Part shown: positions 1-64,000 of the stretch, piece after piece | Layout of the letters: the number at the start of each line of letters is the position of its first letter | Position numbering within the stretch: position 1 is the stretch's first letter | Assembly (NCBI GenBank): GCA_009829735.1 | Contig: CM020618.1 | Coordinates: 4,834,882 to 4,898,881, forward strand | DNA from: Pyropia yezoensis | Lineage: Eukaryota > Rhodophyta > Bangiophyceae > Bangiales > Bangiaceae | DNA: 64,000 nt | Reading direction: 5' to 3' | Translations under genes and position numbers: made by a program | The notes under the pieces: generated by a model | The model's input: the letters and a program-made list of their open reading frames with translations, nothing else | Database searches by the model: none | What the model was told of the DNA's origin: nothing

Positions 1-1015
1 CGGCCACCTCCACCAGAGGGCGCGGCCGGCGGCCGCTAAGGACACGGCGGCCGCCGTCTCGGCGGGATCAGATAGCTGTGACGAAGGTTCAAGACGGCTC
101 CCGCGGGGGCGGGGCGAGGTGGGGCTGAGTGCGGGGCACGTAGACCAACCCACCCAGCCTGGCTGGTAGAGGGGTAAAAGACGTGTGCGACTGGTGACCT
201 TGCGAGGTGCGCTCAAGTCAGAGTGCAACCTCGCCATAAAGGCCATGCGAGGTCCAGCACGGCAAAAATGCAGTGGCGCTCTCGGGCGGGCGCGTGAAGT
301 GGTTGTCGCCTGCGCGTGGCCCACCGTGCCACAGCCGGCCACGTCAATGTGACTCGGCTTGTAGGCGGAATCTTCTCGTATATCTAAGTAATACTTCTCT
401 AGAGGAGCAACACAGAGTGTCGTGAAAAGTTAGTTCATGATTAGTTAACAAGTCTTCGGTTGGAGCTCGACCAAGCTCGGGTCATCATCGTCGTATTTAT
501 TTATGTACCGTCGGTCAATAATTCCATCTATAGCGGTGGCAGCTGTTGCCGAGCTGAAGTCACCATCCGGAGGCTCGGGTGCCAATGCACATACGAGATT
601 TGTGTTTTGATTAGGGACGCTTTTGAATTTTGATTAGAGCTTCCCGTGACATCTGAAAAATTTAAACACTTGATTATTTCCTGCTCGCCATGTATCTCCC
701 TGGCATGCAGTGAAGGGAGCAGCGTATATGACTGACGTTTTTTGACCTTCAGGAGGAGCACTTTAGCGGAGACATAGAATGATGGAGAGGGAGCGCTCGG
801 TGGGTGAGGAGGGGGCGCCATCTAATGAACGGGGCTTGATGGCGGAGTCGGCGCGCGGCTTCCCCGGGCAGCTCTCGCAGATGACTCGAGGAGAACGACG
901 CGAGAAGAGTGAAGGCGAGGGGAGGGGGGGGGGGGGGCTTTTCACTGTAGAAATTGGTGAGGCCTTGTGGGGAGCGGGGGAGTGGGGTGTGTTTGCGTCG
1001 TTCGCGGCTGTCCAG
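1..1015. other. No gene recognised
   Basis: Mixed-composition DNA with only short, unconvincing open frames on both strands. It includes a G-rich stretch near 920-938. It could hold upstream exons of the small candidate exon that follows, but I cannot place any. Confidence 0.4.
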
Positions 1016-1208
1016 CCGCCTGGCACACGCTGACGATGCAACCGTTTCCGAGGGCGTCACCTGGGTGATGCTGGGGAAGGTCATCACGGCGAGCCAGGCA
1101 CAGCTGGCTCGCCTCGGCCGCGCGCTCCTCGAATCGGGGGTGGTCGTGCTGACGGAGCGGCCCACGCAGCCGTTCAACGGCCGCAAGGTGCTTTCCTACG
1201 ACGCGTAG
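1016..1208 (+). CDS. Possible terminal exon of an unrecognised gene
   Basis: The frame gives about 63 residues ending at TAG (1206-1208). The stretch from about 1068 reads like ordinary globular protein, with a regular mix of hydrophobic and charged residues and little of the low-complexity noise around it. A candidate splice acceptor (CAG at 1013-1015) precedes it, and the frame would join an upstream exon that I could not find. I recognise no domain. It may equally be a chance open frame; a transcript would decide. Confidence 0.22.
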
Positions 1209-2216
1209 GGCGGGCAGAAATGACTTTTGGGAACAGCTTGGAGGAGGGGGGAAGGGAGATGGGTGAGAGGGGACAAAAGAGGGGAAGAGACAGAGGGAGT
1301 TCCCGGAGGGCTGGTTGTCAGGGGACTACCAGCTGCTGTCGGGGTATGCCTTGGTCGGTGGCTGTCTAAATTCATACGTACCCATAGCTGCGGACGTGCC
1401 AACGCCTCTCGGAGGGGTGGCGGGAGAACGGGGGCCTCCCCGCATGCGTGATGCGGGGGGGCGACTGGGGTGCCTGTGGATAAAGAGCGCGAGAATGAAC
1501 AGTGAGAGAGGGGGCGGGTGCGGGGGCGGACGGATGGGCGTAGCCCAGGTGGCAAGACGGTGACGGGAGGCGACTATTCGAAACCTACCCGATGCCAACA
1601 TGTGTTCCAAAAGTCGACATTTATATTTCATGTAATTTTTTACGGTGGTCAAAGTCATGAAGTGAAAGTGTTATCCCAAGGATTCTATAGGCTGATGCCC
1701 GACGACCTTGCTGCGCTGCGTGCCATCCGTTAACAGGTGCGGCCAGGATAGGTCGAGAGCTGGGCACGAGGTCCCCACGTTAACAGAGAGGTCAGATTCC
1801 ATTGGCCGGCTGAATTGGGAATCTCGTATGTGCATGGCACCTGAGCCCATCCGGAGCCCGCGACCTAACCCAGCTTTGGTACCGTCAGGCGAGCGCGGGA
1901 CGTTTAAGGACTTGGCACCATGCGCGTTCACTCATCCATGGCGTTGCGTTTTCTGTCGGTTGAGGTCGGCCGCGACAGCGGCGTGCAGATTCTGCATGAC
2001 GGACGATACAGCCATTGGCGTGGACGTTATGGCTCTCTCCTGCCGGCTCAGCCACGGCAATACGCTGTACATTTACCGCTCTGGCAATCGCCTCCCAGTA
2101 GAAAAGGAACGAGGTTCCAGGTAAAAACGGCAGCACCGGTCAACCCAGCCCCGGCTGGCCCGGCCCAGACGCTGCACAGTTAATCTCCCCTCCACCCCCA
2201 CACCCCAGACTATGCC
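1209..2216. other. No gene recognised; 3' flank of the CDC50 gene
   Basis: Only short overlapping open frames with no recognisable motif. The right end must hold the 3' UTR and poly(A) region of the minus-strand CDC50 gene that stops at 2217. Confidence 0.4.
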
Positions 2217-3386
2217 TCACGTACTTCCCGCTACCGCCTCGCCACCCCCAACGCCATCCTGACTGACTTCATCCGCATCCACGGCGGGCTCGCCCAGTAG
2301 CATGTCGCCAACGTCTTCATCGGCGGCGGTGCCCTTTGCAGTCCGCAGATACTTGGCCAGAAAGGCGGCAGCGAGGACGAGCGCGAGCCCACCGACGACG
2401 AGGTAGGCGTACGCCAGAAAGTTGTTCTTGCCACCAAACCAGCGGGTCTCGGCAATCACAAAGAACTTTTCGCCGCCAAAGCTCTCAACCGGGAAGGAAG
2501 CGTCGATGCGGACGGTGTAGTCGACGCCCGCTTGAAGGTCCTCCGTAATGACCCAGTAGAGCTTCCGGAACGTGCCGTACGCTGCAAGACGCATCCAGAC
2601 GATGAAGTCTGGGTCAGTTATGAGCTCGTTGATCTCGTCCGTGTAACCATTCTCAGCGGGCCCCGCCTGAAAGCGCTTGTTCACATCCACGTCCCATGCG
2701 ATGCCGTCCTTGGTCGTCTGCACCACACTTGCGCACGCTGAGTCACGGCACAAGGTGAAGCTGTCGTTAAACTTGGAAAAAGCGGTAAGGCCGCAAGGCA
2801 GCAGCGGCTCGCCGTTGGGCTCTCGGATCTTGGGGTCACACTCGTCAATGTCGGTCGTACCAGGTTCAAAGTCACCTCTCAGCTGCTCTGCAGACCGTGA
2901 CTTGATGTAGTTGCGCTGGTTTTGGAAGAAGTTGACCAGCCCATAGTACATGTACGAGGGCGCCTTAACGTCCCGGTCGAGACGTAGCCCCACCGTGCAG
3001 ACGCGGGTTGTGTTGTCGAGGTTGACAGCGCCTACGTTGCACTGGTCAAGGTTGTCGTAACGGTACTGCGGCGTCTCTATCATCTTCCGGTTGGCCAGCA
3101 AGATCGCAACACCAATGGGCAGGAACGCTGCGCCAACGAGGGTGTAGAGGATAATGACAAACTTGGCCGACCACACGGGCCGCACCGACCACAGCTCCTG
3201 CTGACGAAGGTGGTAGCACCGCGCCCGTTCTGCGTCGCCAGGGGGGGGGGCGTCCGCATCCGCACCACCCCGCACAACGGCCGCGCTGCTGGCGGGGGCG
3301 GCGACAGCGCTGTCAGGGCCCGGGGAGAGGGCGCCACCGGCGGCGACACCGGGAGACGCCGCCACGTGAATGCCGTCGGCGTCCAT
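2217..3386 (-). CDS. CDC50/LEM3 family protein, beta subunit of P4-ATPase lipid flippases
   Basis: An intronless 389-residue protein starting at ATG 3386. After an Ala/Pro/Gly-rich cytosolic tail (1-55) come a first membrane helix (about 76-97), a large lumenal domain and a second helix (about 324-344), the two-span CDC50/TMEM30/ALIS topology. Family hallmarks are visible: a YYGLVNFFQNQR-type segment near 147-158, the PCGLTAFSKFND block at 197-208, IVWMRLAAYGTFRKLY near 262-277, and FPVESFGGEKFF followed by WFGGKNNF before helix 2. Lumenal cysteines at 116, 130, 183, 198, 213 and 218 suit the conserved disulfides, and NTT (125) is an N-glycosylation sequon. In this family the subunit pairs with a P4-ATPase, is needed for ER exit and supports aminophospholipid flipping. 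Length is normal for the family. Confidence 0.93.
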   Translation of the reverse strand: MDADGIHVAASPGVAAGGALSPGPDSAVAAPASSAAVVRGGADADAPPPGDAERARCYHLRQQELWSVRPVWSAKFVIILYTLVGAAFLPIGVAILLANRKMIETPQYRYDNLDQCNVGAVNLDNTTRVCTVGLRLDRDVKAPSYMYYGLVNFFQNQRNYIKSRSAEQLRGDFEPGTTDIDECDPKIREPNGEPLLPCGLTAFSKFNDSFTLCRDSACASVVQTTKDGIAWDVDVNKRFQAGPAENGYTDEINELITDPDFIVWMRLAAYGTFRKLYWVITEDLQAGVDYTVRIDASFPVESFGGEKFFVIAETRWFGGKNNFLAYAYLVVGGLALVLAAAFLAKYLRTAKGTAADEDVGDMLLGEPAVDADEVSQDGVGGGEAVAGST

Positions 3387-4579
3387 CGCGGGAGAGGGTC
3401 CACCGCGGCAGGGCCCTCACGCTAACTCTCTCTGCGGAACCCCAAGGGGCGAGCGTCACAGTCACAGGGCCGGGCAGGGGCCAGCGACGCCACGTGCGGA
3501 GGGTTGGAAGCACAACGGTCAAGGGGGCAGGACAAAACGTGGTCGCTCGGAATGGCAACAGCAGCGGGAGGGGATGAAGGGAGGGGGGCGGCGGCGTAGC
3601 AAAAACTCCAGCCAGGTGGATGGTGGGTAACAACTAAGACGACGAAAAACAATAACAACGGGAGGGTATGTACCGCAGCGTCGGCAGCGCGGTGTCGTAC
3701 GTGTACAGCGGTGTCCGTTTAGCGGGCCACAGCTGCCGGGGGTGAGGGCATAGGCGGGCCAACGAATGGGGTGCCCGAGTTTGACTGCGCTGGCGGGCGT
3801 TGGGGGTGACACGGTCTGTTGGTCGTGGTCCCTTTGGTGGCCCCCCCCGAAGAGCGCCCCACCGGAGCCATCAGGGAGGTGTCTGACACAGAGGTTGCAT
3901 GCACGGCCACCCCATTCGCAGGCAGTCAAAAGTAGCCCTGCATAGTTCAATAAGCACGGCTGAAAAGGCAGAGTGGCGAAGGGCGGGTGCGTCAAAAATA
4001 ACGAAACGATTCCTCTCCACGGCACGTCGGTCAGTCACTCCGTCGTTCACGACGCCTGGCGCTCCGGTGTCTTGTGCGAGATGGACAGTGTCATGCGGAA
4101 GGGGCTGGGCGTCGAGAAGCCGTCGAGGGAGGATGAGAACGAGCGGTCCCCGCTGGGGTTACCAATCCTTCATTTTGTTGTGACGCCACTACAGCCGCTG
4201 TGAAGCCCCTGCAGCCCCTGCCGCCGCTGCCACCGCCGCTACCACCGCCGCAGACCCCGTCGCCACCCTCGCTTCGAAATTCACTGGGAGCCGCTGTGGC
4301 CGCACCGTCGGCGGCGGCGCTAGCGCGCAGCAAAGACGGCCGGCCAGGCGCCTGCACGTGGGACCTGAAGCAGCTGGTCCGTCAGGGCCGAGGTTGCGCA
4401 AGGGTGTTCACCATGCCGCCCTCCCCGTCCCTCACGAAGGCCACCCGCAGAGGGCTGCCGGCGAAGGCGGCCCGCCCGCTCGCCCGCTCGGCATGGGCAT
4501 CCAGCCTGTGTCCCATCTGGTGGTGCTGCCTGCCGCGGCCATTCTGCTCCTACCCTACTCGCTCCTTTCCTATTGCCAG
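3387..4579. other. No gene recognised; 5' flank of CDC50 and 3' flank of the SDR gene
   Basis: Carries the promoter side of the minus-strand CDC50 gene on the left and the 3' flank of the minus-strand SDR gene on the right. There is a CCG/CTG-rich patch at 4200-4260. Open frames here are short and low-complexity, and I support none of them. Confidence 0.4.
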
Positions 4580-5662
4580 TCACTCGCCCCCGCCCCCCCG
4601 CTCCCCAACCACATCAAAGTAGTCGACGTGGTCGCCGCTCGCCCACCCCCCCCGTGCAAGCAACCCCATCAATGCCGCCGCGCTGGCCGCCGCCGACACC
4701 TCCCTCCCCCGCGGAAGGCCGTCATCCACCCCCGTCGCCCGCATCGCGGTGCGCATCCCCCCCCCTGCGAGGGGTCCCGGCGCCCAATTGAGCACCCGTC
4801 CCCCTCCGCACCCCCCGCCGCCCGCCCACTGGGCGGCGAGGCAGCGGAAGCCCGCCTCGGCGGCAGATTTGCCCACCGCATAGGGCAGCAGCTCGGGGAG
4901 GGGGGACGGCGCCACGGCAAGGAGGGAGCTCACCGCGACCACCGTCAGGGAGGGGGGAGACAGGGGGTAAGGGGCGCTCCTCCCCGCCGTCGCCGCCGCC
5001 GCCGCTGCTGCCGCCGGTGACCTCACCGCCGTGGCTACTGCGGCGGCCAGCCGCAGAGGTGCGACCGCGTTGGCCGCAACCGACGCCTCCACCGCCGCGG
5101 CGACGGGGTCACCCACAGGCGCGGTGGATGCCGCTGATCTGGGCAACGCCACCACCCCCCCCGCGGTAATGAGCGTCACGCGCACTGGCGGGGGGGGGCG
5201 GAGGGGCGGGACGCCCGCCACGCCGTCGGTGGCCGCCGCGGGTGCCACCGACGACGCTGCAGCAGGGAAAGGCATCCCCCAAACAGCGGTGGTGGCAAGC
5301 GCGGTGAGAGCGGCAGGCGTGGCGGTGACCAAGTCCAGCGCGTGGGTGGTAAGGCGCACCCGCGACGGCGGTGCCGGCGGCCGCGGCGGTGGTACGCCGC
5401 ACACCGCGTCGACGGCAGCCCCGGTGGTGGGGGTGGCGGCGGCGTTGGCAGCGGAGGCCCCCGCCGCCGAGTCGGACGACGCCGCCACCGCGTCGGCGGC
5501 TGCCGCAGCGGCGGCAGTGGCGGCCAGCGCGGCGGGTGCGCGGCCGAGAAGCGCCAGCGAACAAGGCCGGGCGGGGTGGCCGGCGGGGAGGGCCGCGAGC
5601 GCCGACGCCAGCGCGCGGCCATAGTGGCCCGACGCGCCCGAGAGGATGACGGCGTGGGCCAT
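4580..5662 (-). CDS. Sepiapterin-reductase-like short-chain dehydrogenase with Ala-rich insertions
   Basis: 360 residues from ATG 5662. The N-terminus has a Rossmann glycine-rich turn (SGASGHYG, 8-15), in which the residue matching the middle glycine of TGxxxGxG is His. Then come the catalytic serine region (VAVSS, 242-246), the YxxxK pair (Y261, K265) and the VLNWAPGPL segment (290-298), matching the VLN-APGPL motif of animal sepiapterin reductases. The end reads SGDHVDYFD (342-350); the Asp of HVD (347) matches the residue that anchors the pterin substrate. Together these point to reduction of 6-pyruvoyltetrahydropterin/sepiapterin in tetrahydrobiopterin synthesis. The protein is about 100 residues longer than usual because of Ala/Pro-rich inserts (about 43-100 and 130-160), and the NNAG motif is degenerate. 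The frame stays open upstream of 5662, but that part is low-complexity, so I start at the methionine opening the fold. Confidence 0.8.
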   Translation of the reverse strand: MAHAVILSGASGHYGRALASALAALPAGHPARPCSLALLGRAPAALAATAAAAAAADAVAASSDSAAGASAANAAATPTTGAAVDAVCGVPPPRPPAPPSRVRLTTHALDLVTATPAALTALATTAVWGMPFPAAASSVAPAAATDGVAGVPPLRPPPPVRVTLITAGGVVALPRSAASTAPVGDPVAAAVEASVAANAVAPLRLAAAVATAVRSPAAAAAAAATAGRSAPYPLSPPSLTVVAVSSLLAVAPSPLPELLPYAVGKSAAEAGFRCLAAQWAGGGGCGGGRVLNWAPGPLAGGGMRTAMRATGVDDGLPRGREVSAAASAAALMGLLARGGWASGDHVDYFDVVGERGGGGE

Positions 5663-6224
5663 GTCCGCGAAAGGTGGAGGGATGACGCGCACGCGCCAGT
5701 CGCCACGGCCGTACAGGGGAGCACGCGCCGTGTGGAGAAAGGGCCAGGATCTACGACGGAGGGCAAGGTGCACGTCATCCAGCGCGGATTGGAGGATTGC
5801 TGCATGCAAGCTCAACGCAACAAAATATTCCACACACGAGTCAATTGGTTGCTTGCAGATTACGGTGGAAAAGAGAGGAGAACACAGAAAAGACCACACA
5901 GTCAGTTGACTGCTGGGACCTGCACCGCTCGCGAGCCGAGTCAGCGGTGGTGACGAGGCACGCCCGCTGGCACACCCGAAAAACGCACGGCGGCGCCACC
6001 GCCAGCGCCTTTGCCCGGGGCCGCGCGGCCGCGCGGGGGGGGTCAGCGCGTGCGCGGCGGCCGTTTTGTCCGCTTCCTGGGGGGGGTGCGGCCGGCCACC
6101 AGCCGCGTGTGCGCACACGACAACATCGCGGCGGCGGGCGTGCCCCGTGTTCGCGAGGCGCGCACGTCCCCCCCCACCCCCCCTTCCCAGACCCTGAGGG
6201 GTGTGGGGTGGGCGCCCTTCGTGA

Positions 6225-6238
6225 GTACTGTACAGTAC
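6225..6238. repeat. Perfect 14-bp palindrome GTACTGTACAGTAC
   Basis: Reads the same on both strands, inside the divergent intergenic region. It could be a dimeric-factor binding site; function is unknown. Confidence 0.5.
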
Positions 6239-6323
6239 AGAACCTACAGCCCCCCACCTGCGCCCTGGCGCCGGCCCCCCACCCCTCTCCTTGCGGAAGA
6301 CACGGGCGCCCTCACAGGGCACC

Positions 6324-6343
6324 CGACACGGGCGCCCGTGTCG
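6324..6343. repeat. Perfect 20-bp GC-rich palindrome
   Basis: CGACACGGGCGCCCGTGTCG is its own reverse complement. It sits between the two divergent genes, with a further partial copy of its half-site at 6300-6310. Candidate regulatory site or hairpin. Confidence 0.5.
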
Positions 6344-6510
6344 TCCGTGAGGAGGGGGGGGGCCGGCACCCAACGTTCGCGGTGGGCTGCGTGGCGGCGC
6401 GGGCGCGGCAGCACCCCCTCTGTCCAGCGTCCTCTCCTCCCATACGCCTGGTGAGGCGGCCGGCTCGCTGCACATCCCCCCCGGACGAGAGGTGCGCGCC
6501 CCTGCCGTGG

Positions 6511-6585
6511 CGACCGGCTCCCCCCAGCGCGCGTGGTGGCGACCGGCTCCCCCCAGCGCGCGTGGTGGCGACCGGCTCCCCCCCC
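6511..6585. repeat. 29-bp tandem repeat, about 2.6 copies
   Basis: Units begin at 6511, 6540 and 6569, each starting CGACCGGCTCCCCCC. They lie in the upstream region of the gene starting at 6811. Confidence 0.75.
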
Positions 6586-6810
6586 GCCCCACCCTTTGGC
6601 CTGGTCACCACCCCCCCGCCGGCCAGCCCCCGCCCTGGCCTTCCCGGCCCCCTCCCCCCCCGGCCTGCGTGTCATCGTCGAGTAGGCCGTGCTCTGCCGG
6701 CCGACCAGGGCGCCGCCGACCGTGCCGCCCCCGCCCGCCCGTTCGCCGGCCCCAGCCGGCGCGTGCTGAGCCCCCCTGTGGGCGGGGACGGCGGCTGCCC
6801 ACTTGCCTTC

Positions 6811-6909
6811 ATGGGCCTCTTCCGCCGCGGGGGGGGTGCCAAACGGCGCCCCCCTCCCCACGCTAGTCCCCCCCACGGGGATTGCACGTCGACCGACACG
6901 AGCAGTGGC

Positions 6910-6957
<48 letters not shown>

Positions 6958-9078
6958 TCTTCATCGGGCGCGCACCCCCCCCCCCCCCCCCTGTACCCGT
7001 CGGCGGCAGCGGCCATGGCCGAGTGGGTGGCCCGTTCGCGCACTACCCGCCTGCGGCGGTCGTTCCACCTGCCCGGCCCGCGGGTGGATGCGATTGGGTA
7101 TGGGGCCAGCTACTCGGTGCTGTTTGCGTCTGAGGCGCAGGTCAACAACGACGAGCCGTACGTGCCGACGCGGCGTGTAAAGGTGCACCCGCCAACGGAC
7201 GACGAGGCGCGGTCCCTGATGGTCCGTGGCGGCCGGGACCCGTTTGAGGTGCGCATCGCGGGGGTGCAAGCGGCCAACCATGACGCGTCCTTGCCGGGCG
7301 CGCGAAAGAACGAGCTGGTCATCTACAGTGTGCACAAGGTATGGCCAGGCGCCATTTTGGGGGGGCTCGCGTTAGGTGCGTCGGGGCTGCTGTTCCCCGT
7401 CGCGTGGCGTGAAGCCTTGGGAGGGAGACTAGCATCTGGCTATGCGCCCGCTGGTGGGCTGGCAGCGTGACCTGACCACAGGTTTGTCTCTTTCGTGCTC
7501 GCTTTGTCCTTCCTCCCCCCCCCCCCGCCCCCCCTGCTTGGCGTCCATCCCCCTCCCCTCCACAGGACCCGTCTGGGCTGGCAGCTGACGGGGTCCCCCT
7601 CGTTCATTACGATTTCTCCACCGCCCGCGAGTCCACTGCCGCGGGAGTCTACTTCCCCGTCCCTGCCTCCAAGAGTGTGGTCGCCCGCGGCGGGGTGGCG
7701 TCCTGTGGGGGTGCCGCCGCTGCGGGGTTGCCCCGCACCCACCTCAACGTTCGGCTGGTGGTGTTGGAAGTAGACGACGTGGCATCTCTCAAGACCAGCG
7801 TGGAGAGCGTGGAGAGCCTCACGGGCGGGCTCGCCGCGCTGAGCAGCAGCTTGGGCGTCGCGGGCGTCGGCGCGCTGGGGCCCGCACTGCGGGTGGCGGG
7901 CGCCCTCAGTCGGGGTACGTTTGGCTACGTGCAGGTCTTTGGGTGTTGTTCCGGCGTTGCGTGTTGTGTGTTGGGTGCCCTTTTCCTTTGTTTTGGCTGA
8001 CGGGGCTGTGTGGGACGTGACTGGACTTTCCATGTTGCTGCCCCGGTCACGCATGTAGGATGGAAAGGGCGGAGCCAGCTGCGCCGCGTGTTTGCAGCTC
8101 GCTGACCCAGACGCATCGCCGCCACGCCACTGTGTGCATTTTATCGCTCTGGCCATTGCTTGGATTGTTCACTGGTGTCCACCTTGCCCCCCCAAACCCT
8201 GTCCCACAGAGGCGCTCGACAAGCATGCCAAGCCTGACCGCGTGCTGGCGGTGGATATGGACTTTCGGCTGCCGCCCCCCCCCCCCGCGCCCCTCCCAAA
8301 CTACTCGTCTGAGTTTTTGATGCGTGGCTACTACTTTTTCCTGTCGGCCCCCTGCGACGCTGCCCTCTACGCCCAAACCAATACGTCGGACAATGTGCGG
8401 CTGGTGGCGCGCCGGTCGGGGGGGCGCGGCTGGGCGCCCCTCACCCACATTAGCTACGTTGTCGTGCGCGTCTCGGCGCCGTACGACACGACCCCCGTTG
8501 GGCCAGTGGGGGGAGGCGACGCGGCCCGTGTCGCGTCGCTCTATGCGCAAGCCCCGCTGGAGGGGGAGGGCGTCCTAGAGGCGCTCGCGGGGGCGGCGGG
8601 GCTCGATGTTGGGGGGGGTGAGGACGGGGGGGGGGGTGGGCAAGAGGGGGCGACGGGCGGCGGAGACGGCGGCGGCGGCGGTGGCGGCGGCCGTGGCGGC
8701 GGTGGCCACGGCGGTGGTGGTGTGCCGCGGGGCCCCAGCCTGGGCGCCGCCCTCGGCTGGGCGGGCGCGTTGACCGGCGGCGGCGGCGGCGGCGGCAATG
8801 TCATCGACGTAATTCTTGACGCGTACGAGCGGCGGCGGGCCATGGTGGCGAGCCCATCGCCGCCCCTACCGCCCGCGTCCGTGCCAGTGCCGGTGCCGGT
8901 CCCGGCGGTCGTCACCCCGCACGTGACGCTGCAGATGCCCGCCGACCTCGAAGATGGGGCGGTGGGGGGGCTTGGGAGAGCTTTCCAGGCAGACCTGGTC
9001 GCTGCCGAGCTGGCCGAGGCGGCCGGCGCGCCTGGGAGCAGCGGCCGTGACGAGGGAAGCGTCGGGAATACCCAGTGA
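6811..9078 (+). CDS. Three-exon gene for an unrecognised 581-residue protein with poly-Gly tracts
   Basis: Exons are 6811-7338, 7566-7914 and 8210-9078. Donors are GTATGG (7339) and GTACGT (7915); acceptors are CCACAG (ends 7565) and CCCACAG (ends 8209). The phases (0, then 1) give one uninterrupted reading frame. After a basic, Gly-run N-terminus (about residues 31-49) the folded part starts near MAEWVARSR. It continues through beta-rich segments (ELVIYSVHK at the first junction, HLNVRLVVLEVDD in exon 2, MRGYYFFLS and ISYVVVRVS in exon 3). The C-terminal third is mostly Gly with Pro runs, ending in a helix-prone stretch. I see no signal peptide, membrane helix or known catalytic motif, so no function is proposed. 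The splice structure is inferred from sequence only. The next start inside (MAEWV, 7015) is an alternative N-terminus. Confidence 0.72.
6907..6957 (+). repeat. GGC trinucleotide microsatellite coding for poly-Gly
   Basis: About 17 near-perfect GGC units inside exon 1 of the unknown gene, giving an unbroken Gly run. It is prone to length variation. Confidence 0.9.
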
Positions 9079-9117
9079 GCAGCGGCCGTGACGAGAGAAG
9101 CGTCGGGAATACTCAGT
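9036..9117 (+). repeat. 41-bp tandem duplication across a stop codon
   Basis: Copies at 9036-9076 and 9077-9117 differ at two positions. The TGA stop of the upstream gene (9076-9078) lies on the junction, so the second copy is 3' UTR sequence. Confidence 0.85.
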
Positions 9118-10560
9118 GAACATGCAGGGGGGGAGAAGGGACGAGACGGCTGGCAGGTGTGGGCACCACCTCTGAACGAAGGGTGTCAATGACGTAGCCT
9201 GTAAAAAGAAAGACAGAAGAAGATTCATGACGCGAAGAGCCGTAGGGACTGCCGCCGAACAGGTTGCAGGGCTTACAGAACAGCTCAGTTTGCTATCTAC
9301 AGCTCTAAATTGGAGGGGATCCAAGGAACACTCTCCGTGGGTGTCCCCGGACGCAGAGTTTGCCACCACAGCGATCCGCGTCGGTCTTTCCCTCCTGGCC
9401 GCGGTGTCATGCGTGGGTCCTCCCGCCTCTCGCCCCCCCTTATACTCCTTCCACCACCTTTATTTCACTCCGAGGCCACCGGGGCGACTTGACAGGTATC
9501 GCTGCGAGGAGCGGGGGGGAACGAGGGGTGTGCCGGTGACTCGTACTGAAACGATCAACGGCCGCGGGACGACCCGGCACGGAGGAGAGGGGGAAGGGGC
9601 TGTGAGCCCGTGCGCGGCGGCAGTGGCCACTGGGGGGGTGTTGGGCTTGCCCCCCGCGGGAGCCACAGCCTCGCATCGCGTTGGCCGATGGCGAAGCGGG
9701 GATGGAGGCGAGCGGAGGGGCGGGGTGGGTGGGGACGTCTCTCCTCGAGGGGAGGGGGTGGGGGAGCAGACGATACCATCCCGCCTGGCTGTCTTGATCC
9801 GGACGCTCGCGGCCCTTCCCTGGACACGGAGGGGTGCGAGGGGTGCGAGAGCTCCCCTCTTCCGGGGGAGGGGGTGGAGGAGGGGAGGAGACGGTGGAGG
9901 CGTCAGTGGGGGGCGGCTCCCTGGCGTGAGCTGTTGCCAGCGCGCCGGCGCTCGGACTGCCCCCCTGGTGCCCCTGGTGTTGGTGGGAGGGGCTTGAGGG
10001 AGGGATGTGGGGGGGGGGGGGGGGGGGGGAGCGGGGGGGGGGAGAGTGGGGGGTAGGGGGGATGCGGGGAGGAGTGACAGGCCCGGAGATGCGGTGGGAC
10101 CTCTGCGAAAGAGGAGCGCGGCGGCCGACGCTTCGCCGCAGGCAGCCTGGCAGGCGGGTTGGCGGGCGCGGGGTCGGGCGCGCCGCCCGTCCCCCCCCCC
10201 CCCACCCGCGCCGTCGTCATCCCGGCGGGGTGTCTCTACCGTTCCTGCCGTACGGGCGAATGCCTCGCTGGGGGGGGAGGGGGGGGGGGGGGCGGGGGGG
10301 GCCGCGCCCCCCCCCCCCCCCCCCCCCACCCCCCTCCGCGGCTACACACGCTCCCACTCTGCCCCTTTCGCCCCGCCCCGCCTGCGTGGCCCGACCACGC
10401 ACCCCCCCGAGCCGCGTTGCCGCCGCTCCCCTCAACCCCGCGCCCTGACCGCGGGGCGGGGTGGTCCCGTTCGCCCCCTGGCCCCCCCCCGGCACTCTGC
10501 CGATTGGGCGCCGATTGTTTTTTTCTGGCACGCCTCCCCACGCGACCTTGTGTCGGGGGT

Positions 10561-10593
<33 letters not shown>

Positions 10594-11084
10594 GGCGGCA
10601 GAGGGGGGGATGGCGGCGGCACGGGGAAGGGGTCTCCTGGCAGCGGCGGCATGGGGAAGGGGTCTCCTGCCAGCGGCGGGCGGAGGTGGTGAGGGGAGCG
10701 CGGTATGGGTCGGCCGGCCCGCCAGCGTCTAGGGAGGGGTGGTCTTGGGGAGGTGGGGGATAACAAGGGGCAGGGGGTCGGCGAGGGCAGCCGTCGGGTT
10801 GGCGCACCTGACCAACCTGCAGCACTGGGGAAGCTGTGCCAGTGGGGTGTGCAGCGTTGAGCGGGCAAGCCGGGACCATCGCGGCGAACTCCCGAAAGCT
10901 CCGGGAGGCGGACAAGACAAACGCGGGGGGGCAGACTGCGCGGTTGAGGCACGGGCGTCCTTTTGTCCCTCCCACGCCCCTTCGTTGCCCTGCCGCACTC
11001 TACCATCCCCGTGACGGTTACACGGGCAGGGGCTTCTCCCTCGTCGGAAATCCCCCAGCGCCGCACCATCGCCGACTCTGCTCC
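9118..11084. other. No gene recognised; homopolymer-rich spacer
   Basis: Very G/C-rich DNA between the unknown gene and the tyrosinase gene, with long G or C runs near 10006-10030, 10190-10205, 10270-10330 and 10561-10592. Long open frames exist on both strands but are Gly/Pro/Arg noise. The right end should contain the tyrosinase promoter; no TATA box is obvious. Confidence 0.45.
10561..10592 (+). repeat. Run of 32 consecutive G
   Basis: An uninterrupted poly-G tract, able to form G-quadruplexes and likely to be miscounted by sequencing. Confidence 0.9.
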
Positions 11085-12818
11085 ATGGCTTCTCGGGCAT
11101 GCGTCGGGCGCCGCATCGCCCGCCGCCTCACCGCCAGCCCGCGGCGGCGGGGCCTGGCACGTGCCGCGGGGTTCGCTGTCTTGGTCGTACTGGTGGGGGC
11201 TACCGCGTCCGCGGCTGGGGCGGGGGCGCAGCGCAGCTCCCGCAGCGGCACGCCCTCCCCCACCCCCATCCTCACACCCGCCCGCACCCGCACGCCCACC
11301 GCCTCCCCCACCCCCACGGTGACACCGACGCCCACGCCGTGGGTCATGGGCGGCGCCCTTGGGCGCTGCACGTCTGCAGACGTGCGGGTGCGTAAGGAGG
11401 TGCGGACGCTGACTCGTACCGAGCGCCGCCGCTTTGTCGCTGCAGTCGCTGCTCTTGTCAAGTCGGGCGTATTCTCCGAGTTTGTGCCCGTCCACTACCG
11501 GTGGGGTGCCCACGGGCGCGCGTCCTTTTTCCCGTGGCATCGGCTGTACCTGCTCGAGTTTGAGGACGCTCTCCGGTCGGTGGACCCGCTGGTGACCCTC
11601 CCTTTTTGTACGTTTGCCCTTTGGGACGGAGCCTCTTTGCGTCGGTGCGTGGGGCTGACAGCAGTGTGACTCCCCTGCCAGGTCTGCCCCGTATACTAGG
11701 GGCCGCCGCTTGAGTATCCATGGTCGACCTGCTAGGGCTATGGTGAGCACCCCCGGGCACGCGGCCCCTGCCTCCCAGAGGACCCACACTGACGGCCTTG
11801 ACATTGGCGTAAGCTGCAGGGGTTTCCCCCGTTTTCTCACGCTCCTATCATTCCCCATGCTCCCGCAATCCCCCAACCTCCGTCTCTCGACTGCACAGGG
11901 GACTGGTCCCAGGATGCGGCGCGCCCCGCCGACTCCATCGTTTGGGGCGATGACCTCCTCGGGGGCGCCACCCCCGGGGACTGCATCCCCAGCGGCCCCT
12001 TTGCCGGCATTGAGCGCCTCTTCCCCGTGCGGCGGTGCGTGTGGCGGGGCTTTACCGCCGCTGACGTCGGGAGGAACACCATGGGCGGCCAGACGTTTGA
12101 GGACGCGGCCACCATCCAAGCGGCCATCGCCGCACCCACCACCTACCACGGCTTTCGGCTGGCCATCGAGGTAGCGCACGGAAGCCCCCACTCGGCGATT
12201 GGGGCAGCAGAGATTGTCGGGCGGTCGTCCGACCCCGCCAGAACAGGGGAAATGCGCTTGCCCTCCCTAGCCCCCTCTGACCCCGCCTTTTACGTCCACC
12301 ACGCGTACGTTGACTCCCTGTGGGCGCGGCGGCAGGACGCCCCCGGGCGGAGTGCAACCGAGTATGGTGGCAGGCGTGCCTCCCGCCTCGACCGCCTGAT
12401 CCCCTTTGGCAACGCAATCGTTGCCGACACATTTTCCCTCCCTTGCGTGCGGTACCAAGACCCCCTGCCAGCCGCAGAGGCGGGGGTGGAACCGCCGGCG
12501 GTTCCCCGCGGTGCCCGGACGCCGGTGCCCACCCCGTCACCTGCGGCAGCGGAGCGGGAGGAGGCCCGGGCGGCGGTGGCGGCGGAGCGGGCGCCCCGCG
12601 CGGCGGTGCAGGCCGACTTTGCCCGCGCCGTCGGGCAGAGCGTGGCAGAAGTGGTGGCGGGGGAGGAGCTGCTGGAGGAGGCTGCCACCGAGGCGCTGCT
12701 GGATGGCACCCTGGCGGTACGGGTGCTGTTGAGAGAGGGAGGGGGGCGGGGGGGAGGACGTTGGGGGGCGGGCATCCGCCTTGTTCCCCGCCACAACGGC
12801 ACGGCCGCCGTTTTGTAG
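11085..12818 (+). CDS. Tyrosinase, secreted or membrane-anchored
   Basis: Two exons (11085-11607 and 11899-12818) joined in phase 1: donor GTACGT at 11608, acceptor CTGCACAG ending at 11898. They encode 480 residues. The Trp codon of LPFWDWS (172-178) is split by the intron. A hydrophobic segment (about 28-44) after a basic start looks like a signal peptide or anchor, followed by a Pro/Thr-rich stalk (56-86). The CuA site is seen as H137, H143 and the PWHRLYL His152. The CuB site is the HGSPH pair (H268, H272) and DPAFYVHH (H308/H309). All six copper ligands of a type-3 dicopper tyrosinase are present, so o-hydroxylation of phenols and oxidation to quinones is expected. After the catalytic core comes an Ala/Glu-rich tail of about 130 residues of unknown role. 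Confidence 0.92.
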
Positions 12819-13698
12819 AGGGGGGTGAAGGTGCAGCGTCGGCGGCAGTAGAGCCACCGGGACGGGCGCCCAACCTTTTTGAGGAGGAGAGTCGGAGGGA
12901 GAGGCGGGGGCGAGAGGTATGAGGAGGCAGGAAGTGGGTTAGGGTACTTGTTTGGTGACAGGTGGGCACACGGACATGCTCAACAGGCGTCGGGGGGAGG
13001 GCGGGTGGACAGCCCCGCCAGGAACGACTCCTTGACAGGGGCGGCAAAACCGAGTCGGGGTGGGGTGCCATCGAAACAAGCCAATTGTTGGTGGACACCC
13101 CCCAGGTGGTGGGGGAGCAGGGGTCCTGTCGGAAGGGGGGGGGGAAGCTCCTACGGGCGCGGCTGGGCCAAGGCACGCCGGGTGTCCGCGGGCGGGGGGA
13201 TCCCCACGTGGAGTGTCCACGGGGAGGAGTGGCGTGTCCCCACTCTCCTCCAGGCAGACGACACTCGACATGTCCTCCCGTGGTGCGGGAGGGGGCAGGG
13301 ATGGGTGGGGGGGCGGGGAGAGCCGACGCTTAGCTCAACGGCGGCCGACGGCAAATCCCGTTGCCCGTTGCCACCGTCACCTCTCCCCTCCCGCGCGCTG
13401 CGGAGCCTCTCGTCCGGACCCTCTCCCTCCCTCTTCCCTCCCTCTTCCCTCCCCCTCATCTCGAGACTGGCGCCCTCCAACTTGTTTGGAGACTAGTGCC
13501 CTCCCACATTCTGCTCTGCCGGTCTCCCTCGTCTCGCGACTGTTTGTGGTGCGCACGTGTCGAGGCAGACGGCGGCACGCAAAGACATCTTGGAGCCGCG
13601 CGCGGTGCGACCACTACGCGTAATCAGAGGGAAAGGAAAAGAGGCGAAGGAGGGGCTGGCAGCTGAGGGCGCTCCAAGGAAAGGGAGGAGGGACGGCG
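12819..13698. other. No gene recognised
   Basis: The 3' flank of the tyrosinase gene, then G-rich and C/T-rich DNA, including short CCCTCTTCCCTC-type repeats near 13425-13455. No supportable coding frame. Confidence 0.4.
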
Positions 13699-14290
13699 TA
13701 GCTAGTCTGGGCCAAATGTCGACCAGTCCCGGAAATGTCGACCTCGCCTCACGGCCCCAGGAAGGCAGGTTTATGACGGACGCATTTTCCTTCGCTACTT
13801 CCAACGCCAGAGCAAGAGAAGTACGCATGACCTGGACATAAAAACCACTACGAGAGGATGGAGGTAGATGTTGTCCATTTTTTGGCCTAGCATCAACATC
13901 TAGGCCTGGAATCCCTCTGCGTTGTGCTTTTTTCTCTACTGCAGAGAGTGCATTTTCTCTGCTATGACCAGCACCCAGGCGGCCCCATGTTCGTCGTCGG
14001 CCAAAACTCAGCATGATTGATTTGCTCACGGTGCACCGCTGGGCCGGACTGATCGCGGACCAGGTGTTTCCATTGGCTCCATGAGCTGGTCGACATTACC
14101 AGCACTTTCCTGACAGTCACCTTGGCTTCTGTCGCTCGTAGCTCCGCGAGAACAGACGTGCTCAGAAAAAAAAAAACATCCTCTTACTCCCTTCGGCCTC
14201 CTCTACAAGCACGTATGTCGTGCATGTCTTGAAGTACACGAGCACCTTGAATGTCATCGAGAATGGTCGACATTTGGCCCAGACTAGCTA
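13699..14290. repeat. Inverted-repeat pair 1 (27-bp arms, perfect)
   Basis: Arms at 13699-13725 and 14264-14290 are exact reverse complements, beginning TAGCTAGTCTGGGCC at the outer edge. The roughly 540 bp between them has lower GC than the surroundings and no gene. TA at both outer edges could be a target duplication of a small terminal-inverted-repeat element, but this is unproven. Confidence 0.6.
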
Positions 14291-14373
14291 GGGCCTGGTC
14301 GTCGTCAACCCCAGGCGCGTGGGAGGGGGGCACAAAAAGATGTGTGACAGTCCAGCGCAGGCCCCTAATGGCC

Positions 14374-15024
14374 GCGCAGCACTGCTTATCGCCTGTCAAA
14401 ATTTTATTGCTTTTTTGGGAAGTTCTCGAGCAAAAACCTGCATATAACCTGCTTCGACCCCCCCTCAAGGCATCATAGACACAGCTTTTACCCCCGTTTC
14501 TGGCTTTCTGCCCATAACAGCTCGGGCGATTGGTGGTCGCCACCTCCCTTGGTATGACCGGAAGCGCTCGGGGCAGGAGAGCACTCTCGTGAAGCGCAAA
14601 GAAGCGACCGACCATCGCTACGGTTGGGAGAAATGTTTGAACAAATGCGTTTAAAAACCGCGCAATCTCTCGCACTGGTTAATCAAAAACCTGCGCGACG
14701 ACAGCTTTCGAGGGTCTGCATGGAAAAAAATCTCTCCGCCTTGCTGGACATCTACAACGTGAATTCTGACCAATGGAACGCTCCGTCTAGCAATCAGCAG
14801 CGCCACCGCTGTTGTCATTGGTTTACAGAACACCGACAGCGGCCCTCGTGTCGGTCATCCTGGGGGAGATTCTCTGGCCTCAGCCTATCCCCTCGATCAA
14901 AAAAGCACAGTTCTTCTCGAGCCGTTCATTTTCGTGCTCGAGCAGAGCAAGAATTTGCACAACGAAGCAAGAGATCTGGCCAAAATCGGGCTTGTATCTT
15001 GACAGGGGATAAGCACTGCTGCGC
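14374..15024. repeat. Inverted-repeat pair 2 (26-bp arms, two mismatches)
   Basis: Arms at 14374-14399 and 14999-15024 are reverse complements except at two positions. The outer edge reads GCGCAGCA. No coding frame in between. Follows directly on pair 1. Confidence 0.6.
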
Positions 15025-15233
15025 CGTGTGGTATGGCGCCGCCTTCGTTGCCTTGCTCTTGTTGACGTTCTTTTTTCAAGGTCGCTTGTGTCGGGCGAGT
15101 GGTTCCCATCACGGGGAGGAGCGCGTGCGTCGAGCAGTAGCCACCTACCAGGCCACCACGGTTGAATTGCGGGTGGATGCACCATCATCGCCCGCCACCG
15201 CAACGACGTCATGCGTGCCGCCCCCCACGACCA

Positions 15234-16145
15234 GCGCAGTGGGGCCAAGACCCGGTACCTCATTTTCGGCGAATCGGGCCCGAATCGGACGTGTCCGCCG
15301 TTGCACGTGTGCCCTGGAGACCCCGTGACGGCCGATTTCCACGTGCAATACGCGGCAATACGATGCTACGAGCAGGGAATAGAACAGTTTTTTTCCCCTT
15401 CTCGACGACCATCATGAGCACGACGTGGCCTACCTTCTCATATAACGCACGGCAATTTCTGTTCTGTTCCGGCTGAGAACGCTGTTTTTGAACACGATGT
15501 TGCACGACCCGTTTACACGTTCCGTGGCGACTCGTGGGCCGCCCTGCATTTTGGCGTGTATTGCACCCCACGCCCGGTCCTGAGATGTGCGACACATTTC
15601 ACGCCCCGTGTCCAGATCCTTGAAAGCAACGTGCAATCCCATGTTTTAATGTATGGCATGACCGTGTTATGGCGCAGTGCAACACGTATCGCGCAAAGGG
15701 CGACTAGTGGACATGGTGATTTTCTGGCGCCAACACTCGTACGTCGCCACAGAGGTCCCAGACAGGTGGCAGGCACCCACGAGGGAAAGCTCCACCTGCC
15801 ACGGTCCACGCTGACGTCTCCATCCCGCCGGCGACGCGCTCACAACGGTCTCACAGCTTCGAAACCTGGCCCTGTGCTCGTTGTTTTGCAGTAAATGTGT
15901 CAATTCTCGCAAGAAAGTGGAGGTGAGCTGCACGTCCACTGCGCTGCAGTGCACGTTTCACAACATTTCTTGTACAAGGGCGTGCACAGTTGTTGGAATT
16001 CCGGGGCGTGCAGGTCGGCGAAACGTGCAGCCCACTCCAGATGTACTGCGGGGTGGCCGGGGCCCCGCCGGGCTGCAGACATGGATTTGCACGTGCGACA
16101 GAGCGCATCACCGAATTAAGGTACCGGGTCTTAGCCCCACTGCGC
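15234..16145. repeat. Inverted-repeat pair 3 (27-bp arms, one mismatch)
   Basis: Arms at 15234-15260 and 16119-16145 are reverse complements with one mismatch. The outer edge reads GCGCAGTGGGG, sharing GCGCAG with pair 2. A Cys-containing open stretch lies inside (about 15470-16100), but I cannot link it to a family. Confidence 0.6.
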
Positions 16146-19100
16146 AGCGACGGTGTACGCCGGCGTCGCTCCCCCTACAGCGGTGGTGCCTGGGGGGGCG
16201 ACAGCGCCACCTCCTACTAGCACCCCCGCTGCCGCTCCACCACCGGAATGCACACGGACCGCCAGCAACGCGCGCAGGCGACGTAGGGCCGCAGGCACGC
16301 CCGCCAGCTGCGCCGGCGTCGACGACAGCGACGGCGACGGCTCTGGTGTCTGCCGACAGACGCCGGCGGCCTTGCGCCTCCCCGCCTTCCACATCCCCTC
16401 CGCCCATCTCGGGGTCAGTAATCTTCAGCAGATGATCCGGCGAACTGGTGATTCCGGTTTACAGAATCATCTGCCGGCACATGTCTCTGGCGGCGCAGCG
16501 CCCCCGCCCGTGACACCCATTCAGCGGCGGCAGTAGCGACAGCGGTGGTAGCGACGATGGAGGTGGTGGTGGGGGGGTCAGGCTCCCTGTAGAGGAGGTG
16601 AGGGAAGCTGCGCGGGTCCGAGGGGGAGGCCGCCGTCCACTTCCTCCTCTTGCTCAGTCGCCACCCTTTCTGTGATACTTGTACAGGAGCTTCGTCAAAC
16701 CCTTGAAAGTCAAACCATTTACGAGCAGTGGCGACGAATGAGTTAAACTACCGACAGGATTGACACATTAGTTTTTATTGCTGGCTCTTATTTTATCTAT
16801 TTAAGCTCCAGTCACTCTCCGGTCGACAAGGTCCCACCTTTTCGCGTTTGTAACATGTGGAAAAGAGACAAACTGTCGTGACATACTTAGGAAACCGCAT
16901 GGCTTGCAAGCTCCAGAGGCGTGCCTCCATGCGCGACCATGGGGCGCCTACTGCGCGACTATGGGACGTCTACTGGGCATATGGATAGCTCCACATAGCG
17001 CACGACCGAGGTTGCTCGACGAAGCCGAGGGTGCTCGCCAAGCCGTAACGAGCCACCCGGCGCTTACGACAAGGGTTAAAAAGGCCACGGCTGCCGCTGA
17101 GGGCAACTGGGCGCGGGCCGCGCATGTGCTGGGACGCCGCCGACGGTGGCGGCAGCAACAGGCGCAGGGGTGCCCGCCCCGCGCCCTTCCCCACTCTTAC
17201 AGATGGCCGCACGGGTGGAGGCGGAGGCGGCGGTGGTGGTGAGGGTTGTGAGGGTCATGGGGGCACCGTGTCGGGGCGGAAGCGCGCGACAATGACCGCT
17301 TGCACCGAGAGTGAGCTTGCCAATGGCAGCTGGCGGCTGAGGAAAGCGGAGGAAGAAGGAGATCTGAGGGGGGGCGAAGGGGGGCAGTTGGAGGGCGGGG
17401 GGGAAGCAGAGGGGGGGGTCACGGCGCCCACACAACTGCCGCCTCCACTTTCTCTGTCGCTGAAGCTGCCGTCGTTGACGCCGCCGCCGCCTCCGTCGCG
17501 AGGCAGTGATTCAAAAAGATAGGAGCGGACCCCCCTCCGCCGCCAATGCGGCGACCACTATCGTCACCGCCTCGGTACATCGGGGGGGAGCCCGGGTGGA
17601 CGTGTTGCGCAATCGAGGTCACAAAATAGGGCCAATTCCAGGGTGTGGTTCCATTGAAAACCCGCGATGGTGATCCCACAGGTTGTCGTCGTGCACCCAG
17701 CGTGCTTTGTGCGCGTGCTGGACGGCAGAGCGGTATGTATGTACCAGAGTGACGACCTCATACCAGAGTGACGACCTCACCACGAGTTACAACAGAGTAA
17801 TACACCTGCCAGCTCACGAGGACAACTCTCACAGACCACTCTCGACACCTCTCAGAAACACCTTGCAGTGGTGCTTAAAGCGTCCGAGTGTGCAAGAGAG
17901 GTCGGACCGCTTTTGCGCACCGAGATACGCGCGACTGTGAGGGCATCCCAGCGACCAGCTGGCTGCAGCTGGTCTGGTGATGGTACCACGTCGAGAGCGA
18001 CCCGCGTTGCCACAAAGAAAGGACATTTACCAAGGGTGGCAGAAGCCACAGCAGGTCGCCATAAATAACAAGTGGGGCAACTGGCGCCAAGTTCGTGACT
18101 ATGCCGTGGTGGGGTTCAGCGACCAAAGACCCATGAGGCGCATACATACTGCACAACTGGCAGCCGCCGCCGCAGCGACAGACAGCTCCTGCCGGGAGGG
18201 GCCCGACAGCCGCCGCAGCGGAACTCACGGTTGCACCGCCGAGGACGCCACCCAGCCCCGCTACCGCATCAGAGGGGTGATGGGGGGACGGCAAGGCAAA
18301 TGGGGGGGGTGGAAGAACAACATAGGCCGGGCCCGTAGTGTTTGGTCTGGTGGGCGCTATCACGGCGGCGGCGACTGCACGACGGGCAGTTGCGGGAGCC
18401 CTGGGCACACGAAGTCGGACGTGCCTCACATGCTACTGCGTCCAAACGCATGCTTCCACCGGCTCGAATCCATAACATGCACTCACGAGAGTGGTGATGG
18501 TGACGTTCCGTACAGAACACGGACCTCGCCTTGCAGCGGAGAAAGGGGTCGTCCCCAGGGCCATCGACTGCTGGGACGTCCGCGACTGTCGACACGACGG
18601 TGGGGTTAAAATGGAGAAGGTCCGACCCGCCACGGCGGCGGTGTGAGTCACCACGCCGCTCGGCGCGGGCCGTTTGTGGAAGCTTCTGACCTCACCGAGG
18701 ACACGTGCTCTGAGCTGTGCGAGGCCGCAACGGCGGCTGTTCGTACCGTTGTCACCTGCCTCCAGAGGAGCCTCTGGTGCCTCTCGGCGCCGCCACGGAG
18801 CTGACAGTCTGGAGGTGGACATCGATCGCATTTGACAGCGGCGTGCCCTGGAAGAGTGTGGACCAGTGTTTTCAATCCTAAGACCAATACCCTTGCCAGC
18901 GGCCGCACGATGGCGGCGCGGGGAGGCAGCATAGAAAACGGCGGTGACAGTTGCACCCGCCAGGACTGAAGGCGTTGGCCGCGTGTCCTTGCGCCCCGCT
19001 GTACACGGGGCCACGGCGGCGAGGCAACAATGAATATCTCTCTTGTGCGATTCATGTCGTGGTGGCGGATTGCAGCTCACATTGCACAACCTCCACTCAA

Positions 19101-19970
19101 GCCAACGCAATGGAGGCGGTGGAATCCAAATCTCCGACTTCCACCACGCCGACAAGTTCTCCACGTGAGCGTCGACGCGACGGCGCGGGGGCCATCTTTT
19201 GATTTTCAGTGCCGTGTGACGTGGCGGCCCTTGCCCGAACTGGCGCACGCCTGGAGGGGAGGGGCGGCACGCGCCCTCCCCCACTTTCTCACCCCCCCCA
19301 ACCGGCCCTAGCCAAGCTAGAGGGCTGACCACGGCGCCGTCGGCCTGCTGCCGGAGACCCGTCCCGCTCCTGCCGCCGTGCAACGTGTCGATGCTTCCAC
19401 GAGGGCCCAGAGGGGTTGGCCGCCCCGCCCCCCCAGCCCGTCGGCCAGCGCTGCGCAGCGTGCGCCAGGCCGGGCGCCACGGCTCGCTTGTGGGGCCCGT
19501 TGGCGTGGGCGACCGCGCGACATGCAATGCGGAGGGCCGCGTGCTGAATCACCCTGCAACAGCCGTCGTGGCCGACACGCTGCGGCGTAGTGAGCACAGC
19601 CAGCGACGGCGGGGGGGGGGGGGCGGACGGGGAGGGTGCAGGACGTGACCCCAGTCACAGCCGTGCAGGCACCCTCGTACGGTGAGGACGTGCAACGGTG
19701 TCTTCCCCGGTCCGACTGGGAGCGTCGTACCACCCTGCTACCACCACACCACCTGGCTGTCGTTCGTCGTGTGCACGGCTTGCTGCGCTCACTGGCGCCT
19801 CGACTGTGCTGGAGCTGCAGCGCTCATCTTCAATCTTCAACTTGCGGCGCTCCCTTTCCTGGTGTTCTCGCGCTCAGCCGCCACCCCTCCCCCACCCCCT
19901 GGGCACCCGCACTGTCCACACCTCTCCCCATCCTGCCCGTTGGGCCCACCGGACACGGTACGCTTGCGAT
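16146..19970. other. No gene recognised
   Basis: Mixed-GC DNA. A minus-strand open frame (18433-19527) is long, but its composition (Arg, Pro, Thr and scattered Cys with no motif) looks like chance in GC-rich DNA. A 19-bp sequence is duplicated in tandem at 17742-17760 and 17761-17779. An AT-rich patch lies at 16740-16870. Confidence 0.35.
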
Positions 19971-20458
19971 TCTGCGGCGCTTTCCGTGGAACGGCCCGCG
20001 CTGAGGCTGGGTTGGTGGTCTGGCCGTGCCTGGACGGTCCCGTCCGCCCAGGCGGTGGGCAGCGGTACCTGCCAGTCGGTTGTGGCTTGGCACTGGCGCG
20101 ACGTCGGCAGCTCATCCGTGTCGTGCGCGGCAACGACGCGCCGCGCGCAGCGGGGTCTGGGGGTCGCGCTCGGCGAGCCCTACTGACGAGTAGTGCGTCT
20201 CGGTTGTCGTCATCCCCTCGGTTTGTGTTCGCGTCTGTATCTCGCTGGCCGGTGGCATTTGATACCCTGGTTGGCGTCGTGTTACGCTCGGACTGCCGCG
20301 TCTTTGCTGTGTACCAATCGTATTGTCCACCCCATTGTGCAACTGCTGTGCGTGGCTGCGGTGCTGTTGCTCTGGGGTCTTGCCCGCTCTCCCACTGTCG
20401 GTGTGACGGCGTGCTTCACACCCTGCTTCTGACTGATCAGTCGACGAGCTCGGCGACC

Positions 20459-22574
20459 ATGGCGTCGGTATCATTATCGCGCGCTGCCATGCGGCAAGGT
20501 CGAGAACTGGCCGCTAATGCTGCCTCGGCGGCGGTGGGCCCCACCCTGCAGCAGCGCGGTGTTAACCGGGTCACTGCCACATGGGCGTCAGCGGGAACCC
20601 ACTCTGGGGCTTTGCGGCGCGTGCCAGCGGCGCCAACTTCGTCATCTGCCGACTCACCCTTATCCTTTGCTGCTGCCGCTGCACCTCGAGTCATCCCATG
20701 GCCCGCCAGTCCGGGGATGGATGTGATCAAGATGGCGTGCGAGGCCCGCGCTGCGGGGCACGCTGCCGCGGCTGCACCGGCGGCATCTGCGCCCGGCCTT
20801 GCGTCGCGTCCACCATTAGCGCCCGGGGCCTCCTCGCCTGCGCAATGGTCTCGCGCGCGCTCGCAGTTGGCGGCGGCATCTCTTGGTCACGGCAACGACG
20901 TGAGGGTGCCGTCTGCCGCGGCTGCGTCGGCGTCTCAGTCAGTGGCAGCGGTGGCTGTCCCCAGGTCGCACCGGTCTGGGGGCGTCGTGTCCATCAGGGC
21001 GCCGACGGCCCCGCCGACAGTCGACGAGCGGGCGGACTCGCACACGCCGCTGGCCAGCAGGAGCTACTCTGCGCGGGCGGAAGTGGTGTTCCAGTCAGTG
21101 TGGTCGCGCATGGAAGCCGAGGGATGCGTCATGTCCTTCCCGACTGAGGTTGTTTGGCTCAATGGCGCCCCAGGATCAGGCAAGGTACGTTGTTGCGGAT
21201 GTTTGGGTGCGTTATTGTGTTGGGTGGTGGTGTCTACGGTTGTTGTGTTTTGGCGGTCCTTGTCAATAAGTGTGGACGCGCCCGACTAGGACCTGACGGT
21301 TACTGACTGACTTGATGTCGGTGCTGTCTGTCTCTTTTCTGACTGCCACATTCTCCTGGCCTTCGCGTGTGTTCCTGCACGGGCAGGGCACGAATACCGA
21401 GTTCATCCTGAGGGCTCGCGGCATCAAAGCCGCTCCCATTGTCATGTCGGACCTGTTGCGGAAGGAAGCCGAAGGAAGTGCCGCGTCGGGTCTCGCTAGC
21501 GCCATGAGCAGCGGAGACATGATTGCCGACGATGTGGCGGTGGAAAAGCTATTTCGCGCGCTTCTGGCACCGTCGGCAGCAGCGGGTGTGCTCGTGGACG
21601 GCTTCCCGCGTACGCCGCTGCAAGTCGAGTGCCTGACGCTGCTTGCAGACAAGATGCGGGAGCTCCACGCCGAGCACTATTGCTCATCCTCCCCCAACAC
21701 GGTGGCGCCTGACTTTTCGGAAGCGGTAGCTGTATCTACAGCCGCTCACCGGGCGGGGACGTCCCCTCCGCGCGTCCTCTTTCCGCCTCCCCGCTTTCTT
21801 GTGGCCATTCTGTATGTGTCGGAAGCCGAGTCCATTTCCCGCCAGTTGAACCGCGGTCGCGAGGCGGCGGCTCACAACGCGAAGGTCCGCGACACCGGTG
21901 TCGGCGAGTTGGTGGAGGAGCGGCCCACCGACGCGGACGCGGAGCTCGTGTCTCGCCGATACGGCATCTTTGTGCGGCACCGCAACACCCTGCTCGGTCT
22001 TGCGGACCGGTTCCCCTGCACGATCATAGACGCCAGTGACAGCGTGGCGGATGTACAGCGGCGTCTGGTCCTCGAGTTTGCGACGCAGGAGCTGTCGGCT
22101 CGCACCTACACCGCTGTCGCATCCATCCCCCGCGCCACCCGGGTGAGGGAACGTGCGCGGCCTGAACTAGTTGCCCGTCTGGACGAGTGGGAACGTACCC
22201 AGCGGCCGCTCTTTGCCTCGGCCGTGCGGATGATTAGCGAGCAGTTTATCCCGGCTTGTCGGCGCGCCGCTTTTGCAGGAGTTGCGGTGGTCAAGGTGAG
22301 CCCTACGTCCGAAGGGTGGAAGGAGCTCCAACAGCCACTGTGTGTGGACCTGGTGGTGGATATCCTGAGCGAGCGCGGCTACTCGGTGCGGCACGATGTG
22401 GTGAGCCAGCAGGTGCCGACGCGTGTGGACCTGGAGACAGGACTGATTGAGTGCACGACGATGGACACCCACCGGTTCGTGGTGCAGTTCCCGTGCGCGC
22501 AGCTTAACCGCTCTGAGTCCCTCAAAGCGCTGCTGGGGCGTGAGGAGGAGGTGGACCGGGACTATGACCTCTGA
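20459..22574 (+). CDS. Adenylate-kinase-like nucleoside monophosphate kinase with long N- and C-terminal extensions
   Basis: Exons 20459-21184 and 21387-22574 join in phase 0 (donor GTACGT at 21185, acceptor GGGCAG ending at 21386) and encode 637 residues. The intron falls inside the P-loop: exon 1 ends GAPGSGK (236-242) and exon 2 opens GTNTEF, rebuilding the NMP-kinase GxPGSGKGT motif. Exon 2 has the family VDGFPRT block, a YVSEAESISRQLNRG segment and a SRRYGIFVRHR helix as in short-LID adenylate kinases. Predicted reaction: phosphoryl transfer from ATP to a nucleoside monophosphate, probably AMP. Residues 1-230 are rich in Ala, Ser and Arg with few acids, suggesting an organelle transit peptide or disordered leader. 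About 150 residues after the kinase core match nothing I know. The frame is open upstream of 20459; I chose the ATG where leader-like sequence begins. Confidence 0.78.
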
Positions 22575-25349
22575 GGTGGCGGCAGCTGCTGAGTGGATCT
22601 TGGCTTGCGAGCTTGCCGACGTGGTTTTTGCAGCGATCGGGTACCTCGGTTGCCACGGTCCCAGCTGTTGTGTCGTGCCATTTTCCATGCTCTCGACCAC
22701 CTCGCGTGGTGCGTGAGCTGTGACGGCTGTTGAGCCAGCCGCTACACCCTCCCCCGGTCTTTACCAACCGTTTCCCTTGCCAACGCCGCGTCGTCTTCTC
22801 CCGCGTGCTTGGCTGTGGCTGACCCGGTGCCGCCCGGTGCCGTGCCCCCTGGGCACCTGAATTTTTTTTGAGGACGCCCCCGTCGTCGGCTGGCTTCCGA
22901 ACCTTGTGCCCTCTCTGGCGGCCCACGGTGCGTATCACTGTGGCGCCGCCCCGCGCGCCGTGCGTGTGATGTGGGTTTGGGTGTGGTGGCGACCACTTCC
23001 TTTTCCTCCCGCCGCCAACCCCTCCGTTTCTCTTTCTGTTGTTTTTCGCACGGTCAGCGCGGTGGATGTAGTCGCGGTTCCTCCTCCCCCCCCCGGCCTC
23101 TTATTGCGCCGTGTGTGTACTCGTAGGTGTATAGTAGGTAGCTGCTGTGGTTTTCCTCGCTCATCGTCGTGGTGCCCCGCGGGGGCGCTCCCCGCCGCGC
23201 TGCCGCCGCCACCGCTACTATCTACCGCCGGGCTAGAGTGTCCCAGGGCCCGGCGACGCCGGCAGTAAGCCGCCTGGGGGTGACCCCCCCCCTCCGCCAC
23301 CGCGGCGAGCAGCCGTAGTGTCCCTCGCGGCACCGCTGGGCGGCGGCCGCCCACCGTCACCCCCCGCCCCTGCCGGCAGTGCGTCTGCGCGTGGGGCGAC
23401 CGACGCGCGCGGGCTCGCGTGCCCCCGTCGACGCCGTGCGTCAGGGAGAGACGTGCGGCAGGGGGAGACGCCCACCGGCAGATCGCCCTCGCGGCCGAGT
23501 CTCCCCCGCGGGGACGCCGATTGGTGGGGGGGTCCTCCCCCCACCGCCTGGCGGCGGAGGCGTTGGGGCGACTGGCAGCGGCCACTGCGGCAGTAACGTG
23601 GGTACGAAGGGGGGGGGGGGGGGCAGGGCGGGGAGGGAGCGCGTGCCCACAGCATGGGATCGCGTGACAGTGCGCGCTGGGGCGCTGGGGGGGGGTGGGG
23701 TGGGTGGGGGGTCGGCACATCCGCGCCGCCCACAGCCGGCAGCGAATGGCGTGATGTTCCTTCCGTCTATGGTGGTTGCGTCGCCGGCGGGGTGGGGGGG
23801 GGAGCTGTCGTCGCCGCTGCCGCCGCCGCTGCTGCTGCCGCTGCAGTCATTGCTGCCGCTGCTGTCGCTACGTTCGTCCTTGTCGCTGCTGTCGCTACGT
23901 CTGTCCCTGTCGCTGCTGCCGACGCGGCCGTGTCATGGGCAAGTGGGCTGTGTCAATAGTGTGCTGTCCCCCCTCCCTGCTCTGGCAGCGTGCAGCGGGC
24001 GATGGGTGCCGGTCGGGACACACAAGAAGGGAAGGAAGCCTTGGTACTGGTAAAGTGGCGCCCGCGCCACCCCGCATCCCCCACACCCCGTCCTGCGGCT
24101 GCGACGGTGTGCCACGCCGTGCCCCGTCGCTCCCCCTACGCCCCCTGCTCCCCCATTCCGCCCCCTCCCCACCCCGTTCACCACCGCACCACCCGGCTGC
24201 GGGCGACGGCGGCGCTTGCCAATCAGCCGGGACCGCCGTCGCCATTACCCGCAGCTCCGCCCGCCTGGAGGCGGGCGGCAGGCCTGCCTGCTCGCCAACG
24301 GATCTTCGTTGCCACCAGCCCGCCCCCCCCACCGCGAGACTGGCATCGCGTCTAGGTAGACGCGTAGAGGGGGGGGGGGACGTGTCCGCGAGCGTGTGGG
24401 CCGCCCTTCCCCGCTTTTCCCGGCCTTCCCCACCATCCTTGCCGCCAGCCGACCGCCCTGCGGCGTGCGCAGCAGCCATCCAAAGAGTAGAGGGTGGGGG
24501 GGTTGGGCAAGGGGCGGCGATGCGGGGCGGGGGCGGGGGGTGGGGAGGGCGAAGAGGGGGGAGGGGGCGAAAGGTTATGGGAGCGGGCGGGGGTTGGGAG
24601 GTAGGGTCCGGGGGTGGGGGGGAAGGAGACACGGCGCCAACGGCCGCGCCGTCGACGGGGCGGCGTGGCGTGGGCGGCGCGGCGCGGCGTGTGGCGGCCC
24701 CCTCCGCGCCGCCCCCCCCCCGCTGCGGCTGGCCCGTTTGCGATCCGCGGCGGCCGCGCCGGGGCGCGCCCCGTCGGCATTCTCGCCCCGTCGGCGGCGG
24801 CGACGCCACGCCACGCGACGCGCTGTTGACCGTCAGCGCTGCTGCCGCCGCGTGGGTGGTGGGGGTGTGGGGGGGGGGTGGGGGGGTGGAGGGGCGGGGG
24901 GGGGGGAGCGGGTGCCAAAGGTGGGCGGAGGTGGGAGGGAGAGGGGGGGGGGGGGGGGCGGGGTAGCGGCGGTGCTGCCGGGGACGGCTGCTGCTGTATG
25001 GACCCCGCCGCCGCACGGCCGGCAGGAGCGGGTGCCGGCGGGAGCGCCGGTGGCCACCACCGACGGCGGCCGACGGGGCGGTGGGGAGGCGGCCGGCGGC
25101 TGGCAGGGGGGCAGGGGAGAAGGCTCCCCCGGGGTGGAGGGCGTGTATAAAGGCATGTCCCGCCGCAGGCAAGGGGGGGTCGGCGGCCACAGCGAGGGTA
25201 CCTCACTCCCGCGCACCGCCCCCCCCCCCAGCCCCCCTCTCTCCTCCACCGCGGCTGCCGCGCCAGCCGCTGCGTCACAGTGCCGAGGGCGGATTCCGCT
25301 CCCCCTTCCCACTCCCCCTCTGTTGCCGTCCACAGTCCAAGGGGTCACC
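22575..25349. other. No supportable gene; low-complexity GC-rich spacer
   Basis: Holds the 3' flank of the adenylate-kinase-like gene, then GC-rich sequence with many G/C homopolymers. A 27-bp tandem pair (GCTGCTGTCGCTACG units) lies at about 23856-23910. Long overlapping open frames on both strands are Ala/Gly/Pro/Arg noise. The right end contains a TATA box for the next gene. Confidence 0.4.
25146..25151 (+). promoter_or_regulatory. TATA box (TATAAA) upstream of the small secreted-like gene
   Basis: TATAAA in a GC-rich setting, about 200 bases before the ATG at 25350. The same site occurs in the duplicate copy (34399-34404). Confidence 0.5.
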
Positions 25350-26114
25350 ATGGCGCGGGCGGGTCGGCTGAGCGGCGTCGTCGCGGCAGTGGCGGTGGTG
25401 GTCGCGGCGGCTGCCGTAGGCGCCGCGGTCGCAACGTCGGCCGCGGCCGCCGCGGTCGCCGGCGCCAAGGCACCGGGGGGGGCGGGGAGCTATGCCAAGC
25501 AGGTATGGCAGGGGGGGAATGTCGCGGGGCGTGTCGGCGGCGGACAAGCCCTCTGCGGACGAAGAGGGGAGAGGGGAAAGGGGAAGCAGATAGAGTCAGG
25601 GGTCGGCGGGGGAGGGGGCGCGGCGGCCGTGGACGACGCGGTGCCCACGAGGCCCCGCTAACGCAGTTCCCACCCTCATTTAGCTTTGAGGTACTATTTC
25701 GCTGTGGGTGTCCTCCCCGGGTCGTCGTCCCCCCCCTTGCTCCTCCGCCCCTTTGGTTCCTGTCTCCCCCTGGCGCTGTCCCTACTGTACTACCCCACCC
25801 ACCAACCCCCGACCACTCCCCCTCCCCCCCCCCCCCCCCAGACGGCGGCGCTGCTGCTGCCGGCCATCAACGCCGCGCGGTCCGCACAGGGCGACACGCC
25901 CGCCGCGGGTTACCTCCACGACATCACCCGCGGCGGCTTTCACGACGCCCTGCCCCCCGCCGTGGCGGCGCTGCGCCGCCTGGTGGCCGGCCACGCGGCG
26001 GCCATGGCCGCCGCCGGCGCGGCGGCGCCGCCCGCCGCCGCCAGTGGCGGCCGGCACCGTTGCCACCGGCTGCGGGTGACGGTCAGCTCTTTCCCGCTGA
26101 CCGGCCACAGCTGA
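25350..26114 (+). CDS. Small secreted-like Ala-rich protein, two exons, function unknown
   Basis: Exons 25350-25502 and 25842-26114 (donor GTATGG, acceptor after a long C tract ending CAG at 25841) join in phase 0 to give 141 residues. The first 45 residues are a short basic start and a long Ala/Val hydrophobic run, as in a signal peptide. The mature part has a helical segment near residues 52-68 and a TRGGFHDALPPAVAALRRL stretch. No family recognised. The last 175 bases overlap the end of the CHRD gene on the other strand, so at least one of the two C-termini may be misjudged. The same structure is preserved base for base in the duplicate (34603-35365). Confidence 0.5.
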
Positions 26115-26395
26115 GTGCGGATCTCTCCTTCGGTCATCCCCCGCGTGTGGACGTTGAGGTACAGACGGCCATCCGCCGCCCTGATCAGGCCCTCGGGCGT
26201 CAGATCCACGGTCACATTCCCGTGCCCCGCCGTGCCGCCCTGTGTCAGGGTGGTGAGGGGGAAGAGGTCTACAACAATGGCCGGGTTGTTCATCCCCGCA
26301 GAGGCCGAGTGCACGTGGATGCCCTCGACGGAATCCACGGGCGTGGCCAGCCGCGCAAACGACCACCGAAGATGGAGGGTGCGCCCCCACACCAT
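25940..26395 (-). CDS. CHRD-domain protein (probably the 3' exon of a longer gene)
   Basis: 151 residues from ATG 26395. The CHRD signature is clear: GIHVHSASAGMNNPAIVVDL near 24-43, then GRLYLNVHTRGMTEGEIRTQL near 77-97, with the conserved HxH, the Y-N-H-T strand and the GEIR motif. CHRD domains are beta-rich extracellular modules found in chordin and in many algal and bacterial secreted proteins; no enzymatic activity is assured. The start of the domain is missing unless an upstream exon joins here: an AG at 26406-26405 would allow in-frame entry, and a candidate coding block lies at 26619-27160. The tail after the domain is Ala/Arg-rich and antisense to the small secreted-like gene. Confidence 0.65.
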   Translation of the reverse strand: MVWGRTLHLRWSFARLATPVDSVEGIHVHSASAGMNNPAIVVDLFPLTTLTQGGTAGHGNVTVDLTPEGLIRAADGRLYLNVHTRGMTEGEIRTQLWPVSGKELTVTRSRWQRCRPPLAAAGGAAAPAAAMAAAWPATRRRSAATAGGRAS

Positions 26396-26618
26396 CCCCA
26401 CCGCCTAGCTGTGCGGCGTAGTACCTACGCATCGAAAACAAAAAATACATTGCTGGGCTCAAGGGGGCACAACAGGGGCAACGGCGCCGCACGGGCGCTG
26501 CCGCTGCCTCCAAGGGGGCCAGCCCGTCCCCTTCCCCCCCCCCCCCTCCCCCCCCACCCCACCCGCCCGCTGAAGGGCCGATCGCGCGCCTCCCGGCGGC
26601 GGCCGGGAGCGGCACCCG

Positions 26619-27160
26619 TCAATGGCGACCGATGCCCGCCGGGATGGGCACCCGCACGACGCTGAGGCCGTCGGTCTCATGCGTCGTCGGCGGCCACGTG
26701 CCCGCAAAAGCTGCGCGCTGCGGCGGCGGCGGTGGGCGGGGCGGCGGCGGGAGCCACCTGCTCAGCAGGCGGGCGCGGATGCGGTCGCGCCGCCTCTCGC
26801 CCGTACCACCCCCCCGCCCCTCCTGCACCGGGCGCAGCAGCACCAGCCGGGGGTGCACGGTGGCGGTGAGCGACAGCGCCGCGGCAGCCGTTCGTGACCG
26901 CCGCGCCACCGCCGCGACGGCGCCGGGGAGGCACCCCCCCAGCCCTTCGGGGGGAACAGGCGCCACTTCACCGCCCCCACGGGGCCCCGCAGGGTGCCCG
27001 AGCGGCCTTCCAGGCCGGTGGGGAGCCCCCGCTCCGTTGCCGTCGCGTCGCCCAGCTCCCACTTCGACCCGTCGGCCCAGGTGGTGAGGCGCATTTCGAG
27101 GGTGGCGCCGCAGGGAGGCACCACCGCTTGGTGCCACGCCCAGGCGGCCTTGGCAACGGG
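26619..27160 (-). CDS. Unrecognised coding block, possibly a 5' exon of the CHRD gene
   Basis: In the duplicate (35870-36411) this block reads as one frame. It begins near VAKAAWAWHQAVVPP, passes a WADGSKWELGDAT strand-like segment and ends PIPAGIGRH then a stop. Here one G is missing in a G run near 26948, which shifts the frame. The sequence looks protein-like, but I find no in-frame ATG at its start, so it is probably an internal exon. Splicing it to the CHRD exon, with loss of the stop at 26619-26621, is possible but unproven. An N-terminal exon starting near 27641 (MGTPSS, hydrophobic stretch) is also conceivable. Confidence 0.33.
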
Positions 27161-27435
27161 CGGGGGTGAGGCGGGGGCGCCGCCCACCCCCCCCCCTCTC
27201 CCCACCGCCACCGCCACACCCGTCGCTGCCGCCGCTGCCGCGCCCCCTCCCCCCCCCCCGCTCCCTCTGGTCGTCACGGGATTGTGGGTTGGGGAGGGTG
27301 GTAGGGGAATGGAGGAGTGGGCGGGCGGGGGGTGGGGGCGGGGGAGGGGGGGGCAGCAGCCCTCTCTGACCCGCCTTTTGGGGTAGGAGTTTGGCGGCGT
27401 TTGGCGGCGGCGGGGGTGGGGGTGGATAGGGTGGG

Positions 27436-27580
27436 CCAATACCGCGCCTCGCGGGCGCTCCCATTGGGCAGGGCAGCGCGCTGCCCTGCCCAATACCGCG
27501 CCTCGCGGGCGCTCCCATTGGGCAGGGCAGCGCGCTGCCCTGCCCAATACCGCGCCCCGCGGGCGCTCCCATTCGCGGCT
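27436..27580. repeat. 54-bp minisatellite, about 2.7 copies, containing perfect 32-bp palindromes
   Basis: Units start at 27436, 27490 and 27544. Each junction carries a perfect 32-bp palindrome (27463-27494 and 27517-27548), centred on GGCAGCGCGCTGCC. The 54-base period keeps frame (18 residues), and on the minus strand one frame repeats NGSA..ARYW. Repeated at 36687-36831 in the duplicate. Confidence 0.9.
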
Positions 27581-27660
27581 GCAGCCGCGGCGGTGGCAGC
27601 CAGCAGGAAGGACGACGACGGTCGGCGGGAGGACGGGGTGCCCATATTGTCGACAAGCGC

Positions 27661-28437
27661 GAATAACACAAGGCAGGGGTTTAGCCCGGGGAAGGGGAGG
27701 GCGTAGGAGAAACACAAAACCACTACAGCGATCAAAGCGGGAAAGAGGGTACGCCAAGCAGATGTAGCAGGGGAGCAGACTAGGGAGTAGGTACGCCCAA
27801 CACTTTCCTCCCCACCCATAATGCCAAGACCGACCACCTCCGCCGACCCCTTCTTATCCAACATCAATCGGCGGCCGCGGCCGTCGCGCTGCGACCGCCG
27901 CGGCCACGCCACAGGTGGCATCGGTGCGCGAGCCGCGACGGCAGCCCCCGCCGTCCCGCCGTAGAGCCTCCGACACGTCGGACCGGGGCGGGGAACGAGG
28001 GTGGGGCGGAGACACCCCCTTCTTCCCCCATTACCGTGCGATGCCCGCTGCGCACGAGCCGCGAGCAGCGTCAGGGGGGCAGGCGGGGCGGCGGCGCTGC
28101 CGCGACTGGGGCCCGCCGCAGCCGTGACCGCCACCGCCAGTGCGACTGGGGAATGCCACGGGCAAGACGTCGAGCCACGCCGTCCAAAGGAGAGGAGGGA
28201 AGGGGGGGGGAGCAGATGGGCCGCGGTGGCGCGGCTCACGTACATACGCTGGGGCGGGATGGGTGACGTACAGAGGGCGGGAGGGGGGAGGGGTGAGAAA
28301 AAAAAATGGAACGCCCCTCTGCGGAGAGATGACCATCCAGTGGCGGGCGTGTCGCGGAGCGGGTTTTCCTCGGCGCCGCTAAAGGTGCCCAGCAGGAGGG
28401 TCCACGGGGGGGGGCCGATAGGGGCTCCACCAGGGGG
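27661..28437. other. No gene recognised
   Basis: Mixed-GC DNA between the minisatellite region and the transposon end. Open frames on the minus strand run on into the N gap and are not credible. Confidence 0.35.
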
Positions 28438-28742
28438 CCCTACAAAAAAAAAAGCGTCCCAAAATCTAGGTTTCTGAGACGTCCCGGAAACCTGGATATC
28501 GAGGTCTGGAGAACCGGGATATCGGGGTTCTGGAAACCTCGATATCCAGTTCCTGGGAACCTCGACATCGAGGCTGAAGCGCCCTACAGGATGCCACAGC
28601 CCTAAGGAACAGAACCGGAAGAAAACCGGGATTTCTGTCATAGCCAATGAAGCGCTCGGAGGGAAGAGAACCGGAGAAAACCGGGATCGGCTGGACTTTG
28701 GTTGGCTCACAATCGCCCATGAAGGAGCCGACATACATAATA
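28438..28742. repeat. Left end of CACTA-like element I, cut by the contig end (duplicate of 37692-37997)
   Basis: Starts with CCCTACAAAAAAA, then ATCTAGGTTT and repeated CCGGGAT motifs, as in the second copy at 37692-37997. The contig breaks off here. Confidence 0.7.
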
Positions 28743-29242
28743 NNNNNNNNNNNNNNNNNNNNNNNNNNNNNNNNNNNNNNNNNNNNNNNNNNNNNNNNNN
28801 NNNNNNNNNNNNNNNNNNNNNNNNNNNNNNNNNNNNNNNNNNNNNNNNNNNNNNNNNNNNNNNNNNNNNNNNNNNNNNNNNNNNNNNNNNNNNNNNNNNN
28901 NNNNNNNNNNNNNNNNNNNNNNNNNNNNNNNNNNNNNNNNNNNNNNNNNNNNNNNNNNNNNNNNNNNNNNNNNNNNNNNNNNNNNNNNNNNNNNNNNNNN
29001 NNNNNNNNNNNNNNNNNNNNNNNNNNNNNNNNNNNNNNNNNNNNNNNNNNNNNNNNNNNNNNNNNNNNNNNNNNNNNNNNNNNNNNNNNNNNNNNNNNNN
29101 NNNNNNNNNNNNNNNNNNNNNNNNNNNNNNNNNNNNNNNNNNNNNNNNNNNNNNNNNNNNNNNNNNNNNNNNNNNNNNNNNNNNNNNNNNNNNNNNNNNN
29201 NNNNNNNNNNNNNNNNNNNNNNNNNNNNNNNNNNNNNNNNNN
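28743..29242. other. Assembly gap of exactly 500 N
   Basis: A round-number gap flanked by repeated sequence. It marks a scaffold join, not a measured distance. Confidence 0.98.
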
Positions 29243-29731
29243 TCTGCGGCGCTTTCCGTGGAACGGCCCGCGCTGAGGCTGGGTTGGTGGTCTGGCCGTG
29301 CCTGGACGGTCCCGTCCGCCCAGGCGGTGGGCAGCGGTACCTGCCAGTCGGTTTGTGGCTTGGCACTGGCGCGACGTCGGCAGCTCATCCGTGTCGTGCG
29401 CGCGCAACGACGCCGCGCGCGCAGCGGGGTCTGGGGGTCGCGCTCGGCGAGCCCTACTGACGAGTAGTGCGTCTCGGTTGTCGTCATCCCCTCGGTTTGT
29501 GTTCGCGTCTGTATCTCGCTGGCCGGTGGCATTTGATACCCTGGTTGGCGTCGTGTTACGCTCGGACTGCGCGTCTTTGCTGTGTACCAATCGTATTGTC
29601 CACCCCATTGTGCAACTGCTGTGCGTGGCTGCGGTGCTGTTGCTCTGGGGTCTTGCCCGCTCTCCCACTGTCGGTGTGACGGCGTGCTTCACACCCTGCT
29701 TCTGACTGATCAGTCGACGAGCTCGGCGACC

Positions 29732-31846
29732 ATGGCGTCGGTATCATTATCGCGCGCTGCCATGCGGCAAGGTCGAGAACTGGCCGCTAATGCTGCCTCG
29801 GCGGCGGTGGGCCCCACCCTGCAGCAGCGCGGTGTTAACCGGGTCACTGCCACATGGGCGTCAGCGGGAACCCACTCTGGGGCTTTGCGGCGCGTGCCAG
29901 CGGCGCCAACTTCGTCATCTGCCGACTCACCCTTATCCTTTGCTGCTGCCGCTGCACCTCGAGTCATCCCATGGCCCGCCAGTCCGGGGATGGATGTGAT
30001 CAAGATGGCGTGCGAGGCCCGCGCTGCGGGGCACGCTGCCGCGGCTGCACCGGGGCATCTGCGCCCGGCCTTGCGTCGCGTCCACCATTAGCGCCCGGGG
30101 CCTCCTCGCCTGCGCAATGGTCTCGCGCGCGCTCGCAGTTGGCGGCGGCATCTCTTGGTCACGGCAACGACGTGAGGGTGCCGTCTGCCGCGGCTGCGTC
30201 GGCGTCTCAGTCAGTGGCAGCGGTGGCTGTCCCCAGGTCGCACCGGTCTGGGGGCGTCGTGTCCATCAGGGCGCCGACGGCCCCGCCGACAGTCGACGAG
30301 CGGGCGGACTCGCACACGCCGCTGGCCAGCAGGAGCTACTCTCTGCGCGGGCGGAAGTGGTGTTCCAGTCAGTGTGGTCGCGCATGGAAGCCGAGGGATG
30401 CGTCATGTCCTTCCCGACTGAGGTTGTTTGGCTCAATGGCGCCCCAGGATCAGGCAAGGTACGTTGTTGCGGATGTTTGGGTGCGTTATTGTGTTGGGTG
30501 GTGGTGTCTACGGTTGTTGTGTTTTGGCGGTCCTTGTCAATAAGTGTGGACGCGCCCGACTAGGACCTGACGGTTACTGACTGACTTGATGTCGGTGCTG
30601 TCTGTCTCTTTTCTGACTGCCACATTCTCCTGGCCTTCGCGTGTGTTCCTGCACGGGCAGGGCACGAATACCGAGTTCATCCTGAGGGCTCGCGGCATCA
30701 AAGCCGCTCCCATTGTCATGTCGGACCTGTTGCGGAAGGAAGCCGAAGGAAGTGCCGCGTCGGGTCTCGCTAGCGCCATGAGCAGCGGAGACATGATTGC
30801 CGACGATGTGGCGGTGGAAAAGCTATTTCGCGCGCTTCTGGCACCGTCGGCAGCAGCGGGTGTGCTCGTGGACGGCTTCCCGCGTACGCCGCTGCAAGTC
30901 GAGTGCCTGACGCTGCTTGCAGACAAGATGCGGGAGCTCCACGCCGAGCACTATTGCTCATCCTCCCCCAACACGGTGGCGCCTGACTTTTCGGAAGCGG
31001 TAGCTGTATCTACAGCCGCTTCACCGGGCGGGGACGTCCCCTCCGCGCGTCCTCTTTCCGCCTCCCGCTTTCTTGTGGCCATTCTGTATGTGTCGGAAGC
31101 CGAGTCCATTTCCCGCCAGTTGAACCGCGGTCGCGAGGCGGCGGCTCACAACGCGAAGGTCCGCGACACCGGTGTCGGCGAGTTGGTGGAGGAGCGGCCA
31201 CCGACGCGGACGCGGAGCTCGTGTCTCGCCGATACGGCATCTTTGTGCGGCACCGCAACACCCTGCTCGGTCTTGCGGACCGGTTCCCCTGCACGATCAT
31301 AGACGCCAGTGACAGCGTGGCGGATGTACAGCGGCGTCTGGTCCTCGAGTTTGCGACGCAGGAGCTGTCGGCTCGCACCTACACCCGCTGTCGCATCCAT
31401 CCCCGCGCCACCCGGGTGAGGGAACGTGCGCGGCCTGAACTAGTTGCCCGTCTGGACGAGTGGGAACGTACCCAGCGGCCGCTCTTTGCCTCGGCCGTGC
31501 GGATGATTAGCGAGCAGTTTATCCGGCTTGTCGGCGCGCCGCTTTTGCAGGAGTTGCGGTGGTCAAGGTGAGCCCTACGTCCGAAGGGTGGAAGGAGCTC
31601 CAACAGCCACTGTGTGTGGACCTGGTGGTGGATATCCTGAGCGAGCGCGGCTACTCGGTGCGGCACGATGTGGTGAGCCAGCAGGTGCCGACGCGTGTGG
31701 ACCTGGAGACAGGACTGATTGAGTGCACGACGATGGACACCCACCGGTTCGTGGTGCAGTTCCCGTGCGCGCAGCTTAACCGCTCTGAGTCCCTCAAAGC
31801 GCTGCTGGGGCGTGAGGAGGAGGTGGACCGGGACTATGACCTCTGA
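29732..31846 (+). pseudogene. Duplicate of the adenylate-kinase-like gene with several frameshifts (likely assembly artefact)
   Basis: Same start, P-loop-splitting intron (30459-30660) and stop as the copy at 20459. Small indels break the frame: one base lost near 30052, two gained near 30341, and single-base changes near 31021, 31066, 31198, 31385, 31402 and 31524. Because nearly all differences are indels, I read this as lower-quality contig sequence, not a decayed paralogue. Confidence 0.75.
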
Positions 31847-34602
31847 GGTGGCGGCAGCTGCTGAGTGGAATCTTGGCTTGCGAGCTTGCCGACGTGGTTT
31901 TTGCAGCGATCGGGTACCTCGGTTGCCACGGTCCCAGCTGTTGTGTCGTGCCATTTTCCATGCTCTCGACCACCTCGCGTGGTGCGTGAGCTGTGACGGC
32001 TGTTGAGCCAGCCGCTACACCTCCCCCGGTCTTACCAACCGTTTCCCTTGCCAACGCCGCGTCGTCTTCTCCCGCGTGCTTGGCTGTGGCTGACCCGGTG
32101 CCGCCCGGTGCCGTGCCCCCTGGGCACCTGAATTTTTTTTGAGGACGCCCCCGTCGTCGGCTGGCTTCCGAACCTTGTGCCCTCTCTGGCGGCCCACGGT
32201 GCGTATCACTGTGGCGCCGCCCCGCGCGCCCGTGCGTGTGATGTGGGTTTGGGTGTGGTGGCGACCACTTCCTTTTCCTCCCGCCGCCAACCCCTCCGTT
32301 TCTCCTTTCTGTTGTTTTTCGCACGGTCAGCGCGGTGGATGTAGTCGCGGTTCCTCCTCCCCCCCCGGCCTCTTATTGCGCCGTGTGTGTACTCGTAGGT
32401 GTATAGTAGGTAGCTGCTTGTGGTTTTCCTCGCTCATCGTCGTGGTGCCCCGCGGGGGCGCTCCCCGCCGCGCTGCCGCCGCCACCGCTACTATCTACCG
32501 CCGGGCTAGAGTGTCCCAGGGCCCGGCGACGCCGCAGTAAGCCGCCTGGGGGTGACCCCCCCCCTCCGCCACCGCGGCGAGCAGCCGTAGTGTCCCTCGC
32601 GGCACCGCTGGCGGCGGCCGCCCACCGTCACCCCCCGCCCCTGCCGGCAGTGCGTCTGCGCGTGGGGCGACCGACGCGCGCGGGCTCGCGTGCCCCCGTC
32701 GACGCCGTGCGTCAGGAGAGACGTGCGGCAGGGGGAGACGCCCACCGGCAGATCGCCCTCGCGGCCGAGTCTCCCCCGCGGGACGCCGATTGGTGGGGGG
32801 GTCCTCCCCCCACCGCCTGGCGGCGGAGGCGTTGGGGCGACTGGCAGCGGCCACTGCGGCAGTAACGTGGGTACGAAGGGGGGGGGGGGGGCAGGGCGGG
32901 GAGGGAGCGCGTGCCCACAGCATGGGATCGCGTGACAGTGCGCGCTGGGGCGCTGGGGGGGGGGGGTGGGTGGGGGGTCGGCACATCCGCGCCGCCCACA
33001 GCCGGCAGCGAATGGCGTGATGTCCTTCCGTCTATGGTGGTTGCGTCGCCGGCGGGGTGGGGGGGGGAGCTGTCGTCGCCGCTGCCGCCGCCGCTGCTGC
33101 TGCCGCTGCAGTCATTGCTGCCGCTGCTGTCGCTACGTTCGTCCTTGTCGCTGCTGTCGCTACGTCTGTCCCTGTCGCTGCTGCCGACGCGGCCGTGTCA
33201 TGGGCAAGTGGCTGTGTCAATAGTGTGCTGTCCCCCCTCCCTGCTCTGCAGCGTGCAGCGGGCGATGGGTGCCGGTCGGGACACCACAAGAAGGGAAGGA
33301 AGCCTTGGTACTGGTAAAGTGGCGCCCGCGCCACCCCGCATCCCCCCACACCCCGTCCTGCGGCTGCGACGGTGTGCCACGCCGTGCCCCGTCGCTCCCC
33401 CTACGCCCCCTGCTCCCCCATTCCGCCCCCTCCCCACCCCGTTCACCACCGCACCACCCGGCTGCGGGCGACGGCGGCGCTTGCCAATCAGCCGGGACCG
33501 CCGTCGCCATTACCCGCAGCTCCGCCCGCCTGGAGGCGGGCGGCAGGCCTGCCTGCTCGCCAACGGATCTTCGTTGCCACCAGCCCGCCCCCCCCACCGC
33601 GAGACTGGCATCGCGTCTAGGTAGACGCGTAGAGGGGGGGGGGACGTGTCCGCGAGCGTGTGGGCCGCCCTTCCCCGCTTTTCCCGGCCTTCCCCACCAT
33701 CCTTGCCGCCAGCCGACCGCCCTGCGGCGTGCGCAGCAGCCATCCAAAGAGTAGAGGGTGGGGGGGTTGGGCAAGGGGCGGCGATGCGGGGCGGGGGCGG
33801 GGGTGGGGAGGGCGAAGAGGGGGGAGGGGGCGAAAGGTTATGGGAGCGGGCGGGGTTGGGAGGTAGGGTCCGGGGGTGGGGGGGAAGGAGACACGGCGCC
33901 AACGGCCGCGCCGTCGACGGGGCGGCGTGGCGTGGGCGGCGCGGCGCGGCGTGTGGCGGCCCCTCGCGCCGCCCCCCCCCGCTGCGGCTGGCCCGTTTGC
34001 GATCCGCGGCGGCCGCGCCGGGGCGCGCCCCGTCGGCATTCTCGCCCCGTCGGCGGCGGCGACGCCACGCCACGCGACGCGCTGTTGACCGTCAGCGCTG
34101 CTGCCGCCGCGTGGGTGGTGGGGGTGTGGGGGGGGGTGGGGGGTGGAGGGGCGGGAGGGGGGGAGCGGGTGCCAAACGTGGGCGGATGTGAGAGAGAGAG
34201 AGGGGGGGGGGGGGGCGGGGTAGCGGCGGTGCTGCCGGGACGGCTGCTGCTGTATGGACCCCGCCGCCGCACGGCCGGCAGGAGCGGGTGCCGGCGGGAG
34301 CGCCGGTGGCCACCACCGACGGCGGCCGACGGGGCGGTGGGGAGGCGGCCGGCGGCTGGCAGGGGGGCAGGGGAGAAGGCTCCCCGGGGTGGAGGGCGTG
34401 TATAAAGGCATGTCCCGCCGCAGGCAAGGGGGGTCGGCGGCCACAGCGAGGGTACCTCACTCCCGCGCACCGCCCCCCCCCCAGCCCCCCTCTCTCCTCC
34501 ACCGCGGCTGCCGCGCCAGCCGCTGCGTCACAGTGCCGAGGGCGGATTCCGCTCCCCCTTCCCACTCCCCCTCTGTTGCCGTCCACAGTCCAAGGGGTCA
34601 CC

Positions 34603-35365
34603 ATGGCGCGGGCGGGTCGGCTGAGCGGCGTCGTCGCGGCAGTGGCGGTGGTGGTCGCGGCGGCTGCCGTAGGCGCCGCGGTCGCAACGTCGGCCGCGGC
34701 CGCCGCGGTCGCCGGCGCCAAGGCACCGGGGGGGGCGGGGAGCTATGCCAAGCAGGTATGGCAGGGGGGAATGTCGCGGGGCGTGTCGGCGGCGGACAAG
34801 CCCTCTGCGGACGAAGAGGGGAGAGGGGAAAGGGGAAGCAGATAGAGTCAGGGGTCGGCGGGGAGGGGGCGCGGCGGCCGTGGACGACGCGGTGCCCACG
34901 AGGCCCCGCTAACGCAGTTCCCACCCTCATTTAGCTTTGAGGTACTATTTCGCTGTGGGTGTCCTCCCCGGGTCGTCGTCCCCCCCTTGCTCCTCCGCCC
35001 CTTTGGTTCCTGTCTCCCCCTGGCGCTGTCCCTACTGTACTACCCCACCCACCAACCCCCGACCACTCCCCCTCCCCCCCCCCCCCCCCCAGACGGCGGC
35101 GCTGCTGCTGCCGGCCATCAACGCCGCGCGGTCCGCACAGGGCGACACGCCCGCCGCGGGTTACCTCCACGACATCACCCGCGGCGGCTTTCACGACGCC
35201 CTGCCCCCCGCCGTGGCGGCGCTGCGCCGCCTGGTGGCCGGCCACGCGGCGGCCATGGCCGCCGCCGGCGCGGCGGCGCCGCCCGCCGCCGCCAGTGGCG
35301 GCCGGCACCGTTGCCACCGGCTGCGGGTGACGGTCAGCTCTTTCCCGCTGACCGGCCACAGCTGA
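34603..35365 (+). CDS. Duplicate of the small secreted-like two-exon gene
   Basis: Exons 34603-34755 and 35093-35365 have the same lengths and splice sites as the copy at 25350-26114 and are intact. The intron differs by two bases in length. Probably the same gene seen twice. Confidence 0.5.
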
Positions 35366-35646
35366 GTGCGGATCTCTCCTTCGGTCATCCCCCGCGTGTG
35401 GACGTTGAGGTACAGACGGCCATCCGCCGCCCTGATCAGGCCCTCGGGCGTCAGATCCACGGTCACATTCCCGTGCCCCGCCGTGCCGCCCTGTGTCAGG
35501 GTGGTGAGGGGGAAGAGGTCTACAACAATGGCCGGGTTGTTCATCCCCGCAGAGGCCGAGTGCACGTGGATGCCCTCGACGGAATCCACGGGGCGTGGCC
35601 AGCCGCGCAAACGACCACCGAAGATGGAGGGTGCGCCCCCACACCA
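35191..35646 (-). pseudogene. Duplicate of the CHRD exon with a one-base frameshift
   Basis: The CHRD core and C-terminus are intact, but one extra G near 35590 puts the first 20 codons out of frame relative to the copy at 25940-26395. Probably a sequence error in one contig. Confidence 0.7.
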
Positions 35647-35869
35647 TCCCCACCGCCTAGCTGTGCGGCGTAGTACCTACGCATCGAAAACAAAAAATAC
35701 ATTGCTGGGCTCAAGGGGGCACAACAGGGGCAACGGCGCCGCACGGGCGCTGCCGCTGCCTCCAAGGGGGCCAGCCCGTCCCCTTCCCCCCCCCCCCCTC
35801 CCCCCCCACCCACCCGCCCGCTGAAGGGCCGATCGCGCGCCTCCCGGCGGCGGCCGGGAGCGGCACCCG

Positions 35870-36411
35870 TCAATGGCGACCGATGCCCGCCGGGATGGGC
35901 ACCCGCACGACGCTGAGGCCGTCGGTCTCATGCGTCGTCGGCGGCCACGTGCCCGCAAAAGCTGCGCGCTGCGGCGGCGGCGGTGGGCGGGGCGGCGGCG
36001 GGAGCCACCTGCTCAGCAGGCGGGCGCGGATGCGGTCGCGCCGCCTCTCGCCCGTACCACCCCCCCGCCCCTCCTGCACCGGGCGCAGCAGCACCAGCCG
36101 GGGGTGCACGGTGGCGGTGAGCGACAGCGCCGCGGCAGCCGTTCGTGACCGCCGCGCCACCGCCGCGACGGCGCCGGGGAGGCACCCCCCCAGCCCTTCG
36201 GGGGGGAACAGGCGCCACTTCACCGCCCCCACGGGGCCCCGCAGGGTGCCCGAGCGGCCTTCCAGGCCGGTGGGGAGCCCCCGCTCCGTTGCCGTCGCGT
36301 CGCCCAGCTCCCACTTCGACCCGTCGGCCCAGGTGGTGAGGCGCATTTCGAGGGTGGCGCCGCAGGGAGGCACCACCGCTTGGTGCCACGCCCAGGCGGC
36401 CTTGGCAACGG
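35870..36411 (-). CDS. Duplicate of the unrecognised block, here in one open frame
   Basis: Continuous frame from the AWAWHQ segment to the stop at 35870. The G run near 36201-36207 is one base longer than in the first copy, which restores the frame. No domain recognised; the start is not an ATG, so an upstream exon is expected. Confidence 0.33.
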
Positions 36412-36686
36412 GCGGGGGTGAGGCGGGGGCGCCGCCCACCCCCCCCCCCTCTCCCCACCGCCACCGCCACACCCGTCGCTGCCGCCGCTGCCGCGCCCCC
36501 TCCCCCCCCCCCGCTCCCTCTGGTCGTCACGGGATTGTGGGTTGGGGAGGGTGGTAGGGGAATGGAGGAGTGGGCGGGCGGGGTGGGGGCGGGGGAGGGG
36601 GGGGCAGCAGCCCTCTCTGACCCGCCTTTTGGGGTAGGAGTTTGGCGGCGTTTGGCGGCGGCGGGGGTGGGGGTGGATAGGGTGGG

Positions 36687-36831
36687 CCAATACCGCGCCT
36701 CGCGGGCGCTCCCATTGGGCAGGGCAGCGCGCTGCCCTGCCCAATACCGCGCCTCGCGGGCGCTCCCATTGGGCAGGGCAGCGCGCTGCCCTGCCCAATA
36801 CCGCGCCCCGCGGGCGCTCCCATTCGCGGCT
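36687..36831. repeat. Duplicate of the 54-bp minisatellite
   Basis: Same period, copy number and palindromes as at 27436-27580. Confidence 0.9.
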
Positions 36832-37744
36832 GCAGCCGCGGCGGTGGCAGCCAGCAGGAAGGACGACGACGGTCGGCGGGAGGACGGGGTGCCCATATTG
36901 TCGACAAGCGCGAATAACACAAGGCAGGGGTTTAGCCCGGGGAAGGGGAGGGCGTAGGAGAAACACAAAACCACTACAGCGATCAAAGCGGGAAAGAGGG
37001 TACGCCAAGCAGATGTAGCAGGGGAGCAGACTAGGGAGTAGGTACGCCCAACACTTTCCTCCCCACCCATAATGCCAAGACCGACCACCTCCGCCGACCC
37101 CTTCTTATCCAACATCAATCGGCGGCCGCGGCCGTCGCGCTGCGACCGCCGCGGCCACGCCACAGGTGGCATCGGTGCGCGAGCCGCGACGGCAGCCCCC
37201 GCCGTCCCGCCGTAGAGCCTCCGACACGTCGGACCGGGGCGGGGAACGAGGGTGGGGCGGAGACACCCCCTTCTTCCCCCATTACCGTGCGATGCCCGCT
37301 GCGCACGAGCCGCGAGCAGCGTCAGGGGGGGGCAGGCGGGGCGGCGGCGCTGCCGCGACTGGGCCCGCCGCAGCCGTGACCGCCACCGCCAGTGCGACTG
37401 GGGAATGCCACGGGCAAGACGTCGAGCCACGCCGTCCAAAGGAGAGGAGGGAAGGGGGGGGGAGCAGATGGGCCGCGGTGGCGCGGCTCACGTACATACG
37501 CTGGGGCGGGATGGGTGACGTACAGAGGGCGGGAGGGGGGAGGGGTGAGAAAAAAAAATGGAACGCCCCCTCTGCGGAGAGATGACCATCCAGTGGCGGG
37601 CGTGTCGCGGAGCGGGTTTTCCTCGGCGCCGCTAAAGGTGCCCAGCAGGAGGGTCCACGGGGGGGGGGCCGATAGGGGCTCCACCAGGGGGCCCTACAAA
37701 AAAAAAGCGTCCCAAAATCTAGGTTTCTGAGACGTCCCGGAAAC

Positions 37745-37802
37745 CTGGATATCGAGGTCTGGAGAACCGGGATATCGGGGTTCTGGAAACCTCGATATCC
37801 AG
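37745..37802. repeat. Hairpin-forming repeat in the transposon left end
   Basis: A perfect 14-bp inverted repeat (37745-37758 and 37789-37802, core CTGGATATCGAGGT) with related GATATC-centred units between. Absent from the right end, so the two ends are asymmetric. Confidence 0.65.
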
Positions 37803-37851
37803 TTCCTGGGAACCTCGACATCGAGGCTGAAGCGCCCTACAGGATGCCACA

Positions 37852-37887
37852 GCCCTAAGGGAACAGAACCGGAAGAAAACCGGGATT
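37852..37887 (+). repeat. Left subterminal inverted repeat of element I
   Basis: 36 bases matching the reverse complement of 58667-58702 at 33 positions. Contains GGGAACAGAACCGG and AAAACCGGGAT. A related unit follows at about 37921-37942. Confidence 0.8.
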
Positions 37888-38401
37888 TCTGTCATAGCCA
37901 ATGAAGCGCTCGGAGGGAAGAGAACCGGGAGAAAACCGGGATCGGCTGGACTTTGGTTGGCTCACAATCGCCCATGAAGGAGCCGACATACATAATATCC
38001 AGCCTTACAGACAAGAGCATTACAGCTGTTCCTCAGGCGTTCTTTCTTGCTGTTATTTCCTGTTGTATCTGTTTCTGCTCATTTCCGTACATGATTCCAT
38101 TTGTTGCTCATCCCGCCTACCTCTCACTCCAGCTGGTTGAGAAAATCCAGCTGCTCCTGCGCCAGGCGCTGCTCCTCCGTCACATCCGCGGGCGGTACCT
38201 CGCTGTCCCCCTCCGTGGTGCCACTGCCGCCACCCGCCTCGGTGCGGCCGCCGTTCACAGCTGCGGTGCTTGCCGCCCCATCACGCGCTCGTGCGCGGAC
38301 GCGCCGCGGCCGACGCGGCCGGCGGTGCATCAGCCCCCTCGATAAATGAGCACAGGCACCCCAGCTGAACTCGCACACGGCGAGGCGTGGCTTCCGCTCC
38401 T

Positions 38402-38406
38402 CTAGG
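38402..38406. repeat. Left target-site duplication CTAGG
   Basis: The five bases before the 5' LTR are identical to the five after the 3' LTR (54364-54368), as expected of Ty3/gypsy integration. Confidence 0.93.
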
Positions 38407-38875
38407 TGTGGCAGTATTGACCCCCAGGTAGGGGGGCAACACGTGCCATGCAAGGGGCGGCAGGCCACTAGCCTGATCCGTTCCTCCCCCTGCATTTGGG
38501 TCCATATTCCCTAAGTTTGGGATAGTTAGCTTAGTAGTAAATCCAACTTGGATTTGAGGGTTTTCTGCATTTATCGTCTTGAATTTTCGTGTGGCCCGGT
38601 GGGCAGGTGCTGGGGTGGGAGATTCTGGGTGGCGAGATTCTGAGTGGACCCTGGGGGGATAAGGGGAGGGACAGCGGGGCATGGCCCTGCGTCCCCGTCC
38701 CGACCAAGAAACTGTTGGACCACACACCATCCTCTTGTTTGTCCGTGGGGGGTTTGCCCCACAAAAGGGACAGAGTGTGTGCGACTTGCACTTCTTCCGG
38801 TTCCCCCGACACGGGAGGCAGCCCTTGCACACCGCCCCAACTTGGGTGCCGTGTGTGCATGTGGTTTTTGCCACA
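38407..38875 (+). repeat. 5' LTR
   Basis: 469 bases, TGTGGCA...TGCCACA, differing from the 3' LTR at three positions. Drives transcription of gag-pol by analogy with other LTR elements; no TATA box is obvious. Confidence 0.95.
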
Positions 38876-38877
38876 TT

Positions 38878-38894
38878 TGGTGGAGCAGCAGGGG
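38878..38894 (+). promoter_or_regulatory. Putative tRNA primer-binding site
   Basis: TGGTGGAGCAGCAGGGG begins two bases after the LTR. The TGG matches a tRNA CCA end. It does not resemble the initiator-Met PBS common in plant elements; the primer tRNA is not identified. Confidence 0.55.
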
Positions 38895-38994
38895 ACAGAG
38901 GTAAGCTTTACCTCCGGGTGCACCCGGGTGTCGGGGGCCCTCTGTCTCAGAGGAACGGTGGACTTGGACCGTGTCATACGGATCGTCAGCCAAC

Positions 38995-40941
38995 ATGGCT
39001 AGCTCGGACCCGCCGTCGTCCGGGGAGTACACGGGTGACGCACGTACTTCAGTGCCTTTGAATACTGGTGAGACACAGGTGGGTTTACCTGGGGTCGCAG
39101 AGGGACTAGAGGTCCCTCAAGCCAGCAGGACTGGAAGTGCGGGCGGGCAACAGGCCACCCCGACTCAGTCGGGAGTTCACTCGGGTGACACTTCTGATGT
39201 GGGTGGGCCGAAGTCTGGCCACCGTGTGGTATACTCAACGGGAACGTCCCAAGGGGTGAGGACTGTCCCCGCGGGTTCCACTCGGGTTGGAGCCAACTTT
39301 GGCTTGGAGCCGTCGCCAACTAGGCTTTCGGAGGACGGCGGACCTCCGTTGGTCGGCGATGGGCTCGCGCCCATGCCCCCGGTTGAGACCCCTGAGGAAC
39401 GTGGTTACCCCTCAGGTGGACTCCCGGAGGCGGACCGAGACTCAACTGGAGTCGTCAATCCACTCCTCGCGGAAACTGTCCGTCGGGAGGCGACCAATGT
39501 GTTGCGGCAGACTTTGCCGGACCTGGTGGTCACGATGACGAATACTATTCTGAATCAGATTGTGGCGAGTTTGCCAGATGGCCTCAATGTCCAAACCGGA
39601 TTGGGGCTTTCGAGCCCGCAGGCACAGGGGGAATCCCCCCTTACGCCTATCTCTGGTCGCCCCGAACTGGGGGCGACACCTGTGACTCCCAACGAGGGAG
39701 CCACACCATACTCGGTGGGGCGTACGCCCTTCATGGGGGAGTTCCCCCCGGAAACGCCGGCGGCTACACCAAGCGCGCCGCGCCGGACTACAGGCACTGA
39801 GGGTGAACTTACCCCAGTGCCACAGCGGCTGTTCCCTCAACGTGAGGTGCCGCCAAAGATCCAGGTAGCCAACCCGGTCTACCAGAGGATCTTTGACTGT
39901 GAGACCTACGCCCTCCACAACAAGTCGGTGGTGTATGGTCCTGACCAGGCCCGAGCCATGGGCCGTGCCAAGAAGAATGCACTTCATTCTTTTGGGCACA
40001 AAGCGGAGTGGGATGGAACCCCCCCCCTCCGTGTCTTTGAGTTCCTACGTCGTTTCACAAAAGCCTGTGACGACAATGCCATAAGTGAAGGCATGGCTTT
40101 TTACATGCTACAGGAGTTTACGAAGGGCGACCTACGGACAGAACTTATGTCCGTCATGCCCAGCTCCTCAAGTGGAGGCGCTGGGGAGGTGACGTCCTAT
40201 TTGGAGCTCGTCAACTGGTTGTTGAGAGCCATGGTTGATGAGGCAGCGTTGGCTTCTCAAGTCGAGGAGTTTACGCAAGCCCATCAGGAAGAGGCGGAGG
40301 ACGAGTTGTCCTTTGCGGAGCGAGTCCGTAAGCTCAACAATCTTTGTGGGTTTCTTCATCCACAAGCTGTGGTGAAGAGTCGGTTTGTGGAGGGACTCCA
40401 TTGGTCAGTCCGGATGGAGACCCGGGAGCATAACACTGCCCGGGCGACCCTGGCCGAGTTGGCCAGGTTCGCCTATCGCAGAGGCGAGGCCTACCGCAAG
40501 TTGCGGGAGGAACAACGCCAGGAGCGTCAGGCCGAGTTGGCCAAGGAACGGGAGGAGGCGCGCCAGGCCAGAGAGTTGAGAGAGGCACGCCGAATCCGCA
40601 AGGAGAGGGTGGTAGCTGCCGTGGGAACTTCCCAGGGTATCCCTTCGTCTTCCCCAGTTGGGAAGACCCCTCCCGGAACAGACCATCGGTGTTGGAACTG
40701 CAACTCCGATGGACACTGGGCATATGATTGCCCCAAGTTGAGTAAACGCATCCAACAACTTGTTAGGAATGCGAGTAAGAAGTCGGCTACGAACGAAGTA
40801 CGTTCACGCCGCGAGGGTGGGTCTCGACCGGTCGTCGCGGTCGCCACACCCTCGGCAGAGGAGGCGGACACGTCGTCCTCGGACTCGTCGTCTTCCTCCC
40901 CGCCCTCAGATTCGGACGCCAAGTCGGCGGGAAACGAATGA
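38995..40941 (+). CDS. gag: Gag polyprotein of the LTR retrotransposon
   Basis: 648 residues from ATG 38995. The first 270 are Gly/Pro/Thr/Ser-rich and look disordered. The retrotransposon gag domain follows (about 285-520), rich in helices, then a long Arg/Glu coiled-coil-like stretch (RKLREEQRQERQ... region). Next is a CCHC zinc knuckle (CWNCNSDGHWAYDC) and an acidic Ser-rich end. It should form the capsid-like particle and bind the RNA. In this copy the frame ends at TGA (40939-40941) right at the start of pol. In the second copy an extra A in the same A run fuses the two frames. Confidence 0.88.
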   Translation: MASSDPPSSGEYTGDARTSVPLNTGETQVGLPGVAEGLEVPQASRTGSAGGQQATPTQSGVHSGDTSDVGGPKSGHRVVYSTGTSQGVRTVPAGSTRVGANFGLEPSPTRLSEDGGPPLVGDGLAPMPPVETPEERGYPSGGLPEADRDSTGVVNPLLAETVRREATNVLRQTLPDLVVTMTNTILNQIVASLPDGLNVQTGLGLSSPQAQGESPLTPISGRPELGATPVTPNEGATPYSVGRTPFMGEFPPETPAATPSAPRRTTGTEGELTPVPQRLFPQREVPPKIQVANPVYQRIFDCETYALHNKSVVYGPDQARAMGRAKKNALHSFGHKAEWDGTPPLRVFEFLRRFTKACDDNAISEGMAFYMLQEFTKGDLRTELMSVMPSSSSGGAGEVTSYLELVNWLLRAMVDEAALASQVEEFTQAHQEEAEDELSFAERVRKLNNLCGFLHPQAVVKSRFVEGLHWSVRMETREHNTARATLAELARFAYRRGEAYRKLREEQRQERQAELAKEREEARQARELREARRIRKERVVAAVGTSQGIPSSSPVGKTPPGTDHRCWNCNSDGHWAYDCPKLSKRIQQLVRNASKKSATNEVRSRREGGSRPVVAVATPSAEEADTSSSDSSSSSPPSDSDAKSAGNE

Positions 40942-43900
40942 CCGTTGGGGCTGGTCGTCCGAAGCTCACAACGGCAGCCTCGGCCAAGTGGTCCAGGAGG
41001 ACGAACCAACCGTGCCGGATACTGCGGCGACCTAAGGGAGTCCGCCCACCTCGGGTAGGACTCCCCAAGAACGTAAACCCACGTCGGGTCATCGCGGTGC
41101 TGACGGGTGAGAACTTCCAGGTGGCTGGACGGGTGCAACTTGCCCCCGGCCGCGCCTGTTGTGCCCGTATCGTACTTGATACCGGGTCAGGAGCCTCCTT
41201 GATACGCAAGTCGCTATTACCAAAGGAGGTGAAGCTCCAACGCTGGAGGTCCAAAGCTGACCATATGATTGACATCAATGGTGGGGTACTTCCCATCGTT
41301 GGTGCCGTGACCCTACCAACTAGGTTGGGGACCCATGAGGTCGACGTGACCTATGGTGTAGTTGAGAATATATCGGTACCCCTGCTTCTGGGTACCCCTT
41401 ATGTTGTTACACAAGTGCCCTTGATTTGTGGCCCTGAGTACTGGGTCAAGTTGATGAATGGGGAGACTATCCCCATCCTTGGTAAGGGAAAGTCTGTGGC
41501 TCCTGTGACAGTTTCACAGTCGAAGCCTGTTTGCTCTGTGAGGGAAGAGTTTACTGCTACCCTGCGTCTAGCCCGTAAAGTCACGTTGCCCCCCAACTCG
41601 GTGGCGCACGTTGATGTTGTAACTGATTATACGGGGAACGGGTTGGTGCACCCTCACCCCCGTCTTGCTCGCAAGCACCAAGTGCATGTTGCCCTTGGCA
41701 CGATGGACTCCAAAGCCGGAGTCCCGTGGAGGATACAGGTGATGAACCTGAGCTCGTCGCCCCAGTACTTCAAGTCGGGAGCCAAGTTCGGCTATATCGA
41801 CCAACACGAGGGACCGGTAGTAGCGGTCACCCTCAACGCGGGCGCAAGTAGCGACCCGAAGTCCGGAAAGGAGAAGCATCAAGCCAAGTCGGCCGCCTCT
41901 CCTCGGCCCCATGTGAACATGGAGGGTGTCCCCCCAGGTTGAGGGTTCAAGTTGAACGCCTCTTGGACCAATATCACAAGTTGTGGGATGGTCAATTGGG
42001 ACTCATGAGAGCCACCCAACACCGGATCGAGTTGAAGCCCGGTGCACCCCCTATACGCCAACAACCGTATAGGGGAGGACCTCGTTCAAGGGCCCTCGTT
42101 AAGGAGCAAGTTGCTCGCATGGAGGCCCTCGATGTGATCGAGGCCAGCAACGCCGAGTGGGCGAGTCCGGTGGTTATCGTCCCCAAAGTTGATGGGACCC
42201 CCCGGTTTTGTATCGACTACTGTAAGCTCAACGAGAGCACGGTGAAGGACAGTTATCCCCTACCTAGGATGGACGACTGTCTGGACTCTCTGGGGAGGCA
42301 AACGTGTTCTCTACCCTGGACTGTAACGCGGGGTACTGGCAAATTCCCATTGCCCCGGAGGACAGGCATAAAACTACCTTTACCTGTCACTGTGGTACCT
42401 ACCAGTGCAAGCGCCTACCGTTTGGTCTGTGTAACGCGCCGGCAACTTTCCAGCGCGCTATGGACATGATTCTGGCCGGAGTACCGGTGGCAGATCTGTC
42501 TTGTGTACCTAGACGATATCATTGTGTTCTCCCGAAGTCTGGAGGAACACATTGGCCATCTTGGCCAGGTGTTCAAGCTACTTGCTGACGCCGGTGTGTC
42601 CCTGAAGGCGAGTAAGTGCCACCTCTTCACTCAAGAGGTGGAGTACTTGGGACATGTTGTCCGTCCGGGGCGTCTCAGTGTTAACGAGAAGAACTTGAGG
42701 GCCATTCGTAAGGCTCAGTGCCCCCGGACCCAGACCCAGATGAGGAGCTTCCTCGGGATGTGTAACGTGTACCGACGTTTCACCAAGGGCTTCGCCAAGG
42801 TGGCGAAGCCGTTGAATGAGCTAGTGAGCTCAACGCTACCGAAGAACCTGCCTCCCCCAAGTCGGGTGGAGCAGGAATCCTTTGAGACTCTTCGGGACCT
42901 TCTGCTGAAGCCCCCTATCGTGGCTATTCCCAGGTTGGGAGGCCACTACATCCTGGATGTGGACGCTAGCTACGACCAACTTGGTTGTGTGTTGCTTCAG
43001 CAGCAGCCGGACAAGGAGTACTTGCCGGTGGATACTTCAGTAAGGGGCTGAACTCGGCCGAGAAGAACTACGGAGTCACCGAGTTGGAAGGACTCGCAGT
43101 GGTGTGGGCGGTGACGTCACTTCGTCACTACCTAGAGGGTGAGAAGTTCCTCATCCGCTGTGACCACCGCGCGTTGCAGTTCATCTTTAAGACGGACTGT
43201 ACGAACACTCGTCTCAATCGGTGGAGGGTGCGACTGGCACCCTTCAACTTTGACATTGAGTACCGACCTGGCAGGCAACATGCCCTTGCCGACGGCCTCT
43301 CTCGGGTACCTACCGAGGGGCTGGACACTAACCCAGTCGATGAGGACATCCCCATCGTGGGGGTAGTCACGCGCTCGGGTCAGGCGTTGAACCCCGAGGC
43401 GCCAGGGAACAAGAAGTACTTGCCCCTGTCCCTGGACGAGGTGGTGAAGGCCCAGGCCGAGGATCCCTTCTGCAAGTCGCAGAGGGATACACTGGATACA
43501 GTGGTGGAGACGCGTTTCTTTCTGGGAGACGATGGCCTCCTCATGAGGAGGGGGGTATTCCAGGGGACCGAACAACTTGTCGTCCCCGCATCCCTCAAGG
43601 ACAGTATCCTTGAGAGGGAGCACAACGCTCCCACGGGTGGACACCTGGGGTCTAGTAAACTGTACCAGACCCTGAGGACCAGGTACTACTGGCCGTCCAT
43701 GGTGGTGGACATCTACAGTTGGGTGGCTGCCTGCACAAGTTGTGCACAGAACCGTCTGATGGAACGGCGGCCTAGTACGGCTATGCTATTGTTCCCGGCC
43801 AAGGAGCCCTTCGCCGCGTTGGCGATGGACATCCTTGGGCCACTGCCAGTGACCGAGGAGGGCAACCAGTACCTCCTGGTCATCTGTGACCGCTTCACGA

Positions 43901-44919
43901 AACTTACGCGAGCGATCCCACTGGCAGAGATCACGGCCATGTCGGTCGTGTCAGCCTTCCTAGATCACTGGGTTGCCGCGTATGGCATCCCGGATAGTAC
44001 ACTATCGGACAATGGACCGCAATTTGCGTCTGTACTGTTTCAGGGAGTGCTGGATATGTTGGGGGTTAAGGCAAACTATGCCACCCCTTACCACCCACAA
44101 ACTAATGGGCAGGTGGAGCGCTTCAACAAAGCTATTGTTAGGCAGCTGCGCCACTATGTGAGTGAGCACGTGAAGACGTGGGACCAATACATTTCTATTC
44201 TTACTACCGCCTACAATTCGCAGGTTCACTCATCTACCGGGGAAGTACCCCTCGCTTTTGTGACCCCCCGTCGTGTGCAGACTATTGCCGTGCGGCGGTC
44301 GCTCCCAACTAGGGAGGATGGTGGCAGTACGCCTACTCCTACTGAGAGTAAGGCGGAGTTCGCTGCTAGGCTTGAAAACCTCATCCCTAAAGTCAGGGCT
44401 GAGATGGACAAAGCACAAAAGCGCTACAAGCGTACCTTTGACAAAAAGGTGCGCAATGCTAAGCACGTCCCCGAGCAGGGTGACTGGGTGCTGGTACACT
44501 CGCACACCCCAACTGGGGGTAAGCTGTTATTCCAGACGAAGGGGCCGTACCAGGTCCTTCGTACTGATGGGCGGCGCTTCACCATCGAAAGTGACGATGG
44601 GGTCCGCACAGTGAACGGACAGGACGTGGTCAAAGTTGCACCACCGCCTGCAGGCGACCCAGCTTGGGCGCGTGCTTTGGAAGCGTGGCGCCTCCCCTCA
44701 CTGCCTGCGGCCAAACAGGGCCCGCAGGAGTACGTGTTCGATAAGTTCATCGACCACGGATGGGATGAAGACACTGACCGCCTCATGTTGAGGGTGCGTT
44801 GGTTTGGCTACAAAGCCAAGGACGATACGTGGGAGTATGTGGAGGACCTTCCCGCTGAGAAGGTCCGGGCGTACTGTGCCCGGAATGAGATAGACCCTAA
44901 CAGCCCTCCCTCAACATGA
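40938..44919 (+). pseudogene. pol: Pol of the retrotransposon, first copy, broken by four small frameshifts
   Basis: Overlaps the gag stop as ATGA. The aspartic protease DTGSGAS motif lies near 41178, reverse transcriptase with the YLDD box near 42506, RNase H about 42950-43300, integrase with an HHCC finger and a D, D, E triad about 43620-44160, and a chromodomain at about 44728-44900. Compared with the second copy, single bases are lost or gained near 41934, 42291, 42490 and 43028, all in or next to homopolymers. From 42985 to 44919 the frame is continuous. The breaks differ from those in the second copy, so they are probably sequence errors. Confidence 0.85.
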
Positions 44920-45030
44920 GGGAAGGCCGAGCAACGGTGCCAAGAGAGTGCTTCAAGTCGAAGTGGTACGCAGAGTGGCTTTTAACTACAGCCCTAACCC
45001 TCACACTCTCACAACACAGGCAGCTGCCAA

Positions 45031-46257
45031 CTAGGCACGCATGCTAGACTCCCCCACTCCACAGCCCTCGCCCTCACGTGGAGGCGAGCGGCGAGACCCA
45101 CGCCGATAACGGTCTCCACTCGTTGGAAGGGGCGGCGGCTCCAAGTCGGAACCGTCGCGCCCTTCACGGTCGCGCAAGTGGCGCCGACCGTAGCTACTCT
45201 TCTGCCTGGTCTTGCGAGCAAGTTTGCGACGCAGACGCTGGACAGACTCCGTCTCCGACGAGGTAGAGGACTCCGAGACGGAGTACGACAACTCGTCTTC
45301 CGATACGGAGGGAGAGCGCCGCGAGTGTCGGCGACGACGGCGAGGAGGCGAGTATGCCCGGCTCGCGCGACGTTTGCCACGCCCAAGTGGGGCTGGCTGG
45401 GGCATAATAGCCCCAATGCGAGCCAACTCGGCTGTCATAAACTCCGCCACCGATTCGCAACTCGCGGTCGCCACTGCAGTACGAACGCGCTCCTCAAGTT
45501 GAGGAGTCTCGGAACTTTGGAGGGTTGCGGTCGACGCGGCCAACCAGGAAATGGTGCGCACCAACGTGGTGATCATCATCTCTGAGGTTAGGCGTGGGCG
45601 GTAACACCAACTTGGGGTATACCGTCAGGAGGGTGGCCCCCAAGTTGGGGGACACCGGGGTGGATGACTCCACGGCCACGCTGATCGGGATGTTCCCGTG
45701 AGGCTGGAAAGGAACAGGAGGAAGCGGAGGGGCACGCCGAGGTGGCGGTACCGGGTATAACTGCGACCCCGACTTGGGGCCCCCGCAGTAGGTTGAGTCA
45801 TATGGTCATCATATGAGGGCACAGCCATAACTATGGGCTTGTCCGGGGGTGGCGCAGTGTGGCGATCCACCCCCGGGGCATACGGGTAGTCCCCGATGCC
45901 CAACCCCTCTCGTAGGACCACACGGCCGTCGTGAAGTTCACGAGCGACCCACACGAACTGGCGAAGTGCGCCATCGTCCTTGGGCCCACGAGTGGGGCGG
46001 CGCAACTTGTGCTCAATGCTCTCCCACTCGATAAACTTATGGAGCCGGAGCATCTCCTCAAGTAGAGTGAGTTGTCCTGATGAGCACCCCTCAGCAACTA
46101 GCTGAGGGGTGAGCTGTTCCAAACCTTGGATGAGCCGGAGGGGGAGATGCCAGAGCATCCCCCGCCGCTGAACACAGGATACCCAGGTCGACATGACCTC
46201 GAGGAGCCACTGGGTGGCCAACATGGCCCACACCAGGTGATCAGGGCCAGCCGTCAA
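45031..46257 (-). pseudogene. Antisense ORF of the retrotransposon, first copy, 3' part only
   Basis: Same sequence as the 3' part of the ORF at 51613-53556. Cut off at 46257 by the gap and shifted by a two-base deletion near 45592. See the complete copy for description. Confidence 0.7.
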
Positions 46258-46757
46258 NNNNNNNNNNNNNNNNNNNNNNNNNNNNNNNNNNNNNNNNNNN
46301 NNNNNNNNNNNNNNNNNNNNNNNNNNNNNNNNNNNNNNNNNNNNNNNNNNNNNNNNNNNNNNNNNNNNNNNNNNNNNNNNNNNNNNNNNNNNNNNNNNNN
46401 NNNNNNNNNNNNNNNNNNNNNNNNNNNNNNNNNNNNNNNNNNNNNNNNNNNNNNNNNNNNNNNNNNNNNNNNNNNNNNNNNNNNNNNNNNNNNNNNNNNN
46501 NNNNNNNNNNNNNNNNNNNNNNNNNNNNNNNNNNNNNNNNNNNNNNNNNNNNNNNNNNNNNNNNNNNNNNNNNNNNNNNNNNNNNNNNNNNNNNNNNNNN
46601 NNNNNNNNNNNNNNNNNNNNNNNNNNNNNNNNNNNNNNNNNNNNNNNNNNNNNNNNNNNNNNNNNNNNNNNNNNNNNNNNNNNNNNNNNNNNNNNNNNNN
46701 NNNNNNNNNNNNNNNNNNNNNNNNNNNNNNNNNNNNNNNNNNNNNNNNNNNNNNNNN
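46258..46757. other. Assembly gap of exactly 500 N
   Basis: A scaffold join inside the retrotransposon, flanked by repeated sequence on both sides. Confidence 0.98.
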
Positions 46758-47307
46758 GCGCTGGGGAGGTGACGTCCTATTTGGAGCTCGTCAACTGGTT
46801 GTTGAAGCCATGGTTGATGAGGCAGCGTTGGCTTTCAAAGTCGAGGAGTTTACGCAAGCCCATCAGAAAGAGGCGGAGGACGAGTTGTCCTTTGCGGAGC
46901 GAGTCCGTAAGCTCAACAATCTTTGTGGGTTTCTTCATCCACAAGCTGTGGTGAAGAGTCGGTTTGTGGAGGGACTCCATTGGTCAGTCCGGATGGAGAC
47001 CCGGGAGCATAACACTGCCCGGGCGACCCTGGCCGAGTTGGCTAGGTTCGCCTATCGCAGAGGCGAGGCCTACCGCAAGTTGCGGGAGGAACAACGCCAG
47101 GAGCGTCAGGCCGAGTTGGCCAAGGAACGGGAGGAGGCGCGCCAGGCCAGAGAGTTGAGAGAGGCACGCCGAATCCGCAAGGAGAGGGTGGTAGCTGCCG
47201 TGGGAACTTCCCAGGGTATCCCTTCGTCTTCCCCAGTTGGGAAGACCCCCTCCCGGAACAGACCATCGGTGTTGGAACTGCAACTCCGATGGACACTGGG
47301 CATATGA
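46758..47307 (+). pseudogene. gag: Gag fragment, second copy
   Basis: The 3' part of gag without its start. One base is missing near 46805 relative to the first copy, and one C is extra near 47250, which shifts the frame just before the zinc knuckle. Contig-end errors are the likely cause. Confidence 0.75.
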
Positions 47308-50300
47308 TTGCCCCAAGTTGAGTAAACGCATCCAACAACTTGTTAGGAATGCGAGTAAGAAGTCGGCTACGAACGAAGTACGTTCACGCCGCGAGGGTGG
47401 GTCTCGACCGGTCGTCGCGGTCGCCACACCCTCGGCAGAGGAGGCGGACACGTCGTCCTCGGACTCGTCGTCTTCCTCCCCGCCCTCAGATTCGGACGCC
47501 AAGTCGGCGGGAAAACGAATGACCGTTGGGGCTGGTCGTCCGAAGCTCACAACGGCAGCCTCGGCCAAGTGGTCCAGGAGGACGAACCAACCGTGCCGGA
47601 TACTGCGGCGACCTAAGGGAGTCCGCCCACCTCGGGTAGGACTCCCCAAGAACGTAAACCCACGTCGGGTCATCGCGGTGCTGACGGGTGAGAACTTCCA
47701 GGTGGCTGGACGGGTGCAACTTGCCCCCGGCCGCGCCTGTTGTGCCCGTATCGTACTTGATACCGGGTCAGGAGCCTCCTTGATACGCAAGTCGCTATTA
47801 CCAAAGGAGGTGAAGCTCCAACGCTGGAGGTCCAAAGCTGACCATATGATTGACATCAATGGTGGGGTACTTCCCATCGTTGGTGCCGTGACCCTACCAA
47901 CTAGGTTGGGGACCCATGAGGTCGACGTGACCTATGGTGTAGTTGAGAATATATCGGTACCCCTGCTTCTGGGTACCCCTTATGTTGTTACACAAGTGCC
48001 CTTGATTTGTGGCCCTGAGTACTGGGTCAAGTTGATGAATGGGGAGACTATCCCCATCCTTGGTAAGGGAAAGTCTGTGGCTCCTGTGACAGTTTCACAG
48101 TCGAAGCCTGTTTGCTCTGTGAGGGAAGAGTTTACTGCTACCCTGCGTCTAGCCCGTAAAGTCACGTTGCCCCCCAACTCGGTGGCGCACGTTGATGTTG
48201 TAACTGATTATACGGGGAACGGGTTGGTGCACCCTCACCCCCGTCTTGCTCGCAAGCACCAAGTGCATGTTGCCCTTGGCACGATGGACTCCAAAGCCGG
48301 AGTCCCGTGGAGGATACAGGTGATGAACCTGAGCTCGTCGCCCCAGTACTTCAAGTCGGGAGCCAAGTTCGGCTATATCGACCAACACGAGGGACCGGTA
48401 GTAGCGGTCACCCTCAACGCGGGCGCAAGTAGCGACCCGAAGTCCGGAAAGGAGAAGCATCAAGCCAAGTCGGCCGCCTCTCCTCGGCCCCATGTGAACA
48501 TGGAGGGTGTCCCCCCCAGGTTGAGGGTTCAAGTTGAACGCCTCTTGGACCAATATCACAAGTTGTGGGATGGTCAATTGGGACTCATGAGAGCCACCCA
48601 ACACCGGATCGAGTTGAAGCCCGGTGCACCCCCTATACGCCAACAACCGTATAGGGGAGGACCTCGTTCAAGGGCCCTCGTTAAGGAGCAAGTTGCTCGC
48701 ATGGAGGCCCTCGATGTGATCGAGGCCAGCAACGCCGAGTGGGCGAGTCCGGTGGTTATCGTCCCCAAAGTTGATGGGACCCCCCGGTTTTGTATCGACT
48801 ACTGTAAGCTCAACGAGAGCACGGTGAAGGACAGTTATCCCCTACCTAGGATGGACGACTGTCTGGACTCTCTGGGGGAGGCAAACGTGTTCTCTACCCT
48901 GGACTGTAACGCGGGGTACTGGCAAATTCCCATTGCCCCGGAGGACAGGCATAAAACTACCTTTACCTGTCACTGTGGTACCTACCAGTGCAAGCGCCTA
49001 CCGTTTGGTCTGTGTAACGCGCCGGCAACTTTCCAGCGCGCTATGGACATGATTCTGGCCGGAGTACGGTGGCAGATCTGTCTTGTGTACCTAGACGATA
49101 TCATTGTGTTCTCCCGAAGTCTGGAGGAACACATTGGCCATCTTGGCCAGGTGTTCAAGCTACTTGCTGACGCCGGTGTGTCCCTGAAGGCGAGTAAGTG
49201 CCACCTCTTCACTCAAGAGGTGGAGTACTTGGGACATGTTGTCCGTCCGGGGCGTCTCAGTGTTAACGAGAAGAACTTGAGGGCCATTCGTAAGGCTCAG
49301 TGCCCCCGGACCCAGACCCAGATGAGGAGCTTCCTCGGGATGTGTAACGTGTACCGACGTTTCACCAAGGGCTTCGCCAAGGTGGCGAAGCCGTTGAATG
49401 AGCTAGTGAGCTCAACGCTACCGAAGAACCTGCCTCCCCCAAGTCGGGTGGAGCAGGAATCCTTTGAGACTCTTCGGGACCTTCTGCTGAAGCCCCCTAT
49501 CGTGGCTATTCCCAGGTTGGGAGGCCACTACATCCTGGATGTGGACGCTAGCTACGACCAACTTGGTTGTGTGTTGCTTCAGCAGCAGCCGGACAAGGAG
49601 TACTTGCCGGTGGGATACTTCAGTAAGGGGCTGAACTCGGCCGAGAAGAACTACGGAGTCACCGAGTTGGAAGGACTCGCAGTGGTGTGGGCGGTGACGT
49701 CACTTCGTCACTACCTAGAGGGTGAGAAGTTCCTCATCCGCTGTGACCACCGCGCGTTGCAGTTCATCTTTAAGACGGACTGTACGAACACTCGTCTCAA
49801 TCGGTGGAGGGTGCGACTGGCACCCTTCAACTTTGACATTGAGTACCGACCTGGCAGGCAACATGCCCTTGCCGACGGCCTCTCTCGGGTACCTACCGAG
49901 GGGCTGGACACTAACCCAGTCGATGAGGACATCCCCATCGTGGGGGTAGTCACGCGCTCGGGTCAGGCGTTGAACCCCGAGGCGCCAGGGAACAAGAAGT
50001 ACTTGCCCCTGTCCCTGGACGAGGTGGTGAAGGCCCAGGCCGAGGATCCCTTCTGCAAGTCGCAGAGGGATACACTGGATACAGTGGTGGAGACGCGTTT
50101 CTTTCTGGGAGACGATGGCCTCCTCATGAGGAGGGGGGTATTCCAAGGGCTGAACAACTTGTCGTCCCCGCATCCCTCAAGGACAGTATCCTTGAGAGGG
50201 AGCACAACGCTCCCACGGGTGGACACCTGGGGTCTAGTAAACTGTACCAGACCCTGAGGACCAGGTACTACTGGCCGTCCATGGTGGTGGACATCTACAG

Positions 50301-51501
50301 TTGGGTGGCTGCCTGCACAAGTTGTGCACAGAACCGTCTGATGGAACGGCAGCCTAGTACGGCTATGCTATTGTTCCCGGCCAAGGAGCCCTTCGCCGCG
50401 TTGGCGATGGACATCCTTGGGCCACTGCCAGTGACCGAGGAGGGCAACCAGTACCTCCTGGTCATCTGTGACCGCTTCACGAAACTTACGCGAGCGATCC
50501 CACTGGCAGAGATCACGGCCATGTCGGTCGTGTCAGCCTTCCTAGATCACTGGGTTGCCGCGTATGGCATCCCGGATAGTACACTATCGGACAATGGACC
50601 GCAATTTGCGTCTGTACTGTTTCAGGGAGTGCTGGATATGTTGGGGGTTAAGGCAAACTATGCCACCCCTTACCACCCACAAACTAATGGGCAGGTGGAG
50701 CGCTTCAACAAAGCTATTGTTAGGCAGCTGCGCCACTATGTGAGTGAGCACGTGAAGACGTGGGACCAATACATTTCTATTCTTACTACCGCCTACAATT
50801 CGCAGGTTCACTCATCTACCGGGGAAGTACCCCTCGCTTTTGTGACCCCCCGTCGTGTGCAGACTATTGCCGTGCGGCGGTCGCTCCCAACTAGGGAGGA
50901 TGGTGGCAGTACGCCTACTCCTACTGAGAGTAAGGCGGAGTTCGCTGCTAGGCTTGAAAACCTCATCCCTAAAGTCAGGGCTGAGATGGACAAAGCACAA
51001 AAGCGCTACAAGCGTACCTTTGACAAAAAGGTGCGCAATGCTAAGCACGTCCCCGAGCAGGGTGACTGGGTGCTGGTACACTCGCACACCCCAACTGGGG
51101 GTAAGCTGTTATTCCAGACGAAGGGGCCGTACCAGGTCCTTCGTACTGATGGGCGGCGCTTCACCATCGAAAGTGACGATGGGGTCCGCACAGTGAACGG
51201 ACAGGACGTGGTCAAAGTTGCACCACCGCCTGCAGGCGACCCAGCTTGGGCGCGTGCTTTGGAAGCGTGGCGCCTCCCCTCACTGCCTGCGGCCAAACAG
51301 GGCCCGCAGGAGTACGTGTTCGATAAGTTCATCGACCACGGATGGGATGAAGACACTGACCGCCTCATGTTGAGGGTGCGTTGGTTTGGCTACAAAGCCA
51401 AGGACGATACGTGGGAGTATGTGGAGGACCTTCCCGCTGAGAAGGTCCGGGCGTACTGTGCCCGGAATGAGATAGACCCTAACAGCCCTCCCTCAACATG
51501 A
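47237..51501 (+). pseudogene. pol: Gag zinc knuckle plus pol, second copy, nearly intact
   Basis: One open frame runs from the gag zinc knuckle through protease (DTGSGAS near 47759), reverse transcriptase (YLDD near 49088) and RNase H to about 50150. There a two-base difference shifts the frame before the integrase finger. A second frame then carries integrase (AMDILGPLP; LSDNGPQF; NGQVERFN) and the chromodomain to the stop at 51501. Here gag and pol are fused because the A run near 47512 is one base longer than in the first copy. Together the two copies imply a functional-length polyprotein gene. Confidence 0.88.
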
Positions 51502-51612
51502 GGGAAGGCCGAGCAACGGTGCCAAGAGAGTGCTTCAAGTCGAAGTGGTACGCAGAGTGGCTTTTAACTACAGCCCTAACCCTCACACTCTCACAACACA
51601 GGCAGCTGCCAA

Positions 51613-53556
51613 CTAGGCACGCATGCTAGACTCCCCCACTCCACAGCCCTCGCCCTCACGTGGAGGCGAGCGGCGAGACCCACGCCGATAACGGTCTCCA
51701 CTCGTTGGAAGGGGCGGCGGCTCCAAGTCGGAACCGTCGCGCCCTTCACGGTCGCGCAAGTGGCGCCGACCGTAGCTACTCTTCTGCCTGGTCTTGCGAG
51801 CAAGTTTGCGACGCAGACGCTGGACAGACTCCGTCTCCGACGAGGTAGAGGACTCCGAGACGGAGTACGACAACTCGTCTTCCGATACGGAGGGAGAGCG
51901 CCGCGAGTGTCGGCGACGACGGCGAGGAGGCGAGTATGCCCGGCTCGCGCGACGTTTGCCACGCCCAAGTGGGGCTGGCTGGGGCATAATAGCCCCAATG
52001 CGAGCCAACTCGGCTGTCATAAACTCCGCCACCGATTCGCAACTCGCGGTCGCCACTGCAGTACGAACGCGCTCCTCAAGTTGAGGAGTCTCGGAACTTT
52101 GGAGGGTTGCGGTCGACGCGGCCAACCAGGAAATGGTGCGCACCAACGTGGTGATCATCATCTCTGAGGTTAGAGGCGTGGGCGGTAACACCAACTTGGG
52201 GTATACCGTCAGGAGGGTGGCCCCCAAGTTGGGGGACACCGGGGTGGATGACTCCACGGCCACGCTGATCGGGATGTTCCCGTGAGGCTGGAAAGGAACA
52301 GGAGGAAGCGGAGGGGCACGCCGAGGTGGCGGTACCCGGGTATAACTGCGACCCCGACTTGGGGCCCCCGCAGTAGGTTGAGTCATATGGTCATCATATG
52401 AGGGCACAGCCATAACTATGGGCTTGTCCGGGGGTGGCGCAGTGTGGCGATCCACCCCCGGGGCATACGGGTAGTCCCCGATGCCCAACCCCTCTCGTAG
52501 GACCACACGGCCGTCGTGAAGTTCACGAGCGACCCACACGAACTGGCGAAGTGCGCCATCGTCCTTGGGCCCACGAGTGGGGCGGCGCAACTTGTGCTCA
52601 ATGCTCTCCCACTCGATAAACTTATGGAGCCGGAGCATCTCCTCAAGTAGAGTGAGTTGTCCTGATGAGCACCCCTCAGCAACTAGCTGAGGGGTGAGCT
52701 GTTCCAAACCTTGGATGAGCCGGAGGGGGAGATGCCAGAGCATCCCCCGCCGCTGAACACAGGATACCCAGGTCGACATGACCTCGAGGAGCCACTGGGT
52801 GGCCAACATGGCCCACACCAGGTGATCAGGGCCAGCCGTCAAAATGACGGAGCCGAAGTGGTCAAGCAACCGTGGCAGCAACGCCGGGAACCCGTAGGGG
52901 ACCTCAACTTGAGGCCACCACTCGGGCTTCTTCGGATCGTACTGCTCCTTACTGGCAGCAGACTGTTGAGGAAACTCAAGTTGAGCCGAGGTCACCAAGT
53001 AGGGACCTCGCCGGAAGTCTTTTTCCATCCGCACATCAAAGTGATGAGTGTGCGGATCGGCCTCGTGGAGGTACGGGGGGCGAGTTGCCACCGCGTCCCA
53101 AGTAAAGGTCGGCAAGTCGCCGGGACCCGGGATAGTTCCCCCGCGGTCCACCATGGCCTTGGCACGCTGAACGTCCTCAACCTCCTCATCGTCCAGGAAG
53201 GCAAACTGGTCCGTCCTGAAGCCGGCAGGGAACCCGACCCTACGGGGATACTTCTCCCGTAGGCGGTCCCATACCCGACCCATCGCTGCGCCAAGTCGGC
53301 CACAGCGAAGAACAGTCAACCCCTCCTCATAGAGAGGCCAAGCGGGGTAAAACCACCGCCCCAAGGCCTCACGCGGGACAACTTGTCCCGCCTCCGGGGG
53401 AGACCCCGCCGTCAACCCAAAGCCGGGTGACGCGGGAGTCCCATCCCCCGGAGCGATCGCGGAGCCCCCGCCGGAAGTCCCGGCGGGTGCTGCACCGTAG
53501 GTGGTGTCCTCCATACGCTCATCTAGAGAGTCCGTCTCCACTCCCGGGGTCGCCAT
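51613..53556 (-). CDS. Antisense ORF inside the retrotransposon, 647 residues, unknown family
   Basis: Lies between pol (stop 51501, plus strand) and the 3' LTR, on the opposite strand and convergent with pol. ATG 53556 opens the frame, which has no stop for 647 codons; it is open further upstream, to 53727, without another ATG. Residues 60-385 look globular and helical: an RWFYPAWPLYEEGL segment, a long Trp/Leu-rich region about 230-320, and HKLRRPTRGPKDDG. A Pro-rich linker (about 400-430) and a second helical part (about 460-525) follow. The tail (528-640) is very basic with RS-type repeats (RRRRRHSRRSPSVS) and a Ser/Glu patch, suggesting a nuclear or RNA-binding role. No transmembrane helix and no known domain. 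The start is only about 340 bases from the 3' LTR, so an antisense promoter in or near that LTR could drive it. Extra antisense ORFs at this position are known in some plant Ty3/gypsy elements; I see no link to them. Confidence 0.7.
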   Translation of the reverse strand: MATPGVETDSLDERMEDTTYGAAPAGTSGGGSAIAPGDGTPASPGFGLTAGSPPEAGQVVPREALGRWFYPAWPLYEEGLTVLRCGRLGAAMGRVWDRLREKYPRRVGFPAGFRTDQFAFLDDEEVEDVQRAKAMVDRGGTIPGPGDLPTFTWDAVATRPPYLHEADPHTHHFDVRMEKDFRRGPYLVTSAQLEFPQQSAASKEQYDPKKPEWWPQVEVPYGFPALLPRLLDHFGSVILTAGPDHLVWAMLATQWLLEVMSTWVSCVQRRGMLWHLPLRLIQGLEQLTPQLVAEGCSSGQLTLLEEMLRLHKFIEWESIEHKLRRPTRGPKDDGALRQFVWVARELHDGRVVLREGLGIGDYPYAPGVDRHTAPPPDKPIVMAVPSYDDHMTQPTAGAPSRGRSYTRVPPPRRAPPLPPVPFQPHGNIPISVAVESSTPVSPNLGATLLTVYPKLVLPPTPLTSEMMITTLVRTISWLAASTATLQSSETPQLEERVRTAVATASCESVAEFMTAELARIGAIMPQPAPLGRGKRRASRAYSPPRRRRRHSRRSPSVSEDELSYSVSESSTSSETESVQRLRRKLARKTRQKSSYGRRHLRDREGRDGSDLEPPPLPTSGDRYRRGSRRSPPREGEGCGVGESSMRA

Positions 53557-53881
53557 GGCTCTCCCCAAGTTGGGGAGAGACGCTCTGGCTATCGCGGCAC
53601 GAGACCCGCCTCGAGTTGAGGGGGACTCGGATCGTGGGTATACGGGTGGCCTCCCCAGCGTGGGGCGGCCCAGTGGAAGGTGAAAGGGAGGTGGTGGTGA
53701 TGGTGAAGTGTGAACTGAGGAGAGCAAGCTGCCGAGTGGGCAAGCTTGAGGAGAGGGGCGGTCAACGTGACCGCCTCCACATCCACGTTACGTACTCGAT
53801 GGGGGACAGCAAGTCGCGCCCCCAACGCCGAGACGTGCGTTTACGCACCCCCTCACAGGGCCGACCGGGTCGGTCGGAACT

Positions 53882-53894
53882 GAGGAGAGGGGAG
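53882..53894 (+). promoter_or_regulatory. Polypurine tract
   Basis: GAGGAGAGGGGAG lies directly against the 3' LTR, the standard primer site for plus-strand DNA synthesis. Confidence 0.85.
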
Positions 53895-54363
53895 TGTGGC
53901 AGTATTGACCCCCAGGTAGGGGGGCAACACGTGCCATGCAAGGGGCGGCAGGCCACTAGCCTGATCCGTTCCTCCCCCTGCGTTTGGGTCCATATTCCCT
54001 AAGTTTGGGATAGTTAGCTTAGTAGTAAATCCAACTTGGATTTGAGGGTTTTCTGCATTTATCGTCTTGAATTTTCGTGTGGCCCGGTGGGCAGGTGCTG
54101 GGGTGGGAGATTCTGGGTAGCGAGATTCTGAGTGGACCCTGGGGGGATAAGGGGAGGGACAGCGGGGCTTGGCCCTGCGTCCCCGTCCCGACCAAGAAAC
54201 TGTTGGACCACACACCATCCTCTTGTTTGTCCGTGGGGGGTTTGCCCCACAAAAGGGACAGAGTGTGTGCGACTTGCACTTCTTCCGGTTCCCCCGACAC
54301 GGGAGGCAGCCCTTGCACACCGCCCCAACTTGGGTGCCGTGTGTGCATGTGGTTTTTGCCACA
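53895..54363 (+). repeat. 3' LTR
   Basis: 469 bases, three substitutions from the 5' LTR. Followed by the CTAGG target duplication. Confidence 0.95.
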
Positions 54364-54368
54364 CTAGG
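54364..54368. repeat. Right target-site duplication CTAGG
   Basis: Identical to 38402-38406. On the minus strand it falls within the Tyr-Leu-Glu codons of the accessory ORF of element I. Confidence 0.93.
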
Positions 54369-55082
54369 TAGATAACCGCACCGCGCAGCTTGTCGCCATC
54401 TTGTCGGCAGAAGGGAACGGTGCTGCCCAGGATATTGTTGATGGCGAACGCGACGTACTTCCGCATTTTCTTGCCGTCGTCATCCGCCGTGAAGCCCAAC
54501 AGCCGCTTCTTAAAGAGGCTGATTTTCGCTATCGTAGCTCCCTCTGGCATAGGCACAGGACGATGCCCGCCTAGGTAGATCCCGCCCCGCCCGTTGGTGT
54601 GGCGTCGCGAGCTTGGGCGACCGCCACTTGCTGTAGGGGGAGGGGGCGGGGGGGGAACTGCCGAGCCGGCCGGCGGCACAGCCAAAGCCAAAGCCGCCGG
54701 CGCAGGTGCGCTCGTCGCGTCCGGACCGCCCCCGAGGACCGCGGCAGCCCGGGCGGCTCCCCGCCGGGTCGCTCGGCGAGGAGGGCGGGGCGGATGCGGC
54801 TGCCAATCGCCTGCACCGGAGGAGACCAAACACAAAAAACAGGCAAAAGTGACATCGATCAAATCACAACAGCCACAAGAAAAAAACCAGTCGTCAGCCC
54901 ACCAGATGGGTGGACAAACAGACAGAAGAAAAAGGCTAGCGATGCCTCGACGAGGCATCGAGGAGCAGGACGCAGCCTCACACCGACATAAAGGTGTGCA
55001 CTAGCGTGGACGTACCAGGAGGGTTGATCGGTGTCGGGGTAGATCGGGCCGCATCCGAGCGTGTGCGCCGACGGGCTACCAT

Positions 55083-55493
55083 CGCCGACGGTGGGGGGGC
55101 ACGCGCACTGCAGGGGGCACCAGCGCTGGCGCTGTGACGCGGCCGAGGAGGGCAGCGACGAAGGCGACGTGAGCGCGCGCGGCCATGCGACGGGCGCGCG
55201 CGCGCTGGAGTGTGAAGCGCGCGCGCACTGAAGAATATTCATTTGGTTGCTCCTAGAAGCTTCCGCCAGGAGTCCAATATTTGTGGACTTTAAATTACAT
55301 CTCAAATGCAAATTAATGCAACCCACGCGGGCAAACAATACAACAGGGCGTGTCCTGCTCAGTCTTCTGGTGCCTGCACTTCGCGCCTCTGGACAGGAGG
55401 AGCTTTGCGCCAAAGGGAAGGAGAAAGCTGCAGAGAAATATTCACACGGGGAATAGTTGCCAATCCTCGTCCAGCCTCACCGGCACCTACCCT
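55083..55493. other. Spacer between transposase and accessory genes of element I
   Basis: Includes an AT-rich patch at 55225-55320 with AATATTCATTTGG and TTTAAATTACAT. It probably holds the transposase 3' end and an accessory-gene promoter. Confidence 0.4.
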
Positions 55494-58232
55494 TTACTCC
55501 GAACTAAACACCTCCCGAGTGTACAAGACGACGTGCCGCCCCCTCATAAACAAAGTACCAACCGCGTCGTCGATGGATAAGACGTCGACGTAGCGCATGG
55601 AACCTCCCAAACTGGTGAAGCACTCCGTATCGCGACGCTTCTCGGGAAGTCCAAACGCTCCGTGGCGGTCCACCGAAGACTTGACGCACTCTATATACGC
55701 AAAGGCCCTCGGGGCACTGTCTACGAGAAGAACTGCGAAGTGGTGCACAGCGCCGTACACGTTGGCAGGAACACGTCGCACTCCTCGTCCACGACCAGCC
55801 GCTTGTTCCACGTGCGAACTCACACGCACGAGATGGTCGCGTCGACGGTCAGCGGCCTCATCCACCACGGAGACGGTCCCGCCGCATTGGCCATTTGACA
55901 GCCGAATGCGAAAGTATTTCTTGGCATAAATTTCAGCAGGTACTTGGGTGACGCCTTCTAGGCCCAGAACTGCCTTCATGTGAAGAAGCTCTTGGCCAAT
56001 CAGCGGAGCCACAGTTTGTCGAGGAGGAAGAAGGTCCACTTTCGGCTGCTGGGACAGCGTGAATGTGCCACGTGGATCTTGATTTTCACGTCGACGAGGT
56101 TTCCCAGTTGCTGCAACCCAGGCATCCGGTACGCGCGCCTCAGCAAAACTGGTGACGAGCTCCGCCGAGTATTTGGATGACACCGCCGTTGTCAGCGCCG
56201 CGTATGGAAAACGACGTGACCTGATGAGTCGCGTAAGAGTTCCGATCAGGCGCTCCGCTGGAAACTGCCAGTAAGACCAGGCAGGTCCGCACGAGCGCAA
56301 GTTTTGAGTGACGTCCAGGAGAGCCACTGTTGTCGGTCGGCAGAGCCTCAGGCGTTTCTCCTTGCCGGCGTACACATGCTTGAAGTAGGCTTCGCAAAAG
56401 CGCTTCAGGAGCCTGTCTGCCGTGCTCAGCTCGTACTCCGTCACTGCACTTGGCTTGAAAAGTAGCCGGCCAGCTTGACAAAGTAGCATGAACATCTTGA
56501 AATAATCCTCCGGAATTCGCTCCGCCAGGACAACTTCTCCGACGCTCAGAAGGAAGTACATCCAATCGACCGCCTTGTACGAGCCGGAATGCTTGTAAAT
56601 GTCCCGCAGAGAGCGAGCTTGGCTGAGCGGTACGGTCGGACGACCAGCTGCGATTTCCGCCCCGATGGCTGCACAATCCGACTTGGAAAGGATCCACGGC
56701 TGGTCCTCTCCGAGCTTGTCGTTCTCCCCAGAAAACAGCTCCCACAGCTTCGGCACGACGTTGCTGAGGAATAAGTGCATGGGGTCGTGCGGTACGAGAT
56801 GGGGGCCGAGACCCCAAAGATAATTAAGCGCGGGGTAGCGAGCCCTGTCTCCGGGGCTCGGGCAGAAGAACAGCGAGTACCCCTTGAAGCCCTCCTTTTG
56901 AGCCAAGGAGCGAACGGCAGTCTTGCTCTGACCTGCCGCTCTGGCGTCCTCGACTCTGGCCACTCTCGTGGCGATGCTCCCTGCACTCCGACGGAGAGTC
57001 GAGTCACCTTGCAGGTCGAACCGCGGCCGCTTCGAGGGTGGGGGGTCGTCAGGTGCGTACGGCGGGTAGTAGTAGCGGTGCTTGTCGCGCACGCCGGAGA
57101 ACACACGGAACCTGCTGGGGTGCTCCCCGTTTCCTCCTATCGCATTGACGATCTTATCCGCCCCGGGCATGTCTGCCGTAAACTGCACCACGAAGGCGTG
57201 GACCGTCTGCTGCTCAGGGACCCCGGCGACCGTGATGCCACTCACGCCCGTAGCCAGGACGTTCAGCTCGTCTGCGACGGGGTGCATAAATGACTCCAGG
57301 TCGACAGGTTGACCTGGTCCGGGAGTAATTCCCAGGATCAATTGGGAGACGACTTGTACTCTTGCGCTGGGGTCGACGTTGAGGATGGTGGCAATAATTG
57401 GCCAACCTTCGAAACCTCGCTGCTTCCATGCTTGAAAACCGTCCGTCGAGATGCTGAGCGCGATACACGTGTTCGTTGAAAAGTAGCCCTTGTTTACCAG
57501 GTTTCGGAACGCGGTGCCGTCAAACCAATCGCGAAGGTCTTTGGGCGCGCCCGCGGCCGCAGCTTGGCGAGCCTCCTTCATAGCCGTGACCATACCGGCG
57601 CCAATGTCTGCGTCAGCCAGCATCATTCTCAGCCAGGGAAGCAAAGGCCAGTACGTGGCTTTCTTGGCGGCTCGCCCATCTGAGCGGTAGCGAGAGGTTT
57701 TGCATACGTCGCACTGCGTGAGTGCCTCGCGCGAAGCGGTGAAAGCCACGCAGCCATTGCGGCAGCAGTCAACCTCTTTCGTCTGCAAGTCGACGCTGGC
57801 CTCGATCATGGCGCTCAGCTGGTGCGGGGTGCGACAAGTTCCTGACGTGCGGCGTTGCAGCAGGTAGTCCTCAGCCGCTTCTCGGCACAGGCAGTGATGA
57901 ACTATGAAGGCGTATGCGACGTAGTCGTCAACATTGTCTTGAAAAACACTGGGAGTAACGCATACGCCGTTTGGACGAACGCTGACCGGCTGCGGAGGCG
58001 GGGCCGACGACACGTCATCTTGTCCCCCACCGCCAGCTGGGCCAGCGGCCGCGTCTGGGCCCTCTGGCACTGGCGCCTCGACCGCGGCTGCAGCCGCAGC
58101 CGTGGCTGGGCGGCGCCGCCGACCGCGCCACAGCCGCTGGTGCTCAAACCACGTTGATCGCGGCACCACAGAAGAGGCCCCTGATACTCCCCCGCGGCAT
58201 ATAGGGCACCAGCACTCCCGCATATCGGCCAT
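55494..58232 (-). CDS. Tnp2-like (CACTA/EnSpm superfamily) transposase, element I
   Basis: 912 residues from ATG 58232, intact. The open frame extends upstream without ATG, and the chosen start opens directly on a CWCPIC zinc-binding motif (C7, C9, C12, then a His). A second cysteine cluster (C156, C157, C161, C174, C177) precedes YWPLLPWLRMM, the usual entry to the Tnp2 catalytic region. The core shows STDGFQAW (first acidic residue D264), GWPIIATILN, the ITPGPGQPVDLESF block (302-315) and TADMPGADK (second acidic residue D354). A helical region and a C-terminal EIYAKKYFR domain follow. These match the D-G, WP-NL, PGP and D-P signatures of Tnp2/Plavaka-type DDE transposases, which cut and paste CACTA-like elements. 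It is about 55% larger than minimal cores. The sister copy in element II aligns along its whole length. Confidence 0.9.
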   Translation of the reverse strand: MADMRECWCPICRGGVSGASSVVPRSTWFEHQRLWRGRRRRPATAAAAAAVEAPVPEGPDAAAGPAGGGGQDDVSSAPPPQPVSVRPNGVCVTPSVFQDNVDDYVAYAFIVHHCLCREAAEDYLLQRRTSGTCRTPHQLSAMIEASVDLQTKEVDCCRNGCVAFTASREALTQCDVCKTSRYRSDGRAAKKATYWPLLPWLRMMLADADIGAGMVTAMKEARQAAAAGAPKDLRDWFDGTAFRNLVNKGYFSTNTCIALSISTDGFQAWKQRGFEGWPIIATILNVDPSARVQVVSQLILGITPGPGQPVDLESFMHPVADELNVLATGVSGITVAGVPEQQTVHAFVVQFTADMPGADKIVNAIGGNGEHPSRFRVFSGVRDKHRYYYPPYAPDDPPPSKRPRFDLQGDSTLRRSAGSIATRVARVEDARAAGQSKTAVRSLAQKEGFKGYSLFFCPSPGDRARYPALNYLWGLGPHLVPHDPMHLFLSNVVPKLWELFSGENDKLGEDQPWILSKSDCAAIGAEIAAGRPTVPLSQARSLRDIYKHSGSYKAVDWMYFLLSVGEVVLAERIPEDYFKMFMLLCQAGRLLFKPSAVTEYELSTADRLLKRFCEAYFKHVYAGKEKRLRLCRPTTVALLDVTQNLRSCGPAWSYWQFPAERLIGTLTRLIRSRRFPYAALTTAVSSKYSAELVTSFAEARVPDAWVAATGKPRRRENQDPRGTFTLSQQPKVDLLPPRQTVAPLIGQELLHMKAVLGLEGVTQVPAEIYAKKYFRIRLSNGQCGGTVSVVDEAADRRRDHLVRVSSHVEQAAGRGRGVRRVPANVYGAVHHFAVLLVDSAPRAFAYIECVKSSVDRHGAFGLPEKRRDTECFTSLGGSMRYVDVLSIDDAVGTLFMRGRHVVLYTREVFSSE

Positions 58233-58743
58233 GGCGGCGGAAGAAGGGGGTAACCACGCAAGGAGAAGTGGCCCTGAGGGGGATGCCGCCGGTTGGTTGG
58301 GGGAAGAACGGGGGATGTAGCGGGAGCCGATGGTCTGGGGCTGGTGGTGGGGGCTTGTGGGGACGGCTTGGTGGTCGCAGTGAAGTCGGAGGGGGCAGAC
58401 CAAGATGCCATTAAATAGTGCTCTGGATCCGAGATGCGAAGGGTGGCACCCAAAGGTCGACCCCACTGTGGACGAACATGCCGTCCTGTAGTATGCCGCC
58501 AGGGGCTTCGGGGATCTTCTGGAAGCCTGCTCTGGAATGTTCCAGGGGGCCAATCAGAGCCCCGCTTGGATTTGCTGTGCTGCTGGAACAGTCAAGAAGC
58601 GTCTCGAAATACGCATCCTGAGGGGGGGGGAAGGGGGATCCCGGATTTATCCCGGTTCCGGGATGGAATCCCGGTTTTATCCCGGTTCTGTTCCCATAGG
58701 GCAGGCGCAGAAGCGCAAACCTAGATAATGAGACTTTGAATGG
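58233..58743 (-). promoter_or_regulatory. Right terminal region of element I with CCGGGAT subterminal repeats
   Basis: Upstream region of the transposase gene. At 58640-58702 it holds several CCGGGAT/ATCCCGG units in alternating orientation, plus the 36-bp inverted match to the left end. In CACTA elements such subterminal repeats bind the element-encoded proteins. Confidence 0.6.
58667..58702 (-). repeat. Right subterminal inverted repeat of element I
   Basis: Reverse complement of 37852-37887 at 33 of 36 positions. Confidence 0.8.
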
Positions 58744-58938
58744 TCCTCAGCCGACGTCACAACTGATGCGGATCAACCACAGCCATCCGCTACTTGGCGA
58801 CCTGACCCGTGGTACGTCATCATTTTGGGCCAGGAGCGAATCATACGACGCCATTTGTCGTCCAAGTTTTGATCTGCACGGTTCCACAATGCTCATCTTG
58901 TGAGAACGGGCAATCTTCTTCAAAATTATCAACGTGTT

Positions 58939-60672
58939 TTACAGCAGGCCGTCGAGAAAATTCTCCTGCGCCGCCGCTGCTGCCGCGGCCGCCAGCCCAG
59001 CTGCCTCTTCTACCGCCGCCGCGCCCTCTCCGCGACCAAGACGACGACCTCCTACCGCTGCGGAGCCATCACCCCCCGCTCCCCGCCCACCTCTTCCCCC
59101 TCGACCAACCGCTGCAGCGGTCCCACCGCTGCCGCCGCCTCGTGCGGCGGCGGCCGGCCCCAACATCGCCACTCGGCCACTCTCACCCATCATGCCCCCC
59201 CCCCCCTCCTTCCGCGGAACTCGTCCCACCACAGCAGGTGCTCCGCCAGTGCCGCCGCGGCGCCCGGCGGCTGCACGTTCTCTGCTCCTGCGGCCGCCGC
59301 GCTCGGTAACTGCACGTGCACTGCCGCTGCCGCCACCCCCCCCGGCGACAGAACGAGCTCCTGCCCTGCCGCCGCGGCGCCCGGACGCTGCAGAGTCTCC
59401 TCCAGTACCGCCACCGGGACGAGCGGGACCAGGCGCCGCCGTGCCACCGCCAGAATCACCCACGAGGCCATCCCCCCCCACTACAGCTGCCGCGCCTCTC
59501 GCTCTACCGCGCCCCGCGGCTGCAGTTGGTCCGCCCCTCCCGCCGCCGCGCCGCACGGCAGCAGCTGGTCCGCCTCTGCCATCGCCGCGCCAAACAGGTT
59601 GAGCAGCTCCGCTCCCGCGGCCAGTACGCCCAGCGCCAACTGGCGCCGCCCCCGACGGTCCACCATCGCCTCCAGACGTGCTCTCGGCCCCCCCCCCCGT
59701 CGCAATTCGGCCCCCTTCTCTGCCCATACTGCTCGCCCCCCCCCCCATCCCCCCCCCCCCCCTCCCCCCGCCGCCCCCCCCCCTCCCCGCCCCGCCCCCC
59801 CCCCTCCCAACACCGCCCCTCCCCCTCTCCATACCGCTTCCCGCCCTCCCAAGACCGCCCCTCCCCCTCCCCTGCGTTACACGACCTGCCGCCAAGCTGT
59901 CAAGGGGCCGCCTTGCCGTGAGGCGCGCCGCGGCAATCCACGCGCCGTTTCCACCGCCGCGCTCGGCCGCTCCCGACGGTTCGATGTGGCTCCCAGTGCC
60001 CATACGGTACGACGTTGCACGGGACAGCAAAGAGCACGCCCCCCAGCTGTTGCGACAGGTCGCCAGACGCGGCTCGCGCTGCTCCAGAAACAGCACGGCG
60101 CTGCGCAGGTTGTCTTCCGACTGCCGCGTAAACGAGACGCCACGCTGTAAACCGCTGCTCTTGAAGGCCTCTCGTAGCACCTTCCGCACACGCTTTCGAT
60201 CCGACAGCGAATATCCGAGAAGTCCATTCTTGAAAATCCGAATCTTGGCAATAGTTTTCTCGGGTGGATCGACGGTCCGGGCCAAACCGCTGTCAACTTG
60301 AAGGCCCCCCCGCCCGTTCGTGCGGCGCTTGCTAGGACGCCCGGCGAGGACGGCAGCCGCGGCCGCCAGCGCACTTCCCGCGGCTTCTTCGTCGTCCTCA
60401 AACCCCCGTCCCACGTTAGCGCTGGGACCGAGATCCGCATCAGCTGCCCTTGACGCCGCCACCGCCGGAGATGCTCGGGAAAGGCGCCGCCACGCCTCTC
60501 GGCCCGACGAAGCACCGGCCCTAGCGGGCGCTGGCTCTGCCAGGGGGGGTAATCGGACGGCAGCTGATGTAGCGGAGCCGGGCGGAGTGCCGGCCGCAGC
60601 AGAGCGTCGCGGGAGGACGGTCGCAGCAGAAGGGGCGGCGGGTGTGGCGCGGCTTGACAAAGCGCCGGCCAT
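58939..60672 (-). CDS. Accessory protein of element II, conserved block plus Gly/Arg-rich tail
   Basis: 577 residues from ATG 60672. After an Ala/Pro-rich leader, residues 111-218 form the only complex part: GRPSKRRTNGRGG, TIAKIRIFKNGLLGY (140-154), a basic helix DRKRVRKVLREAF (158-170), NLRSAVLFLEQREPRLA (188-204) and C-NSWGACSLLSR (206-218). The equivalent stretch of element I is the one split by the retrotransposon. From about 225 the protein is almost all Gly, Arg and Ala with RGG-like repeats, as in nucleic-acid-binding tails, and it ends QENFLDGLL, resembling the tail of the element I protein. Known CACTA elements carry a second, DNA-binding protein (TnpA type) beside the transposase; a similar role here is inference from position. 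The Gly-rich tail matches many C runs on the plus strand, so indel errors could change its length. Confidence 0.65.
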   Translation of the reverse strand: MAGALSSRATPAAPSAATVLPRRSAAAGTPPGSATSAAVRLPPLAEPAPARAGASSGREAWRRLSRASPAVAASRAADADLGPSANVGRGFEDDEEAAGSALAAAAAVLAGRPSKRRTNGRGGLQVDSGLARTVDPPEKTIAKIRIFKNGLLGYSLSDRKRVRKVLREAFKSSGLQRGVSFTRQSEDNLRSAVLFLEQREPRLATCRNSWGACSLLSRATSYRMGTGSHIEPSGAAERGGGNGAWIAAARLTARRPLDSLAAGRVTQGRGRGGLGRAGSGMERGRGGVGRGGGGAGRGGGGGGRGGGGMGGGASSMGREGGRIATGGGAESTSGGDGGPSGAAPVGAGRTGRGSGAAQPVWRGDGRGGPAAAVRRGGGRGGPTAAAGRGRARGAAAVVGGDGLVGDSGGGTAAPGPARPGGGTGGDSAASGRRGGRAGARSVAGGGGGSGSARAVTERGGRRSRERAAAGRRGGTGGAPAVVGRVPRKEGGGGMMGESGRVAMLGPAAAARGGGSGGTAAAVGRGGRGGRGAGGDGSAAVGGRRLGRGEGAAAVEEAAGLAAAAAAAAQENFLDGLL

Positions 60673-60875
60673 ATCAGGGCTTGATGGGGGGAGGGGATGG
60701 GAGGGGGGGGGGCGGGGGGGAGGTGCAGCGCGTGCACTGTCAGGCAGGTGGGCAGCGACACAGCCGGCCGCGCGGAGGGCGCGCGAGTCTACATACGCAT
60801 CGGTCAAAACAGATGACAACAAAGAGCAGCGTACAGTGCGGGTAGGCGACGTCACAGCAGGTGAGGACGTGGACG
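60673..60875. other. Spacer between the two genes of element II
   Basis: Short region upstream of the accessory start. The transposase frame runs unexpectedly far toward it (stop 60876). Confidence 0.4.
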
Positions 60876-63800
60876 TCAGAGAACTGCACAGCACAAGGAG
60901 GGCATGACACGTCGCAAGGCGCCACAAAAAAGACACACACCGGCACACCGTGTCCCCCGCGGTGTAGGATGCAACGTACATCTCCGCGGTTGGGGCTTGC
61001 TGGTTGACGACCGCTTGACGCGAGCCATAGTGGTGGCTTGATGGACGCCGAGGGATGCACGACGGCGCGAACGTGCACATGTGTGAGCAAGACAGCCGAT
61101 CCACGACAGCGAGGCGCACGCGGATCGACGGCACGCGTTGTCCCCGTCCTCCAGCAGCGAGCAGTCATAGCCACATTTCAAATAATTCAAAATACATATG
61201 GAAAAAGGCGACATCTGTCCGACAGAAAAGCTGTAGGAAGTATTAAATCCAGGTCTAATTCTATTTAAACAGTGCTTATAGGGTACATCGCTAAACCGCT
61301 CTCGGTTGAAAAGCATCACGTGCCGCCCGTCTCGCCGCAGTGTGCCGACGACCAAGTCAATAGCAGCCACGTCTACATAGCGATGAGAGCCTCCGAAGCT
61401 GAAAAAGCAATCCATCTCGCGGCGGCGCTCCGCTTGGCCATACCGACCGGCCCGGTCAGCCGCAGACTTGACGCACTCAATGCAGGCAAAGGATCGTGGC
61501 TGGTCTTCGATAAGTACGAGGGCGAAGTGATGCACCAGCCCGTAGGTGCTCAGCTCGTACACTTCCACAGACCCGTCCTGCCGCCGTCGCCTGGCCGTGG
61601 ACTGGATGCGCACGCAGTTGTTGCGCCTCTTGTGCGTGTCGTCATCCGAGCTTGAACGGCTCGACCCGACGAGCACTCCACTAGGTAATTGCAGCCGAAA
61701 GTATTTCTTGGCATAAATTTCATCGGGTACGTCTCGCGCTCCTTCGAGGGTCAAAGTAGCCTTCAGGTTTTGCAGCTCAGAGCCAGTCAGGTACCTTGGC
61801 GCGTCACTTCGGGGCAACAGCACCGTTGTAGACTCATCTGCGTTGGTCAACAAAAAACCTCGCGCGGGAATTGCACCACCAGGAGCGTCCGCTGTGCCGG
61901 TAGCAGCGCGCCCTTCCGCGCCCAAATGTCGTTCCGCAAAACTTGTCACAATCTTGGATTTGTACTTGCTTTACACTGCGTTGGCCAGCGCTGGGTACGG
62001 ATGACTCTTCGACTTGATCAGCCGCGGCAGTGTGCCAATGTACCTTTCCATTGGAAACTGCCAGCTCACCCAAGCCGGACCGCACGCCCGAATGTTGGGC
62101 ACGACGTCCAGAAGGGCGGTGATTGTTGACCGACAGAGAGGCACACGCTCCCAGCCACCTCTGTACACATGAGAGTAGAACATGTCGCAGAACCGCTTCA
62201 GGAGAGCATCAACCTCTTCAAGGTCTTCCTCCGTCAGCCCCCGCGGGCGGAAGAGAAGGCGACAGGCCTGGCAGAGGGCCATAAACATGGAAAACGCGGT
62301 CTCCGATACGCGGTCGGCCAAGACTGCCTCCCCTGTGGACATGATGAACATCATCCAGTCAACGGCTTTGTAAGAGCGGAACCGGACGTGCACATCTCGT
62401 AGGGCGCGCGCCTGAGACGCGGGCACCGTCGCCTTGCTTGCGGCGATCTCCTGACCTACGGTGATGGCGTCCGCCATCGACATGCAGTAAGGCTCGTTCT
62501 CGTGCTCTTGAATGACGATCTTGCCGGAAAATAATTTCCACAAAAACGGAACGACATTCTGCAAAATCAGGTGCATTGTGTCGTAGGGTGCCAGACTTGG
62601 GCCCAAGTCCCCAACGTATTTCAGGTTGGGGTATTTGCTCTTGTCCGTTTGACTTGGTGAAAAGAGCAAGGACGGTCCTTTGACGCCGGTTTGCTTGGCC
62701 AGCTCCGCGATGTAGTGCGCACTGCGGTTGTCCATGTGCGCCTGCTCCACTGCCTCTGCATGCAAGCGGAAAGCTCCCAACTGACGGCGCGAGCTGCACA
62801 GGCTTGAGAGGGAGAAAAGAACTTCGCCGGTGGACGGATGAGTGGGGGGGAAATAGTAATGGCTTCCGTGGTGCACGCCGTGGAAGCTGCGGAAGCGGTT
62901 GGGGCAGCGCCCATTGTAACCCGTCGCGTTCGTAACCTTATCGCCCCCGGGCATGTCGGCCGTCACTTGGACCACAAAGGCCGACAACGTGTGACTTGTG
63001 TCGGAGCCCCAGACGGATACGCCGTTGATACCCGCAGCCAACACGTTGAGCTCGTCAGCGATGGGGCGCAAGAAGGAGTCCAGGTCGACTGGTTGCCTTG
63101 GGCCCGGCGTGATGGTCAGCAGCACCTGAGACACCATCCTCGTGCGTGTACTTGGGTCCAACTTCAGAATGATTGCGACGACCGGCCATCCTTGAAAGCC
63201 CAATTGGCGCCACGCCTCGAATCCATCGGTGGAAATCGACAACGCAATGGAAGTATTCAAATTGAAAAGTCCATTTGCCACAGCCGTACGAAAATTTGAC
63301 CCATCGTACCAGTCTTCGACGCCGGACACAGGCTCAGTCGCAGCTTGTCTGGCCTTGGCCATGGCGTCCACCATACTGGGGCCCAGCTCCGGGTCGACCA
63401 ACATGGCCGTCAGCCATGCCGTCGAAGACCAGTACGTCACTGGGCGTGCAGACGCCCCGCTGCTCTTGTATCTGCCAGCACCGCACACGTCGCATGAGGG
63501 CGAATTTTCCCGGCTCCCCGTGAACGCGACACACCCCTGCGGACAAGCATGAACTTGGCGTTCGCCCAGGTCGAAGCTTGCGTTGATAAAAGCGGCCTGT
63601 TTGTATCGTGTGCGATACGTAAGGAGGCGACTGCGCTGGCGGAGGTAGTCTCGGACCGCGCCGCCCGTCAGGTTGTGGTCGGTCACGAAAGTGAAGGCGA
63701 CAAAGTCGTCCACCAGGCTGGTAAACTGGTCAACGGGAAGGACAACCTTGTTCACTGGCACGAACGACGCGTCCTCGTCGACCAACGGATTGGGGAAGTT

Positions 63801-63956
63801 TTCCAGTTCCTCCACACTTTCAGGCTCAAATTCAGACATTGATGAAAAGCTTGAGCTTGACGAGCCGTCCAACCAGTCGCTGTAAGCCGAGGACGAGTCA
63901 CTGGAGTCCTCCACCCCGCTCGTCCGGCCTGCGCCTCTTTCGTCATCCCCATCCAA
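60876..63956 (-). pseudogene. Tnp2-like transposase of element II with an in-frame stop
   Basis: Aligns with the element I transposase: VDDFVAF near the start, CPQGCVAF and CDVCGAGRY cysteine motifs, ISTDGFEAW, GWPVVAIIL, ITPGPRQPVDLDSF, TADMPGGDK, then DEIYAKKYFRLQL and the C-terminal domain. A TAA at 61971-61973 interrupts the frame where element I has TCA (Ser); the frame continues unbroken past it. Similarity ends near 61287, but no stop follows until 60876, and the extra codons run through AT-rich sequence like a 3' UTR, so the original stop seems lost. The frame has no ATG before 63839 and stays open to the window end, so the true start may lie outside; the CxC finger of element I is not seen. 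Confidence 0.85.
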
Positions 63957-64000
63957 CGTCGCGCCGTCTTCTTGCAGGCCCCCCCCTCCCCCCCCCCCCC

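Follow-up and report, generated by a model that had tools for sequence, protein, structure and literature searches.

Antisense open reading frames (ORFs) between pol and the 3' LTR, termed aORF-3R, are described for plant Ty3/gypsy elements, including gene23 of maize Grande and the antisense ORFs of rice RIRE2 and Silene Retand, in passages of two papers (PMC7264820; PMC11963269). The antisense protein of maize Grande is reported in one of these passages to be nuclear, and its transcript to arise from its own promoter (PMC7264820). Retand is classed as a lineage outside the chromoviruses, with hosts among eudicots and Liliopsida; some of its members are non-autonomous, antisense coding regions are kept in all clusters, and the antisense ORF carries a TRP28 (Transposase_28) domain in 97% of clusters, according to the relevant passages of PMC11963269. 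Where they take up the function of antisense ORFs in LTR elements, the two papers call it unknown, and they liken such ORFs to retroviral antisense and accessory genes, with mention of the antisense genes of HTLV (PMC7264820; PMC11963269, including its discussion). An antisense ORF is also noted in a non-plant LTR element, Boty of Botrytis cinerea, whose likeness to the present case is by description only (passage in PMC7264820).

Retroviral antisense genes, in which a protein is made from an antisense transcript begun near the 3' LTR, belong to a different virus class, and here too the likeness is by description. The antisense gene of HTLV is named HBZ.

The antisense ORF considered here (aORF) lies in a stretch of 64,000 nucleotides from the red alga Pyropia yezoensis, referred to as the window. 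It resembles plant aORF-3R, as characterized in the cited passages, in its place between pol and the 3' LTR, its orientation antisense to gag-pol, its length and its many copies, and it resembles Retand in that a non-autonomous form retains the antisense ORF region. It also shows the aORF-3R feature of being conserved similarly to other proteins of the element: fixed differences between subfamilies are 28 synonymous to 2 non-synonymous in aORF and 19 to 3 in the integrase frame. Unlike Retand as described there, this element has a weak integrase chromodomain and a red algal host, and aORF has no Pfam match. Identity with the Retand ORF was rejected; no TRP28 domain was found in a Pfam scan at E-values up to 1, which returned only DUF641 at 0.29, below its cut-off.

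The sequence-only reading that preceded this analysis had stated that some plant Ty3/gypsy elements carry antisense ORFs at the same place, and the cited passages bear this out (PMC7264820; PMC11963269). It had also put the ORF forward as a candidate for something undescribed, which holds in part: the kind of antisense ORF is known, and what differs is the red algal host, the probable element type and the unmatched protein. No antisense ORF in a red algal element was found described in the titles and abstract openings searched, mostly outside the subscription literature, which is weak evidence that aORF is previously undescribed. A red alga is far from the flowering plants and the selection test presented below is clear, so the protein is a concrete object to test.

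The element and its antisense frame

The features of the element are listed in window coordinates.

38402..38406, no strand: left copy of the target-site duplication CTAGG (sequence)
38407..38875, plus strand: 5' LTR, TGTGGCA...TGCCACA (repeat comparison, sequence)
38905..40938, plus strand: gag open frame of 678 codons between stops, its CCHC knuckle lying toward the end (zf-CCHC match scored on the second assembled side)
45031..46257, minus strand: truncated duplicate of aORF, cut by the gap and split over two frames, a probable assembly artefact (ORF list and self-comparison)
46258..46757, no strand: gap of 500 N with the same sequence on either side
47237..50257, plus strand: pol on the second assembled side, with reverse transcriptase (RT) and RNase H (Pfam RVT_1 5.8e-34, RT_RNaseH 1.3e-30) and a weak aspartic protease match (Asp_protease_2 0.038)
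50281..51501, plus strand: end of pol, with integrase core (rve 3.3e-12) and a weak C-terminal chromodomain (Chromo 2.4e-4)
51613..53556, minus strand: aORF, 647 codons, ATG at 53556 and stop ending at 51613 (composition, constraint map, low-confidence helices)
53557..53894, minus strand: stretch from the aORF ATG to the 3' LTR, a probable antisense leader/promoter region (sequence differences with the single B copy L050)
53882..53894, plus strand: polypurine tract-like GAGGAGAGGGGAG, 5' of the 3' LTR (read from sequence)
53895..54363, plus strand: 3' LTR, with 3 differences from the 5' LTR in 470 aligned bases
54364..54368, no strand: right copy of the target-site duplication CTAGG (sequence)

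These features very probably represent one Ty3/gypsy element of about 9.4 kb that is partly shown twice, the apparent tandem being an assembly artefact. Positions 40178-46257 recur as 46758-52842 at 99.7% identity on the two flanks of the 500-N gap, and 14.8 kb of the 17.0-kb contig between this gap and a second one duplicate adjoining sequence, as expected of a redundant contig; combined with outer LTRs that have a common CTAGG flank, this makes a single element very probable. A true tandem pair, with sequence hidden in the gap, is very improbable in view of the redundant contig. On the first assembled side pol runs in one frame from RNase H to the chromodomain (42985-44919) and aORF is split; on the second side pol is split and out of frame, and aORF is whole. 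These differences may be either sequencing errors or real. The chromodomain match (E 2.4e-4, residues 348-392 of 406) scores 21.4 bits, under the curated cut-off of 25.1.

Some further observations concern the surrounding assembly. At a second 500-N gap (28743-29242), positions 19971-28742 recur as 29243-37997 at 99.2%, probably another unmerged overlap. One genomic copy, L011 (C1:954327-960270), is 99.8% identical to the window copy, has 364 Ns in its stretch and is possibly the same insertion assembled twice. Beside the element, a 1019-codon frame on the minus strand (55494-58553) matches Transposase_21 weakly (4.8e-6, 26.4 bits, cut-off 28.6), and a 95-bp piece of this frame recurs at 61696 at 73%.

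aORF is antisense to gag-pol and is bounded by the pol stop at 51501 on one side and the 3' LTR on the other; a 111-bp spacer separates the pol stop from the aORF stop. The open frame extends upstream of the ATG, reaching 704 codons when counted from a TTG at 53727 and 724 between stops, and these 724 codons are the longest open frame in 51502-53893. Among 2000 dinucleotide-preserving shuffles of this interval, read in six frames, the longest open frame had a median of 194 codons, a 99th percentile of 339 and a maximum of 437; a chance origin of aORF is thus excluded. Sense-strand frames within aORF are short (135 and 183 aa). The predicted protein has a Pro/Gly-rich, acidic start (residues 1-60), a Pro-rich stretch read from sequence (residues 408-425) and a basic, Arg/Ser-rich tail (residues about 530-647), with Arg and Lys making up 25% of residues 520-647. 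The sequence-only reading had given the same coordinates and strand for a 647-codon ORF in the interval between pol and the 3' LTR, and its further points, that the frame is hard to explain by chance, that the sense strand has only short frames and that the tail is basic and Ser/Arg-rich, agree with these figures.

Selection on the antisense frame

Copies were sought in the P. yezoensis genome (107.5 Mb, 11 contigs), and those analysed were sampled mostly through aORF itself. In the DNA search, all 40 matches scored, out of 1521 first-look candidates, cover aORF end to end at 98-100%. In the protein search, all 68 matches scored, out of 3537, are full length and free of stops, with an open frame of 723-779, and 40 of the 68 have a common bit score of 1457; these matches were picked by protein score. 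One of them was retrieved for analysis along with the 39 DNA matches other than the window. Among the window copy and 39 copies chosen by DNA, aORF is intact in 24 of 40, interrupted by a stop in 13 and altered by a deletion of 1-2 bases in 3. Two copies are rearranged elsewhere: in L019 (1-1363) the 5' end of the element is inverted before the pol part in a palindrome-like arrangement, and L024 (1-1088) has an internal deletion that joins the equivalent of window positions 39109-40196 to about 43106 onward, with the aORF region kept.

If aORF matters only in copies that move on, private mutations are expected to be near neutral and widely shared ones synonymous. Across 41 copies, compared against the majority background, singletons comprise 147 synonymous, 251 missense and 8 stop variants (pN/pS 0.70), variants in 2-3 copies 50, 49 and 2 (0.40), and variants in at least 4 copies 15, 1 and 0 (0.03). 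When variants present in at least 2 of the 41 copies are read in all six frames, pN/pS is 0.32 in the aORF frame versus 1.34, 2.34, 1.48, 0.54 and 1.72 in the other five, each of which takes 13 to 24 stops.

The test was repeated between subfamilies with the real codons of the window. Subfamily A was represented by 36 copies (the window and 35 others) and subfamily B by three (L050, L051, and L052); the near-duplicate L011 and the short copies L023, L029, and L047 were left out, and a difference was taken as fixed or nearly fixed if the B base occurred in at most 10% of A. By this measure aORF has 28 synonymous and 2 non-synonymous differences, in a B sample that is small and was reached through top protein scores, a route biased toward few amino-acid changes. 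Within A, singletons comprise 136 synonymous, 242 missense and 7 stop variants, and shared variants 47, 41 and 2. The fixed ratio of 28:2 departs from that of private mutations (Fisher p = 3e-10) and from the neutral fraction of the 41-copy test (binomial 8e-14). Purifying selection acts on aORF, and of the six frames only on this one; the sequence-only reading had proposed a comparison of genomic copies as the check on the frame, and purifying selection is what that comparison finds.

For the integrase ORF the fixed differences are 19 synonymous and 3 non-synonymous (two B copies). Mean pairwise pN/pS among full-form A copies, with private mutations counted, is 0.41 for aORF and 0.27 for the integrase ORF; aORF is about as constrained as integrase on fixed changes and less so when private mutations are included. 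The 111-bp spacer between pol and aORF has 1 fixed difference (0.9%) versus 30 of 1944 sites (1.5%) in aORF, so low divergence is not unique to aORF. In the LTR 9 of 469 sites differ, and in the stretch from the ATG to the LTR 14 of 337, each counted with one B copy only.

The constraint appears to set in at the ATG. In the same frame, the 57 codons preceding it (53557-53727) have 5 synonymous and 7 non-synonymous differences and show no constraint, a ratio distinct from that of the aORF body (p = 0.0008); this stretch is covered by a single B copy (L050), whose private changes are counted too. The start of aORF is likely the ATG at 53556, and a real start farther upstream is not supported by the 5:7 ratio in the extension.

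Two older, diverged copies, L053 and L054, came not from protein scores but from a search with an 11-residue motif in which the third bases of the family itself were disallowed (4 sites, control 0; 2 of the 4 retrieved). At the DNA level they match the window at 92.7% and 94.4% identity, each is broken by single-base indels, and in both aORF is antisense beside a pol end. Their differences from the window fall 28/18/94 (L053) and 24/15/69 (L054) at the three codon positions, and pN/pS among L051, L053, and L054 is 0.18-0.27, higher than the ratios of B copies met by protein score. When the three non-independent comparisons among L051, L053, and L054 are added together, residues 251-350 show 24 synonymous differences and no non-synonymous one; private changes in this core do occur in single A copies. 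Other parts are relaxed, with pN/pS of 0.59 at residues 51-100 and of 0.55 and 0.68 within residues 451-550, and the tail is intermediate (0.35 at residues 551-600, then 0.23). The degree of constraint in the tail weakens the case for a sequence-specific role; a tail acting by charge only would look like this. The selection signal thus concerns one frame, apparently from one ATG, in which nearly every fixed change is synonymous, and it includes a core that the diverged copies retain without change.

The short form and the sister loci

Four copies (L023, L029, L047, and L050) are units of 5.0 kb with the order LTR, 5' piece to early gag, pre-RT piece, integrase tail and chromodomain, aORF, LTR. 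This form is without most of gag, RT and the integrase core, and it retains the aORF region. The LTR pairs differ at 1, 2, 0 and 0 positions, respectively, and three of the four copies have perfect 5-bp flanking duplications, from which it follows that the short form itself moved recently. An open 377-codon sense frame spans the deletion junction in all four (about 1753-2887), joining the pre-RT piece to the integrase tail and chromodomain, and aORF is intact in two (L023 and L050). With a query running from the junction through aORF, all 40 matches scored cover the full span at 95-100%, starting at base 1 in 38 cases and at base 2 or 4 in the other two; when short copies were found by the junction alone, 27 of 40 were among the 40 matches spanning aORF.

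L050 and L023 differ in aORF at 7, 3 and 43 sites of the three codon positions. Selection acting among the short copies may account for this bias. Exchange with full copies would also explain it well, since L051 and L052, whose integrase stretch is uninterrupted, match the 3' part of L050 at 99.35% identity. Most differences in the integrase remnant of the short copies likewise fall on codon positions one and three. Whether proteins of this kind work in cis or in trans could be studied in the short form as a natural experiment.

Related motifs occur at loci outside the family. A second core motif, searched with the family's bases excluded, gave 9 loci (control 0), with residues changed in all nine as translated by eye; for another core motif there was a single site (control 0). 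Exact matches to a pattern built around M[LF]WHL[PS]PRLIQ number 74 (control 0); the family departs from this pattern at its seventh codon (Leu 278). The motif letters were inspected at 15 of the 74 (10 + 5). A third motif, LHKFIEWE, has 55 matches not expected from the family's usual codons (control 0); four of the 55 lie exactly 38 codons after one of the 74 sites, which is the spacing in the window aORF, and the other 51 do not. Judged by these motifs, at least one more distant set of elements, a sister family or subfamily, carries an aORF homologue.

Five of the 74 sister sites lie within 3 kb of the top 150 chromodomain sites (C1:7137200, C1:32213347, C2:16994664, C2:17401630, and C3:2921024), versus a random mean of 0.6 and maximum of 4 in 1000 trials. 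Four of these close pairs are on the same strand and one is on opposite strands; in four of the five the sister motif is 1.6-2.6 kb downstream of a same-strand chromodomain, two of the spacings being 1642 and 1647. A diverged site, C2:24103406, is upstream of a chromodomain on the opposite strand. The orientation of the homologue may therefore differ between families, as far as these few pairs suggest. Relatives of the pol-end motif DTWEYVEDLPA with other codons number 180 sites (control 0). Of these 180, the 100 listed have none of the 74 sister sites within 6 kb, and the pol family concerned may lack the gene or have another version of it.

Role of the aORF product

aORF is almost certainly a real protein-coding gene of the element. 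The reading preferred here, which is probably correct, is that of an accessory gene of a high-copy Ty3/gypsy element whose product would be a nuclear, nucleic-acid-binding helper protein. As to its parts, a nuclear protein that binds nucleic acid is somewhat favoured, and the chances are about even that the product promotes rather than restrains the element. Antisense transcription would start from a promoter in the 3' LTR or in the roughly 340 bp between the LTR and the ATG; the conserved middle part may mediate a specific contact; and the Arg/Ser tail would carry the protein to the nucleus and bind RNA or chromatin there. The protein might in this way help the RNA or DNA of the element through nuclear steps, such as export, packaging, import or targeting. 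On this anatomy of basic tail, conserved middle part and acidic start, a nuclear accessory protein made from an antisense transcript would be the best-supported reading; maize Grande, as described in the passages cited at the outset, offers a reported parallel.

No relative was found in Pfam, NCBIfam, PHROGs, PDB or plasmids, and pattern stretches in viral contigs (4) and in GTDB contigs (96) include none confirmed as an aORF homologue. AlphaFold2 models of the whole protein (25 copies, mean pLDDT 31.6) and of residues 205-400 (10 rows, pLDDT 42.6) are too weak for a fold search; both draw helices at about 223-324, which is a hint only. The sequence-only reading had suggested a regulator of the element, a nuclear transport factor or a captured host gene, and the domain and homologue searches, empty in the collections covered, do not choose among these. 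SR-type RNA-binding proteins combine an RRM with extended RS repeats. aORF was rejected as a protein of this type, with no RRM matched in the Pfam scan and only 5 RS/SR dipeptides in residues 520-647.

That the protein restrains or modulates the element, through copy-number control or latency, with less harmful elements persisting, is possible but unlikely. Restraint would give the same anatomy and selection pattern as a helper would, and the retroviral antisense and accessory genes with which such ORFs are compared in passages of PMC7264820 and PMC11963269 lend it some support. It is at odds with subfamily B, which seems to have been amplified with aORF intact: aORF is identical between two copies that lie on separate contigs and whose integrase stretch is uninterrupted, and one bit score is common to 40 of the 68 protein matches. 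A restraining gene would also be expected to be lost in bursts, by argument rather than by test.

Hardly different in probability is a proposal about origin, compatible with any function, in which aORF is a captured host gene, or one from another element that inserted in reverse orientation and was retained. The 74 further loci with a related motif, four of them with a second motif exactly 38 codons on, are in keeping with capture, and the four same-strand pairs among the five close to a chromodomain might mean that other orientations exist elsewhere. Against capture, relatives lie at many loci, and no single-copy host gene was seen among the motif matches.

Counter-defence, in which the protein would suppress host silencing by small RNA or chromatin marks, is less likely again. 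It would fit the presence of aORF in both full and short forms, as well as the basic tail, but no motif links aORF to any known family in Pfam or PDB. Similarly doubtful is a broader picture in which aORF, as part of a new protein family in red algal elements, serves as a portable accessory module; the 5-kb form would then be a satellite that keeps aORF and the 377-codon frame since both products act in cis, and sister families may carry the module on the other strand.

Finally, a chance frame in GC-rich DNA, or conservation owed to an RNA or sense-strand function, has a negligible probability: a GC content of about 63% lowers the frequency of stops and the shuffles do yield 194-codon frames at the median, but the best of them reaches 437 codons versus 724, and the constraint follows the codons of the aORF frame only.
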